Shown here piece after piece: positions 1 to 64,000 of a DNA stretch of 64,000 bases. A program made the translations under genes and the position numbers. Each line of letters starts with the position of its first letter. The stretch's first letter is position 1. Origin of the DNA: Owenia fusiformis (Eukaryota > Annelida > Polychaeta > Sabellida > Oweniidae); contig CAIIXF020000003.1 in the NCBI GenBank assembly GCA_903813345.2, positions 24,505,248 to 24,569,247 on the forward strand. Direction: 5' to 3'. Below the pieces are notes generated by a model that worked only from the letters and a program-made list of their open reading frames with translations, searched no databases and was not told where the DNA came from.

Positions 1-603
1 AGAACCTCTGCTCAAGAAGGAATTTTCAATATGGCCGCCAAATTCAAAATGGTTCAAAGTTTATATGCTGATGCCTAAAGGCAAAGGAGCTTGGCTGAAA
101 AGGAGATTTTTAAGATGGCCACTGAATCGCAAAAAAATGTTTGATAACTCAAGTACCAGTTGACAGATTTAGTTTGCCATTCTTCTTAACAGAACATAAT
201 CTTTGATAACCCAAATACCAGTTGATCGATTTGGTTCAAATTAAATACTAGAGATATGGGAACTCCACTCAAGAAGACATTTTCAGGATGGCTACCAAAT
301 TTCAAAATGACAGCCATGTTTTGTAAAAAAAAACTTAATCCTTGATAACTCGAATACCAGTGGACAAATTTTGTTAATATTTTATATGCTGACACCGAGG
401 GACAAAGGAGCTCTGTTTGAAAAGAAATTTTCAAGATGACAGTTGAATTTCAAAATGGCCACCCATTTTCGCAAAAACATAAGCTTTGATAACTGAAATA
501 CCAGTGGACAGATGATGTTCACATTTATATGCAGATACAGGGACAAGGGAGGACAGTTCAAGAAGAAATTCAAGAAGATGGCCACTATTTATCAAAACAT
601 TTT
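1..603. repeat. Tandem repeat, about 150-bp units with GATGGCC core
   Basis: About four diverged copies of a 140-170 bp unit. Each has a stretch like GCTCTGCTCAAGAAG, then TTTTCAAGATGGCCACTGAA, then a TTTGATAACTCAAATACCAG segment. The same vocabulary recurs at 34.2 kb, 35.7 kb, 4.7 kb and 46.6 kb, where it follows a CCGTCC microsatellite, so this is the tandem core of one dispersed repeat family cut by the window edge. Short open frames here are products of the repeat. Confidence 0.75.
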
Positions 604-1231
604 TTGTTTGGTGGGATTTGCTACTCCGTGAAGTTTTTTAGTTCAACATTGATTCCTCAGTGATTCATCTATTATTTGCTTATTATCAATGATTCTACAT
701 AATGGCACAGATATTTCTATTAAAATATTTGCCCTATTGTGAATATTGTCCAATGAACAAATACGTGGCAATCCAAGTGATGTATACAATAGGCAATAAA
801 ACACTCAAGAGAAAAGACTCCATTAGGGTTATTATTAATCCAAGAAATTGAAAAATAATTCTAGAAAAACAATATCACTATTGCGTTCAGTATCCCACGC
901 CTGTTGTCACCCCATACTCTTTAGAAAGTAATTAATATAAACAAATGATAAAGCTTTGAGTTCAAATTGATGACACTTGGATTATTGTTTAATGTTATAA
1001 TAGCTGCAGGCTAAAACACGTTTTCCTCGGTCACAGCGATATCTTTCAATTTATCTTACTTATAGTAACTGAAGCTTAAGCTTTTAAAGCCCATGGGCTG
1101 GCAACAATATAGCCATGGCTGTTTTGTAATTTGTATCTCTTATAGGGCTGCAGTTACTCAATTTGAAGTTCAGTTTGTTTTTTAAGCAATATGCTCATTT
1201 TATTGATACATTTTTCATGGCATAATAGTCC
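604..1231. other. AT-rich intergenic DNA, nothing recognised
   Basis: No coding, RNA or repeat signal that I can support in this stretch. Confidence 0.5.
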
Positions 1232-1490
1232 ACCCGTATAGCTCAGTGGTAGCACAGGTACCTCTTACGTAATAGGTCCCGGATTCGATCCCCGGTTCAG
1301 GCAAGACTTAATTTGCTTGTTTTCGTAAAGTACTTCAGGGTGTTTGACTGAGTAGTCCACAACTCGTACAAAAGGCTGTGGTGTGTACTTGTATGTCTAT
1401 GTATGGGTGCACATAAAAGAACACAGGGCTCCTTTGAGGAGGTTTCTGGGTCTATCTTCCAGGCTAATTACGACCGTATATATATATGCT
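1232..1490 (+). mobile_element. tRNA-derived SINE
   Basis: The head at 1232-1303 resembles a tRNA gene: an A box (TAGCTCAGTGGT, 1239-1250) and a B box (GGATTCGATCC, 1281-1291) at tRNA-like spacing, ending in a CCCCGGTTCAGGC acceptor-like segment. The D arm is about two bases short and the anticodon and acceptor stems do not pair cleanly, so this is not a working tRNA. A body with no tRNA similarity follows, containing GTGCACATAAAAGAACACAG, and ends near a short TA run at 1475-1490. An internal pol III promoter plus an unrelated body is the standard SINE layout. Target-site duplications were not found, so the right end is approximate. Confidence 0.7.
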
Positions 1491-1829
1491 GGATACTCAA
1501 GAGGTATATTGCTCACCTTCATTGTTGGTAAACAAAATGCAATACAATAATACACAATCATGCGGCAAATTGCCTTTTGGCATTGTATGTCCACTTTCAA
1601 TAACAATGTTAAATATAAAATAAGAAAAAAAATAAAACACAACCACTGTTTAGATCTGGCATGTCACAAATGAAGAGTTCTGGTGGGACATGTTGCAAAA
1701 AAGATGGGGTGACCAATTACATTGAGGGCTTGAGTAGGTGGGGTCTAGGGTAGTCAGATTACAATTATGTATAAATGCAGCCTTAACAGTTTTCAAGAAG
1801 AAATGTTGATGTCAACAGGAATGGGTTGT

Positions 1830-2898
1830 CTAATTTATCATGGATGAGTTGGGATCACCAAAGGGATATAAGTCAATTTTATCTTGTTGCGTTTTATCAA
1901 GTGTTATATCATCCACAATTAACTGAATGGTTTCATTGAATTGATGACGATTATTCATTCTTATGGGGCAGCTAAAAATAAATGTGTAAAGGTCTCAGGT
2001 GACCTGCACTCACAATTTGGCGAGTCAACATTATTCCAATTATGAGATATCAATTGGGTCTTCAGGATAAGACCAGCTCTGGCTCTGTTGAGGTACATTT
2101 CTTTTATGTTAAGGGACAGAGTAGATATTATCCCAGGGAACATTCGTATTTCTAATCTCCTTTTAAAAGAGGCTAATGAAGGAAGGGACTTCAGATCAGG
2201 CTGATCACGTTGGAGATGGTTCCAGATCTCGACCATCTAGTAAATTGGTGATTTTCTAGGATAATAAATTGGCATAATATATTCTCTGTTAAAACGTGTA
2301 TTTTCAATATTTACTCTTTTATAATGAATGAATATGTCATGTATATATGATTGAATGAGGGTGTTGTGAACTTTGTACATAAAGTTCTTGAAGTGAAAAT
2401 TTCTACAATCATGTAAGCAAAACCAATTAAAAATTTTAAATACTTTACAGGCACTAGAACTTACCAGAGCTCCAGACACAATAAGACCAGCTTGGTACTG
2501 TAAACTACTAAAGTTTTTTCATGTCAATTTGGTTTGCGCCATCGTAAAGAATATTGCAGTAGTCAAAAAGTGACTGGATATAGACATTATACATGATATT
2601 GAGATGTTTGGACATCAGTCTTCCTTTACGAACTTTCATTGGATTAAGAGCTGTCTGAATCTTAGAGACTAAATATTTGATAGCTTATTGTCAAAGTAGT
2701 AGCCAAGATGTTTATGAGTGTCAGTTCTCGTAATTGCATGACCATTTAACACAATTTGGGGATAATTGTTCTTTGATAAAATCAACTCTGCTTTTCTCAG
2801 TGGCCTAAATTCAAGTTTCAGGATATCAGACCAATTTTCTACCTTTTGAATATCATTTTGGAGTTGAGTGTGAGATACGTGGTCATTTGGATATTGAT
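1830..2898 (-). mobile_element. LINE 3' fragment (reverse transcriptase C-terminal half)
   Basis: Minus-strand translation gives the post-catalytic part of a Jockey/CR1-type non-LTR reverse transcriptase. LQNDIQKVENWSDILKLEF and NGHAITRTDTHKHLGYYFD (2669-2905) match the region just after the catalytic motif. Next comes a segment with YKVHNTLIQSYIHDIF (2237-2479), then SFKRRLEIR, YLNRARAGL and a Cys-rich CECRSPETFTHLF tail (1961-2236). The final codons run to a TAG at 1830-1832. The frame changes at least twice and stops separate the blocks, so it is dead. An inverted-repeat element interrupts the copy on its 5' side, and more reverse transcriptase lies at 3472-3600. Confidence 0.8.
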
Positions 2899-3352
2899 GT
2901 ATCATCAGTTCAAATTTATTATAATGTCTGTCAACCAGCGTCTATAATATAAATAATGTCATTTTTGTTTCAAAACAGGTTTTCAACATTTGCAAAAACC
3001 AAGTTTTATTGTCAACTTTATTTACATAAACAAACGTTCAATATGTCCACCATTTTGATCAATTGGTTCAATATGTCCACCATTTTGATCAATTGTAGCC
3101 CTTAAGGTTGGCCTTAACTGGTCAATAGCATCATTGATTTGCTTTTGAGACAATAAATTTCACTTTTTAATAATTCTGTTTGATCAGTTTAAGCCAAAAT
3201 TGAGGGCTAAAATTGATCAAAATGGTGGATATATTGAACATCTGTTTGGTTTTTGCAAGTTTTTGAAAAGCTGTTTTGAAACAAAAATGATGTCATTTAT
3301 ATAATGGACGCTGGTTAACAGATATTATGATAAATTTGAACTCATGATGTAC
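2899..3352. mobile_element. MITE with about 105-bp terminal inverted repeats, inserted in a LINE
   Basis: The left arm (from 2899, GTATCATCAGTTCAAATTTA) is matched by the reverse complement of the right arm (ending 3352, GTACATCATGAGTTCAAATT), and the match continues through AACCAGCGTC, TCATTTTTGTTTCAAAACAG and GCAAAAACCAA. The interior holds two adjacent copies of GTTCAATATGTCCACCATTT and a further inverted match at about 3205-3240. No coding sequence. It lies between two LINE fragments; the catalytic YxDD segment expected between them is missing. Confidence 0.75.
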
Positions 3353-3471
3353 TAAATTAAAGATGAGTAAATTATATATCCACTGGTATATAATATGACA
3401 TGTTTTCATCAAGAAAATCAATATTTATTTTTGAAATATGAGTGTCCCATTTTTGGACCACCCTGTATATA

Positions 3472-3600
3472 GTTGTCCAGGGATGTTTTATTTTATATGA
3501 CTTACCATTTATTGTGACCTTTATTTCTCTATTAGAGAGATATGAGGTAATAAAATTCAAAAGATTTACAGAAAAGCCATTTGCTTTCAGTTCAGTTTAA
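3472..3600 (-). mobile_element. LINE fragment, upstream reverse transcriptase segment
   Basis: The minus strand encodes LLNFITSYLSNREIKVTI followed by NGKSYKIKHPW, the palm-region motif (SYLSNRxQxVxxNG) that precedes the GVPQG block of Jockey/CR1-type reverse transcriptases. It is the 5' neighbour of the LINE piece at 1830-2898. At about 3471 it is cut by the terminus TACAGGGTGGTCC of a mariner-type MITE (about 3353-3471), and the next roughly 60 residues of reverse transcriptase are absent. Confidence 0.7.
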
Positions 3601-4680
3601 CATTGGAAACAAGAAATCTCCCAGATATTTACAAATAAGAAACTATTCCCAAAACACAAGAATTAAATAAAGATAAAGAATTTGAAAGTTTTACTCTCGA
3701 CAAATCCCAGTGCAGGGGATTTATTAAATGTGTTATTTGATGTTTGTTATTTTCTAGAAAAGATAATAAATGGATCGGTTCTTTGATAGATCAGCTCAAA
3801 GTGAATTTGAAATTTCCCTTGATATATCATTGGCTTTTATATTTGAAGGAAAGCATAAAAGGGTGTGGCAATCACAATTGCAGCGTAGGTTAAGATTAAC
3901 ACAAAATGTAACCGTCTGATTTTGAAGTAACATTCTCATTTATGATGGAATCTTTGGGAATTCTTGTGTGTAGATTACCAGTATTCAATATGTGAGACAC
4001 TGGGTTATAGCTAAATAAATAAATGAATTTTAGATTTTGAGAAAGAATGTTTTCTGTATATGCATCCACATATGTAAAATAGTCCAAAATATTGAAGATG
4101 CAATTTTCTTAATTTTGAATCTTTTTTAATCATAAATACTCTTTATTTCATTTCAAAGATTCATAAATAAATTAACATCATATTCATTGGGTAATCACTC
4201 AGAAAGGGCATTTCCCCTGCTGATTGAATTCTGAATACATGGAATACATTCATATACATTCACAAATAAATGTGATAGAGGGTTGCAGTCGCATTTTGTG
4301 TCATCGTGTATTTTGCACTTACTTGTATATTTAAGACAGTGCTTTGTGCAACTAAAGTCTAATTATGGTATCAGACATCTTAAACTTAAAGTGTTGTGAC
4401 ATCATGTCTATCTGTGATGAAGGTTTACTACTCATCTGTAAGATGTATGAATAATATTAATTTGATTCATTTTCTCCCTTCGCATACACAGCGATGAAAA
4501 GTAGAGGGAGTTGGATATCCATTCAGTGTCTTTTCAATACATCCTGTAGGGATCAAAGCTGCAGTGTATCACCAACTTTTTGTTGGATGTAGACTTCGCT
4601 TCAAATTGAAATGACTTTCAATACTGCACAAGAATATATAAAGAAATATACAATCTTAGCATTCATATTCTGTTTTATGC
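3601..4680. other. AT-rich DNA, nothing recognised
   Basis: A 63-codon minus-strand open frame at 3896-4087 has no recognisable motif. It may be more of the 5' part of the neighbouring LINE, but I cannot show it. Confidence 0.4.
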
Positions 4681-4685
4681 ATCTT

Positions 4686-5345
4686 TATCCCATCAAACAA
4701 AGTTGGGAGGATATAGAGAATGGCTCTGTCCGTCCATACTTCCGTCCCTCCGTCTGTCCTGAGTGAGGTAATAACTGAAATACCATTGGACAAAATTAAT
4801 TTATATTTTATAGATTTATGCTCCAGAAATACAAGTTCTGCTCTCAAGCTGATTTTTGAAATAACCGGTGGTTTCAAAATGGCCTTTATTTAGTGTCCAT
4901 TTGACAGTGTTTTTTGGAACAACATGAAAAACTGTAGTATCAATATGTTTTAAATGCTAAGTATCATATATTCATTGAGTTGAAAATCTAAATATTTAAA
5001 AAACATGGTGACCATCTTGAAAATGGAGGACATTCACTCACCTATTTTACAACTGTTGCTGTAACTGGAAAAAGCCACCATTTTTACATGTTTTATTTCA
5101 TGTTTTTATTGAACCTTGGGTGCTATATTGTGATCATTTGTTGTGTTTTGGGCATCCCAATAGATCTTGTTTTACTATAATTCTAAAAGAAGTGAAGTGT
5201 GAATAAGCATGGCACACTGTCTGATGACACTTTTAGGGCACCATTTTAAAAAATAGGTGCCTTGTTACTTGTGTTATTTTACATTTTTACTATAACTAAA
5301 AAAGAGGTGGAGCCATTTACGAGTGCATTTAACATTTTAACTTTG
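4686..5345. repeat. CCGTCC-type dispersed repeat, degraded copy
   Basis: Starts with TCCCATCAAACAAAGTTGGG, then GATATAGAGAATGGCTCTGT, a degenerate CCGTCC tract and AATAACTGAAATACCATTGG, followed by diverged core units (GCATGGCACACTGTCTGATG). The order matches the better preserved copy at 46551-47580. Non-coding. Confidence 0.7.
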
Positions 5346-6345
5346 ACAGTTCCATTGCTACTGCTTGTTTGATTCTATTTAAAACACATGAACTAATCTT
5401 CAAAAATTTGTGGTACTAAATTTATTTATTTTTTAAAGTAGGGTTGTCATTTCCTTGCTTGTATTTGCTACATTTTGGCCTATGACATTGTCTAGGGTGC
5501 CTCAACAGTCTCCGTGCCTTCATACTTCATTTTTGATGATGAACATCTAGAGATTTTATTCAGAGGAAGTAATCCCCCGTGAACTGTGTCTGATTAGCTT
5601 CAACTAATCATTTGAAGCCTTACATCTTCTTGTTGTTATACCCTTACTTCTCTATTAAACTCTGGCCTATAATACATCAATAGCTAACCTCTTTTAACAT
5701 GCATTGACAATAGTATATAGCTTATTGTCCTGTTATTTGCTGTTTGAGTAAAATACTCAAAACAGTAATTACAAAGCAGCGATGTCTTTCATTAGAGGGA
5801 TTACATGTACACAAAAACATTACTAACTTTTGAAGATTGTAATGAACATACTTGTACACACAGGAGTGAAATAATTAAAGGGAATGTACAGGAGTCCATA
5901 ATCCAATTTATCTCCTAAAAGGTGAATAGTAGTACAGCAACTTTGAAATTAAAACCTAATTAAAGCTATTTTACTGCATGATAATCATAAATGTTATTAA
6001 ACGCCCTATCCTGAATGGTGTGTGAGGGAGTTTTAAATACTCCGTGTTTTGTAAGCTCATCTCACAAAGAAGTAGTATGGTCTTATCTAAACGAAGTGGA
6101 AGGGGAGTGTTAAATAATTGGTCCTTGTGTGTAAGATCATTGTTTGAGGTGTTGGGATTTTTGAAGGAAGGCAATCGGAATGATTTTACATATTTTAGGT
6201 GATATCAAATTCTTAAAAGTAGCCATCTGAAATTATAAGTACACCATTACTTTTCATTATGAGTCTAGAAATCCATTTCAAAGATTCATTTCAGATCTTG
6301 AAGAGTAAGTTTTTCTTAGTAGTCAAATCACTAATGGGTTTCTAA
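5346..6345. other. AT-rich DNA, nothing recognised
   Basis: No feature that I can support. Confidence 0.4.
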
Positions 6346-6375
6346 CATGGTGATAGTTCGCGATCATATATATTC

Positions 6376-7481
6376 TTAGATTTTCGGCACACAGACTAAT
6401 ATGGACGTTCTAAAAATTTTGATCCGCATTGCCAAGCGCGAATCGCACTCCTTCATGGTGAAAATTCAAGATGGCCGCCAAAAATATCGTCAAATATGTA
6501 TATTTTTTTGATAATTTTTTTTACTACCTTAATTTCAATAAAATGTGATAAATTAGTGTCTTCAGGTATTATCAAATAATATTCCTACCAAATGAATTTT
6601 TTATTAAGTATAAACATAAGAAATTGCTTTAATAGCGCCATCTTTTGATAAAATTATACCAAAATTGACGTCAAAATAACAAATATTTCCCTTATTCACT
6701 ACTTCTTTTCAATAAAATTTGACAAGTTTATATTTTATCAAGGCTTACTGATAATATTCAACATATATCCGTCAAAATATTTCATTATAATCAATAAAGA
6801 AGAGTGTTGGGTAGCCCCACCTATAGGTATATATGCATTGAACTGCTCTGAAACATAAATTAATGATTATTATTTTATTCATGCTGACCCAATTTGCTTA
6901 TTCTTAAATAACTGTTGTAATGAAAATGTTAGATTTTCGGCACACAGACTAATATGGATATTTTAAAGATCTCAATCCGCATTGCCAAGCACGATTCTCA
7001 CTCCTTCGAGGTTAAAATTCAAGATGGCCGCCAAAATAATCGTCAAATAAGAATATTTTTTTGATAATTTTTTTTTTCTGCTTTTATTTCAATAAAATGT
7101 GATAAATTAGTGTCTTCAGTTATTATTTAATAATATTCCCACCAAACAGTTTTTTATTAAGTATAAATATAAGAAATTGCTTTTACAGCGCCACCTTTTG
7201 ATAAAATTATACCAAAATTAACGTCAAAATAATAAACAATTCCATTATTCACTTCTTCTTTTCAATAGAATTTGACAAGTTTATATTTTATCAATGCTTA
7301 GTGATAACATTCAACATATATCTGTCAAAATATTTCATTATAACCAATAAAGAAGAGTGTTGTGCAGCCCCACCTATAGGTATATGCATCAAACTGAAAC
7401 ATAAATTAATAATATTTATTATTATTTTATTCATGCTGACCCAATTTGCTTATTCTTAAGTAACTGTTATCTGGAATAAAA
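6376..7481. repeat. 553-bp direct tandem duplication within the left arm of element 1
   Basis: Two consecutive copies, 6376-6928 and 6929-7481, both starting TAGATTTTCGGCACACAG and both containing AAGATGGCCGCCAAAA, AAATGTGATAAATTAGTGTC and AAGAAATTGCTTT. They differ at scattered positions, so the duplication is not very recent. The right arm carries only one such unit. Confidence 0.85.
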
Positions 7482-7747
7482 ATGTTAGTGTTTCTAGATT
7501 CAACAACATGTAAGTTGTAGAAAGTAGAAATGAGAGTTATATGAAGGGGGAGGGGGTATGTAAGTGGGGATAAGGTTTGTGGGTATATATTGAGGCATGT
7601 CACCCATCTTGATTTTCTGAGTGTTTCTGCACTCTGAAGTATAACAGAACTGTATTACAATTTTCTTCATTTTAGTTATATTGAAGTCAGTTTAAAGTCT
7701 AATATTCATTGTCTCTCATGTTGACGTGTATAAAGTCAACAAATTAT

Positions 7748-9290
7748 ATCAACCCAGACCAAACACCTGTACTTGCTGCCGAACAGCCCCTCTTTGCACT
7801 GTTCAAGCAGTAATAGTGGACAATGGCAAGAGATGGGAGAAAAAACGAAGCTGATAAGGATACTTGGTGGAATACACACTGAGATGGGAGCATTTCACAT
7901 CTTGGGCAATCTACGAGAGAATACTTGGATGGATAATCTCCCTCTCTCAAGCTGGCATAGCCACATCTGGTACAGCTGATTCCTTTATCAAAGTTAACCA
8001 ACTCGCACTAACTTGCAGAGCACATCATATTTCTGCCTGTAGTCTTTATATTCTTGACAAAAAAGCCTGTGAGACACATTGTTTGTGCTGTGATATCGAT
8101 GAATAACCTCAGTTTGAGTTGGATGACTGCGGGTGAAAAAACAGTCCCAGCAGAATGGCTCTTCCCAATTTAAGTTCTGGTCGATGGTAATGGATCTTAA
8201 ACTTTTAAGAGGGCAACTTCAGCCTATACAAATATACCCTTTCTGAGTTGTTGCCATGCCTTTTTATACTTAATCACACAAACAAGTCAAGGTGGCTACC
8301 AGTTTTATCCGTGACATGAACCAATTTAATGCAACACACCAATCAGTGCTTGGTGAATTCACTAAGGGAAACTAAACATTGATTAAAACAACAAGGCACA
8401 TGACATGAACGAAATCATACCATCTAGACATTGTTTTGGACAGTTATGAAACTACATGTAACAGTTTAGAGTCTGGTATAAGAAATAAGAGAGGAAACAG
8501 TAAAACGAGGCATATTTATCCTGAATATTCCCTACCTAGAAACTGGCAAGATTGTTTGTGCTTGGAGTAAAACAAGAGAGAACTGTTTCAAATCCTTACT
8601 GCAAATGTGAGCAATATAATTATTCATGAACGAAAAAGACTTCTCGCAACCTTTGATCAGGATGTCATGTGTCAATCCACAAAAACAATCCACCAAAGAC
8701 AAATAACCTTGCACACAATCAACACATTTTTTCTGAATGAACCAATATGAGTTGAATTTGACAAAGGGGAGACAGTTCAGGTACTTGGCAGCACATGAAA
8801 TGGCGAATTCCATTGGGCCTCAAAAAGTCTATGTCTGCCATTATTCCACTCATTGACAAGTTACACCTGGATTTCATGGAAGCAGGGGCAGAATTATAGC
8901 ATAGGACAGATGAAACTCATTTTCACAACTGATGAATGCACTCCTCAGTCTAATAGATGATCCTTTATTAATGTTATGTTGCTGTATGATAAATTCAGCA
9001 ATGACACCTCAATCAACACTGCAAGAAAGAATACATTTTTAGAAGACTACTTCATTATTGACCACATTCCTCCAACAGCTGACGCCTTAATGCAACACTG
9101 CAAGGGAGCATTGTATCAAGGTGTGCATATCTGGGGTCAGTTTAACAAACCAAGTCCTATCATTCCCCGGGTATCATTCCATCTCCAAAGAACTGGGGCT
9201 GGAGAACAGAGCCAAGAGACAACACTTAGAAGCCACACAGGACTACCTTAAAGCAGATGGCTGATGCTAGTCAACCATTAGTGTGGTTGT
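7748..9290 (+). pseudogene. Decayed gene of a large CXC-linked transposon-associated protein family
   Basis: Reading in shifting + frames gives, in the family's order: INPDQTPVLAAEQPLFALFK (from 7748); LGGIHTEMGAFHILGN (about 7860); QAGIATSGTADSFIKVNQ (about 7950); FWSMVMDLKLL (about 8175); SRWLPV (about 8287); RNWQDCLCLE (about 8538); FRYLAAHEMANSIGPQK (about 8770); IPPTADALMQHCKGALYQGV (about 9070); IPSPKNWGW (about 9177). These match blocks I know from a very abundant 'uncharacterized' protein of molluscs, cnidarians and fishes whose C terminus usually carries a cysteine-rich CXC domain. Function is not established. Many stops and frame changes make it inactive, and the CXC end is missing here. 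It lies centrally between the inverted repeats of element 1. Confidence 0.7.
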
Positions 9291-10140
9291 CAGAAGCAGT
9301 GTTTCCCATGAAGATGTACCATGTACCAGCTTGAAGGCTACTCTAGTATGCACATCATTGTGTGCCTGCAATGGAGAGTATTCATTAGAATAACTAAAGT
9401 AAGGGTTTAAATATGGTAATACAAGGCCCATATAAGATGCAAGATACCCCATATTTACCCCCCCCCAAATTTATATGGTTGACATCTTAGAGTTGGCATT
9501 CTACTGTAAAATAATACTATAGAATAGTTTTTATTATGCATGGTACATGATACAGATCAAATCTTGGCTCTCCAAACTATTACACGCTTCCTTCAACAGT
9601 TCAATATATTATAAAACACAGTTTTGATTTTGAACAATTTCACCAATAGGTGGCGCTATGGGAGACATTCTTCATTATGTGTTTATCTAAATATTGTTTG
9701 GAAAGGAATCAGTTTCTATTAAAACATACAAACCTAATATATTCTGATGAAAAAAGGATAAAGATATGATAGGTACAGTACTACAGTATATATGAAATGT
9801 ACATATTTTAATGGTTTATCGAGAATTTGGACGAAATCTTAAAAATGGGGGGAATGAACAACCAAAATCTTCTTTTTTGATAATTTAAATATTTTTCAGG
9901 GTAGAAATATTATAAATTGATGTTGAAAAATACTAATTAACCACATTTTATTGAAAAAAAGGAATGAAAAAAATTATCAAATGAATATTATATAATTGTC
10001 GGCAATTTCGGTGGCCATCTTGGATTTTCACCAAGAAGGAGTGCGAACCGCGCTTGGCAATGCGGATCAAAATTTTTAGAATGTCCATATTAGTCTATGT
10101 GCCAAAAATCTAAGAATATATATGATCGCGAACTATCGAG

Positions 10141-12321
10141 CCATTATTGACTGGGCTATAGGATGTACATCCAGACCTGATCACATGTAGTTATTTGACA
10201 AGCTGGTTGTTTTTGTTCTTCAAATGCAATATGTGTGTCTTGTTTACTTCTAATTCCCTTTGTTCTTATTACTAACATTTATTACATTAATCCATATTCT
10301 AAATGACATTTGGTTCCAAATCTGATTTTGTTCAAAATGCAATTTAAACAATATTAGCTTGATTGATATAGATTGATCACCCTGTATGAATCTATGTATA
10401 CTTAAAATGACATTTACCACGGAAAGGTCACTGAAAAAATTATGGATTGATGCAGTAATGAATAAATTGATTGCATTATATATTTTTGTCAAATCTTAAA
10501 ATGACCGGATCCGTCTTTTATATTACATCAAACACTAATATTTCATCTTATCTTGATCGATTTCTAGTTATTTCAATTTTACTAAGCTATGAGAAAATCC
10601 CTGTCTTTTATCTAGTTATAAGTCATTATCATTTGCTTATCAATCATGGAATTGATACTCATCTGAACCAACATCAGTTTCAAGCTACAAAAACGATCAA
10701 AGGATTTCATCAGAATACTCTATTCAATGTTGCCTTCCTGACTGATGACAGCTTGCTTATATATTTGATATTTCTATACAGAGTTCATTGATAAAAAGTT
10801 ATTTCGAACTCGTTTACAAAGTCCATGTGACCAGATCCAAAAATCCTGTAAACAAGCTTAACGAGCATTAAATGTCTTTGAATTAAACCTAGGGAATTAA
10901 CAACTCATAAAAAATCTGTTTATTCTTCTTTTTTACTATTATACACAGCAATCAATGATATTTATCTCTGGTATGCAATATAATACCCGACATCCAAATC
11001 TCTGGTAATTTCAATTCCAATTTGATATTTTATACCTCATGTAGAGGCTAGGCCTAGAGAATGTTGAATGATTGATTCTTGTCATTTTTATAATATTTTT
11101 CCAAATTAATTTTAGAAACAATTGAAACATTGAATTTTTCAAAATTCTCAAGTGGCTGACTGGATTCTAAATTAAAGAGATAAGGATAATTCTTAAAACA
11201 AGAGAACAACTCCAGAAGATAGGTATAATTAGGTTCAGCTTAACACCTTATACCCTATTGGCATTAAACATTCTGTGCCTTTTGTAGCCCATATTTGTAA
11301 ACATTAGAAACAGTTCAACATACGGTAAGAACCAATGGATTATGAACATTTACAATTCATTGTGCTGAAAGGGAATGAGTCAAGCCAAAGATGACTGGTT
11401 CTCATGGGAATGGGAATGCTATACTATAAATGCTGGTAACAAAGTGTAACTTGAGGGTCTGGATTGAGAATGAGCATTTAAGTGCTTAGAACAACTATTT
11501 TAAAATGGTTGATTAAACTTGCATGAGTCCCCTGCTGAAAAGATAAAAATTTATGAAAGACTGAACATGATTAGAAATCACAAAGGGATTTTTTTAAACA
11601 TGAACAAGTGAGCAGTTGCAATAATTCAGCAACTTGAGGGATAAAGTTTAGTTTAATATATGTGTTAAATTGTCTTTCTAAAAATAGTTGTATTTAAAGG
11701 CTGTGACACAATTCAAATAAGATTGATGTTTTTAGTGAAATGGTTCAAAGGAAAACTGCCAAAAGTTAATGTGAGATATTAGGCTGTTGGTTCTAATAAG
11801 TGAGTTACAAAATGAATTTAGAAGGCATCTAGAAAAAATATCCTTTGGGTATACATGTACACATTCCTAAATCAATCAGCTCAGTTATCATCTTCATTTG
11901 ATTAAGAAAAATTGTATACCTGGCCTTAAAATGTTGTGATGTTTGCATTTCACACGATTTCCACACAAATTTTAATGAGTTGTGTTGTGTGATTTGTAGG
12001 TTTTCTTTGAAATCAAGAGTGTTAATTACCCTACCAGTTATCTTACTCTATATCTTTATATTCCAAGTTTGAATCATATATCAATGATATCAATCATTTG
12101 GGAAATAAGCAATTTTTCTTTAGCTCTTGGGTATTGTTTAAGTTTGGTTATGGATCATAATTCTTAATTTGTCACTTTTGGGGCCTTGAATATTATTTAA
12201 AGTGCCTACAGGATGACCATAACTATTGTAAACTTTAATCTAGCCCATTTTCTCGCAGAAACCTAATCTAATGATTATAAATACACAAAATTGATTTCAA
12301 CATTGGTAACCACAACAACCC
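10141..12321. other. AT-rich DNA, only a solitary mariner-type end
   Basis: The motif TCACCCTGTA near 10377-10386 resembles the terminus of the TA-flanked MITEs elsewhere in the window, but no partner end is visible. A + strand open frame at 10471-10791 has no recognisable motif. Confidence 0.35.
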
Positions 12322-12384
12322 ATGTCAAGCGTACCGGGAGCAGTAAAAAAAGACAGAAAATATAATGCTGACTGCGTCTACAAG
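12322..12384 (+). CDS. Candidate first coding exon (21 codons), unknown gene
   Basis: An ATG in good context (ACAACCATGT, A at -3) opens a frame of 21 codons that ends exactly at AAG followed by GTAAGT, a consensus 5' splice site. The peptide starts MSSVPGAVKKDRKYN and continues ADCVYK. The next exon candidate begins in phase 0, 118 bp downstream. I do not recognise the product. Codon use is mixed and less AT-rich than the surroundings, which favours real coding. Against it: the exon is very short and no third exon could be identified. Confidence 0.45.
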
Positions 12385-12502
12385 GTAAGTAAATTCCATT
12401 ATAAGCAACATTGAAAATTGCATGCCATTATGCAATACACTTTTCAACATTCTTACTGAATCATTGTTCTTGTATTAAATGTCCCATTCTTGGCTCTTTC
12501 AG

Positions 12503-12532
12503 GATCTCACAAGTGTCATTCGCAAGTCCAGA
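12503..12532 (+). CDS. Candidate second coding exon (10 codons), unknown gene
   Basis: A 30-nt segment preceded by a good acceptor (TTGGCTCTTTCAG) and followed by GTAAGT. In phase with the candidate first exon it adds DLTSVIRKSR. Both flanking splice sites match consensus, and the reading frame is kept across the 118-bp intron. The next exon is not visible; a possible 18-nt segment after GCCGTACAG at about 12582 is too weak to call. Confidence 0.4.
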
Positions 12533-13424
12533 GTAAGTAGATCACTTCATCCTCGATTAGGATAATGCGCCTTGCCGTACAGCAACAACCTCCAAAGCAG
12601 GTGTCCAGAATCCTTACCTCCTTCTTCCCCCTGCTATAACCAAAGAAAATAGACTAAGTCTGCAACATCAAATATAGACCTTTCAAATAATCCTTGTCAC
12701 CTTTTGATACATCAAAGGAGTTATGATGTATTATTGGCTAGATTGATGTCAATTGGTTGTAGATAGGGATATGTCAAAGCAAAAATAGGAATAAGTTATT
12801 AATAATTTTGAAAAAGTACATCCAATAACATCATCAATTTCACCAATTTATCACAGCATCTTTGATCACCAAAAGGTGAAAGGGTTTATTGGAAAGGTAT
12901 ATTAGACAGGTGGCCAGTTCTATTTTAGGAAAGAAATTCTTCCTTCATGCTGGCGATATAAAGAGAAATCTTCAAAAACAGTTGTATGGAATAATGTCTG
13001 ATATGAATAACATTGACTGGTATTTCATTTACCGCTTCCCTACACAGGTCAACTCATATGTCAGAAATGTTACGATAAGTCTTAATATTTTGACTAACCC
13101 ATTTACTATACTCTCACTGCCACTACCATTTTTGTCCTTTGCAACACAATCCTTCAGGCCATGTCTTCAGAATATTATGACCACAACTTTTGATATGAAC
13201 TTATATATTGGTTCATTTTCAACTGAATATATGACATATTTACAATGGGCCATCATATTTCATACTTATCATTTTGAAGTATTCAAACCTCATCACAATT
13301 TTTTCACTTGGCACCTTTTGAGGTGGATCCCGGCTATGGCATTAATGGTTGAGAAATAGGGATCGAAACCAGCCATAGTTTTCTCCTGATGACCATTGTG
13401 AATTGTTGTGTTTTATGGATTATG
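12533..13424. other. Putative intron or intergenic DNA with one unexplained open frame
   Basis: If the two upstream exons are real this is intronic. It holds a + strand open stretch of 156 codons (12889-13359) that begins at TTG rather than ATG and has no recognisable motif, so I do not call it a gene. Confidence 0.35.
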
Positions 13425-13866
13425 ATGACGGCTTTGCGAACGGATGTTGACCCTTTGAATTGCCTATGGACTTCGAGTCTGGATTTTATCTATCCCACAT
13501 CATTTGAGACTGAATACTTTTTTTACTCTTTGAATACTCTTTTATGAGTACAAGTATCTACAACTATTTTTGATGTTACGAGTATTGGCTATCAATTTTT
13601 TCAATTTTTCTTCAACATGTATTGTAATGACTTCAGTATGAATGAAATGTCCCTTGGTTTTCTGGTCCTGGATTGTGATATTTGTTCTCGATTGGAGGGG
13701 GGAGGGGGATGTTAGACATTGTTTCTTTTCACGTTAGATTATGGTTTTGGGATATATAGGGTCTACTTTTCTTATGACAGATTTACACTTACAATTTACT
13801 TTTCTTATTAGGTTTCTTTAAAGTTTTTAGTCACCCTTCCCTTTGGCATTCGTGCTTATATATATT
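13425..13866 (-). repeat. TAAGCAC interspersed repeat, longest copy (about 440 bp)
   Basis: In minus orientation it runs from a TATA-rich start with TAAGCACGAATGCCAAAGG, through AGAAACAATGTCTAACATCC, a C-rich CCTCCCCCCTCC tract, TCACAATCCAGGACCAGAA, TACATGTTGAAGAAAAATTG and ATAGTTGTAGATACTTG, to AAAGGGTCAACATCCGTTCG. At least 12 further partial copies lie in this window in both orientations. No tRNA head, coding sequence or clear inverted termini, so it remains unclassified. Confidence 0.75.
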
Positions 13867-14984
13867 TATAAAAACTTACAAGATTTCATCGCAGCTTCAT
13901 TCTTATCTCAACAGTTTCTCATTAAAATATCCTTGGTTTTAATTTTTTAAATTCTAAAAGAAGTACTGTAATGGTAAACTCTTGTTACTTTCATGTATTC
14001 AAGCTTAATAGAAAACTTTTAGGAATAATTTGGAAAATGCATTTTGATCATTGGGAAATGCTATTTCTTACAGTTGTCATATTCTAATCCTAGCTCATAT
14101 ATCATTCTTGTCATTTTGTAAACATTAATGTATATATTATCACTCTGATACGATTTTATTATTTTGTCATTAAATTTTCATGATATACAAATTGAAAAAA
14201 TCTCATCCCAGTATTTTTTATGGATATACATTAATGGTTTGTCTCAATAAACAAATCATCTTCAGCCAGATAACTATGAAATGTAATAAAAAACGATAAT
14301 TCCTTAATGGATCTTACATTGATTATTAAGCTATTTTACAATATGATAGATGATTGGGAAATCACAGCGTAATGACACTTCTAACATACTTAAGCTTAGA
14401 TATACAATAAGAAGGGGTGTCACATCCTGTCCCTGGATATTATGTTTCACCCAAGCTACCCCTGCGATATTTTCAACAAGTATATATGGTCTAGAAAAGT
14501 GATATTTTTTATCTTTGTATTTAAAAAAAATTTTTTTGATATGCAACATGAATTTAAATGTTGAGTGCATACTTATATTTTGTGGGACAGCCAGTAAAAC
14601 AACGAAGTGTTCTGTTTTTCCCAGGTATTCCCAAGATCATATACTTTATTGAAATGAGAAATGTTTCCTGTCATTTTAATGATTACTCATTTGGAAAGCT
14701 TGTGTGTACTTTAAACATAATAAGGGAATTCAGGTATTAAGCTTATAACTCATTATAGCCAAAGTGTGTACTCTATTCATTATTATTTTATAAGGGTATA
14801 TCATTTAACAATCTAAAGGACTTAAATGCTAGTCCCAAATCTGTGTTGGACAATTTTGTATTTTATTAATGGTGAATGTGTTGAAATCTTAGCTGCACAA
14901 ACTTCAATCCTGAGGTATTCATGGATGGTTGTTGAAAATAATTGTGTCATATCTTCTGATATATATCTTCATATATTGCTTTAT
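13867..14984. other. AT-rich DNA, nothing recognised
   Basis: No feature that I can support. Confidence 0.35.
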
Positions 14985-15059
14985 AGACTGGAAGCATTGA
15001 CTGTGGTGTTTCCCAGGGCTTCATACCAGGCCTATTGATGTTTTATATGGACAGTACTG
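14985..15059 (+). mobile_element. Old LINE fragment, reverse transcriptase palm (left part)
   Basis: The + strand reads TGSIDCGVSQGFIPGLLMFY, the SI(D)CGVPQGSxLGPLLF block of non-LTR reverse transcriptases. The catalytic YxDD follows in another frame but is split by a later LINE insertion and resumes at 16031. Old and degraded. Confidence 0.7.
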
Positions 15060-15072
15060 TGTTTATACTGAT

Positions 15073-16017
15073 TTTATTTTATTTTATTTTTTTTTTAATA
15101 AATTTATTTCTGATTTCATAAACATATCCATAGAAATAGTGCATCTGATACATAATACCATACAGAAATATACATGATATAAAAGGATATAGGATTCAGA
15201 GATAAACATTTATTTGAGGATTATTGAAAGCCATTTAACAAAAGGAAGTTCACTATCAATCCTTAAAAATATATGTTTATAATATAAAATATTTCTACAT
15301 ATTTAGATCAAGTTTAGATCAATATTTTTCCATTTTTCAATTTCTTCTGACAATTCACACCACTTGGTGTAAATTGCTAAACAGATTATTGTAATAAGAA
15401 TATTTCTGAAGTGGGTTATGTTGTTTCCTAAAGGCCAACAAATGATTAAATGTTTATATTTGATATGACATTTTAGAATCTGACTAAATTTTTCCCATAT
15501 TGGGGTGACCTTTTTACATTCAAAAAGCAAATGTTTTGAAGTATGTCTGCATTTACAAATGCAGCAAGAACTTTGAATATTACTGTTCCACTTCGAAATC
15601 ATATCTCCACAAGCAAGTAAATTGTTTAAAATCTTATAATTAAATTCTGCAAAGTATCTATAGTTAAGGTTTATAGTTTTTTGAAGGTAAATATTGTTCC
15701 AGATTTTTTTATCTTGAATATGAAATTCTTTGTTGCATTTAAACTCATTTATGTTTTTTTTCAAATTTGAAGTTAATTAATTCATTGTAAAAGAATTTTG
15801 CTTTCTTATCAATTAAATCAACATATCTGTTTCCGATAAAGAACGTCTTTCTGTTTTTAAAAGTATTTAGGTATTTGAGTTTTGTTTTGTCAAAATTTTT
15901 ACACAAAGACATTATTACTTTTTTAATTACACTCAACTCAGAGATCCAGTTTCTCTTATTTTTAAGTGATTCAAGAAAAATATCTTAACTTTTAAAATTG
16001 CCATCATTCTCAAAATA
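15073..16017 (-). mobile_element. 5'-truncated LINE insertion with 13-bp target duplication
   Basis: A complete insertion of 945 bp flanked by the direct repeat TGTTTATACTGAT at 15060-15072 and 16018-16030. On the minus strand it ends in an A-rich tail (the T-rich run from 15073). It encodes the C-terminal end of a reverse transcriptase: an upstream piece at 15745-15936, then a 153-codon frame at 15303-15764 with CCICKCRHTSKHLLFECKK, a reverse-transcriptase-associated zinc-binding motif, and a PIWEKF segment. This suits the L1/Tx1 side of the LINEs rather than the Jockey/CR1 type at 1.8-3.6 kb. The two pieces are in different frames. Severe 5' truncation is usual for LINE insertion by target-primed reverse transcription. 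Confidence 0.85.
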
Positions 16018-16030
16018 TGTTTATACTGAT

Positions 16031-16060
16031 GACACTCACACTTTTAAACTGATGTGACCC
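16031..16060 (+). mobile_element. Old LINE fragment, right part completing YTDD
   Basis: With the target duplication counted once, the old LINE reads CVYTDDTHTF, the catalytic YxDD motif. The right part continues a few codons (TFKLM) to a stop. It pairs with 14985-15059. Confidence 0.65.
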
Positions 16061-16314
16061 CAACCCTTCAGTGAACAGAACTTTGGTCAAGAAAATAGTA
16101 AAAAGAATTATCTTTAATTTAACAGGGAAACCAATCAAACATTTGTTGTTAGGTTTTTGAGAAATAACGAACACCCTCCTATCCCTGCTGCTATTTCAAG
16201 TTAGTTAATCAATCTAAGTAAATTTAAAGTTTGTTAACTCCACACTTTCAAAACAAGAAGCAACTTTTGTTTTTCATGGATCAGTCTGAATTTATAGTTA
16301 TTTAGGATATATAG

Positions 16315-16376
16315 ATATATAAGCACTAGTGCCAAAGAGAAAGGACCAAAAGTTGTAATGGAACTTAGCAAACATT
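16315..16376 (+). repeat. TAAGCAC interspersed repeat, short 5' fragment
   Basis: ATAAGCACTAGTGCCAAAG and AAAAGTTGTAATGGAACTTA match the start of the family. It stops abruptly just before long-inverted-repeat element 2. Confidence 0.75.
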
Positions 16377-16599
16377 TTATAGACAAAATGTCAATGTCTG
16401 GTGCCTATGTAAACTCATCTGACATCATCTAGTCCCTGATCTGGACCCTCTGAAAAAAAGTTTTGTTGTCCGGTACTTTCCCACATAAAATGATTGTACC
16501 GTTTGAAAGAACAGACTTCCCTCTTAAAGAAAACCCCTCTTCTATTGATGTAAACAGGGGCAAAAGGCACCAAAACGGGGTTAGACAAGGTGGCATTCT

Positions 16600-17330
16600 G
16601 AAGTCTCACTTTCTTGTCATCACGATTCCAGGTAAACCATCAGACGGATTTACTTCAAGTTTTCACACATGTTACATGGTAAGAAGTTCTACAACTGATT
16701 AACTTTGCGGCGGCCATCTTGCATTCTGGCGGCCATCTTTGAAATTTTTTCAGATAAATATTGTCATCACGATTCTACAAAAACCACATAACAGATGTAC
16801 TTTAAATGTTCACTCATGTTACATGGTAAAAAGTCCTAGGCCTCATTATTTTTTCGGTGGCCATCTTGCATTCTGGCAGCCATCTTGGAAGTTTTAAGAT
16901 AAATCTTGTCATCACGATTTCAGGAAATCCAAACGGATTTACTTCAAATTTCCACACATGTTACATGGTAAGAAAATATAGAGGTGAATAACTTTTCGGC
17001 AGCCATCTTGCATTCTGGCGGCCATCTTGGAAATTTTTGGATAAATCTTGTCATCGTGATTCCAGGAAAACAGATTAACTTCAAATTTTCACACATGTTA
17101 CATGGTATGAAGTACTAGAGCTGATTAACTTTTCAGTGGCCATCTTGCATTCCATCGGCCATCTTAGAAGTTTTTAGATAAATCTTGTCATCACGATTCC
17201 ATAAAAACAACGTAACAGTTTTACTTCAAATTTTCACACGTGTTACATGGTAAGAAGTTATAGAGCTGATTAACTTTCCGATAGCCATTTTGCATTCTGG
17301 CGGCCATCTTGGAAGTTTGTAAATAAATAT
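16600..17330. repeat. Left-arm array of about 145-bp units (five copies)
   Basis: Each unit carries CTTGTCATCACGATTCCAGG, CACACATGTTACATGGTAAG, CTGATTAACTTTTCGG and GCGGCCATCTTGCATTCTGG. GTTACATGGT recurs near 16670, 16820, 16960, 17100 and 17240. Units differ by roughly 10 percent by eye. A single fragment of the same unit lies at 63124-63190. Confidence 0.9.
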
Positions 17331-17339
17331 AAAATACAG

Positions 17340-17807
17340 TCAAAGCATTTACCACCAACAAAGGATGCTCTCATTCTCCATATAAATAGAGCCAACTATC
17401 AGGCTTATATTTGGCGAAACGCAGACAAATCAATGATTGATTATCAATCCCCCACATTACATGGTTGGACATTCAAAGGGAATAAACTACAAATTAAGTG
17501 GATGGAAAACGGTCCTGCCCCACAAGAAATAATGGAGCTTGTTGCTTGTAGTTGTAAAGGAGCGTGTGACTCAATGAGATGTAGTTGTAAGAAACAGGAT
17601 CTCATTTGTGGAAGTTCATGTAAGTGCCGCAAAGGTGTGTGTGAGAACTGTCCAACCCATCAGCAAGATGATGTTGATGAGAGCGACAATGAATTTGAAC
17701 CAGTTGATGACACCATTACACCAAACGTTGAAGATCAGGAAGAAAATGAATTACCTGAAAATCTCTTACCTGACAACTGGATGAACTTGTCAAAGTTGAT
17801 GCCATAA
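17340..17807 (+). CDS. C-terminal exon of a CXC (Tesmin/TSO1-like) domain protein
   Basis: The frame is open for 155 codons from an acceptor-like AAAATACAG at 17331-17339 to a TAA at 17805; the first ATG is at 17433. Residues 4-25 (LPPTKDAL, RANYQAYIW) are the conserved linker of the same family as the decayed gene in element 1. Residues 70-104 form the CXC domain: CSCKGACDSMRCSC, then GSSCKCRKGVCENC, the Cys pattern of TCR/Tesmin DNA-binding zinc motifs. An acidic tail follows (about residues 110-141). It has no internal stop, unlike the copy in element 1. Role is inferred as DNA or zinc binding for a transposon protein; a host gene captured between the repeats is the alternative. Upstream exons were not found in the element. 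Confidence 0.65.
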   Translation, partial: SKHLPPTKDALILHINRANYQAYIWRNADKSMIDYQSPTLHGWTFKGNKLQIKWMENGPAPQEIMELVACSCKGACDSMRCSCKKQDLICGSSCKCRKGVCENCPTHQQDDVDESDNEFEPVDDTITPNVEDQEENELPENLLPDNWMNLSKLMP

Positions 17808-17837
17808 TATGAATTATCTCACCCTGTATATACACTG

Positions 17838-18310
17838 GTGATCCGCTCGATTACAGGTACGATTTGTCCTTATTCCTTATTTCATGCGTTGTAGGCAGAA
17901 TCCTCTCAACGTTTTTTCTCACAAACGTGAATCAGTATCATATGTCTTAGAAAATGAACATGTTTGCGAAAAATAGCTCAGAAGACGACAGAATCGTCGA
18001 TTTAATTCCTAACTTAAGTTACATAAAGGTTTGGATTAAAAGTGCAGATCTGAACTGTTTTTTCGAAATACCGTTTATATAACTTAAGTGAGGAATTAAA
18101 TGTACGATTATGTTGTCTTCTGAACTATTTGTTTGCAAATATGCACATTTTCTTAAACATATGATACTGATACACGTTTGTGAGAAAAAATGTCGTAGGA
18201 ATTCTGCCTACAAAGTGTGAAAGGAAAAAGGAAAAATCATACCTTCGATGTTCCCACATTTTGTTACCGAAACAAACCGTTTAGGTAACCAGCATTATCG
18301 AGTGGATCAC
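17838..18310. mobile_element. Foldback MITE, copy 1
   Basis: Ends GTGATCCGCTCGATTA and its near-complement TTATCGAGTGGATCAC. The two halves are inverted copies over most of the element: TAGGCAGAATCCTCTCAACG against CGTAGGAATTCTGCCTACA, AGAAAATGAACATGTTTGCG against its complement at about 18135, and TTAATTCCTAACTTAAGTTA against TAACTTAAGTGAGGAATTAA. The left half lacks about 45 bp (the TTTCGGTAACAAAATGT block) that the right half keeps. Non-coding. A second copy is at 61135-61460. Confidence 0.85.
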
Positions 18311-18428
18311 TATAATATACTTTAGTAGTCTTTAATAATGTTAGGGAGAATGAGTTGTAAGGCATACTATGTCATGTTAGATCATGATCTATACTATTTT
18401 TATTACAATTTACCAGTTACACTTTCTC

Positions 18429-18485
18429 CATGCTAGGTTCTGTTATAACTTTTGTTCCGTTTCCTATGGCATCCGTGCTTTATAC
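18429..18485 (-). repeat. TAAGCAC interspersed repeat, fragment
   Basis: TTATAACTTTTGTTCCGTTT and TGGCATCCGTGCTTTATA, on the minus strand of the family's start. It lies inside long-inverted-repeat element 2. Confidence 0.6.
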
Positions 18486-18530
18486 ATTTACATTCACAAT
18501 GGTCCCTTCCTGGTATATTTTTTTAGGTTT

Positions 18531-18653
18531 TATGACTGTTAAATTCTATAGTCTTGTTAAGACCACTTTATAAACAGTTTTATTATTACTTTTATGACTG
18601 TTAAATTATATAGTCTAGTTAACACCACTTTATAAACAGGTTTATTATTACTG
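18531..18653. repeat. 62-bp tandem dimer
   Basis: TATGACTGTTAAATTCTATA and CCACTTTATAAACAG occur twice, starting at 18531 and 18593. Only two copies. Confidence 0.8.
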
Positions 18654-18840
18654 GTGTAACTAACACAACGAAAAAAAATATAATTAATTTATTTGATTTT
18701 ATATAACATGAAATTATTTTTTCTTTTCGATAAAACATTGCTTATTAGAAATATATTTAGTTGAAAACTTAGAGTAAACAATCAGTTCTTCTATCACAAA
18801 GTTTATTTTGGTTCAGTAGATCTTTCTATACATTATTTTT

Positions 18841-18965
18841 ATGTCACCACCACTAGTGATTGGGTGACATATTGTAATAGCTTCGAACGTTTATCTTGAC
18901 ACTGTTCAGTAGTTAATGTGTACTGTATACTTAACAAGGTGTGGTGACATTTTGCATGTTTCTGC
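18841..18965. repeat. GTGGTGACAT repeat family, short member
   Basis: Starts with the hairpin-forming ATGTCACCACCACTAGTGAT followed by GGGTGACATATTGTAATAG, and ends GTGGTGACATTTTGCATG. The family recurs at 26922 (expanded), 40110, 48281, 51529 and 55655. Confidence 0.7.
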
Positions 18966-19234
18966 ATCGTCACTTCTATTGAAAGCTTATGTTGATATTG
19001 TAGCAGTGTTTTTTAAGTTCTTTTTGTTGGTACAATTAGTTTCCAAACCCTATACTTATATCGATCTGACAGTGTTTTTTTTGATTATTAAACGCAAAGA
19101 GCACATGTGTCTCGAACTCGCAACATTGTGGATACAGAGCCCATTCACATAGTTTGACATGCTGGTGCTCTGAACCAGCTCGTTAGATAATATCTGACTA
19201 AGAGACAGCTTGCTTTCCCGATTAAGAAATGTTA

Positions 19235-19555
19235 TCTGCAGCTTTTATGAGTACTATAGTATCTACAACTATTTTTGATCTTATGAGTATTGGATATCAT
19301 ATTATTTTCAATTTTTCTTCAACATGTATTTTAATGACTTCAGTATGAATGGAATGTCCCTCGGAGTTGTGGTCGTTGATGAGGAATTGGTCATTGAACG
19401 GTGTGGATGCTGTTTATTCCCATATTAGATTATTGTCTTGGGATATTCAGGTTTGATTTTTGTTTGCCAGTTTTACACTTTACAGTTTGCTTTTCCCACT
19501 AGGTTGCTTTACACTTTTTTCCTTTCTCATTTGTCATTTTTGTTTACATTTAGTA
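19235..19555 (-). repeat. TAAGCAC interspersed repeat, partial copy
   Basis: Contains ATCTACAACTATTTTTGAT, TTCAACATGTATTTTAATG and TTTACAGTTTGCTTTTCCC, in the order of the longest copy at 13425. A later fragment lies within long-inverted-repeat element 2. Confidence 0.7.
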
Positions 19556-19904
19556 AGGATATGATACGCAGGTCTCTCCTTCTATGTGATCACCTGTCCA
19601 GAAGATAATTCAACTGCATGAAGAACATTTCGTTGACATGATGCACAGTGAAAGGTTTTCCACACATTTACATTTCGTTTAAAAGAGCTTTAATTCCGTT
19701 ATATACTCAGATCAAGGCCAATTTAGCATACATTTCGCTCTCAAAAATCACTGTGCAATAATGGATTTCAAAGAAATGTTTGACGTTTTCAATAATCTTT
19801 TTTCTTTTTGATGAAATGTAGTTATTTATTCTAAAAATCAATCGATGTCATACACAAAATGCAATAAAGTGGTATAAAGTACAGAAGCAGAGTAAAAATA
19901 TGTA

Positions 19905-20550
19905 TTTTAGAATATCACCATGTGTTACCCCATTGTAGCGCCTCTTGCCCATGTTTCTATCAATATAAAACATGATATCATACACCAAATATGCATTTAT
20001 GTCAAATTATGTGGTTTAAAATACAGAAAAATAGACAATATTCTCCTTAGAATACCACCTTGTGTAACCCCACTTTACTGCCTTTTGCCCCTGTTTATAT
20101 CAATATAAAAGGTAGCATGTAACATTCCTTGTAACATGTGTAAAAGTTTCAAGAAAATCAGTAAAGTGGTTTTCCTGGAATCACAATGACAAGATTTATC
20201 CAAAAAACTTCAAAGATGGCCGCCAGAATGCAAGATGGCCACCGAAAGGTTAATTAGCTCTAGAACTTCTTACCATGTAATATGTGTGAAAATTTGAAGT
20301 AAATCCGTTTGGTTTTCCTGAAATCGTGATGACAAGATTTATCTTTAAACTTCCAAGATGGCTGCCAGAATGCAAGATGGCCACCGAAAAAATAATGAGG
20401 TCTAGGACTTTTTACCATGTTACATGTGTGAACATTTGAAGTACATCTGTTATGTGGTTTTTGTGGAATCGCGATGACAATATTTATCTGAAAAAAATTC
20501 CAAGATGGCCGCTAGAATGCAAGATGGCCACCGCAAAGTTAATTAGCTCT
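19905..20550. repeat. Right-arm array of element 2 units
   Basis: Units in inverse orientation to the left arm: ACCATGTAACATGTGTGAAA recurs near 20270, 20415 and 20560, with GATGGCCGCCAGAATGCAAG beside each. Outside these, TACCACCTTGTGTAACCCC with CCCCTGTTTATATCAATA occurs twice (about 19915 and 20055) and again near the terminus at 20645, so the right arm also holds extra subterminal copies. Confidence 0.8.
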
Positions 20551-20841
20551 AGAACTTCTTACCATGTAACATGTGTGAAAATTTGAAGTAAATCCGTCTG
20601 ATGGTTTACCTGGAATCGTGATGACAAGAAAGTGAGACTTCAGAATGCCACCTTGTCTAACCCCGTTTTGGTGCCTTTTGCCCCTGTTTACATCAATAGA
20701 AGAGGGGTTTTCTTTAAGAGGGAAGTCTGTTCTTTCAAACGGTACGATCATTTTATGTGGGAAAGTACCGGACAACAAAACCCCTTTTCTAGAGCCCTTT
20801 TGGAAATCAGATCGGGGACTAATCCTAGATGCTGTATTTAA

Positions 20842-23800
20842 GATGAGACTTTGTAACCTTTGTGAGTGAAATTGTATAATGATAAGAGTATTCCTAAAGT
20901 CTTAGGAGAAAATAAATGGTCAATGTCACTCCTCTCATCAATCAAATCCAATAACTGTTAGATTATGATGAATGTAAATATTGTAATAACATAACACTGA
21001 GACTTAAGTCTAATCGAAAATATCATCTATTTACGTTTTATAATTCTGAAGCGTTGATCCCTTAATCTTGCCATCAATCACCATTTCATTGTCTTGCTCC
21101 CTTCAGTTATTATGTAGAAAAAGCCAAATATCTTGTTTAATCCATCTGTGCATGTGTTTTTCTTTAGTATCATTAATCATTTGTGCCCCAGGATTCACCC
21201 AGCCAATATCATCATAAGTCGTCTAGTGACAATACATGGCTAACCAAGATTTCAAATTCTACATTCGTTTTCATTCAAGTAAACACATCTTAACAGATGG
21301 CCTTGATTAAAAAAGTATGCTACATTTTGTATTTTGTTGTTATTGTAATATCTTTAGCCTAAAGCTATCAAGTGGAAAATGAAGTTCAATAGGAGTGTGT
21401 CCTGATGTTAGGATCTTTCAGATAATCTTTTTAACAAGAGTCTAACAGGTAAACAGAAACTGCCATATCATTTTCTAATCTGCAATACAAAATTGTCATA
21501 TTGGTATCTTACTGTTTGAAATTGAGTGCAACAATCATCAATGACACAATGAATAGCATTATTGTTAACAACATTAATAAAAATGGACAACAATTGTGTC
21601 GGCATTATTACTTAATGTGAAATGTAACCTTGTTAAACTTAACCTTCTCAGGATATTGTCCCAAGTGTTTTTGATTGAAGTACATTTTCTTAGAAATTGA
21701 TAAGTAATTTCATTTCAGGCCCCTACAAAAACCATATCCACATTTATTAAAGTTGTTGATGGTTTTGAGACAAAGACATGAGTTGTGGCAAATGTATTTC
21801 ACTATGTTTCTTATATATTTTTTCTTCTGAATAATCTCTAATCCTCATTATTTAATTGAAAAATTGGAATATTGCTTTAAATGCTGAATGAAACAAGGCC
21901 TATTCAGCAATGATGCCATTAATCGTAGGACATAATAATATTTTTCTTTATTTGAATTACATGCATATTGTTCCAGTTGTCCTGAAAAACAATTATTTGA
22001 ATAAGATATCACAACATCTTACATACCCTAATTAGAACTATTTTGTGTTTCCATGTTCACAGTCATGATTTATTTGCATGGGTCATTTGAATTAGCTTGG
22101 GAAGCTAAACATTAGTTTTCCACAACTGATTATTCACACTTGGTTAACCAACCAAGCAAATTTCTGCAAAATCTCAAAAATGTCCAATGTGGATACTCAT
22201 GAAGCAATTCTTGTATCAGTTTTTATCTAGGTCTTTAGATTTATAAAGCGAAATAGTTCTTAGAGTCCATAAATTAATAAAGATGATAACACCATTAATT
22301 GATAAATTGCTTTTCCAAATATCCTTGCCTTAATAGTCTCCTTGTAAGAGCCTGAATACATTTTGAGATTAATAGTAGTAATTTTAACCTTACTGGATTG
22401 CCTTTGCTTCATTACAACATCTCAAGGGAGTAAGATTTGTGATTTTCTTAGCTTGGGCACTTTTATACACATATTACAAGGCTGTAAGAGTTACAGGATA
22501 ACAGTGTCTATTATTGTTGGACTTATTCAGTTGTTCTACAGTATTTGGCCAAACTCATATGTATGGTATAATATAGCTATATCCATAAATTTGTTTACAG
22601 ATATTCATTAACATGGAATTCCAATAAATTCCAATTAGCCTCATTGTATATGGGTTACAGTTTTACAGACCTTGGAATAACCAGTAAATGAACCCTGGAT
22701 CATATAGTATTTGATATGCAATGTGATACAATTTTATTTCATATATGGATATTAACTATCCCAGAGAGAGACTACAAATTGGTTTTTCAAAATGAGAATT
22801 ACGATGACAGAATATCATATCAAAGGTATCAAATGCATTTGTTTCTCCAGTATAGCTTATAAAAGTGAAGGAATTGTTTGGAAGACACTCTGTGATTTAA
22901 TCCGCTAGATTTCTAGTAACATAATAGTTATAAACTTATTGAGGTTGTTTTGATTAATTAACTCATCCATTATCATGATAAAGTGATTGCAGTAATAGGA
23001 AGAATATAATGAAGTTATAACAAATGTATTTCTCAGAAATCATTTTGACAAAAACAGGAAAATAAACAAGACAATACAAATAGTTTAACAAAACAAAACA
23101 CCATTTGATGGTATATACGTATACCCATCCAAAAAGACAAATATGACTATCATACTTTTTGGGTTAATAATATGATAGATAAAAGGATGAAGAATAGATC
23201 TGTTACAAAGGCCTACGAAAGCTAAACAGTCATGTAATGGTTTCGAATGAAAATTAAGAAATGTTATAAGTGCACCATTTAGAATTAGTTTTAAAGCTGA
23301 TCAACAAAATTCAGTTGTGCACATCTGTTCCAGTGGGTGCAAAGACTTGAAATCTGTCTGGAGTACTTATTACTAGTAATTTCCAGCTTTTAGAAGCTGT
23401 GGAAATTGTACATTGATATTACATAACTTATCTATTTCAACTTAGACTTTACTTCACCCTATTTTTATGGAGGAAATAACTAAAGTTGCTCTAAATCTTG
23501 ACATCCTCTTTGGCCTTTATATAACTAAAGAAATTAAATGTATTGACCATTTCTAATTTAACATTTCTTATACAAAGCTCTCAACTTTCTTTCCAAAGTA
23601 TTGTATCTCTCATTCTTAAAGGGTACTAATTTATTTCCCCATAGCATGCCGTACAGCTTATATCAGTGTAAGAACAATATATTGTTGTTTTCAGATTTAA
23701 GTTTAAGCCATTTTTTGCCTGAGGTGTTCTACTAATTAACTAAATAGCTAATACTGCTAGCATTGTATGTCTACCACTTAGTACATTATAGCTGTTTATG

Positions 23801-25860
23801 TGGACAAGCAACACCTACATATCCAGGGATATGTTATCCTGTGGGGTTAGATAAATGAAATTGTAAAATGCTATTACATTATTGTTATATATAAGTCAAC
23901 TTAAGGCAATAAGCCTCGATTACTCACAAGTCGAGTGCTTAAATATATTAAAGGGATGCAATATAAACCTGACAAGTTGTAGACGTGATCTGTCTGAATA
24001 AATTAAAGTTAATTGTGTTTTAGTGTTCCCAGTGTATATGTTGTTGGGACTCACATTTATACTTATACTATTGAATCAAATCAGGGTTTAAAGGATGTGA
24101 TTAGTTCAACTTTTGCATGGATAAATAACATTATACTTAGATTAATAACATACTTATAAGATTATTACTTATTATTCATAAGATTAAAGAATTGTCTCTC
24201 ATTTAAGTTTATATGAAGTTGAGTTCTTGTGAAGGTCACCTGCATTGTATCAGTTTAATAAATGCAACAATGAATAAAATAGAATTGTAGTATCCTTGAA
24301 AACGATCTTATCTAAGGTAATTCCCTGTTCTAATCATATCTATGTTATACAAGAGGCTGTATCTCAAAGGTGATTAGTTAATGTTTATTATTAATCATGG
24401 CAATGAATGCTTTAATGACATCCTCTGATCACTTGTATGTAATATACTATATTTTAATTATCACGATTTAGTCATGATGGTTGCGTCATATTAGATTTAT
24501 GGTTAATTTTGGTTCAATACATATCAGTTATTACAATAATCTCTTTGCCGAGAAAAACTTTCAGTGTTTGTAGGTGTTCTCTTCAAAGAGGGTGATTTAT
24601 ACAGAAGTCAATAAAGTATGTGGAAAGGAAGGTTGTTCACCAGAAACAGGTGTTCACTAGAGAAAGGTGTTCACTTTGACAGATTTTAATGTAGTAGTAC
24701 AAATCACGAAGGATATAATTAGAAGAATAAAATGATTTACTCAGATCATGGATTGAATGGTTTGTCATGGTTCCAAATTAATCATGATGCAAACGAAGGG
24801 GACGAAGGGGTTTGCCTTCATACCTCCTCCCTCAACATTCAGGATGAACAAAACTATCCACCTACTTATAAAGTTTATATTTTTCAAATGGTCCTTTCTA
24901 GGAGATATATTGGTCAGTTTTCTGTATGATTTGCAATGCTTTTTCTTTTCCTTTCTGTGTTTTGTAATGTTTAATATGCTTGTTTTATACCATTTTGGCA
25001 TTTATGCGCTTGCTTACCGACAAATACAGTGTAATGATTTAATATATCTTGGTCTGTTGTTGAATTCTATATATATATAATAGGATTTCTTCTCTGAATC
25101 AAAAACCAATTTAATTAACATCCTGAGGGAAGTATAGATTAACCGAGGCCCCAAGGAAGATATACAGCGGGAGGTATATATATATATCCTGTTCCTCCTA
25201 GATATCAATTCTATATCCCGCTGAAACCTTACTTGTGATAGAAATTAAAAAGATTATCCTTTTCGAGATTTAGTATATTTGGATTATCCCAAGGGGAGTA
25301 TAATGTATCTGCCCAAAAGCCAAAGGTGACCCAGATGATGTGAACCGTATAATATTCTATTATGTCCCACCTCTAAAACTTGTTTACAGATTCAGCTAGA
25401 TATTAACCCAGATATGTTAACTGGCATTTATTTACCACACGTAAGTTCTACTAATATAAGAGGAATGCCGTATCATTTTAAAGTCATAAATATCAGGCAA
25501 ATGGGTTGTAGATAAACTGTAAACTATTACATTCAAATAAATTGTTGATGGCAAAAGAGGAATTGCTTAATGCTAGACAAATCAAGTATAATGAAATTAG
25601 GGTGCATTAGGCGATGCCCATTTAGCTCAAGTCAATTGTAAAGTATTGCTACATGAAGAAAAGATCATTTAATGTTGAGGTAATAACATTGTTATTGGAC
25701 TGATAAAAATGCACTTTTACCTCAAGAGCAGTATACATCCACAGATAGAACGTTGTACTTTCGGACATGTATTAGTGACACAATCAATGAGAAAAATGTT
25801 GATGTGCTTTGAAATGAAAAAAATATGAAAAGGAAAAAACACAAAGGAGCGTGAGTTGTT
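20842..25860. other. Long AT-rich stretch with almost no recognisable content
   Basis: No coding exon, RNA gene or dispersed repeat is supported. A weak similarity (GAAAGGTGTTCACTTTGACA, about 24595-24700) pairs with 63795-63903. Open frames such as 22363-22611 and 24732-25080 have no motif. A short TA run lies at 25069-25079. Confidence 0.4.
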
Positions 25861-25959
25861 ATAACAGGAAAGTTAATCATTAATACACACCTTATTGGAT
25901 TGTTTTGGTTTATATCACAAGCCAATGAGGTGTGTATTAATGATTAACTTTCCTGTTAT
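25861..25959. repeat. Hairpin with perfect 32-bp arms
   Basis: 25861-25892 (ATAACAGGAAAGTTAATCAT onward) is the exact reverse complement of 25928-25959. The stem extends inward about 8 bp with two mismatches, leaving a loop of about 17-20 nt. No similarity to the other inverted-repeat elements here. Confidence 0.9.
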
Positions 25960-26920
25960 CGCAAAATATGCTTTGAACTATACCATTAGATTACTATGGG
26001 AAATTCCTCTGAGAAAATTCTTGGGATTAAGGAAGGAGTACCATTTACACAATTTGAGAAATTATTGGCAAACATGAAACCTATTTAAAACAGCATTAAT
26101 ATTATTCAAAAGCGATCGTAATAATGATTCCCAGACCTCTAAAGTCTGAAAAATAACAATACCTTGAAAATGAGAAATATTTTTGAGGATTATATGGTGC
26201 AATCTTATAGTCAATAAAATGTTTTAATTTTTATTGATGTTTTTTAGATGAAAAACACAAGCCAAATTCATGAAAAAGCTCCCCAGATTTATTCTACAAA
26301 CAACTCCTGTTCCTTTCAAATCAATCCCCAATATGTGACATCATCTCAAAGAACTTATCCTTAACTCTGTATCTACAAACTTAGCATGAAAGCCATAGCA
26401 GCCTCTTGCATCCCAAGACCAGTTCCAGTTACATGTGTATAAAAATAGATTTACTTTGAAAGAAAGAAGAGAAGCATTTTTGATGATATGATAGTCATTA
26501 GTGTAATTTCATCTCAATTCTTGGGTTGTACAAAAATATTGAATTGAATGTTATGATTACAAAATGTGCTAATCATTAATCATCATGGAGCAATATGTTT
26601 GAGCAACTTATAGATGTATTATTGAAGACAGCCAATACAATGTCTCTGCTTTCCAACATCCTTTCAATCATTTAACCTATTAACAAAGAGGATTTAAGAT
26701 TATTGCCTGTATTAGGTAGTATCTACAGGAACAATCAAACTGTCACTTGCATATTTATTATAGCTTCAATATATAGCTCTTGATTCTTCTATGTTAAACA
26801 AATATTATTGCATGGCGCCAAATGGATGCTCAGACATTTAGATTAGAGAGGGCAAGTGTGAATATGCCTCAGATGTCAGCTTGCTTCTGTATGATCTGTT
26901 ATAATGTAATGTTCCTTTTT
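25960..26920. other. AT-rich DNA, nothing recognised
   Basis: No feature that I can support. Confidence 0.35.
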
Positions 26921-26921
26921 T

Positions 26922-29455
26922 ATGTCACCACCAAAAGTGGTGACATATTGTTATGGTCTCCGTTTTTTTTCGACGGCGTCCGGCGGTTGGTGGTTGGCGG
27001 TTGGCGTCCGGCGTCTGTAACAATTTCTTACAACTTCCTATAACTTAACAAATACTGTTAAGACTGACTTCAATTTTTTTCTAAATCATCTACATGTTCT
27101 CAGAAGTTCAAATCTGACTTTAGATTTGACATTTGACCTTCAATGACCTTCTCAAGGTCAAAAAGGTCTTTTTTCAACTTGCTTCACATTGACTAAATTT
27201 TTTTTCAAAATCATCTACATGTTCTCAGAAATTCAAATCTGACTTTAGATTTGACATTTGACCTTCAAATCTGACTTTAGATTTGACATTTGACCTTCAA
27301 TGACCTTCTCAAGGTCAAAAAAGGTAAAAAAGGTCTGTTTTCAACTTGCTTCGAATTGACTAAATTTTTTTTTCAAAATCATCTACGTGTTCTCAGAAAT
27401 TCAAATCTGACTTAAGATTTGACTTAAGATTTGACATTTGACCTTCAATGACCTTGTCAAGGTCAAAAAAGGTCAAAAAGGTCTGTTTTCAACTTGCTTC
27501 AAATTGACTAAAAAAAAAATTTTCAAAATCATCTATGTGTTCTCAGAAATTCAAATCTGACTTTAGATTTGACTTAAGATTTGACATTTGACCTTCAATG
27601 ACCTTCTCAAAGTCAAAAAAGGTCAAAAAGGTCTTTTTTCAACTTGCTTCAATTTGACTAAATTTTTTTTTCAAAATCATCTACATGTTCTCAGAAATTC
27701 AAATTTGACTTTAGATTTGACATTTGACCTTCAGTGACCTTCTCAAGGTCAAAAAAGGTCAAAAAGGTCTGTTTTCAACTTGCTTCAAATTGACTAATTT
27801 TTTTTTCAAAATCATCTACGTGTTCTCAGAAATTCAAATCTGACTTTAGATTTGACTTAAGATTTGACATTTGACCTTCAATGACCTTCTCAAAGTCAAA
27901 AAAGGTCAAAAAGGTCTTTTTTCAACTTGCTTCAAATTGACTAAATTTTTTTTTCAAAATCATCTTCATGTTCTCAGAAATTCAAATCTGACTTTAGATT
28001 TGACATTTGACCTTCAATGACCTTCTCAATGTCAAAAAAGGTCAAAAAGGTATTTTTTCATCTTGCTTCAAATTTACTAAATTTTTTTTCAAAATCATCT
28101 ACATGTTCTCAGAAATTCAAATATGACTTTAGATTTGACATTTGACCTTTAATGACCTTCTCAAGGTCAAAAAAGGTCTGTTTTCAACTTGCTTCAAATT
28201 GACTAAAAAAAATTTCAAAATCATCTACGTGTTCTCAGAAATTCAAATCTGACTTTAGATTTGACTTAAGATTTGACATTTGACCTTCAATGACCTTCTC
28301 AGAGTCAAAAAAGGTCAAAAAGGTATTTTTTCATCTTGCTTCAAATTTACTAATTTTTTTTTCAAAATCATCTACATGTTCTCAGAAATTCAAATATGAC
28401 TTTAGATTTGACATTTGACCTTCAATGACCTTCTCAATGTCAAAAAAGGTCAAAAAGGTATTTTTTCATCTTGCTTCAAATTTACTAATTTTTTTTTCAA
28501 AATCATCTACATGTTCTCAGAAATTCAAATATGACTTTAGATTTGACATTTGACCTTCAATGACCTTCTCAAGGTCAAAAAAGGTCAAAAAGGTCTTTTT
28601 TCAACTTGCTTCAAATTGACTAATTTTTTTTTTCAAAATCATCAACATGTTCTCAGAAATTCAAATCTGACTTTAGATTTGACATTTGACCTTGAATGAC
28701 CTTCTCAAGGTCAAAAAAGGTCAAAAAGGTCTGTTTTCAACTTGCTTCAAATTGACTAAAAAAAAATTCAAAATCATCTACGTGTTCTCAGAAATTCAAA
28801 TCTGACTTTAGATTTGACTTAAGATTTGACATTTGACCTTCAATGACCTTCTCAAAGTCAAAAAAGGTCATAAAGGTCTTTTTTAAACTTGCTTCAAATT
28901 GACTAAATTTTTTTTTCAAAATCATCTACATGTTCTCAGAAATTTAAATCTGACCTTAGATTTGACATTTGACCTTCAATGACCTTCTCAATGTCAAAAA
29001 AGGTCAAAAGGGTATTTTTTCATCTTGCTTCAAATTGACTAAAATTTTTTTCAAAATCATCTACATGTTCTCAGAAATTCAAATATGACTTTAGATTTGA
29101 CTTTAGATTTGACATTTGACCTTCAATGACCTTCTCAAGGTCTAAAAAGGTCAAAAAGGTCTTTTTTCAACTTGCTTCAAATTGACTAATTTTTTTTCAA
29201 AATCATCTACATGTTCTAAGAAATTCAAATCTGACTTTAGATTTGACATTTGACCTTTAATGACCTTCTCAAGGTCAAAAAAGGTCAAAAAGGTCTGTTT
29301 TCAACTTGCTTCAAATTGACCAAATTTTTTTTTCAAAATTATCTACATCTTTTCAGAAGTTCAAATTTGACTTTACAAGTTCTCAGAAATTCAAATCTGA
29401 CTTAATATTGTGAGCAACTAGGTGGTGACATTTTGTCATGTTAATGCCTTGTATT
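26922..29455. mobile_element. GTGGTGACAT element, expanded to 2.5 kb by an internal satellite
   Basis: The left end is a near-perfect hairpin, ATGTCACCAC-CAAAA-GTGGTGACAT (26922-26946), followed by ATTGTTATGGTCTCCG, a GGCGTCCGGCGG-rich tract and GTCTGTAACAA. The right end (about 29417-29455) is GGTGGTGACATTTTGTCATG. Other family members here have the same two ends about 100 bp apart. Termini with short inverted motifs and a tandem core resemble Helentron-associated (pearl-type) elements described from bivalves; that assignment is inference. Confidence 0.65.
27040..29400. repeat. Satellite array, about 16 units of 130-160 bp, rich in AGGTCA half-sites
   Basis: Each unit reads in order: CTTGCTTCAAATTGACTAA, a T-run, CAAAATCATCTACATGTTC, TCAGAAATTCAAATCTGAC, TTTAGATTTGACATTTGACC, TTCAATGACCTTCTCAAGG, TCAAAAAAGGTCAAAAAGGT. 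Length varies through extra GATTTGACTTAA segments and the T-run. TTCTCAGAA recurs about every 130-160 bp from 27100 to 29380. Units are very similar, so the array is young or homogenised. Every unit holds two TGACCT and two AGGTCA hexamers. Confidence 0.95.
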
Positions 29456-29840
29456 ACTGTGTTCTAAATGCTTTTTTCTTCAACTTATCTGACACAGGTA
29501 CATAAATACTTGGCTCTAGGAGTGAGTGACTTCAAAAGTATTTACAAACATTTGCTTTAAGAAATAAAATTGATTTTATACTTTTTATTATTGTTTCGTA
29601 ATTTCTACAATTGTATCATACAATATGCATCAATATTTTTTTTATCTCTTAATAATAACACGATTCTTCATTCTTTGAAGCACTGTAATGGGATTCTTAA
29701 AGTTTATTGAATCATCAATTATTGGTGATCTCCACAAATGTATCTTAAATTACATTAATAAACAACTTTGCTGTATACAATAAAATTCCATATTATGTTT
29801 GCCATAGGTAATCTTAATAAAAAACAATAAATAACAACAG

Positions 29841-29885
29841 TCTGTCCCTAAAATAACTGAAATACAAGTGGATGGATTTTCTTCA
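29841..29885. repeat. Fragment of the CCGTCC-type repeat
   Basis: CTGTCCCTAAAATAACTGAA and ATACAAGTGGATGGATTTT match the segment after the microsatellite in that family. Confidence 0.5.
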
Positions 29886-29899
29886 TTTTTGCCTCAGAA

Positions 29900-30510
29900 A
29901 ATTTAAAATGGCCATCTTAATTGGAAATTCACTATGATTAAAAGATATTTTCACCCATTTAAGAATTTTGCCATTAATGTTCTTCCCTGGCCATTTGTCA
30001 GATTTACTAGCATTTATGTCTGCAATCTTGCATCCCGTACCGCTAGCAGCTCTCGTAGGGGTTGCGCTCACCAATTTGTTCCATCCCTGATGTAGATCTC
30101 AAGCATGGATTCTGAGTATTTCTATAAAGTGTTGGCTTTCTGAATTAAGCATAGCCTCCACCCACATATTCCAGCGTGCTTCAGAGAATCCTTTGGCATT
30201 TTTACCCATCTTTTCACATGGAATTTGTGATGCCATTAGCGAGAGGCTGCATTGTGGTCCTCAAACATGTCAGCTTGCGTGTATGCTACATACTGTGTGA
30301 CTGAGTGGAAAATAAGACCATTCTTGGAAAGACTACAAGGGTAGTTTCTTCCCAATAATGACCTTGCACTATTGAAAAGTGTTAAACTATGTTGGCCACT
30401 TTTTGTTGCGAAGCTGCAAATCCAATCTTTTCGAGCAATCATTGGAGGTCATCAACACAATATTTTTGGCCATCTATTAGAAGAGTATCTGCTATCAAAG
30501 AGGCCCTCAT
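29900..30510 (-). pseudogene. Broken NADAR-domain (YbiA-like) gene
   Basis: Minus-strand reading in shifting frames gives LLIDGQKYCVDDL (about 30500-30460), then NYPCSLSKNGLIFHSVTQYV and QADMFEDHNAAS (30442-30236), then, after a segment without recognisable frame, ATPTRAASGTGCKIADI and WPGKNINGKILKWVK (30074-29950). This is the domain order of NADAR: YPC-x-G-x-F-x-S-x-E/Q-x-Y near the start and GTG, then WxGxNxxGKIL at the end. NADAR proteins such as E. coli YbiA hydrolyse N-glycosidic bonds of ADP-ribose-related or riboflavin-pathway compounds. The Glu usual after 'SV' is Thr here (SVTQY). Several stops and frame changes make it dead. The upstream LIDGQKYxVDDL block is one I associate with NADAR fusions in marine-invertebrate mobile elements, so it may be a transposon gene rather than a host gene. 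Confidence 0.55.
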
Positions 30511-31136
30511 GTTCGTTTGTCTTTATAACTTGTACCTTTGATACTCCTAAATGGTCACCCAAAGCTTAAATTTGTGGAAATTCTGATATGTCTCCAATGT
30601 CTGTATTTTATTATCTGCAAATCAAGGCTAGACTAGATGGTGGTAAATATTATATTGTGACATACACAGATTAATGCAAATGATTTTGTTTGTGGAGCTT
30701 TATTACTCTGTGGAATTGCCATTTTCTAGTTATATTGCTTTCTAGAATAGTGGTCTGTCAAAATACTGTGATGAAAATTGATTTTTGTGTTTTCGTTTCA
30801 CCATTACCGGTTTTGATAAGAAATTCTGGAAATAAGGAAGTCAATATAATTATTCTTTCGAAATCGGAAAACGAAGCCATTATACGGGAATTTCAGTGGA
30901 ACTGGTGAGTTTAGGCGAGTGGTGGATCAATTATTGGCATGTAATCTTTCATAGGAACTTTGATTTTTAATTATTTTTGAGTTAATTGATTATGTTTTTA
31001 GCATTTAAGTGACATGATCATCCATGGAAATTTCATATTATCGCCCATTGGGGTAGCTCATCAGCATACTAACCTAGTTTTTTGGCGGAATTAACCAATC
31101 AGATTTATGCAGTCCAAAACGTCCACGCGGGGCATA
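30511..31136. other. AT-rich DNA, nothing recognised
   Basis: No feature that I can support. Confidence 0.35.
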
Positions 31137-31138
31137 TA

Positions 31139-32101
31139 CAGGGTGACCCAAAAAAATGCAACCCTCCATTTCGTCAATATTTTTCTTAAATGGAGGTAAA
31201 TTGCTCTGAGATTTGGCACACAAGAACTTCATTCTATGTGGGATCCTTTGGCAAAGTTTTAATAATCATAGTCTTATATTGATAGAGTTATGGTTGTTTC
31301 AAAATATGCTCCAGATGTCGTCAATTTCGCTGAAAACAAACTTGCAATGTTCAAGGAAAACTGTTCATAACATGTATGCATTCTTCCCCATGGGTATGGC
31401 TCAAATTTTTGCAGTCATTGCTTATTGGAGTTCTGCAATTGCGGTAGGGTTATTTTCATACACATTAACCTTTAAATAACCCCGTATATAGAAGTCAGAG
31501 GCATTGAGATCAAGACTGTGGGATGACCATGGGTCCTCCATCCTAGGAGAGATAATCTTCTCATAGAAATGACTAGTGAGCCAGGCTATGCTATCATTAG
31601 AAGTGTGAGGAGTAGCTCTATCCTTCTAAAACCACTGTTCTTGTCTATTGAAGCCTCTGTGTCACTCTAAAACTGCCTGGGAACGCCAATATTGCGCTGT
31701 GTGTTAACAGTAACAGTGTTGCCATTATCAACCTCAAACCAAAAGGGGCTGATGATTTCATTTTTGGAAATTGGCAGCCCAAGCTGTGCATTTAACAGCA
31801 TGTAGGGGCCTGTGAAGCACTTTATCTGGAATTTGTGATCCCAGAACACATTATTCCTTGAGTCTACATGTTCAGAAAGAAGGGAATGTGACTCATCCGA
31901 AAACCTAACATTGGAAATGGACGACATTTGGAGCATATTTTGGAACGACCATAACTCTATCAATATAAGACAATGATTATTGAAACTTTGCCAGAGGATC
32001 CCACATTGAATGAAGTCCTTGTGTGCCAAATTTCAGAGCAATTAACCTCCATTTAAGAAAAATATTCGAGAAATGGAGGGTTGCATGTAAAAGGAATTTG
32101 A
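31139..32101 (-). mobile_element. Decayed Tc1/mariner-superfamily element with about 185-bp inverted repeats
   Basis: Left end CAGGGTGACCCAAAAAAATG, preceded by TA at 31137-31138. The left 185 bp are matched by the reverse complement of 31905-32085, including CCTCCATTT, GAGATTTGGCACACAAGA and CAAAATATGCTCCAGATGTC. The outermost right bases are diverged, so the right end is approximate. A decayed transposase lies between on the minus strand. Confidence 0.85.
31470..31910 (-). pseudogene. Broken DDE transposase (Tc1/mariner type)
   Basis: The minus strand encodes VRFSDESHSLLSEHV with RNNVFW (first catalytic Asp region), ISPFWFEVDNGNTVTVN, RATPHTSNDSIAWL (second Asp region, here KDRATPHT where QDGATPHT is usual) and HSLDLNASDFYIRGYLK (third acidic residue). 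These are the conserved blocks of IS630/Tc1/mariner transposases. At least two frame changes and a stop separate them, and the N-terminal DNA-binding part is missing. Not functional. Confidence 0.8.
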
Positions 32102-32357
32102 CCAGTTTGTCAAGTTGTTGTGCGACAAATAATTAACGGATTTACAGACTGGAACAACCACGGGGTCGTAAGTAAGAATATTTTGTTGAGTAATTGACGA
32201 AGGATTTTCGATCAAATATCATCACAGTTTGTCTATTTTTTTAGCCTGGACATTTTGAACATTGTTTTAGAGATTCATATCGGATTGTATCTATTACTAT
32301 ATTTGCCGAGATTGTGTGTGTATTTTTATTCAATATTTTTACTCAACATTATATTGT
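32102..32357. other. Spacer, nothing recognised
   Basis: AT-rich link between the mariner element and the following tandem array. Confidence 0.4.
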
Positions 32358-33110
32358 TATTTGGGAGAGTTGCAACCAACTTTGCAACCCCATATTCAAT
32401 TCAAGGATATTTGGGAGAGTTGCACCCAACTTGCAACCCCATATAGGTGCAAGGGATATTTGCACCCATTATAACCACCTGGAGTACATTTTGGAGAGTT
32501 GCAACCAAATTTGCAACCCCATATCGGTGCAAGGGATATTTGCACCCACAATAATCAACGGAAGGACTTTTTGGAAAGTTGCACTCAATCTTGCAACCCC
32601 AGGAGATTTGGGAGAGTTGCACCCAACTTTGCATTCCCATATTGGTGCAAGGAATATTTGCACCCATAATAACCATCTGGAATAGGTGTAAGGGACTTTT
32701 GGGAGAGTTGCACCCAACTTGCAACCCCATATCGGTGCAAGGGATATTTGCATCCATAATAACCACCTGGAATAGGTGTGAAGGACTTTTGGGAGAGTTG
32801 CACCCAACTTGCAACCCCATATCGGTGCAAGGGATATTTGCATCCATAATAACCATCAGGAATAGGTGTGAAGGATATTTGGATATTTAACTTGCAACCC
32901 CATCTCGGTGCAAGGGATATTTGCATCCATAATAACCATCTGGAATAGGTGTGAAGGATATTTGGATATTTAACTTGCAACCCCATCTCGGTGCAAGGGA
33001 TATTTGCATCCATAATAACCATCTGGAATAGGTGTGAAGGACATTTGGGAGAGTTGCACCTAACTTGCAAACCCATATTGGTGCAAGGGGCATTTGTACC
33101 CATGATTGCA
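32358..33110. repeat. Tandem array, about 90-bp units (eight or nine copies)
   Basis: The unit runs TTGGGAGAGTTGCACCCAAC, TTGCAACCCCATATCGGTGC, AAGGGATATTTGCATCCATA, ATAACCACCTGGAATAGGTG. Later copies are shortened (GGATATTTGGATATTTAAC). Long overlapping open frames occur on the minus strand in all frames because the unit lacks stops there; they are not taken as genes. Confidence 0.95.
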
Positions 33111-33372
33111 ACCTGGACATAGGTGCAAGGATAATAAGGACATATAACGGACTTGCACCCTGGTTAAGGAACAGGGGCAAGATGCACCTTGGTTAGGAAC
33201 AAGGGCATATAAAGGACTTGCACCCTGGTTAAGGGACAGGGGCAAGGTGTACCTTGGTAAGGAACAAGGGCACATAAAGGACTTGCACCCTGGTTAAGGA
33301 ACAGGGGCAAGATGCACCTTGGTTAAGGAACAAGGGCATATAGAGGAGTTGTACCCTGGATAGGAACAGGGC
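33111..33372. repeat. Tandem array, about 64-bp units (three to four copies)
   Basis: The unit contains GGACTTGCACCCTGGTTAAG, GGACAGGGGCAAGGTGCACC and TTGGTTAAGGAACAAGGGCA. It directly follows the 90-bp array and shares the words TTGCACC and AAGGG with it, suggesting a common origin. Confidence 0.9.
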
Positions 33373-33482
33373 CACACAGAGACATTGCACCTATGATAAA
33401 GGATATTTGCACCAGGTTGCACCCATGGCGTATATTTGCACCCGGTTGCACCCATAGCGTATATTTGCACCAGGTTGCACAT
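33373..33482. repeat. Tandem array, about 28-bp units (three copies)
   Basis: TTGCACCCGGTTGCACCCAT then (G/A)GCGTATAT, repeated three times. Third and shortest period of the composite array. Confidence 0.9.
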
Positions 33483-34000
33483 TAATAAACTTGATTAGTA
33501 GACAGTTGGGTCCCGTGGCCAGGAGCGCCATTTTATTTCAGGATAGACAACAGAATACAAATAGCTGCATCCCACAATTGCTGAAGAAGACACAAACAAA
33601 GACATCTAATGTTATAGTGATTGTTTAATATGAGTTTATGATTATTTTATGTGGCGACTTTAGAGACATTCAAGTGATATCAACCTTTATCTTTTGCTGG
33701 AACTTATCAAAGTGATATCCTCTTTTGATCTTACTTTCTTATAGTAACTTTAAAGACATTCAAGTGACATCACATGTTTTTCTGCCTCAAGGCATTAGTG
33801 ATTATATAGTTTAGGGTAGTTGGAGTTAGATAATTTTCTATTGTTTCTAAAGCATTGTTTGGCTCATAAAGAGCAAATATATAACTTTACTTTTATTTTG
33901 TACTTGAATGTTCATTGTTGTATTGTAGTGAGTTCCAGAGGGAACTTGTGTAGTGCAAACCCCAGATTGCGTAATACTTTCTTTCCCCTTACATTCCCTT
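33483..34000. other. Spacer with a short internal duplication
   Basis: CTTTAGAGACATTCAAGTGA (33659) and CTTTAAAGACATTCAAGTGA (33749) form a diverged 90-bp direct duplication. Nothing else recognised. Confidence 0.5.
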
Positions 34001-34004
34001 GGAG

Positions 34005-34165
34005 TAACATCTCAGGCGACTGTAGCGAGCGGAGTCAACGCCGCTCCGTATAATCCCGCAATTATGTAACACGCGGAGAGTCCACCTTCCCCGCATTTTC
34101 CCCGCATTCCTGACCCACGGGAAAAACGTTACAATACAAAGTGGCCACCCAGCAAAGTGGCCACC
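34005..34165. other. Isolated CpG-dense, GC-rich patch
   Basis: About a dozen CpG dinucleotides in 130 bp (TAGCGAGCGGAG, AACGCCGCTCCG, AACACGCGGAGA, two CCCCGCATT) in otherwise AT-rich, CpG-poor DNA. A 14-bp direct repeat (CAAAGTGGCCACCC) follows. It could be a promoter-type island or a young repeat piece; no exon could be called. Confidence 0.4.
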
Positions 34166-34244
34166 CTGATCCATATGGTTTGTTATCTGACAGAACATGT
34201 AGTCAGAACAGGTGTAGAAAAGTACTCATTTTCATAAGTCATCT

Positions 34245-34425
34245 GTCTTTTCATCCATGATGTTTATTTATTTATTCATCCCTCTGCCCAGGCAATAACT
34301 CAAATACCTGTTAACAGATTTGGTTTATTTTTTAAGCTGATGCCTTATGGGCTCTGGCTCAAGAGGGTATTGTTAAGATGGCCACTTTATTCCAAAATGA
34401 CTACCATTTCATTAAAAAATGTTGA
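34245..34425. repeat. CCGTCC-type dispersed repeat, fragment
   Basis: GGCAATAACTCAAATACCTG, AAGCTGATGCCTTATGGG and TTGTTAAGATGGCCACTTTA follow the family's order. Confidence 0.7.
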
Positions 34426-35700
34426 AATAAGAAGTATCATGTGTCCAATTTTATTGAGCACTTGTTTACATATGCATTAATATTGATTTCCCTCAGGTAA
34501 ATTCAGTAAAGCATCAATGGGATTAACATTTTTGTAAATTTAAAATTACTTTTTAAATTTTCTTTACAAACATTGCAGCCAATATAACTCAGTTTCTCTG
34601 GTTCACCAAAATGGTACAGGATTTATTGGAAATGTCTATCCTATCAATTAACATCAATGAGGTGTTAGGTGTTTCGATTCAATGACCACTTCGTGAATAC
34701 CACCCCCCCCCCCTAATTGTACGTATTGTGTTAAAGTGGTTCTATCAGAGCATTTAATGCATTGAGTAAACATAATTTTTGTTTCAAATGCTGCTCACCG
34801 GAGTTGACATTTTATAGTTCATTTTGTTCAATATCGTGCAAAGGTCTTTTATATTGTAGGAACCTTACTTAATGACTCCATTAGCATATCAAGTTCTCAG
34901 TTATTTATTATTTCCTGGCTGTGATTGTATATAATAGAAGCAATTCACACCTTAAGATTGATGATAGTCCTATTTTCTGTGTAGGTGTGTAGACCTAGGA
35001 TAAACGTTTGACCCATCTTATGCTTGCCATTTCTAATTTTCATTTCTGCTCGACGTAAATTCCATTTTACATGAACCTCAAAGTATAGTTAATAAAGAGA
35101 TAGCTTCTCAATCACTTTTGTAAAATTTGACATTTTGGGCATTAGGTTAAATGTCAGGGATGGAGTTTCTTTTATGAAATATGAAATATAAAAGTGAGGA
35201 ATCATTTGATGCATTTAACTACTTATTTGCACAACTCGGAAGAATATATACTATAATCAATGGAAATAGTTGCTAATATGCATAATATGGAACTTTGATA
35301 ACCATGCAGGTATTGAAGTCAAAAGCTGTTATCAAATGATTCTAACCACAATTAGATATACAGAGATACATCTAATAAACTCTGAGGATTAAACATTCAT
35401 TCCAATCATATCTGAGAAAATAAGAATACTTCCAATGTTCATCTCTTCATTACTGATCTAGCATTTTCATAATCCTATGAGAATATCTGTAGTCAGCTAA
35501 ATCTCCAGTGATTTTATGGTTATAAGATTAGTTTCAGAATAAGTTACTGCTTGTTTGCTGTTCACGTTTATAAGCTTGACTCAAATGATGGTTTTCAAGT
35601 TTACGTTCAAGAGCATGATTTTCCTCATGAAAACATAAAGTGCAACGATTTTGCAGAAAACATTTCTGATGATATGACAGTTTAATTTAAACAAGGAAGG
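34426..35700. other. AT-rich DNA, nothing recognised
   Basis: A short poly-C run at about 34703-34713. No other feature that I can support. Confidence 0.35.
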
Positions 35701-35714
35701 AAATGTTAATAAGC

Positions 35715-36240
35715 CCACCGAATGGAGTCTGAAAGGGATATAGAGAATCCATCAGTCAACATGTTTATTTGTTTGTTTGTTTACTGCTGTGTCCAGGTTA
35801 TAACTCAAATATTGGTTGATGGTTTAGTATTCAATATGGCTGCTCATTCAAAATGGCTGCCACTTTTAGTGAAAAACATAATCTTTGATAACTCAAATAC
35901 CAGTTGATGCATTTGGTTCGAATTTAAAATGATGATGCCAAGGGGACACAAAAGCTCTGCTCAAGAAGATGACTCCTAAAAAATGCCTGAGGGGCATAGC
36001 AGCTCTGCTCAGGAAGATGGCTCCTAAGAAAACTTAAACTCATACTTTATGGGCAAAGAAACTCTACTCAAATGAGGTATTTTCAAAATGGCCACACATT
36101 TTAAAATGGCTGCCATTTTTTGTAAAAAATGTAATCTCAAATACCAGTTCACAGATTTGGTTCAGATTTTATATTCTACTGATGCTTTAGGGACATTGCT
36201 AAATAATTTTTCAAGATGGTTGCTCAATTCTTGCTCTTCG
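35715..36240. repeat. CCGTCC-type dispersed repeat with three or four core units
   Basis: Starts CCCACCGAATGGAGTCTGAA, then GGATATAGAGAATCC, a TTTG microsatellite and TATAACTCAAATATTGG. Core units with CAAAATGGCTGCCACTTTT and GCTCTGCTCAAGAAGATG follow. Same layout as at 46.6 kb but without clear inverted ends. Confidence 0.75.
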
Positions 36241-38369
36241 TGGTGATAAGACATCCACTCAAATGAATTAAATATATGATGGGTGTAGATTGTATCATTA
36301 GACCATTCTGCTTCATATAATGTCCAAAATGATTAGGGATTTCATAAAATTTGTTTTGTTCAAAGGGGTTTCCTATACTCAAGTTAATCACTGTTTTCAT
36401 CTTTGCACAGATATTGCATAGCCATTTTGACTGTAGAAGCAGTAAGAGAAAGATTCATAAGTACATTTTGGGTTTTCAAATTCTTCCAAAAACCCATCGG
36501 AGAGTTCAAATTCTGAACTATTTTGTCATTTGCATGGCATTGACATTGAAACCTCTGATATATAGAATTATTGTACCCTTTATGTTAATTGGGTGTAGTC
36601 AGGTTTCGAATGTAATACTAATCTCTTTCACTTGCTAGATTAGGTTATAGGGTTATCATTTGGTTTATTTCACTATATTGCTTTTTTATAGTCCCCGTAA
36701 ATCTTTGTTGCTATTACATATTGATCTCAATTCTAGCATGAGTAAAATGTTCATTAATTTCACTAGAAATTGGCTTTTCATTAGCCATGCGGCCATTTGT
36801 GTTGACTTGATTCATTTGAACATTGTCTAATATGAAAAACCGTTACAAAAATTGTAACAGAGATACACAAATTATCTTTAGGGGTTGTGCAGCAAGAGAA
36901 ATGCAGTTCAACAGTCTTGAAATAACTTAAATGGGATACAATGCAATAAACATGTTGAAAACATTCCCCACATGAATATGAGTTTAGTGAATGTAAAGGA
37001 ATTTAACACCTTTTAAGTGTAGAAAATAGTTACGAGAGAAAACAAATCAGTCATAATTAATATAAACTTTTGAATGTGAAATCTGTTTCACTATATTTAA
37101 ATACCACGATTGCAAAAATATCATATGCATTATCCTCAACTTAAAGAACATATAGTAATGCAATTGTTGTTAAACAGGTTGCTATGTCTGAATAATTTAT
37201 ATGTTAAGTGAGATTTTCAATCATCCACAAAGATTACACACAATCTTAAGTGTGAAGCTCAGTTATTTTGACATGATTTGGGAATAAGAAACAATAACGT
37301 TGCTCACTTTATTAGTAAGTTTGTGCAGAATATGTCTTCTGGGAATCATGTCAACAATTACTCGAGGAAAGATGATTCAAATACTTACCCTGTGCGCAGA
37401 GTTGAGTTATTAACTACAAACCTTTTTTACAAAGCTCAAGAAGCAAAGTCAAATAAATGCAAAGGATACAAATTACTTATCCTTACAAATTAAATTCATT
37501 GAAATTTTTTTTTAATAACATGAGCTTTTTCGAATCAATTTAGATGAATGACACATTGGAAGTAAGAATGATAGATTGCCCTAAATATCACAGATAATTG
37601 TTTTTCATAAATGAATTGTTCATGAGTATAGGTTAATGCTTATATATTAAATAAATCCACAAACATCTTTAAGATGAGATTTCCTGTCCATTCACTGAAT
37701 ATTAGCCTAGGGTGTCTTAAACAATGGCCCCAAAACAATTTTATCGGCATTGATAAACCAATCAAAATTTTCAGACATGTTTTGTATTGTCAGTGGTAGC
37801 ATTAGCTTTTCTCCCCGCCCAATACTCAGTTTTTATTTCAGTCTTGCCTTAAATACATTACATGATCAATGTAACCTCCTCATGTACTGATGACAGTCTG
37901 CATCCTTAATGCACATTGTTGATCACATTTGGAAATGTGTCCAATGGAAAGTTATGAACTTCTCTTCAGATATTAGTTGTTCTCAGTTTCTTGACTTAAT
38001 TAGCATAATTATTATGTAAATTTGTAAATCTGATTTGTAAGGAACATGTAAGACAGTATAAATTAAGATATTCTGTCTACTAAAAACTGACAATTGACAT
38101 TTAAGACCATCTTCGAATTCCAAGTGGTTATAACACCCCTTGGAACAAATAGCTGATTTTTCTGTCCCATTACTGTGTGGTGGCTCATTATCCATGTGTT
38201 TGACCACAGTACCAATTAAATTTGTCCAAATATTCATTTCACAAGTAACCACACTTACAAATGACAATGAATGTCTATTGAAAGAACCTATTGAAGTGAT
38301 CTGTTTGTCTTACGTAATCGTGTCTTTGCTGTGAGCACGCCATGCTCATAAGAATTTTGTTTTGTTTAC
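36241..38369. other. AT-rich DNA, nothing recognised
   Basis: No feature that I can support. Confidence 0.4.
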
Positions 38370-39208
38370 TTAAAGGCCCCATGTAAAGTTTAAACCACTT
38401 TGGCTTATATTGTAGTCTTACCCAATGTTATCAAAGTGTGATATATGAAACTTTTTTTTTAATTTCAAAAAGTGGTTTTTGATAGACTTTTTGTTCCAAA
38501 ATTTGTGAATTTATTTAAAACCAACTTTTAGAGGTCACTCATATCTTCTAATTAGCCACAATTCATACCAATGCATAGCATACATCCTCCCATGTTTTTT
38601 GCCGAAAAAATTAAGAAAATCGGTTGATAAACAAGCGAGAAATGAACTTATCAGTGCATGAAAATGGTTCTGAGAAAAATGCATTTCAAAATTTTAGTTC
38701 TCATAGAAACCAATGGTACAATGATATCTAAAATATAATTTATTCTTCCTTTTAACCTGGTTAGACAATCAACATTGGTTTTTTATGAAAGTCTAGCATA
38801 TTTAGAAAAGATTGACATCGAAAAAAAAATTCAATTTTTTTCAAAAAGTTTTTGTTACCTTAGTGACATCAGTAATGTTTCAAAATATTTTTGATAAGCT
38901 AAAACATTGAAGTGGCCCATTAAATATGACATTTTATTATTGAAATAGTGTGTCTTTTGTTCAATCTTTGCATTGGTGTTAAAAATATAATCTTTTTTGA
39001 AATGCATTAAGAAATATTTGATGATTAAGAAATTTCAACTTTTTTTGAAAAATGGCGGGAAATTTGAATATTTGAGAAATGAAATGCTCACAACTTTTTT
39101 TTCAAAAAAAATTTTTTGTTCAAAAATCTCTAAAATCACTTTTTAAGTCCTGACAAATAGTAAATGAATGATAAAAAAATATTTTCAAACTTTAGACGGG
39201 GACTTTAA
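38370..39208. mobile_element. TTAA-flanked MITE (831 bp), piggyBac- or Kolobok-like
   Basis: TTAA at 38370-38373 and 39205-39208 flank an element whose ends are inverted repeats: AGGCCCCATGTAAAGTTT on the left and the complement of AAACTTTAGACGGGGACT on the right (14 of 18 positions agree). TTAA duplication is the hallmark of piggyBac and Kolobok transposons. The interior is non-coding and very A/T-rich, with many AAAAAGT and TTTTTCAAAA runs. Confidence 0.75.
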
Positions 39209-39639
39209 GGGATGGAACACTACACTAGATATATCAAGGTGAAGTTCGAGCAACTAATACCTTGAGAATCAAGATGATTTAAGACAGGGATTTCAACATT
39301 TAAATGATGTTTGCTGATATGTAATAAGTATTCTTCAATACTTCTGATTGGATTCAGGTGAAAATCTTGATGGATGATTTGTGTGTGCAGAAAATAAAGC
39401 ATGTGACTCATGGAGACAAGGCTACAACTTATTGAACATGATAAGACAGCACATTTTACTCATAAAGAAATGCATGTGACTTGTGAGGAAATACCTGTTA
39501 CACATGTCCGTGCATGTATCTTTGATACTAGAAGAACTGTTTGTGTAAAAATGAACTTTCCAGAGCCTACATGTACAATGTACATGTGAAAAAATCGTGT
39601 GACTTATTAAAACAAGTTTTCCTCCAGTTACAAGTCATA

Positions 39640-39998
39640 CGGATGATGTTGACCCTTTGAAACGCTTATGGACTTAGAGACTGGATTTTATCTATCCCAC
39701 ATCATTTGAGACTGAATGCTCTATCTTGTATGAGTACTTGTATCTACAACTATTTTTGAGGTTATGAGTATTGGCTATCAATTTCTAATTTTTTCTTCAA
39801 CATATATTATTGTGATATTGGTTCTTGAATGGTGGGGGGAAAGGGGTTAGTAGACATTGTTTCTTTTCACATTAGATCATGGTTTTGGGATATATGGGGT
39901 TTGTTTTTCTTGACTGGTATGCACTTAGAGTTTGCTTTTTTCTTGCTAAGTTCCATTACAACTTTTGGTCCTTTCCCTTTGGCACCTATGCTTAGATA
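39640..39998 (-). repeat. TAAGCAC interspersed repeat, near-complete copy
   Basis: Contains GTTGACCCTTTGAAACGC, TATCCCACATCATTTGAGAC, GGTTTTGGGATATATGGGG and ACTTTTGGTCCTTTCCCTTT in the order of the 13425 copy, with a deletion in the middle. Confidence 0.8.
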
Positions 39999-40109
39999 TA
40001 AATCAGGCTGTCCTATAATCAGTGGAACCTTAACACATTGTTTGTGGTGATGACAATTATTGTTATAATCTTCCAACTTTTTGTAAATGTTTTTTTTTGC
40101 AGTTGGCAT

Positions 40110-40165
40110 CTGTTATAAATGGAAGGTGTTGACATTTTGCATGTCAATGCTGTGTTTTTTACATT
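40110..40165. repeat. GTGGTGACAT family, right-end fragment
   Basis: TGTTATAAATGGAAGGTGTT followed by GACATTTTGCATGTCAATGC. The left hairpin is absent. Confidence 0.5.
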
Positions 40166-40437
40166 GTTGAGATCTGAAGTCTCTGAAGGTTGAATGACAC
40201 CATCCTTCTTCCAAAGGACGTCGTTTATGCTTAAAAAAGAGAATACCCTAGGACCAAGGATGGAATGATACTGATATTATAAATAAATGTATCAAATTTT
40301 AGAGACCAAGCTTAGACTTAAGCAATAGCATTACTTTTCATAATGGGAATTAATTATATTGGATATTTGGTTTTCACCTTTATTGCAGTCAAGAACCTTT
40401 GCCCTTTTTTAGAAATTTTGATATTTAAAGGTGCACT

Positions 40438-40592
40438 GTCTGATAGAAACACAATTAGAGTACCAGATGTCTGATAGAACACACAATTAGAGTACCAGAT
40501 GTCTGATAGAAACACAATTAGAGTACCCAATGTCTGATAGAAACACAATTAGAGTACCTGATGTCTGATAGAAACACAATTAGAGTACTCCC
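40438..40592. repeat. 31-bp minisatellite, five copies
   Basis: The unit TGTCTGATAGAAACACAATT then AGAGTACCAGA is repeated five times head to tail, with single-base differences. Confidence 0.95.
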
Positions 40593-43103
40593 TTAATGTT
40601 TTGGCACTAAAAGTTATACAGCAAGTTTATCTATCTTACTTACCAAGTTTGAGGCTTCAACTAGTTTGTTATGGTATCAAGTTTGATGATTGTTCTCAGA
40701 CATTACTTCTGTCTTGGCGTGGCTAGTAATTAAGTTGAAATAAAATGAAAAAATCCCGGTCTAGTAATTTGCTTCAATATGGTTGGCTGACAACCCATGT
40801 TGCCATTGTAGTGTTGATGGTAGATAAAAACCTAAATTTATGTGAATAAACTTACATAGCTGTAATGAAAAAAACTAATTAGGATCAGAAAGCATTCATG
40901 GTCAAAGATATTATTGTCTGAAGTAACTTGAAATACAATATGTGGATCTTTGTTTTATGAAAATGTTATACACTGTATGATAATATATGAGGTATTAAAT
41001 AATATAATAGTTCAGCCTGTCTAACTCCATTACTGATAATTAGAGACATTTGAACAGACCCTCATGCATGTAATCCAAGACTGATAAATGTCAGCAAATG
41101 TTTGAAGAATTATCAGATGGTGTTTTAAGTGTTTTTATATCACATAGACATGATAAGTGTTTTCATTAATGAACTCTAATCATTGCTAAATAGTTCTGAA
41201 GGGGAAAAACACATCCTAGGTAGCCAGGATTTGTTTCATTTTCTGAATAGCAAATGAATAATTGATGGAGCCTAGCCCCTTAGTTCTCTGAGCCACTCAA
41301 GGTAAATAGATCACCACTCTTATGGATTTATAGACTTAAAACTATGCATTGTCTTCAAGGTATGCTTATAATGTGATTTCATGTTGTATGCTCAGGATTG
41401 ATTCAACATGATTTGGGATTTTAACTAAAAAATTTGAATAGAGAAATCTCTACAAAGTGACTTAGGTTTGAATTGCCGCAACCTGTATCATTATTAGTCG
41501 TGCACTGATTTTATCCTCATCTTTACAATTTACGTGGACATTAATAATTCTAAATGTATATCAAATCGGATATTGGGAAGCATCATTTCCCAGGAGATCA
41601 TTTATTATATATGGGATTCCTTTGTGTAACCCACCCTTTATTGAATTTGATGTCCCAGAATGATTTTGTTACTGACTGCATTGAATGTAAATCAGTCTTC
41701 ATTAAATACTCTCATTACGACAGACAATAGACTATTTTCCCAACATCTAAAAATCAAGGCTGCAGATATTAACACTTGTTAACACCTTAGTTTGGCTAAC
41801 TTGATGTTACGATCATGCCTTACCTTGAATGTTAATGTGCTTCAGTGAACTTAAAGGTAGCATCAGATCTAGCAAGCAATCTTAACACAGAATTTTAGAG
41901 TATCTGAGCTCATACATTTCTTGTCATGTCTATTTTCCAATATTACCTATTATTTGTCCATTTTACTTTAAATGTGGTTCCCTCATTTATTTGGGAGAAT
42001 TTACACATTTGTTGCAAATTGAATATGTAACCACAAGTGCCAGAATAGAAGAAGGAAAGAACCAAAAATTGTACAGAACAGAGCAGGAGCACTTTGAATC
42101 TTGAATAACTTCACCGATTATTATCACATATCTATTTGGAAGTGACATAATTATTTGAGATGGTAAATAATGCATGAGAAGGTCCATTGTTCATGTTACT
42201 TGCAATTTTGTCACCTCCACCCCTATATATATAATATAATTATGCATTTAATCATTGCAAGGTTGCAAAACATAATACTTATAACATTTAAAACTGATCT
42301 ACATAATAATCTAGAATGAAGCACCAAAAATCATGACTTATTTTTCTCTATAAATTACCAATGCAACAATGCCCATTCTATATAAATTAAGGATGGGAGG
42401 GTAGGGTGATAATATTTTATGATTAACATGTATAATGAGTACACATCACAATTGAAAAGTTTTCTAGAGTACACGGCAAACCCCATCTAGTTTTGTAGCT
42501 TAAGAGACTTGAGTAACATCAATATAATGTATTATCAGAATATTAAAAGCAAAGGTGCTATGTTATATCATTATAGATAATTGGATCACGTAAAGAAAGC
42601 AATAAATGGATTTATATCTTTTTAAGATTGATTCAAGTAGTGTACCCTTTAGTTCATTTATGTATCATCCAGGACTCCATGCTTTATTTATAGATGGGAT
42701 TAACATACTCTGTATATTCCTCCCACTGAATGTGTCCATATGCTACTTTCATTGACATTAATTCTACATTTTAGTCTCAGTAATATTTTTTGGCTTAATT
42801 AGTCAAGCTTTTTGTCATGGTGTAAATTTGCAAATGGACTAAAACTCCTCACAGGGTTTAGAGCCTTCATAGGCATAATTGTTCATTTGAGAAATTAGAA
42901 ATATTTGAATTATGAGTCTAGAAGCAGTTCCAATGCAGGATATTCAACATGATGTACATAAAGTTATATCAAATATTAAAAGCATCAAGTTTTATCTCCG
43001 ATCTTTATGGGACATATTAATATTTTGATAATGTTTCATAATGCTGTGGACTTCATCTTTCAATAAAAGCTAAAAACCATTTTAATTCCCAATGATAGGG
43101 AAA
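40593..43103. other. AT-rich DNA, nothing recognised
   Basis: No supportable exon or repeat. A possible very degraded TAAGCAC-family piece lies near 42030-42075. Confidence 0.4.
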
Positions 43104-43215
43104 TATATAAGCACAAATGCCATAGGGAAGGGTGACTAAAAACTTTAAAGAAACCCAACAAGAAAAGCAAACTGTAAGTGTAAATCTGTCATAAGAAAAG
43201 TAGACCCTATATGAG
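43104..43215 (+). repeat. TAAGCAC interspersed repeat, 5' fragment
   Basis: TATATAAGCACAAATGCCAT, AAACCCAACAAGAAAAGCAA and AAAAGTAGACCCTATATGAG. Confidence 0.75.
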
Positions 43216-44329
43216 AGGCTGTATTAATATCTTCAAAATTGAATGACGCTGGATTTCTTAATTTTGTACAACTGAAACTTTAATAATCAAAGTTTATTTT
43301 AAGAAAATAAAAATCCTCATTTGCAATCAATGTGCAACAAAAATCCATCAAAATGCTATTGCTGGCTATTATAAAAATCCATCAAAATGATATATCGATA
43401 TAAAGTAAAAACTAATTCTTATAATAGTGTAATATCCTGAAATTTGAATTCTAAAATTGAAGAACTAAACACTCATTGAATCATTGTTCCAGGGCTATAG
43501 CATACCTCTTCGTCACACTCTGAGCCTTTTAGAAGGTTATTTGGGACCCACTTTTTTGATTCACCCTGTATATTTCAAACTACAGGAAATAATAGCTTGG
43601 TTAAATTGCTTCTTGTTTAGAAGGATTCAGTAATATTTTTAATTTTCATTCCTTGTGTAACTTTCCAGGCTTCAGTGCTCAATAAACTGATACATATAAA
43701 AATTGTATCTTTCATTCTTTCTTGGGAACTGATATTTTGTCATATAACATTATTGTTTTAATATCACCCATGCCTGCCATCTTTTATGTCAAAACTTTTG
43801 CTATCTCTTTCTTCATTTTCCTGTTTGCTGTTTCCTGAAGTGATCTCTCTCATGATACAAGAACTCCAACGTAATATAAGCTCATTACAAACTAAATTAG
43901 CTTACTGATCCCTAAAATTACATTTTCTGTTTTCTTGGAGTGGGCCAAAAGTCATGACATTATCAAAAATCTTTTTTTTAGTGCACTTACAAAAAATAGA
44001 TTCAGTAGTTGAAAATTATGACCTTTATGAGAAACATACTTCATAATTAATGGCTGGGAATACAGGGAAGCAATAAAACTATTTTTCTTGGGTGACTATT
44101 ATCTGACCAATCAGAATTCTTGTTACATCATGGGCATATCATTAAAATTTCAGATTAAGGATTATGCTTACTTATTGTTTCTCTGATGAACCAATATTAC
44201 ACTACCAAATATTATATATTTCATTTACATTCTAAGAACCTGGCTACAATCATGATTGTATTACTGCTTGATAAATTCTTCTTACAGCTCTGCCTTTTCT
44301 AAATTTGACATTATTCTTAAACATTCTAT
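43216..44329. other. AT-rich DNA with a solitary mariner-type end
   Basis: GATTCACCCTGTATA at 43559-43573 looks like one terminus of a TA-flanked element; no partner seen. Two direct copies of AAAAATCCATCAAAATG lie at 43339 and 43374. Confidence 0.4.
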
Positions 44330-44560
44330 TCTTCAACATATATTGTAATGGCCCTTGGTCCTTGATTGTGATAATAGAACTTAAATAGTGGGGAAGGGGG
44401 TATTAGACATTTATTGTTTCTTTTCATGTTGGATTATTGTTTGAAATAGTTGAGGTTTGTTTTCCTTATGACTGGTATATACTTAGATGTTTTCTTATTA
44501 TTGCTGGGTTCTGTCACAATTTTTTGGTCCTTTCCCTTTTGCATGTGTGTACATTTCGAA
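44330..44560 (-). repeat. TAAGCAC interspersed repeat, partial copy
   Basis: TTCAACATATATTGTAATGG, AGACATTTATTGTTTCTTTT and TTTTTGGTCCTTTCCCTTTT are in family order. Confidence 0.75.
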
Positions 44561-44599
44561 GTTTTGCCATCTTTGTACCAGTGTTAAAATTGCTGTTTG

Positions 44600-44830
44600 T
44601 CTCACTGCTTGCTAAATTTGTCAACATTCTTTTCATGTTATTACAGCACCATCTTTTCTGATTCCAGATAAAGGAATATTCTTAAGTATTCTTTGTTATG
44701 ACATCTTTGAACCAGTATTAAAACTGATGTTTGTCTTTAATTTGCTTGCAATTTACTACACCATCTTTTCTGATTTCAGATAATAGAATTATTCTTGAAA
44801 TTAGTATATGTTATGCCATCTTTGAATCAT
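44600..44830. repeat. Diverged tandem repeat, about 120-bp units
   Basis: CACCATCTTTTCTGATTYCA, then GATAA(A)GGAATATTCTT, TTATGCCATCTTTGAA and AGCTGATGTTTGT recur near 44570-44650, 44690-44780 and 44815-44845. Degraded. Confidence 0.6.
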
Positions 44831-44841
44831 TATAAGAGCTG

Positions 44842-44892
44842 ATGTTTGTTGCTGTTGTTGTTGTTTACTTGTTGCTGCTGTTGCTGCTTGGA
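44842..44892. repeat. TTG/CTG trinucleotide tract
   Basis: GTTGCTGTTGTTGTTG and GTTGCTGCTGTTGCTGCTTG. Imperfect and non-coding. Confidence 0.9.
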
Positions 44893-45892
44893 AATCACTT
44901 ATTACTACATATTTTTCATTATTTCATTTCATTTATTTGTGTATTGGTATAATTTTGATATTTGATAAATATTTCGTAAGACTCAATGAATGATAATTTA
45001 ATCCAAATTTTATATACTGTTTGATAGTTTAAGATATAGCTTATAAGCTTACATGGTGAGCTTTTTAGCTCACATGGTGTGCAATTGGGCACATATTACA
45101 GATTTATATTTTGCCAAATGCAGACACAACTGTTTGACTTTCTGTTATGAAATGTTCAAAATGGGAAGTGCTTTGATAAGAATATATAAGCACGATATGT
45201 TCTTGCTAGGATTTGCTACTCTTGAGTTACTGTTATCTTAGTTATATACAATTTCCTCTTATTAACAGTTATTTTGAATGGAATAATAGGTGTATATTAA
45301 TAAGACTTGTTGATAAAGAAAAAGCAAGTTTGTCCCATAGTCTTTGTTTTGGCTTATACTATAGTATTATATATATTGAATTAATAGTGTTTTGTTAAAA
45401 ATGTTGTGTGTTAAAGGATTGCTGTTCTCTGAGATGATGTCTGTAATTGAATGAACGCATTAAACAATATCTGTTATTGCTGAAAAGCCAATAAACCCTC
45501 TGAAGTCCTATAATTAGAAGGTTGAATAAATGAATGATGTGTTGTTGTTTATGTACTATTTATAACTTTGCACAAACAGCAAAAATGACCATTGCTTATT
45601 TCTTTAAAGTGATTGTTTTATGTTTCATTCATCACTCATCCTTTGCACTTTAATGACAATGTATTTGTTTAACATTCTGCTTTTTGTACTTTCAGGTAAG
45701 TGGGGCAAGGACACGGTTGTGTAAGTATATGATATTGTTTGTTGTGGCGTTATGCTTGATGTGTGATGTCAGAGATGAGTGTTTGAAAGGTATTAGAAGT
45801 ACTATATAATCAATGAATTTCTGTAAACAGAATGGAATGATAAAGAATATGTTATGTGCAATACTTTTAGCACACTGTGAGCGTTGTTTTAA
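44893..45892. other. AT-rich DNA, nothing recognised
   Basis: No feature that I can support. Confidence 0.35.
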
Positions 45893-45985
45893 ATATATAA
45901 GCACAAGTGCCAAAGGGAAAGGACCAAAAGTTGTAATGGAACTTAGCAAGAAAAAGCAAACTCTAAGTGCATACCAGTCTCTTTT
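45893..45985 (+). repeat. TAAGCAC interspersed repeat, 5' fragment
   Basis: ATATATAAGCACAAGTGCCA, AAAGGACCAAAAGTTGTAAT and AAACTCTAAGTGCATACCAG. Almost identical to 59522 over its length. Confidence 0.85.
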
Positions 45986-46550
45986 AATGTAGAGATGAGT
46001 ATTATCATCATTGTAAGCTCACATTGTGAGCTTTGTTACTCATAAACATAATTAGTAAACCTGATAACAACACCTACACAAAAGCTTTTCAAAAGTAATT
46101 CATACTTACATGTATTACATAAAAGTGAAATTGAAGCAAAGATTTTAAGACTTTTTGGACACGCTGGTACATGTAGTGCTCCTTAACAGCGATTCATTTC
46201 TTGTTATTATATCTCTGAAGACATGTTTGATTCCCTTCCAACAGCATATCAATCATTCTTCTAATGACAACTTATCCTTACTGCACACAATGGAGTCATT
46301 ATATGCACCATTACCAAACATGTAACTGTTATTTTTTCCCACTCTTCACCATATTGTTTTATCTATGTTCTCTGCTTCTAATTGTTTGGTTGAGAGTTTT
46401 GATTATTTTTATGTCTTGAAATAGGACATAAGGGAAGCGGTTTTTAAATGAATCATTTAAATTTATTATAAACAACAATTCGTGGAAGCTGTCTAATTTT
46501 ATAATAAAAAGATGTCTCTCACCTTTAAAGAAATGTAAGCCAACTGCATT
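45986..46550. other. AT-rich DNA, nothing recognised
   Basis: No feature that I can support. Confidence 0.35.
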
Positions 46551-47580
46551 TATTATCCCATCGAACGAAGTTCGGAGGGATATAGGGAACGCCTCCGTCC
46601 GTCCGTCCGTACGTACGTACGTACGTACGTCCGTTCGTCCGTCCTGGCAATAACTCAAATACCGTTGGCCCGATTTTGTTCATAGTTTGTACACATATAC
46701 CCTATGGGGGTAGAAGTTCTGCTCGAAAGCCGATTTTCAAAATGGCCACTCATTTCAAAATGGTGGCCATTTTAGTGCCGAATTTACAGTAATTTAGGCG
46801 CAATATGTAAAACTGTAATAGCAATATGTTTGAGATGTAAAAAAATTATATAGGACATTAATAAAGCTAGAAATGTAGATATTAAAGAAGCACATGGCAG
46901 CCATCTTGAAAAATGGCGGCCTTTACTCGTTATTTTACGATTTTTGCTGTAACTTGAAAAGTAGTGGAGCGATTTTGTTCATATTTAGTATGTGAAGACT
47001 ATAAACATTGCACACTGCTTAAAGACACTTTTGGTAGAAGGCGGCCATTTTGAAAAATGGCCGCCATTTTGAAAAATGGCCACCATTTTAACATATTTTA
47101 CTATAACTCGAAAAGTTGGGAGCGATTTTGTTCATATTTGGTATGTGAATACTATAAGCATGACACCCTGTCCTATGACACTTTTGGTAGAAGGCGGCCA
47201 TTTTGAAAAAAAAATTGAAAAATGGCCGCCATTTTAACTTATTTTACTATAACTCGAAAAGTAGTGAAGCGATTTTGTTCATATTTGGTATGTGAATACT
47301 ATAAGCATGGCACACTGTCTAATGGCACTTTTGGTAGAAGGTGGCCATTTTGAAAAATTGCCACCATTTTAACATATTTTACTATAACTTGAAAAGTAGT
47401 AGAGCGATTTTGTTCATATTCGGTATGTGAATACTATAAGCATGGCACATGGTCTAATGACACTTTTGCTAGAAGGCGGCCATTTTGAAAAATGGCTGCC
47501 ATTTTTGCTATATACTTTGTTTGTAAAAATGCCATCCATAGCTGTTCGACGGGATTCGCTACGCTTTGGCGTTGTTCTGG
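46551..47580. mobile_element. CCGTCC-type repeat element, best copy, with microsatellite and tandem core
   Basis: Starts TATCCCATCGAACGAAGTTC and ends CTGTTCGACGGGATTCGC, so the ends contain a short inverted pair (ATCCCATCGAAC against GTTCGACGGGAT). After the left end comes GGATATAGGGAACGCC, a CCGT/ACGT tetranucleotide tract (46591-46645) and then about four core units of 130-150 bp: ACTATAACTCGAAAAGTAGT, GAGCGATTTTGTTCATATTT, GGTATGTGAATACTATAAGC, AAGGCGGCCATTTTGAAAAA. Non-coding. Subterminal inverted ends plus microsatellite plus tandem core resembles pearl/Helentron-associated elements of bivalves (inference). Confidence 0.75.
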
Positions 47581-48280
47581 TTTTTATTAAATTTCTGTTA
47601 TATATGTATTGTATTGTATTTTACATGTATGTATTTAATTGAAAATTATTTGTTAACATCAACAATATTGAGGTTAGTCTCTTCTTTTTCACATGTACTT
47701 ACATATGAGCATCTATGAAATACACCATAAAAGCCATTGAAACCATGGCCTTTACAAACCATATTAAATATTTTTTATTTAGAAATCCTATTAAGAACCT
47801 CATTTTATTGTTCTGACAGACTGGCATTTCATTTTTCAATTAAAATTGGCTTCTTGTAATCAACCAATGTTAATAGATTGACTTATTCTGGACATGGACA
47901 CATTTTGAATTTGTGATGTGAGATTGGTGTTTAATATTTGCTACAGGTATCATGTAACTGTGTTGAAGATATTATTGAGGTAATTTACTGAAATTAAATT
48001 TCACTTTTATGTCACATGAGATTTATATAATGGTACAATCAATAATCAGTTTGACCAAAGTGTCATTAAGTGAATGAATCTGACGTTTATGTACCATTTT
48101 CTTTGACTTCGTACATTAAGTTCAGGATGAATAACACTCTGCTGAATTAATCAATTGTTAAAAGATGTCTGTTGCTGTTGAATATTGAATTATAACATGA
48201 CCACTCAATGGGCAGTTACTTTAGAAGTAATTCTGAGATTGACTTGAAGCATATACAGAGAAGATAAAGTGAATTGTTAA
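47581..48280. other. AT-rich DNA, nothing recognised
   Basis: No feature that I can support. Confidence 0.35.
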
Positions 48281-48392
48281 GTGGTGACATTGTTTTAGTC
48301 TCCAACTTTTTGTGGATGGTGTACGGTTGTTGGTGTTTTGTGTTCAGCCTCTGTAACAAATGACAAGTCATGACATTTTGCATGAAAATGCC
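48281..48392. repeat. GTGGTGACAT repeat family, short member
   Basis: GTGGTGACATTGTTTTAGTC, TCTGTAACAAATGACAAG and TGACATTTTGCATGAAAATG. The left half of the terminal hairpin is missing. Confidence 0.65.
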
Positions 48393-49257
48393 CTATTCAG
48401 ATTTAAAGCAATGCATTTGACATTCTTTAACATGGATATTGGAATAATACTATATGTGCAACCAGGTTGTGACAGTTTCTTTACTATCCTACCTTATTTT
48501 TATTTTGGTTCTATTTTCATATTTATCAATGGTTTTTGTTTGATTTTTGAGATATTTTGCTTAATTATTTCTGGATTTGTTCGCTTTAGTTTTATTGGCA
48601 TCCTAAATCAATTATTTATTTTCCTTTAGGAAGTATGAGGAAGTGATAAATATAACGTTTATACCCAATAATAATCAACTTAGAGAGTGTACTGATTGTT
48701 ATTATATGGGTGTTCCATGTTATATTGAAAGCTGAAATCTACATCAAGGAACAGTTCCTGATTTATCTAAGTTCAACATAATAACACATTTATACCTGTA
48801 AGAGATGTCTGACTTTGCTCAACCATAAGATAGAGTTCAAAGAAACATCAATTTAAACCCCACTCAGTGTTATGTAAGTGATAACTTCCATTTGCCTTAA
48901 ATGTCAATACTGTCTCCTGGCAAATTATATCAAAATGGGAGTATTTTTGTACATGCTTACACCTGATAGTTACCCTGACATTACTCATTTCTTCAACCAT
49001 TGACTAAAGTGTAAAATTAACAATATTACCATATATATCATAATCAGTTGTTTTGGTCTTTCATTAAGCTTATTGATTGCCATATTCCATCGTGGCTCTT
49101 TAAAGTCAGGATTACACAAGTTCCCATATATCACTATCATAATGATGCTACAATTGAATAAGTGCATGTTGTCTGTATTATTGCAAGTTTATGTAAGGGT
49201 GAATTATTGCGATGTATCATGAAATACTTTTTTGTTGTGCATGGTAATGTCTTATCA
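48393..49257. other. AT-rich DNA, nothing recognised
   Basis: Open frames here are hydrophobic by base composition only; no motif. Confidence 0.35.
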
Positions 49258-49443
49258 GGGGCTCAGATTCTTGAACTGTTAGGGCATTCCAGTAAATGGT
49301 ATTGCTTTCAAAAACACAATCCCAACATTTGGGAATCGAACAGTGTTCATCAGGGGCACAAATTCTTGAACTGTTAGGGCATTACAGTAAATGGTATTGC
49401 CTTCAAAAACACAATCCCAACATTTGGGAACCGAACAGTGTTC
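49258..49443. repeat. 92-bp tandem dimer
   Basis: Two copies of a unit with AGGGGC(T/A)CA, ATTCTTGAACTGTTAGGGCA, AGTAAATGGTATTGC and CAATCCCAACATTTGGGAA, starting at about 49258 and 49351, with few differences. Confidence 0.9.
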
Positions 49444-50377
49444 AATTAATCAACTATAAAAGTTTGACACAAACTAACATAAAGATTTGGTAATATCAAC
49501 ACAAACATTTTTATTCCATAATTATGTACATTTGAATATTTTAATTTATGATATAGTGACAATTAATACATCTGTTAATTAAATAAATTTTATATTACAA
49601 TCTCTGCCTATCTATCGATGAATTAATACTGATAAAATTATATAATATGTACTGCTGATCTTCAGTCCGAGCAATTCATTGTAGTCACTTCTCCATCTAA
49701 GAATTTCCATGTGTTTAGCTGCATTAAAACCAATGGCATTAATTGTTTTATATATAGCTTATGTCCTTGTGGTATGTCATTAAATGTAAAATGAGAAAAA
49801 AAATTTCTTATGGACTTATCTTAATGTAATGTTTCTGCTTTACTTAGACTTGATTTGGTATAACGTATAGCTAAGCACATTATATGCAATGTGAATCCCA
49901 TTGACACTTACACAATTGAATATCCAAATAAGACACAATTCAGTCACATACAACAACTTATTTTTCTTTACATTCACAAATTCATCCAAGATGGCAGCAA
50001 AATATCCATTTTTACATTTGGTTCTGCTATTTGGTCAGTGGAGAAATTGATGATAATTTCATGAATACAAAAATAGGACTTGACTCTTCTTATTTTGTTG
50101 TACATTATTTAATAATTTGTTGCACCTCTCCCTTTTCTGCCACCATTAATATTTTGAATGGCAGAGAAACAGAAGCCATCATAACATTTACTCCATTATG
50201 TAAGACATCCTTTGTAATATGTACCTTTTTTGTTTTGCTTCTCTGAATATCGCCATTGAACCAGTGTCATTAAGGTAATTTGACACACGTTCCTGGTCCT
50301 ATAAGACATAAACATGGTCAGGTCAAAATGTTTCCGACCCATCAAAATCAACCCCTCTCCCCTTTTAACAAATATGA
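49444..50377. other. AT-rich DNA, nothing recognised
   Basis: No feature that I can support. Confidence 0.35.
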
Positions 50378-50887
50378 GAGAGATTTCGCAACTTACCCTG
50401 TTTATTCTTTAAGGAATAAAGACCAAGATTTGATGATTTATGACATAATATATGACCGAAAATTGTATTCTGTTCATTGTTAAAAGACCGAAATTGCATA
50501 AAATCGAGGTCTTTGTTATGATTCTAATATGATAAACAGATGAGCAACATAACTTATCACCTTGAATTTGCATTTATGAATTTTAGCGGTCATCCATACT
50601 CCAATATAGACCAGTAAATCAATTGTTTAGCTATTGTGACGTCACTTATCATATTAGAATCCCATATAACTTATGAAGTTTTTGACTATGTCATGATTTA
50701 TTAATGCATAGCTCTTTACGTCAATAAGTGTGATATTCTTATACATTTTCCTCTATACTTAAAGATATTTCACACTTATATACGTAAAGAGCTACGTGAT
50801 TAATGATGACGTAATCATAATGCTTCACAAGTTATACATTTTACACGAAAAATAGACTGGCTATAAGTGAGTTGCGAAATCTCTCGA
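50378..50887. mobile_element. Foldback MITE with three nested inverted pairs
   Basis: Outer pair: GAGAGATTTCGCAACTTA near 50380 against its complement ending near 50886. A second pair: GATTCTAATATGATAA (about 50519) against TTATCATATTAGAATC (about 50647). A third: TTAATGCATAGCTCTTTACG (about 50700) against CGTAAAGAGCTACGTGATTA (about 50780). The second and third pairs sit side by side inside the first. No coding sequence. Confidence 0.75.
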
Positions 50888-51528
50888 TGAGGAATATATG
50901 CACATTAATTGATGGTCTTTCCAAACATTTTGTTGTGCTCTTTTTTGATAGACATCAATATTTTGATCCAAGCATTTGAACGATTATGATAAAACATTAT
51001 GACTCAAAAATAAATCTTTTAAGCAGTTGTAATACAAGCAGTTTTCAAAGTACAGTATATTGTCATTACTTTAATTATAAAACAAATATATAAATTATAT
51101 TACTGTCCTGAATTATATTCATGCAATAACATTTAAATAAACAATACTATAAACAATATGTGTTGTGCACCATCTACAAATATATACAAATTTTACTGTT
51201 CATTACTATATATAGAGAATGTTTTACATCAATAATTTATTTACACTATACTATGTCATACATGTGTCTCAATTTGGCAAGCAGTAGAACAATTTAATCA
51301 GTAATCAGTAACCTGACCAACTTTTGACTTATGGAGAGAAAGAACTGTTTCAACCATGAATAAATGTTAACCATTAATATGAGAAGATCCATTTTCAATT
51401 GATTAAGAACTTTCTCTGCACTATGTCATTAACTTCTGGAAAGGGAATATGTGTTGAAATGTGATTAACTTTAAATGGCATTTCCTTTAATAATGTCCTG
51501 AAGGGAAAACTTGTCTCATTAATTTGTT
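50888..51528. other. AT-rich DNA, nothing recognised
   Basis: No feature that I can support. Confidence 0.35.
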
Positions 51529-51630
51529 ATGTCACCACCAAAGTGGTGATATACTGTTATTACCCCCACTGCTGTCTGGAGGTTGACGTCTGTAACAAAT
51601 GGCAGATGGTGACATTTTGCATGTCACCAT
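51529..51630. repeat. GTGGTGACAT repeat family, short member
   Basis: ATGTCACCACCAAAGTGGTGA at the left as a hairpin, GTCTGTAACAAATGGCAG in the middle, GGTGACATTTTGCATGTCAC at the right. The complete short form is about 100 bp. Confidence 0.75.
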
Positions 51631-52054
51631 CTAACCACCATGTTGCATGTCATGCCTTGTTTTCTATCTTATTTTTATCACCAAAATTTGATATCTTTAA
51701 AAGAACACGTTCAACACCATCTAACTTTCTTGCATTTATGCTGAGAAAATATTTAAAATACGACTATTGAAAATCAGTTGCCATACTATCCCTGGTCCTT
51801 TCCATCCCTCTCTATAAGTCAAATATGGGTAACATTATTTAATAATGCAATATTGATATACACATATGTATAGTACATGTACTGAGTACCCATACATTTT
51901 ACAGTTGTAATATGGACATACAATTCACTTTTGAATTTGAATCAATACATTTCTTTATAAACCTAGTTTATAGGTGTTCTAAAGACTTAGTCCTTTTGGA
52001 TGATTTTGAACTCAAGTTATTTGTAAATTTCCAGTGCTTGCCATGTTTATCTAG

Positions 52055-53260
52055 TCATACCATAGTGTCAGATGAACAGGAGGGTAGCTTCTTAACGCTT
52101 ATCATAGAGCTATTTGAACGAAATGATGCACCATTCTGCTGGACTGGTAATTTTTGATTCTTTTTAGCACATGGCATCATAAGTCCCTTAAAAACTTGTC
52201 GAAATGGTAAATTTATACTGTAGTAAAGTAGGAAATTGATAGAGAAATTAATTGCTTGAAGAATGTTTCCAATTTTTTGGATCATCTGATAAGCCTCTAA
52301 ATTGTCAGTTTGCAAAATTTTGAAGAAAAATTTCATGATCTCAGAAGGTGATACGAGTACACAGAACAGTAGGACAATAACAACAAGAATTGTTGTGAGC
52401 CTCTGGCGTGTTTCTTTGATTGGTGGATTAGCACTTAGGGCACGGTGCATGTGACGTGAGTTATGCAAAGCCTTAATAAGGCAACAGTTACAAAAGACTA
52501 ATACAATTAAGGGAACAAAATTACAAATTACCCCCCACATGATACGATAGCCATCTTTAAAAGCAGATGACAATGTAATACTCCCCTGGGCTGGGTAGTA
52601 AATGTAGTTATCATTTATACAGACCCTTTGGATATACATTTGGAAAAACCAAGGAATATTGAACAAGACACTAATGATGTAGACGAGGACAATTGCCCAC
52701 TTGCTCCAGGAGAGCTCTATTGTTGTTCTACATCTGAGAGGGTAACAAATGGCAAGGTAGCGTCCTGTTGCCATAACAACAGTCAACCAAGTGCTTGTCA
52801 TTATGAAAATGTTAATGAAAGCATGACTGAACACGATATAGTACAGTGTGAATGTCTTGTGGAGAAATATGTGGACCTCTGGCAAGAAAGCGTGACAGAA
52901 CACAATCAGGCAAAAACAAAAGTCAGAAATTGCCAGTGAGAATAATCCAATGTGGGCTGATTTCTCCATCGTGTCCATTGTTGATCTGATTTGCTTGTGC
53001 ATTAGTATAATCAAATTTAGTATGTTACCAATAATCCCAAAGGCGCAGATAGTGGGAATAACAGCTTTGTCAATCCAGAAATATTCTTTGTGGAATCGGT
53101 TCGGTGTACTCCCAGAGTCTAGATTCTGTTCAAATGTGACATTCTCCAGGAATGCTGTTGAATCATTTCCATCCATTGCCATGGTAAACAGGGACTCGTT
53201 AATGCTTTGTATGAACTCAAGGTCAGTTACATTGTAGCCATAGGTGTTCATCTCTGTCAT
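52055..53260 (-). CDS. Class A (rhodopsin-like) G protein-coupled receptor, probable peptide receptor
   Basis: A 401-residue seven-transmembrane receptor for an extracellular, probably neuropeptide, ligand. The N-terminal tail (1-62) has four N-glycosylation sequons (N10, N21, N32, N40). TM1 has GN at 78-79, TM2 has LAISD at 109-113, and TM3 ends with TGRYLAICYPL, Arg167 being the DRY arginine. An ECL2 Cys is at 214, TM6 ends in FCVLVSP (299-305) and TM7 has NFLLY (342-346) where NPxxY is usual. The cytoplasmic tail is Ser-rich. The NFxxY variant and missing TM6 Trp fit the FMRFamide-receptor/GPR139-142 neighbourhood of peptide receptors; the exact ligand is unknown. No Cys is seen at the usual TM3 position. 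ATG at 53260 is chosen: it has A at -3, and the open frame upstream runs into a splice acceptor (TTTTGTGTATTTCAG) at about 53305, so an upstream 5'UTR exon is likely. The rest of the coding region is intronless. Confidence 0.93.
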   Translation of the reverse strand: MTEMNTYGYNVTDLEFIQSINESLFTMAMDGNDSTAFLENVTFEQNLDSGSTPNRFHKEYFWIDKAVIPTICAFGIIGNILNLIILMHKQIRSTMDTMEKSAHIGLFSLAISDFCFCLIVFCHAFLPEVHIFLHKTFTLYYIVFSHAFINIFIMTSTWLTVVMATGRYLAICYPLRCRTTIELSWSKWAIVLVYIISVLFNIPWFFQMYIQRVCINDNYIYYPAQGSITLSSAFKDGYRIMWGVICNFVPLIVLVFCNCCLIKALHNSRHMHRALSANPPIKETRQRLTTILVVIVLLFCVLVSPSEIMKFFFKILQTDNLEAYQMIQKIGNILQAINFSINFLLYYSINLPFRQVFKGLMMPCAKKNQKLPVQQNGASFRSNSSMISVKKLPSCSSDTMV

Positions 53261-53524
53261 TGTGCAGGGTTCTCCTTGTGAATCTGCAGGAAAATACCCC
53301 CTGAAATACACAAAATGAATCTCATGTAAATATGTATGAATTTTTCATCTGTTACACAGTGAACATCATGCATATCTATTTCTGTCTTTGTGCAGGGTTA
53401 ACTTTGTGAATCTGCAGGAAATACCCCCTGAAATACACAAAACGAATCTCATGTAAATATATATGAATTTTTCATTAGTTACACAGTGACCATGGATATC
53501 CATTTCTGTCTTTGTGCAGGGTTC
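53228..53524. repeat. Tandem duplication (about 125 bp) over the 5' end of the receptor exon
   Basis: The segment holding the receptor's splice acceptor and start region is repeated upstream. TGCAGGGTT occurs at 53263, 53391 and 53515; AATACCCCCTGAAATACACA occurs in copies 1 and 2, and TCTCATGTAAATAT follows each. Copies 1 and 2 are nearly complete; the third keeps only about 25 bp. On the minus strand both full copies contain an acceptor-like GTGTATTTCAGGGGG or GTTTTGTGTATTTCAG. Confidence 0.85.
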
Positions 53525-55654
53525 CTCAGGGAAATATTGATCACCCTTAAATGCAAATCAAATTGGTTAAAGCTTGTCATTCCTGGAAATTTCTTAAAAA
53601 ATATGTTCATATGTTGTTCCTGAAGGATTCATTTACTAGCTGTCTGTCATTTCACATTTATTCAGACATAAATAAAGTAATTTGCAAAATTCTCAGACTT
53701 TCATGTTTGATTACTGTTAGAGTGATAAATTAAATGTTTTCTATCTTTACTTCTGATCTAATTTTCTTGGTCATATCAAAACAAGGATGTCTATTTTGAA
53801 ATTTTCCTTATTTGTCAAATTTGTTAATTCAACTCAAGAATGGTTTTCCTTTTACAAATTGTTGCCCCTTTTAAACAGACTGCAGTAAGGGCAACATTTG
53901 GAAAACAGTCATAGAATGAACATGTGAAAAATAAGTTACACTGTTAAATGAAGATTTAAGAAAAAACATCCGTTTCTAAGTGGTTACAATATAAGTTATC
54001 TATCTCACTGAAATCCTGAAGTATTTATCTTTAATGATATGAAGGATTGGGAATATAAGGAATTAAATCAAATCAATAACACCTGCTACATTTCACTCTT
54101 GTTATTTGTCTTCTAGGCATTTACATTTACCTGTGGCGATAGAACTCAAGCTAATTGTTTTTTCTTGTAAAACAAAAACTCTAGCACAGTAAAGCAATTT
54201 AGGTTGAACTATGATATCACAGTTGGAATAAGATTGTGTGTACAAGAGAGAATAGATTTAATTTATGACTGATGGCTTGATGCATTAGATTAGAGCTTTA
54301 ATTGAAAACCTTAATATACAAACAGTGTTTCCTATTAAAAATGACATGTAACTCTTTTATAATATATATTAATAACACTTGTTAATTGCATGATTTTCTA
54401 AAACATTATCCAAAGTGTCAACCATGTTTTCCTGTTTTACTTTATTTTAATTTTATGTGACATCCTCTTTAAGATTTATTTTATAATCTGCTTTACTTCC
54501 ATATACCTTGTTTCAAATGTGTCATCACATATTAATAATGATATAGCTACAACATTTAACTTCAGAGTTTTGATCAAAACTCAGTTATGGGTTCTTTAAT
54601 TTGCATTTAAAAATGATACACACTCTTGTTTGATTGAATTACTTTGTTCTGATTTTGTATATTTGTTCTCCAGTAAGATAGTTTTGCAGTATGGTTCTGC
54701 CATCAAAGGATCAAATCAGGTATGTTTGTTACAAATAACAAATCAGGTGTCTAATGAAGCAACAACATGAGATCATTTATATTACTCAATATTTCTAAAC
54801 CAAGAACCTTAGCACATTAGGGACACAAATCCATCAATAAGTTATGAAATTATTTGAGAATAAAGTGATGTTACCTCGGATTGAATTATGTTTAGTAAAA
54901 TTTATCTTCAATTGAATGGTTAGTTTGTGCAAAATAGTCACAGCACCTTGACCAATCAGAAAGTGAGTAGACACAGGCTTTTCAAAACTTATATTGGCCC
55001 ACTATAAGGGTATGGCTTAATTAGATTAAGTAGGTATGTCATTAAGTACGAAGTAAATCATCTAGACACTTGTAACATTAGCAATATAATAAAGATAAAC
55101 TAAATAAATTAACCAGAACTGCGAACATGAGAAAATTAATATCATAGAATGATACATGTGTCTGATAGAGCATGGCCCAGTCACCAAAACCATATCAGTT
55201 AAGCATTGTTTGTACAGTAAATAAATGAAAATGTGTATTTATAATAACAATCATAGCAATGATGATACAGAAATATATTTATTTATTGTTTTTCTAATAT
55301 CACAATTATTTCACTGTTATCGAAAGATGTCCCTATATATGCCTCAAAGGATTATAGCCAAATAGAAGCATCATTATTTATTAATGAAGCATACAGAAAT
55401 GATACAAAGTGTTGTTATCTGTCAGAAGTCATTCCTTAAAGGGTAATGTAACATATTTGCTTACTTTTGTACTCTGTTATGGTTGATAAATTATCATTCA
55501 CAGATGTACAGTGACAGAAACCTGTTCATTTAAGTCTCCTGTGATACCACATTGGCTTACCATGCCTAGGCAGTTTGTGATACTCTAGAGAGAATTACTA
55601 AACAATTATCTTGTTCTCAAACAATAATTAAATAAATTCAATATACACAATTTT
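53525..55654. other. AT-rich DNA upstream of the receptor, nothing firm
   Basis: Probably holds the receptor's first intron or 5' exon, but none could be identified. A 30-nt + strand segment at 54690-54719 between TTTTGCAG and GTATGT is a weak micro-exon candidate, not called. Confidence 0.35.
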
Positions 55655-55765
55655 ATGTCACTACTAGAAGTGGTGACATTGTCATAGTCTCCATTTTTGT
55701 GGTGGTGTTTGGTGGTCGTCAGTTGGTGTATAGTGTTCAACATCCTGTAACAAATAGCAGGCAAA
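55655..55765. repeat. GTGGTGACAT repeat family, left-end fragment
   Basis: ATGTCACTACTAGAAGTGGT then GACATTGTCATAGTCTCC, a GGTGGT-rich tract and CTGTAACAAATAGCAGGC. The right end is missing. Confidence 0.7.
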
Positions 55766-56982
55766 AATTGCTAAATGAGGTTGATTATACAGGGATTATC
55801 TATAACTTTAAAAACTTGATGAGAATTGTGAATAAGCACTGAGATATCATTACTGTAATGCTATTTGTTTAGAATTCTGGAACTATTGGTCATGGCCTTA
55901 ACTCTTAATTATATAATCATAGGAGACAATTATCTATTATTATATTATTTAATTAATCATCAATTCAGTCACTCTAGTCGCATCATTTGGATTGGTTCTT
56001 AGCACCTCAAAGTTACATATTAAATGTCAGGTCACATTTAGAAAACCCCTTGGGAACAAAATTGTCAAGTCTACAGCTTTGTTCTTATTTAACTCATCCC
56101 TTAAGTACATTTGAAAAACTACACAATACACTCCCCCCCCCCCACACACACAGACACATTTATGATATGAACCCAAAAAATGTACGATATTGAGTCAATC
56201 TAGTCGCATCATTTGGATTGATTCTTTGTACTTCAAAGTTACATGATATGAACCCAAAAAAATGAACAATATTGTGCCAAACTATTTATAGAAATATATT
56301 AGTCCAAAATTAACCCAAACCATAATGTTATAAATGGGATAATCTGAAAATATGTTACTACAATGAATTCTATTTAGTTTCTTTGCATTCATAGAGCAAG
56401 AATCAGAGGCCCTAGAACACAATCAATACTATGTAATTAAATCGGTAGACTGGATATAATGTAAATATTTTTATTCCTCATAAATCATATCATAGAAGAA
56501 TATTAAATGATGACATATTAAAAATGACAGATATACAATAACTTAAAATTAAACATTAATACAACAAACATTGTTAAAAGATTGCTGTTGTTGTTGAATT
56601 AATGTATTTATTTAACATAAAGCAATGAGGAATCTACTCTGACTAAATCTCTGATCTACTAGTATTCCTTAATGTAATCACACCAACAGCTTGTTTTTTA
56701 TTAAATCCTCTTACAGGAGTTTGTAAAATACCTCAGGTAGATAAGTGGTAATGTATCATTATTTTCTAGGTACTACTGCAACAATACATTGTTTTATTAA
56801 CACTTACGGCAGCAGTTCAAGATAAAACATGCAGAATTGCACATCCTTTGAAGATAATGAATCTTCAAGTTGTTGGTGGGTTCTTTGTTTATTCAAGTGT
56901 ACTATTTCTATAAAGAACCATGATGGATATGAAGACATCAGGGCAAGAATTCTGTGTATATTTCATGAAAAGGGCATTAATC
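55766..56982. other. AT-rich DNA with a short direct repeat
   Basis: AGTCGCATCATTTGGATTG occurs at 55976 and 56202, each followed by TTCTT and CAAAGTTACAT, with ATATGAACCCAAAAAA at 56165 and 56246: a decayed local duplication of about 226 bp. A poly-C/CA tract lies at 56132-56155. Confidence 0.6.
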
Positions 56983-57270
56983 ATTTAAACACAAGTGCCA
57001 AAGGCATAGGTCCAAAAACTGTAAAGAAACCTAGCAAGAAAAGCAAACTTTAAGTGTAAATTTGTCATTAGAAAAATAGACCCTAAATATCCCAAAGCCA
57101 TGATCTAACACCCCCCTTCCCCCTACAATCGGGATCTAATATCACAATCCAGGACCAGAACACCAAGGGACATTTCAGTCACACTGTCATTACAATACAT
57201 GTTGAAGAAAAGATTGAAATAAATTACTTATAACATCAAAAATAGTTGTAGATATGAGAACTCATAAAAG
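56983..57270 (+). repeat. TAAGCAC interspersed repeat, near-complete copy
   Basis: ACACAAGTGCCAAAGG, AAACCTAGCAAGAAAAGCAA, TCACAATCCAGGACCAGAAC and ACATCAAAAATAGTTGTAGA in order. Confidence 0.8.
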
Positions 57271-58360
57271 ATGAAAAAATGTTTAGAATAATTCATAATC
57301 ATTAGAACGTACACAATAAACCACCACAAGCTGATTCAATCTGAACCAAGGCAATAGCAATTTTGTTAGGGATACATAGAAGCTTTCTGTCTGTCCGCCT
57401 GACCATCTTTCTCCAATGATTGACTAAAAATGTATATATTGAACGTCTAAAAATACAGAAAGTGGTTTTAACTATCATCTTTCACGTTGAGAAGAACTAA
57501 TTTTACACATAAAATACAAGGTAAACCTTGAAAGGGTTGACAGTGTTAACTCTGTTAATCACTATCGTTAATAGTGTTTAAGATGTTCGGATATGTAAAT
57601 ATCACATTGTGTAGAAACTAGACTAATCTTTTGAGAAACAATGAAAAATCCATCTTGATCCATCAAGGTAATACATATATATGAAGGAATACAATGGTTT
57701 AACAGTATGGAAAACATCTGAAATATTTCATTTTCCTTCCCTATCATGGTACAATGCATACCCATGTGTTCAACAGCCACACCTAATTGGTACAACCCCT
57801 GTGTCTATGGATTTGTCAGTTAATCCAACTCTAAATTAATAATGTAGGTTACCTTAGTCTAACTCCCTTTGAATCTGTCAGATATTGACTTTCATTTTAA
57901 TATGTGACATTTTGATAAATGCTAGAAACTATGAACACAATGTTTCATTATTGGAAACATATAAATGATGATTTTGGTATTATAAATTGATATTCTCAAA
58001 CTCAAACAATTCAAACAATTCTGAAGCATCCCCTCTCTAGAAATACAGATTTGATGGTCACATTTAGGAGATTATTCAACCATCACAAATAAAATCTCCA
58101 TAAAATCAATATATTTGCAATGTTAATGTGTTCAGTCTGTCTTCTATTTTGACTGATCTAAGAGATCTAAATTGAATAGACCAAGCCAGTGAATCATGCA
58201 CATATGTTTTGATATCACTCCTGCAGCAAATACTTGTTAAACTATAATACCAGGACATTTTGAGTGAATTTACCAGTATTTGTTTCGAAAGACATGTAAA
58301 GAAAATCATCAATACTTAAACTGTGCCTGAAATGCTCTAAATAGTGATTAAGTTCCAATA
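57271..58360. other. AT-rich DNA, nothing recognised
   Basis: No feature that I can support. Confidence 0.35.
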
Positions 58361-58362
58361 TA

Positions 58363-58733
58363 CAGGGTGTACCGAAAATATGGAACCATAGTATGTATCA
58401 TATATCATTTTAAAGCTTATCCAAAATTACATTAATTTTAAGGCATTTTAAAAGAGTTTTCTTGGAGTATCTGCCATCATCGTCCTCTTTTTCCAACTCA
58501 ATATCCATCCTATCTATGACGATAGCACCAATATTTCAGTCACATTCAGGTCAGAGTTGTTTCCAAGATACCTGTCTGAACCTTTTTTAACTTTTTCCTA
58601 TTTTTGAGTTGAACCATGATACTTGTCAAATCAATGTAACTTTGGATAAGCTTTGAAATAATATATGATATATACTATGGAGACATTGGTATATGTCTGT
58701 CAAGGTTGGGTCCCATACTTGCAGGACACCCTG
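58363..58733. mobile_element. TA-flanked MITE (371 bp), mariner-like termini
   Basis: TA at 58361-58362 and 58734-58735. Ends CAGGGTGTACCGAAAATATG and the complement of CATACTTGCAGGACACCCTG. Subterminal inverted match ATCATATATCATTTTAAAGC against GCTTTGAAATAATATATGAT. Non-coding. Confidence 0.85.
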
Positions 58734-58904
58734 TAGAATAGCTTGGGTTCCCCTGTCTTACTTAATACATTATGTCTTACTTAATGCAGAGTGTCAGGTA
58801 AACAAAACTCTTTGATCCAAAGATTACAGTTATAGTAAGCACAAAGGACAAAAAATGTCAGCATAATTTGCTCATCTCTTTGTCCTTTTGCCTAATGATA
58901 ACTA
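58734..58904. other. Spacer between two MITEs
   Basis: ACTTAATACATTATGTCTT is followed by ACTTAATGCAGAGTGTC, a short direct repeat. Nothing else. Confidence 0.4.
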
Positions 58905-59129
58905 CAGGGTGGGTCAATAAAACTTGGAACATTTTTCTTTTTATTCAGCTGCCTTACTATTATTGCAGTTCAATCCACAAAAAATCAGAGAGTGGTAAAA
59001 GTGATTATTTGTGAAAATGTATGTAAAAAAATATGTATGTAAAATTATTTTTTATTTTTGGATTGACCTGCAATAATAAAGAAAATTGAATAAATAAAAA
59101 AATGTTCCAATTTTTATTGACCCACCCTG
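58905..59129. mobile_element. TA-flanked MITE (225 bp), mariner-like termini
   Basis: TA at 58903-58904 and 59130-59131. Ends CAGGGTGGGTCAATAAAACT and the complement of TTTTTATTGACCCACCCTG; the inverted match goes on through GGAACATTTTTCTTTTTATT and TTATTGCAGTTCAATCCA, so the element is nearly all inverted repeat. Confidence 0.9.
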
Positions 59130-59521
59130 TACAATTTGTTCTTGTTGGATAGTCTTAGTGTGTATTCGCTAGATTATTATGGCTACAGGACTGAAATCTT
59201 GATATAAATAATTGAAATGACTGCTGGAGACATTATAAAATAACGTATGATTGTTTTGAGCATGTTGCTTCATACCTGACATAACTGACATTTTTATTTC
59301 TAGGATATTAGTTCTTTAATAAGCTTAATGCATTTTTGTGTTTAAGGTGTCTGTGGTTATTAATGACATTTGCCATATTTCAACTGTGTTGTTTTTGTTG
59401 TTCGGTAGCATTTGCGGTTTTTGATATGCCATTAGCACACATTACATGAATGTGTTATTATGTCAACCCACTGGTTATAACACTCCACCTACTCTGATTG
59501 AAATTATATTATCATGGTGGG
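59130..59521. other. AT-rich DNA, nothing recognised
   Basis: No feature that I can support. Confidence 0.35.
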
Positions 59522-60135
59522 TATATAAGCACAAGTGCCAAAGGGAAAGGACCAAAAGTTGTAATGGAACTTAGCAAGAAAAAGCAAACTCTAAGTGCAT
59601 ACCAGTCAAGAAAAACAAACCCCATATAGCCCAAAACCATGATCTAACGTGAAAAGAAACAATGTCTAATTCCCCCACCATATATTTTAAAAAATTATGT
59701 TTATATATTTTATATACATTTAGAAAACTATTTGACAAAAATATATGTTTGTACTAGTGCCAAAGGAAAAGGAACTTGTTACAGAACACACTTAGAAAAA
59801 GAATAAGTGTTCACCAGTCATAAGGAAAACAAACCCCAATTATCCCTAACCATAATGTAACATGAAGAGAAACAAAGTCCAATTCCCCCTTCCCTCCACT
59901 ATTCAAGTTCCATTATCACAATCCAGGACCATAACATCAAGGAACATTAATACTGAAGCCATTGTAATACATGTCTGATACCCAATACTCTTAAAATCAC
60001 AAAATAGTTTTAGATACTCGTAGTCAGACAAATATATAAGCACTAGTGCCAAAGGGAAAGGACTAAAAGTTGTTATAGAACTTAGCAAGAAAAAGATAGA
60101 GCATTCACAGTCTCAAATTATGTGGGACAGAGTGT
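59522..60135 (+). repeat. Cluster of three TAAGCAC repeat copies, same orientation
   Basis: Copy starts at 59522 (TATATAAGCACAAGTGCCAA), 59752 (ACTAGTGCCAAAGGAAAAGG) and 60031 (ATATATAAGCACTAGTGCCA). The first two are truncated at different points; the second retains the TCACAATCCAGGACCATAAC segment; the third has an internal deletion joining AGCAAGAAAAAG to GAGCATTCACAGTCTC. Confidence 0.8.
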
Positions 60136-60667
60136 TTAATGGAGCAATTTATACCTTATATTGCATCTATATGATATTTTTAATTTACGTTGTCCAGTCA
60201 TTTAAGCTGATGTTTTTAGAGATACAATCACCCCAAAATAGTAAGTTTTTCCGACATTAACCATTATATTACTGATCTTCATTGAAGAGCTACTCCTCTT
60301 TTGACAAATCCTCAAGCTTCCTTTACCTAACCGATTATTTCCTTTTAATCTCTTTGATAGTTCATTAGATGTGATCTCCAACCACAGAGATTACTTGACT
60401 TCATAGATACTATAAATTTAAACACTTACCTTAGAATGTATTCCTTTTAGATGAATTGCCTGCTAATGGAACCAATTTGTAGAGTAGGTAAATCAAATTA
60501 AGTATGACCTATTACTGGGCAGTACTCTAATTGAATTCTATCAGGTATTATCTAACATTTGTTTATGATGTAGTCCTGTCTAGGATTACATGAGCCATTC
60601 ATTAAATACAAGCACCTACACAAGAAATACAAAAGCAACTCAAAATCAACACCTAATAAACATATTG

Positions 60668-60765
60668 TTAGCACAGGTGCCAAGGGAAAACCAACCTGAA
60701 AGTACTAAATGTATGTATACTGTATAAGCACAAGTACCAAAATAGGAACTAGCCAGAAAATATTT
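60668..60765 (+). repeat. TAAGCAC repeat, two degraded starts
   Basis: TTAGCACAGGTGCCAAGGGA and TATAAGCACAAGTACCAAAA, 55 bp apart. Confidence 0.5.
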
Positions 60766-61134
60766 AAAAACACAGAAAAACCAAATAACCTAAACGAACT
60801 CTCTAACCCCTTTTCACACTATCATGCAGAACAATTAACACAATTCAAAACTCCAAAACACCATGCAGTTATTCTTCAGGGGATCCCTGTTTATAAAATA
60901 CTACAATATTTCAATTTGTTTTCTATTCTAGATGATGATTTATCATCCATGAGATGAATTTCCGACAGCTTGTTATTTTGGAAACTCCCCTTTGTCATTT
61001 GAGGGTGAAATATTATACATTGTACCAAAGTAAGAGTATTGATACCTTAGCTGAATCATCACTGACCAAGCCTTACATATTGAAGTATTAAAGGTTCACC
61101 TGACAATGATATAAAATAAGTCTAACATAGTTGT

Positions 61135-61460
61135 AACGATTCGTTTCGGTAACAAAATGTCGGAAAAATGTCGAAGGTACGAGTTTTCTCTTTTCCTTAT
61201 TTTACACATTGTAGGCAGAATACCCACAATATTTTTCTCACAAATGTGTATACCATATGTTTTAGAAAATGTACATGTTTGCGAAAAAATAAATCAGAAG
61301 ACAACAGAATCGTCAATTTAATACCTCACTTAAGTTACATAAACGGAATGGGTTAAAAGTGCAGATCTTAACTGTTTTTCGAAAGTCAGGATTATGTAAT
61401 TTAAATGAGAAATTAAATGAACGAACCGTTTCAGTAACCAGCGTTATTGAGCGGATCACC
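61135..61460. mobile_element. Foldback MITE, copy 2
   Basis: Same family as 17838-18310: TTTCGGTAACAAAATGTC, TGTAGGCAGAATACCC, AGAAAATGTACATGTTTGCG, ATACCTCACTTAAGTTACAT and the right end AACCAGCGTTATTGAGCGG then ATCAC. The extreme left terminus is lost, and the right half lacks the segment between AATTAAATGAAC and GAACCGTTTCAG, the opposite arm to that shortened in copy 1. Confidence 0.85.
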
Positions 61461-61728
61461 AATGTGTAAAAGTTATAGAAGAAATATAGTTTTGTTTGAG
61501 ATTGTCTTGATTAAAGGCAAACTAGTTTAAAATTTAGTTTTTCACAACAACTGATTTGTAATAGCCAGTATAGGATCCAAATTTTTCAGGTTTTGTAGGT
61601 ATACCTCCCAAAATATATCCATGTCTGATCTGTACATGATGTGTTGATAAATATATGACGTAAGGTGAAAAGGATGTCAAATTGATGTCGTAATAGGATC
61701 TGACAACATGAACATAAATCTGAACATA
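61461..61728. other. Spacer, nothing recognised
   Basis: No feature that I can support. Confidence 0.35.
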
Positions 61729-62166
61729 CAGGGTGGTCAAAAAAATGGAAACCCTAATACCATTTTTCTTATATCTTTGTCATTTTAATAAATAACTCAC
61801 TGATATTTTACACTTTTGTACATCATTCAATTTGCTACCAGCCTACCTTATTTCATGACCATCAGATTGATAGTCACAATGTTTCAGTACTTTAAAGAAC
61901 ATGCCCAGTGGCCACTATTGCGTTGTGGGGAAACCTGAATGCATTTGGGTCATTGACAACTGTGCTGTTTTGCCTACAGTGCGATGATGGCCAAATCTGA
62001 AGCATGTTATTCATAGTGCTGTAAAATTGTGACTATGATGGTCATGAAATATGGTAGGATGGTAGGAAATTGAATGATGTACAAATGTGTGAAATATCGG
62101 GGAGTAATATTTTAAAGTGACAAAGATATAAGGAAAATGCAGGGTTTCCTTTTTTTGACCACCCTG
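61729..62166. mobile_element. TA-flanked MITE (438 bp), about 150-bp inverted repeats
   Basis: TA at 61727-61728 and 62167-62168. Ends CAGGGTGGTCAAAAAAATGG and the complement of CCTTTTTTTGACCACCCTG. The match continues through CTTATATCTTTGTCA, TTGTACATCATTCAATTT and TTTCATGACCATCA. Non-coding. It is similar in its first 13 bp to the solitary end at 3459-3471. Confidence 0.9.
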
Positions 62167-63123
62167 TATTTCACATTTATTCCTGCTTGACGCAGCCCTA
62201 CTCACTTACGCATGCCTTCATTATCATGTTCAGAAAATTAATCTGAAAGTTATTTCCTTAGGCTAACAATTATATCTTTTAGTGTGCAATTATTATATCA
62301 GTTATGCATAATCAAAGAGCATGTCTATCAAATATATTTAGATCATCTAATATCAATGAGATCACATAATATCCATTTAGAAATTGTTTTTAAGAGAATA
62401 ACTCTGATATTTATGTTTTGGCCAATTGAGAAAATTAAAGGATATCAACTGCTATTGCTTTACTAAACATTACTTATAACAAGAAACTCCCATGAAAATA
62501 TGAAGGTCCTTTACAGCTATTATTTTATGTCTTTATAAATAAACTGCAAAAGCTTTATAATGATAAGCAAATTATAAGCAGAAATATAGTTTAATGATAA
62601 TAATGAATTTAATTTAGAATGTAATTTGTACATTTGTTTCTTTTCACGTTTTCATGTTCTTGCAATTTTGCAAAGTGCATCAATTACATGATATATTGTC
62701 AAAGTAACAAAAACTTATGTCATGAATTAATAAAAATTTTATTTTATATCCTTAAGCCTACATACAATTATGATATATTGATGATCGAAACAATAAAATG
62801 TTTATCACGGAAAATTGTCATATTTTAATTAACTATTACGTATATTGATGTAATTGATTTGTACATTTTATATAAGCAGTTATGGGTTACATAAGTTATG
62901 GGTAGTTCTTGTGATGGTTATGGAAATATCATTGTGACTATTAAAGTTGCAATTATTGGTAATAATATACATTGTTCATTTATTGTTTCTATTGATTTGT
63001 TTTTCTTAATGTTGTTCTTTGGACTTGTAACACTCATGCCACGTTTATTTAAAGTTTTGTTTTCATCACACCATCAGTTGGGTATAGTTGTCACGTTGAT
63101 CTTTTAATCGAATATCCCTACTT
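62167..63123. other. AT-rich DNA, nothing recognised
   Basis: No feature that I can support. Confidence 0.35.
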
Positions 63124-63190
63124 TTGGGCTGCCATCTTGTTTTCTGGCAGCCAATTTAGCCATATTGTCATCATTCCAGGAACCCCTCTC
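63124..63190. repeat. Solitary fragment of the element 2 arm unit
   Basis: GGGCTGCCATCTTGTTTTCT, then GGCAGCCAATTTAGCC, TTGTCATCATTCCAGGAACC. Same order as the 145-bp unit at 16600-17330. Confidence 0.6.
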
Positions 63191-64000
63191 ATATAAGCTA
63201 TTAATCATAGAATCTCAGTTTTCGTTCATTTCATGATGTAGTCTTCAAATTTCTTATTTATGTTTTCCAAACTCAGCAATTTTCTAATTATTATCATATT
63301 TGGTAGTTCTTTCATCTTTTAATACAACATAAAATTGGTCTTATTTTGTAATGTTTATTGTTTTACTCTACTGCAATAAGTCATGTAATATCAACTGATG
63401 TCAAGATGGTTTTCAATTGACTTAGATTTTAGTAACCAGATAGATCTCCTATAGCGTGTCTATATGATTATGAGTAAGATAGATGTTGAGAGAAATTAAG
63501 ATGTCATATCACTCTAAATTTTGCCTTTCATACTCTATATTTTACTACAAAACATATAAATTTCTTGTCATGATTGTCTGGTATTTTTAGAAAGATAATA
63601 TCAGCCCTGTAGTCAGATAAGGTTTATCAAAGGCTGGGTTTGAATATATTACTCATTAACTCATTTGTACATGTTGCTCTGGAATTCCCTTGAGATCACA
63701 TATTTATTATTTTGGTAAATGTTTGATATTATTATTTAATATGTACAATGTGAAAAGACAGGAAAACTGATTGGTAAATAATAAAGAGAGGGTCGTCTGC
63801 TAACATGTAAGTCAATGGAAAGATATTTGGTTATTGTAGAAACCGTTCCTTGGAAACAGACGTTTCTTACAGAAAGGTGTTCCCTTGGACAGGTTTTACT
63901 GTATAAAATATTCATCATTTATTCTGACATTAATATTACATTTTCTTATGCATTTTTATATCACATTATCATTCTTTATATTTGTCAGACTTTATCTTAA
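63191..64000. other. AT-rich DNA to the window end
   Basis: Only a weak dispersed repeat at 63795-63903 (CAGAAAGGTGTTCCCTTGGA, then CAGGTTTTACTGTA), pairing with about 24595-24700. Confidence 0.4.

Follow-up and report, generated by a model that had tools for sequence, protein, structure and literature searches.

The window, a 64,000-bp stretch of an Owenia fusiformis contig, contains two elements with long inverted repeats, each a non-autonomous member of a multi-copy family of DNA transposons (Table 1). Both are very probably decayed copies of cut-and-paste-type transposons that match the AcademX lineage of the Academ superfamily, and whose relatives encode a protein composed of Cys/His clusters, a D-D-E-like core that overlaps DUF6589, an XPG-like nuclease, and a CXC domain. 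The termini, target site duplications (TSDs), and copy number of these transposons are observed, as are long open frames within such elements.

The two elements of the window

The arms of element 1 (6352-6562 and 9927-10137) are inverted over 211 nt at 84% identity, and those of element 2 (16452-17038 and 20203-20789) over 587 nt at 94%. The ends of both elements are placed by comparison with other copies. The preliminary description had recognized both pairs of arms, but its limits (6346-10140 and 16424-20833) move to those in Table 1. Chance repeats are rejected on the basis of the arms and the copies in the genome (40 places scored out of each of 1532, 176, and 484 candidates).

Both elements enclose sequence of one protein family, as proposed earlier. 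At E ≤ 1e-4, tblastn with 17 family frames finds no match in the window outside elements 1 and 2. The decayed, ordered blocks of element 1 include the two peptides quoted before, GGIHTEMGAFHILGN (7866-7910) and FRYLAAHEMANSIGPQK (8776-8826), and the relative L016 carries GGMHTEMGAFRILGN together with FRYLAAHEMANSIGPQK. The C4 relative of element 1 is 8825 bp long, with TSD TAA and frames of 479, 145, and 955 aa, and aligns with element 1 in five blocks at 78–84% nucleotide identity.

The 177-aa open frame of element 2 (17274-17804 without the stop) contains the reported LPPTKDAL...RANYQAYIW linker and CXC domain and corresponds to a C-terminal piece of the family protein. Comparison of 10 copies over 450 bases reveals no sign of purifying selection on the frame. 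Private changes among the copies (24 nonsynonymous, 8 synonymous, and 2 stop) are close to the neutral expectation (24.6, 6.6, and 2.7, respectively), and a stand-alone CXC protein under selection is therefore rejected. No intact relative of element 2 is found.

Table 1 Features of elements 1 and 2 (positions in the window)
Feature	Positions	Strand	Remarks
TSD TAG, left copy, element 1	6317..6319		
Element 1, decayed non-autonomous DNA transposon, 3839 bp	6320..10158		ends TAGTCAAATC and TAGCCCAGTC (latter reverse-complemented)
Left inverted repeat, element 1	6320..6562	+	pairing begins at 6352
Direct second copy of left-end segment, within element 1	6929..7715	+	78% alignment to C4 relative, 57-856
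Decayed coding remnant, element 1 (DDE-region, XPG-like, and CXC-linker blocks, several frames)	7718..9390	+	tblastn, L016 frame
Right inverted repeat, element 1	9927..10158	-	pairing ends at 10137
TSD TAG, right copy, element 1	10159..10161		
TSD ATC, left copy, element 2	16427..16429		
Element 2, non-autonomous DNA transposon, 4392 bp	16430..20821		ends TAGTCCC...GGGGACTA
Left inverted repeat, element 2	16430..17331	+	five ~145-bp tandem units, first at 16612
177-aa open frame, element 2	17274..17807 (stop counted)	+	LPPT linker and CXC domain
Right inverted repeat, element 2	20130..20821	-	3.4 tandem units of ~147 bp
TSD ATC, right copy, element 2	20822..20824		

Termini and target site duplications

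When the ends are set by the terminal sequence of each family, an exact 3-bp TSD is found in 27/31 copies; duplications of constant length had been named earlier as a check. Among copies with both ends, the proportions are 10/11 for the family of element 1, 12/14 for that of element 2, and 5/6 for a third family. Of the 32 rows tabulated, 27 have the duplication; the count of 31 leaves out two mispairings and treats L057/L058, whose pairing is unresolved, as lacking it. In the control, in which the ends are re-paired, the mean is 2.55 and the maximum is 8 of 32 rows. The TSDs of L009, L011, and L021 are 3 bp and that of L020 is 4 bp; here the duplication itself helped set the ends. In L011 and L021, TAG was one of the things searched for, and in L020 it was recognized by eye.

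The inverted repeats of elements 1 and 2 are dissimilar inside. They had been called unrelated, but both start with 5'-TAG(T/C)C and both contain the 13-bp motif CAAGATGGCCGCC. Rapid evolution of the termini, also suggested before, does not extend to the extreme ends, which are constrained: 5'-TAG...CTA-3' recurs with 3-bp (once 4-bp) duplications.

TSDs of Zisupton/KDZ and hAT are 8 bp long, and the TSD of Kolobok is TTAA. Neither fits the 3-bp duplications of the copies. Although the CXC-type cysteine domain and the wide spacing of the second D from the E in the core would be in line with KDZ/Zisupton, Kolobok, or hAT (CxC domains or core insertions), the 3-bp length of most duplications and the fused XPG-like nuclease make membership in any of these groups extremely improbable.

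Long-frame relatives and the family protein

Long frames lie inside precise elements of the same genome, supporting the earlier suggestion that the protein is the transposase of a DNA transposon. The element formed by L009 and L069 is 8.6 kb long, with ~708-bp terminal inverted repeats (TIRs) at 95% identity, TSD TGA, and a 1602-aa frame, beside which L009 has no frame of at least 200 aa. The family with a 1526-aa frame has 521-bp TIRs at 97% identity, ends TAGTGG...CCACTA, and TSDs TAC and AAG in two copies (C8:34479040-34485467 and C1:31430899-31437327). These two, out of about five copies, were chosen by the frame alone and not for repeats, and they are 99.4–99.6% identical over 2.0 kb of end sequence, as far as TAGTGG/CCACTA. 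L018 has frames of 982 and 556 aa and TSD TAA, and L019 has frames of 505, 512, and 556 aa and TSD ATA. Stop-to-stop frames in L009-L014 span 1468–1622 aa; in others, the protein is split over two or three frames.

That members are flanked by inverted repeats holds for 9 of the 13 long-frame loci, where inverted arms surround the frame within 10 kb, but not for L010, L013, L014, and L017, which lack arms within that distance. In addition, L012 (arms at 97%) and L015 (arms at 93%) are without TAG...CTA ends bearing a duplication. L013 and L014 have a common start at TAGC; a weak end pair for L014 is discarded because comparison with L013 places the start elsewhere.

The four loci without arms and the two without resolved ends would suit a host or accessory gene trapped between adjacent repeats, in which case the protein would not be a transposase. 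However, several dissimilar TIR families each enclose a relative of one protein, with target duplications; the 1526-aa frame recurs together with its TIRs; and the frame in L009 has no companion of 200 aa or more. Trapping of such a gene is thus highly unlikely. Scans limited to a handful of short peptide patterns reveal no relatives in viral contigs (three queries) or prokaryotic genome contigs (one query), and three family proteins have no PHROG match.

The family protein begins with Cys/His clusters, followed by a D-D-E-like core that overlaps DUF6589 of Pfam, then by a nuclease domain of FEN/XPG-like type, and ends with a CXC domain. The acidic motifs DN.D, T.DQ.LY, and D...E of the core are conserved, and the E lies a long way beyond the second D. 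Read from these conserved acidic residues only, the region is a putative D-D-E-like transposase core. The core has no match in PDB sequences, and no named Pfam transposase matches it among the proteins scanned. DUF6589 (PF20231), which carries no function in Pfam, scores above the Pfam cut-off at eight places in the genome. At one of them, a 2641-aa frame runs on from DUF6589 into the family XPG (E 1.2e-33) and CXC (E 1.1e-16) profiles; two further places are frames matched by family queries. Among 12 core sequences, two match DUF6589 at E ≤ 10 (best, 0.00037).

Residues D85, A183, D184, and D208 are invariant in 31 sequences of the XPG-like domain, and D40, E182, D210, and D265 are conserved at ≥90%. 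The domain resembles FEN1/EXO1/XPG nucleases in the order of acidic residues and in the motifs VFD..S.K..R.RR and GCD..S...G.GK, but is very divergent. In PDB, up to E 10, its profile detects five Exonuclease 1 sequences only (best E 0.0042), colinear over two motifs. Pfam XPG_I does not match the domain; it matches four other places in the genome (10 candidates scored), none of them in L009-L021. In single-sequence NCBIfam searches, the unrelated MreC (0.0011) and BarA (0.0038) rank above archaeal FEN-1 (0.011). Judged by E-value, the XPG assignment is weak. A search for a nuclease or transposase fold had been suggested; by sequence, the nuclease-like domain is matched in PDB by Exonuclease 1, and the core by nothing.

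The top PDB match of the CXC domain is LIN54 (E 0.011), and Pfam TCR matches weakly in 8/11 sequences (best, 0.048). The cysteine spacing is that of LIN54/tesmin CXC, but the family has one CXC repeat behind the LPPT linker, whereas two are matched in LIN54.

Probable Academ membership and a shared subterminal motif

The nuclease of AcademX, a lineage of the Academ superfamily, is of the XPG type, and the AcademX protein is very large. The superfamily was reportedly described by Kapitonov and Jurka in 2010, and Kojima (2020) reportedly covers the AcademX lineage as well. The passages on AcademX in PMC10045372 give 3–4 bp TSDs and a nuclease, and those on bivalves in PMC10294476 place Academ among the longest and most numerous DDE groups. 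Our families resemble these descriptions in their TIRs (around the frame at all but 4/13 loci), 3-bp (once 4-bp) duplications, nuclease within the element (XPG-like by remote similarity, not by a Pfam match), and multi-kilobase length. On the basis of anatomy, not alignment to reference Academ transposases, the families probably belong to Academ. As the anatomy is that of a group described in 2010, they would be new families of a known kind; the tie between the family protein and DNA transposons, put forward earlier, stands, but the group itself was probably known before, as the nuclease lineage of Academ. AcademH has a helicase in place of the nuclease and 9–10 bp duplications. Helicase_C (85 matches, with 150 of the 155 candidates scored) does not occur at any of the eight places with DUF6589, and the duplications are 3 bp, so the helicase lineage is rejected.

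There is a small chance that the elements represent a separate, undescribed superfamily that resembles AcademX in its XPG-like nuclease and 3-bp duplications, with a core (DUF6589) not of Academ descent. The core without a named Pfam transposase or PDB match, and the comparison with Academ by anatomy alone, leave room for it, but a very large protein is typical of AcademX, the combination of nuclease, 3-bp duplication (4-bp once, at L020), and TIRs is that of AcademX as portrayed in PMC10045372, and the bivalve passages of PMC10294476 portray Academ as long and numerous.

In the proposed mechanism, the Cys/His and CXC parts of the protein would hold the inverted repeats. The D-D-E-like core would cut adjoining 5'-TAG and insert at a stagger of 3 bp (rarely 4 bp), and a flap or the non-transferred strand may be trimmed by the XPG-like nuclease.

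The 13-bp motif of the two window elements recurs in three families that otherwise differ in their inverted repeats, and its TTCAAGATGGCCGCCA version occurs in two of the three. The orientation is reversed in element 2, and the right arms of elements 1 and 2 have one-mismatch versions only. The motif occurs in one arm only of L018, and the match in L019 is likewise single. L009, L011, L012, L015, L020, and L021 all lack AAGATGGC.GCC, and the 5' piece of the family with the 1526-aa frame lacks AAGATGGC. That the motif is a site for the transposase in every family is rejected, since it is missing from many loci and often present in one arm only, but it is kept as a lead. A YY1-like factor is a possible host binder. 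Tentatively, and with considerable doubt, DUF6589 could be the catalytic core of nuclease-fused Academ-type transposases, with the 13-bp motif as a common binding site of a host factor or of the transposase's own DNA-binding domains and with the 5'-TAG ends fixed.

Two points are least ordinary: the likely role of DUF6589 as transposase core and the occurrence of one 13-bp motif in the repeats of all three families. For a class of CXC-tailed animal proteins so far 'uncharacterised', a name can be given: they are mobile-element proteins, probably Academ transposases, not host genes, and annotation would be relieved of false gene families. The combination of 5'-TAG ends, 3-bp duplication, and DUF6589-XPG-CXC provides a search rule for such elements. 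The several long open frames of this genome offer a start for testing what a flap-type nuclease contributes when it is fused to a transposase.

Boundaries and duplications of elements 1 and 2

Self-comparison of the window (G000:C3:24505248-24569247; genome of 498 Mb in 525 contigs) recovers both inverted-repeat elements of the preliminary description. The arm starts proposed there for element 1 do not hold: ten further copies with paired arms, by which its ends were set, place the repeat starts farther outward. TAG flanks element 1 at both sides, and ATC flanks element 2. Element 1 contains an internal second copy of its own left end. The arms of element 2 hold tandem units of 145-147 bp (five left, 3.4 right); at least 40 places match each arm (40 scored of 1532 candidates for the left and 40 of 484 for the right), and every one of the 40 listed right-end matches agrees with the query at 99-100% identity. 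Element 2 retains only the final part of the family protein, and an intact relative was not found in the genome, locus L022 being a partial match only.

Positions and ends of the elements, their relatives and other window features
Feature	Position or size	Sequence or duplication	Remarks
Element 1, left end	window 6320	TAGTCAAATC	copy comparison
Element 1, right end	window 10158	TAGCCCAGTC (reverse complement)	copy comparison
Element 2, ends	window 16430; 20821	TAGTCCC; GGGGACTA	copy comparison
Imperfect palindrome in element 2	window 17880-18222		arms 94 nt and 57 nt
13-bp motif	window 6467-6479, 7020-7032, 10010-10022, 16709-17311, 20212-20532	AAGATGGC.GCC (mostly CAAGATGGCCGCC)	inverted repeats; also in loci L018, L019, L023, L024, L026
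Two more arrays	window 46650-47512; 144-530	ATGGCCGCC or ATGGCCAC motifs	spacing ~135-153 bp; 139-144 bp; resembles element 2 arm period
Repeat-like stretch	window 32245-33163		several frames open, peptide units recurring
429-aa open frame	window 52055-53344, minus strand		by eye, resembles a rhodopsin-like G protein-coupled receptor
C4 copy	8825 bp	element 1's ends	frames 479, 145, 955 aa
L009 with L069	1836-10470 (8635 bp)	TGA (3 bp); TAGTTAGAAACC at both ends	repeats ~708 bp at 95%; 1602-aa frame; other offsets likewise give short matches
L011		TAA (3 bp)	TAG, CTA and duplication were search criteria
L021		GGA (3 bp)	TAG, CTA and duplication were search criteria
L020		TAAA (4 bp)	ends read by eye

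In 31 copies the family terminal sequence fixes both ends; the element 1 family contributes 11 of them, the element 2 family 14, and a third inverted-repeat family, whose ends are TAGTC(C/T)GG, 6. An exact 3-bp duplication flanks 27 of the 31. The exceptions are L047/L048, L002, L025 and L057/L058, the last a pair that shows no flank match by eye and is counted as a miss. The original table held 27 of 32 rows; two mispairings (L027 from 3147, L028 to 8512) were removed and the pair L057/L058 was added. When left and right flanks were randomly re-paired as a control, 3-bp matches averaged 2.55, with a maximum of 8 of 32 rows; a 4-bp flank match occurs in none of the 32 rows.

Both window elements have the 13-mer CAAGATGGCCGCC in their left repeats and one-mismatch versions of it in their right repeats. 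The 13-mer also occurs in third-family repeats, where, as in element 1, it is part of the longer TTCAAGATGGCCGCCA. The genome has 2987 exact copies versus 1 of the reversed pattern (control), plus 341 of the variant CAAGATGGCGGCC, and several runs among the places listed are spaced 145 bp. The degenerate pattern is common to the inverted repeats of three otherwise dissimilar transposon families; the motif is missing from six other elements inspected. It may be a candidate shared binding site, or simply one more widespread repeat.

Long-frame relatives

At least 150 places in the genome match element 2's CXC frame (scored of 632 candidates). Among those scored, 56 reach at least 80% identity, including pieces of single copies and the window's own; many of the remainder are divergent, some within frames up to 1622 aa. 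Self-comparison of 13 long-frame loci (L009-L021), taken as 10-kb pieces, reveals arms around the frame in eight (L009, L011, L012, L015, L018-L021). L016 is a ninth, with its left arm beyond its piece, and L010, L013, L014 and L017 have no inverted arms around the frame within their pieces. Ten of these 13 loci, none of them among the 31 copies above, were inspected for ends, and four (L009, L011, L020 and L021) have duplication-flanked TAG ends. No such ends were found in L012 and L015 despite their arms; the end search yielded nothing in L010 and L017, and L013 and L014 have a common start at TAGC, whose partner end was not found.

The C4 copy shares its ends with element 1, matches it at 78-84% identity in five blocks and carries three frames; element 1 is therefore a shortened, decayed relative. 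L071, a 9.2-kb relative on C12, is also decayed. L026 2258-6117 (C3:24497505-24501364), which lies some 4 kb to the left of the window, is a foldback derivative of the third family, with the same L018 end in both arms in opposite orientation and the duplication TAA; L023 resembles it, and L024 is probably a similar foldback.

A genome search with the XPG-like domain gives at least 121 matches (scored of 483 candidates), and among those listed a 1526-aa frame occurs at several places with near-equal scores. Two such copies were picked without regard to repeats, and their flanks alone were retrieved. The copies are 99.4-99.6% identical over 2.0 kb, and the homology breaks off precisely at TAGTGGAATGGG and the inverted counterpart of that sequence. 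Both have inverted repeats of 521 bp at 97%; their coordinates give lengths of 6428 and 6429 bp, and one is flanked by the 3-bp duplication TAC, the other by AAG. The earlier proposal was to check whether family members are flanked by inverted repeats and constant-length duplications, and the result favours its reading of the uncharacterised CXC-linker protein as the transposase or accessory protein of a DNA transposon group.

Domains of the family protein

Cys/His clusters, read by eye, occupy the N-terminus. Across 12 core sequences, D207, H236, D460 and E464 are invariant and a D...E pair is shared by all; T.DQ.LY occurs in most, and DN.D in the ten reaching that region. From these conserved residues only, the core would be a D-D-E nuclease that carries a long insertion. 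A PDB sequence search with the core gave no match.

Downstream of the core, the FEN/XPG acidic residues are retained in order in 31 sequences. Searched against the PDB up to E 10, the XPG-like profile matches nothing but Exonuclease 1, in five sequences (E 0.0042 at best; E 0.015 for a profile from 12 sequences), spanning the VFD..S.K..R.RR and GCD..S...G.GK motifs. Counting against the XPG assignment, a Pfam scan of the domain gave no XPG match, and a single-sequence NCBIfam search returned FEN-1 (0.011) in 1 of 31, ranked below two unrelated families. The C-terminal tail is a CXC domain (LIN54 match, E 0.011), matched weakly by Pfam TCR in 8 of 11 sequences. Private changes in the CXC frame of ten element 2 copies (24 amino-acid, 8 silent, 2 stop) match the expectation without selection (24.6, 6.6 and 2.7, respectively); thus, the element 2 copies behave as passengers.

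Pfam DUF6589 matches 2 of the 12 core sequences (best 0.00037) and exceeds the Pfam cut-off at eight genome places. A 2641-aa DUF6589 frame continues in-frame into matches to two profiles built in this analysis, that of the XPG-like domain at E 1.2e-33 and that of the CXC domain at E 1.1e-16, and two other places (C11:19954101, C3:3010745) are frames matched by the family's own queries. DUF6589 thus belongs to the same kind of protein and is probably its transposase core. No paper on DUF6589 turned up in the library searched. The DUF6589 frames at G000:C11:14708020, C3:26995943, C5:17848263 and C1:55249787 measure 1952-2641 aa and exceed the family frames read; the first has XPG-like and CXC domains.

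Proposed mechanism and place among known transposons

Our analysis establishes the ends, the duplications, the many copies and the long frames within such elements. In the mechanism we propose, the Cys/His and CXC parts would hold the inverted repeats, the D-D-E core would cut adjoining 5'-TAG and join the ends staggered by 3 bp, and a flap or the second strand would be processed by the XPG-like domain.

The nuclease of AcademX is of the XPG type, and AcademX and the O. fusiformis elements are alike in 3-4 bp duplications and in a nuclease, XPG-like in the latter. PMC10045372 gives duplications of 9-10 bp for the AcademH lineage and 3-4 bp for AcademX, and ties these lengths to a helicase and a nuclease. 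AcademH is linked to the helicase. None of 85 Helicase_C matches in the genome (150 of 155 candidates scored) lies at the DUF6589 places. Helicase_C does match inside a single 3104-aa frame (G000:C12:29035415) and a single 2559-aa frame (C12:1664126), possibly other large mobile elements. Academ is described in PMC10294476 as a group amplified in bivalves, with 100 curated autonomous elements of mean 5565 bp. By description the fit is good, and the O. fusiformis elements are probably new families of Academ.
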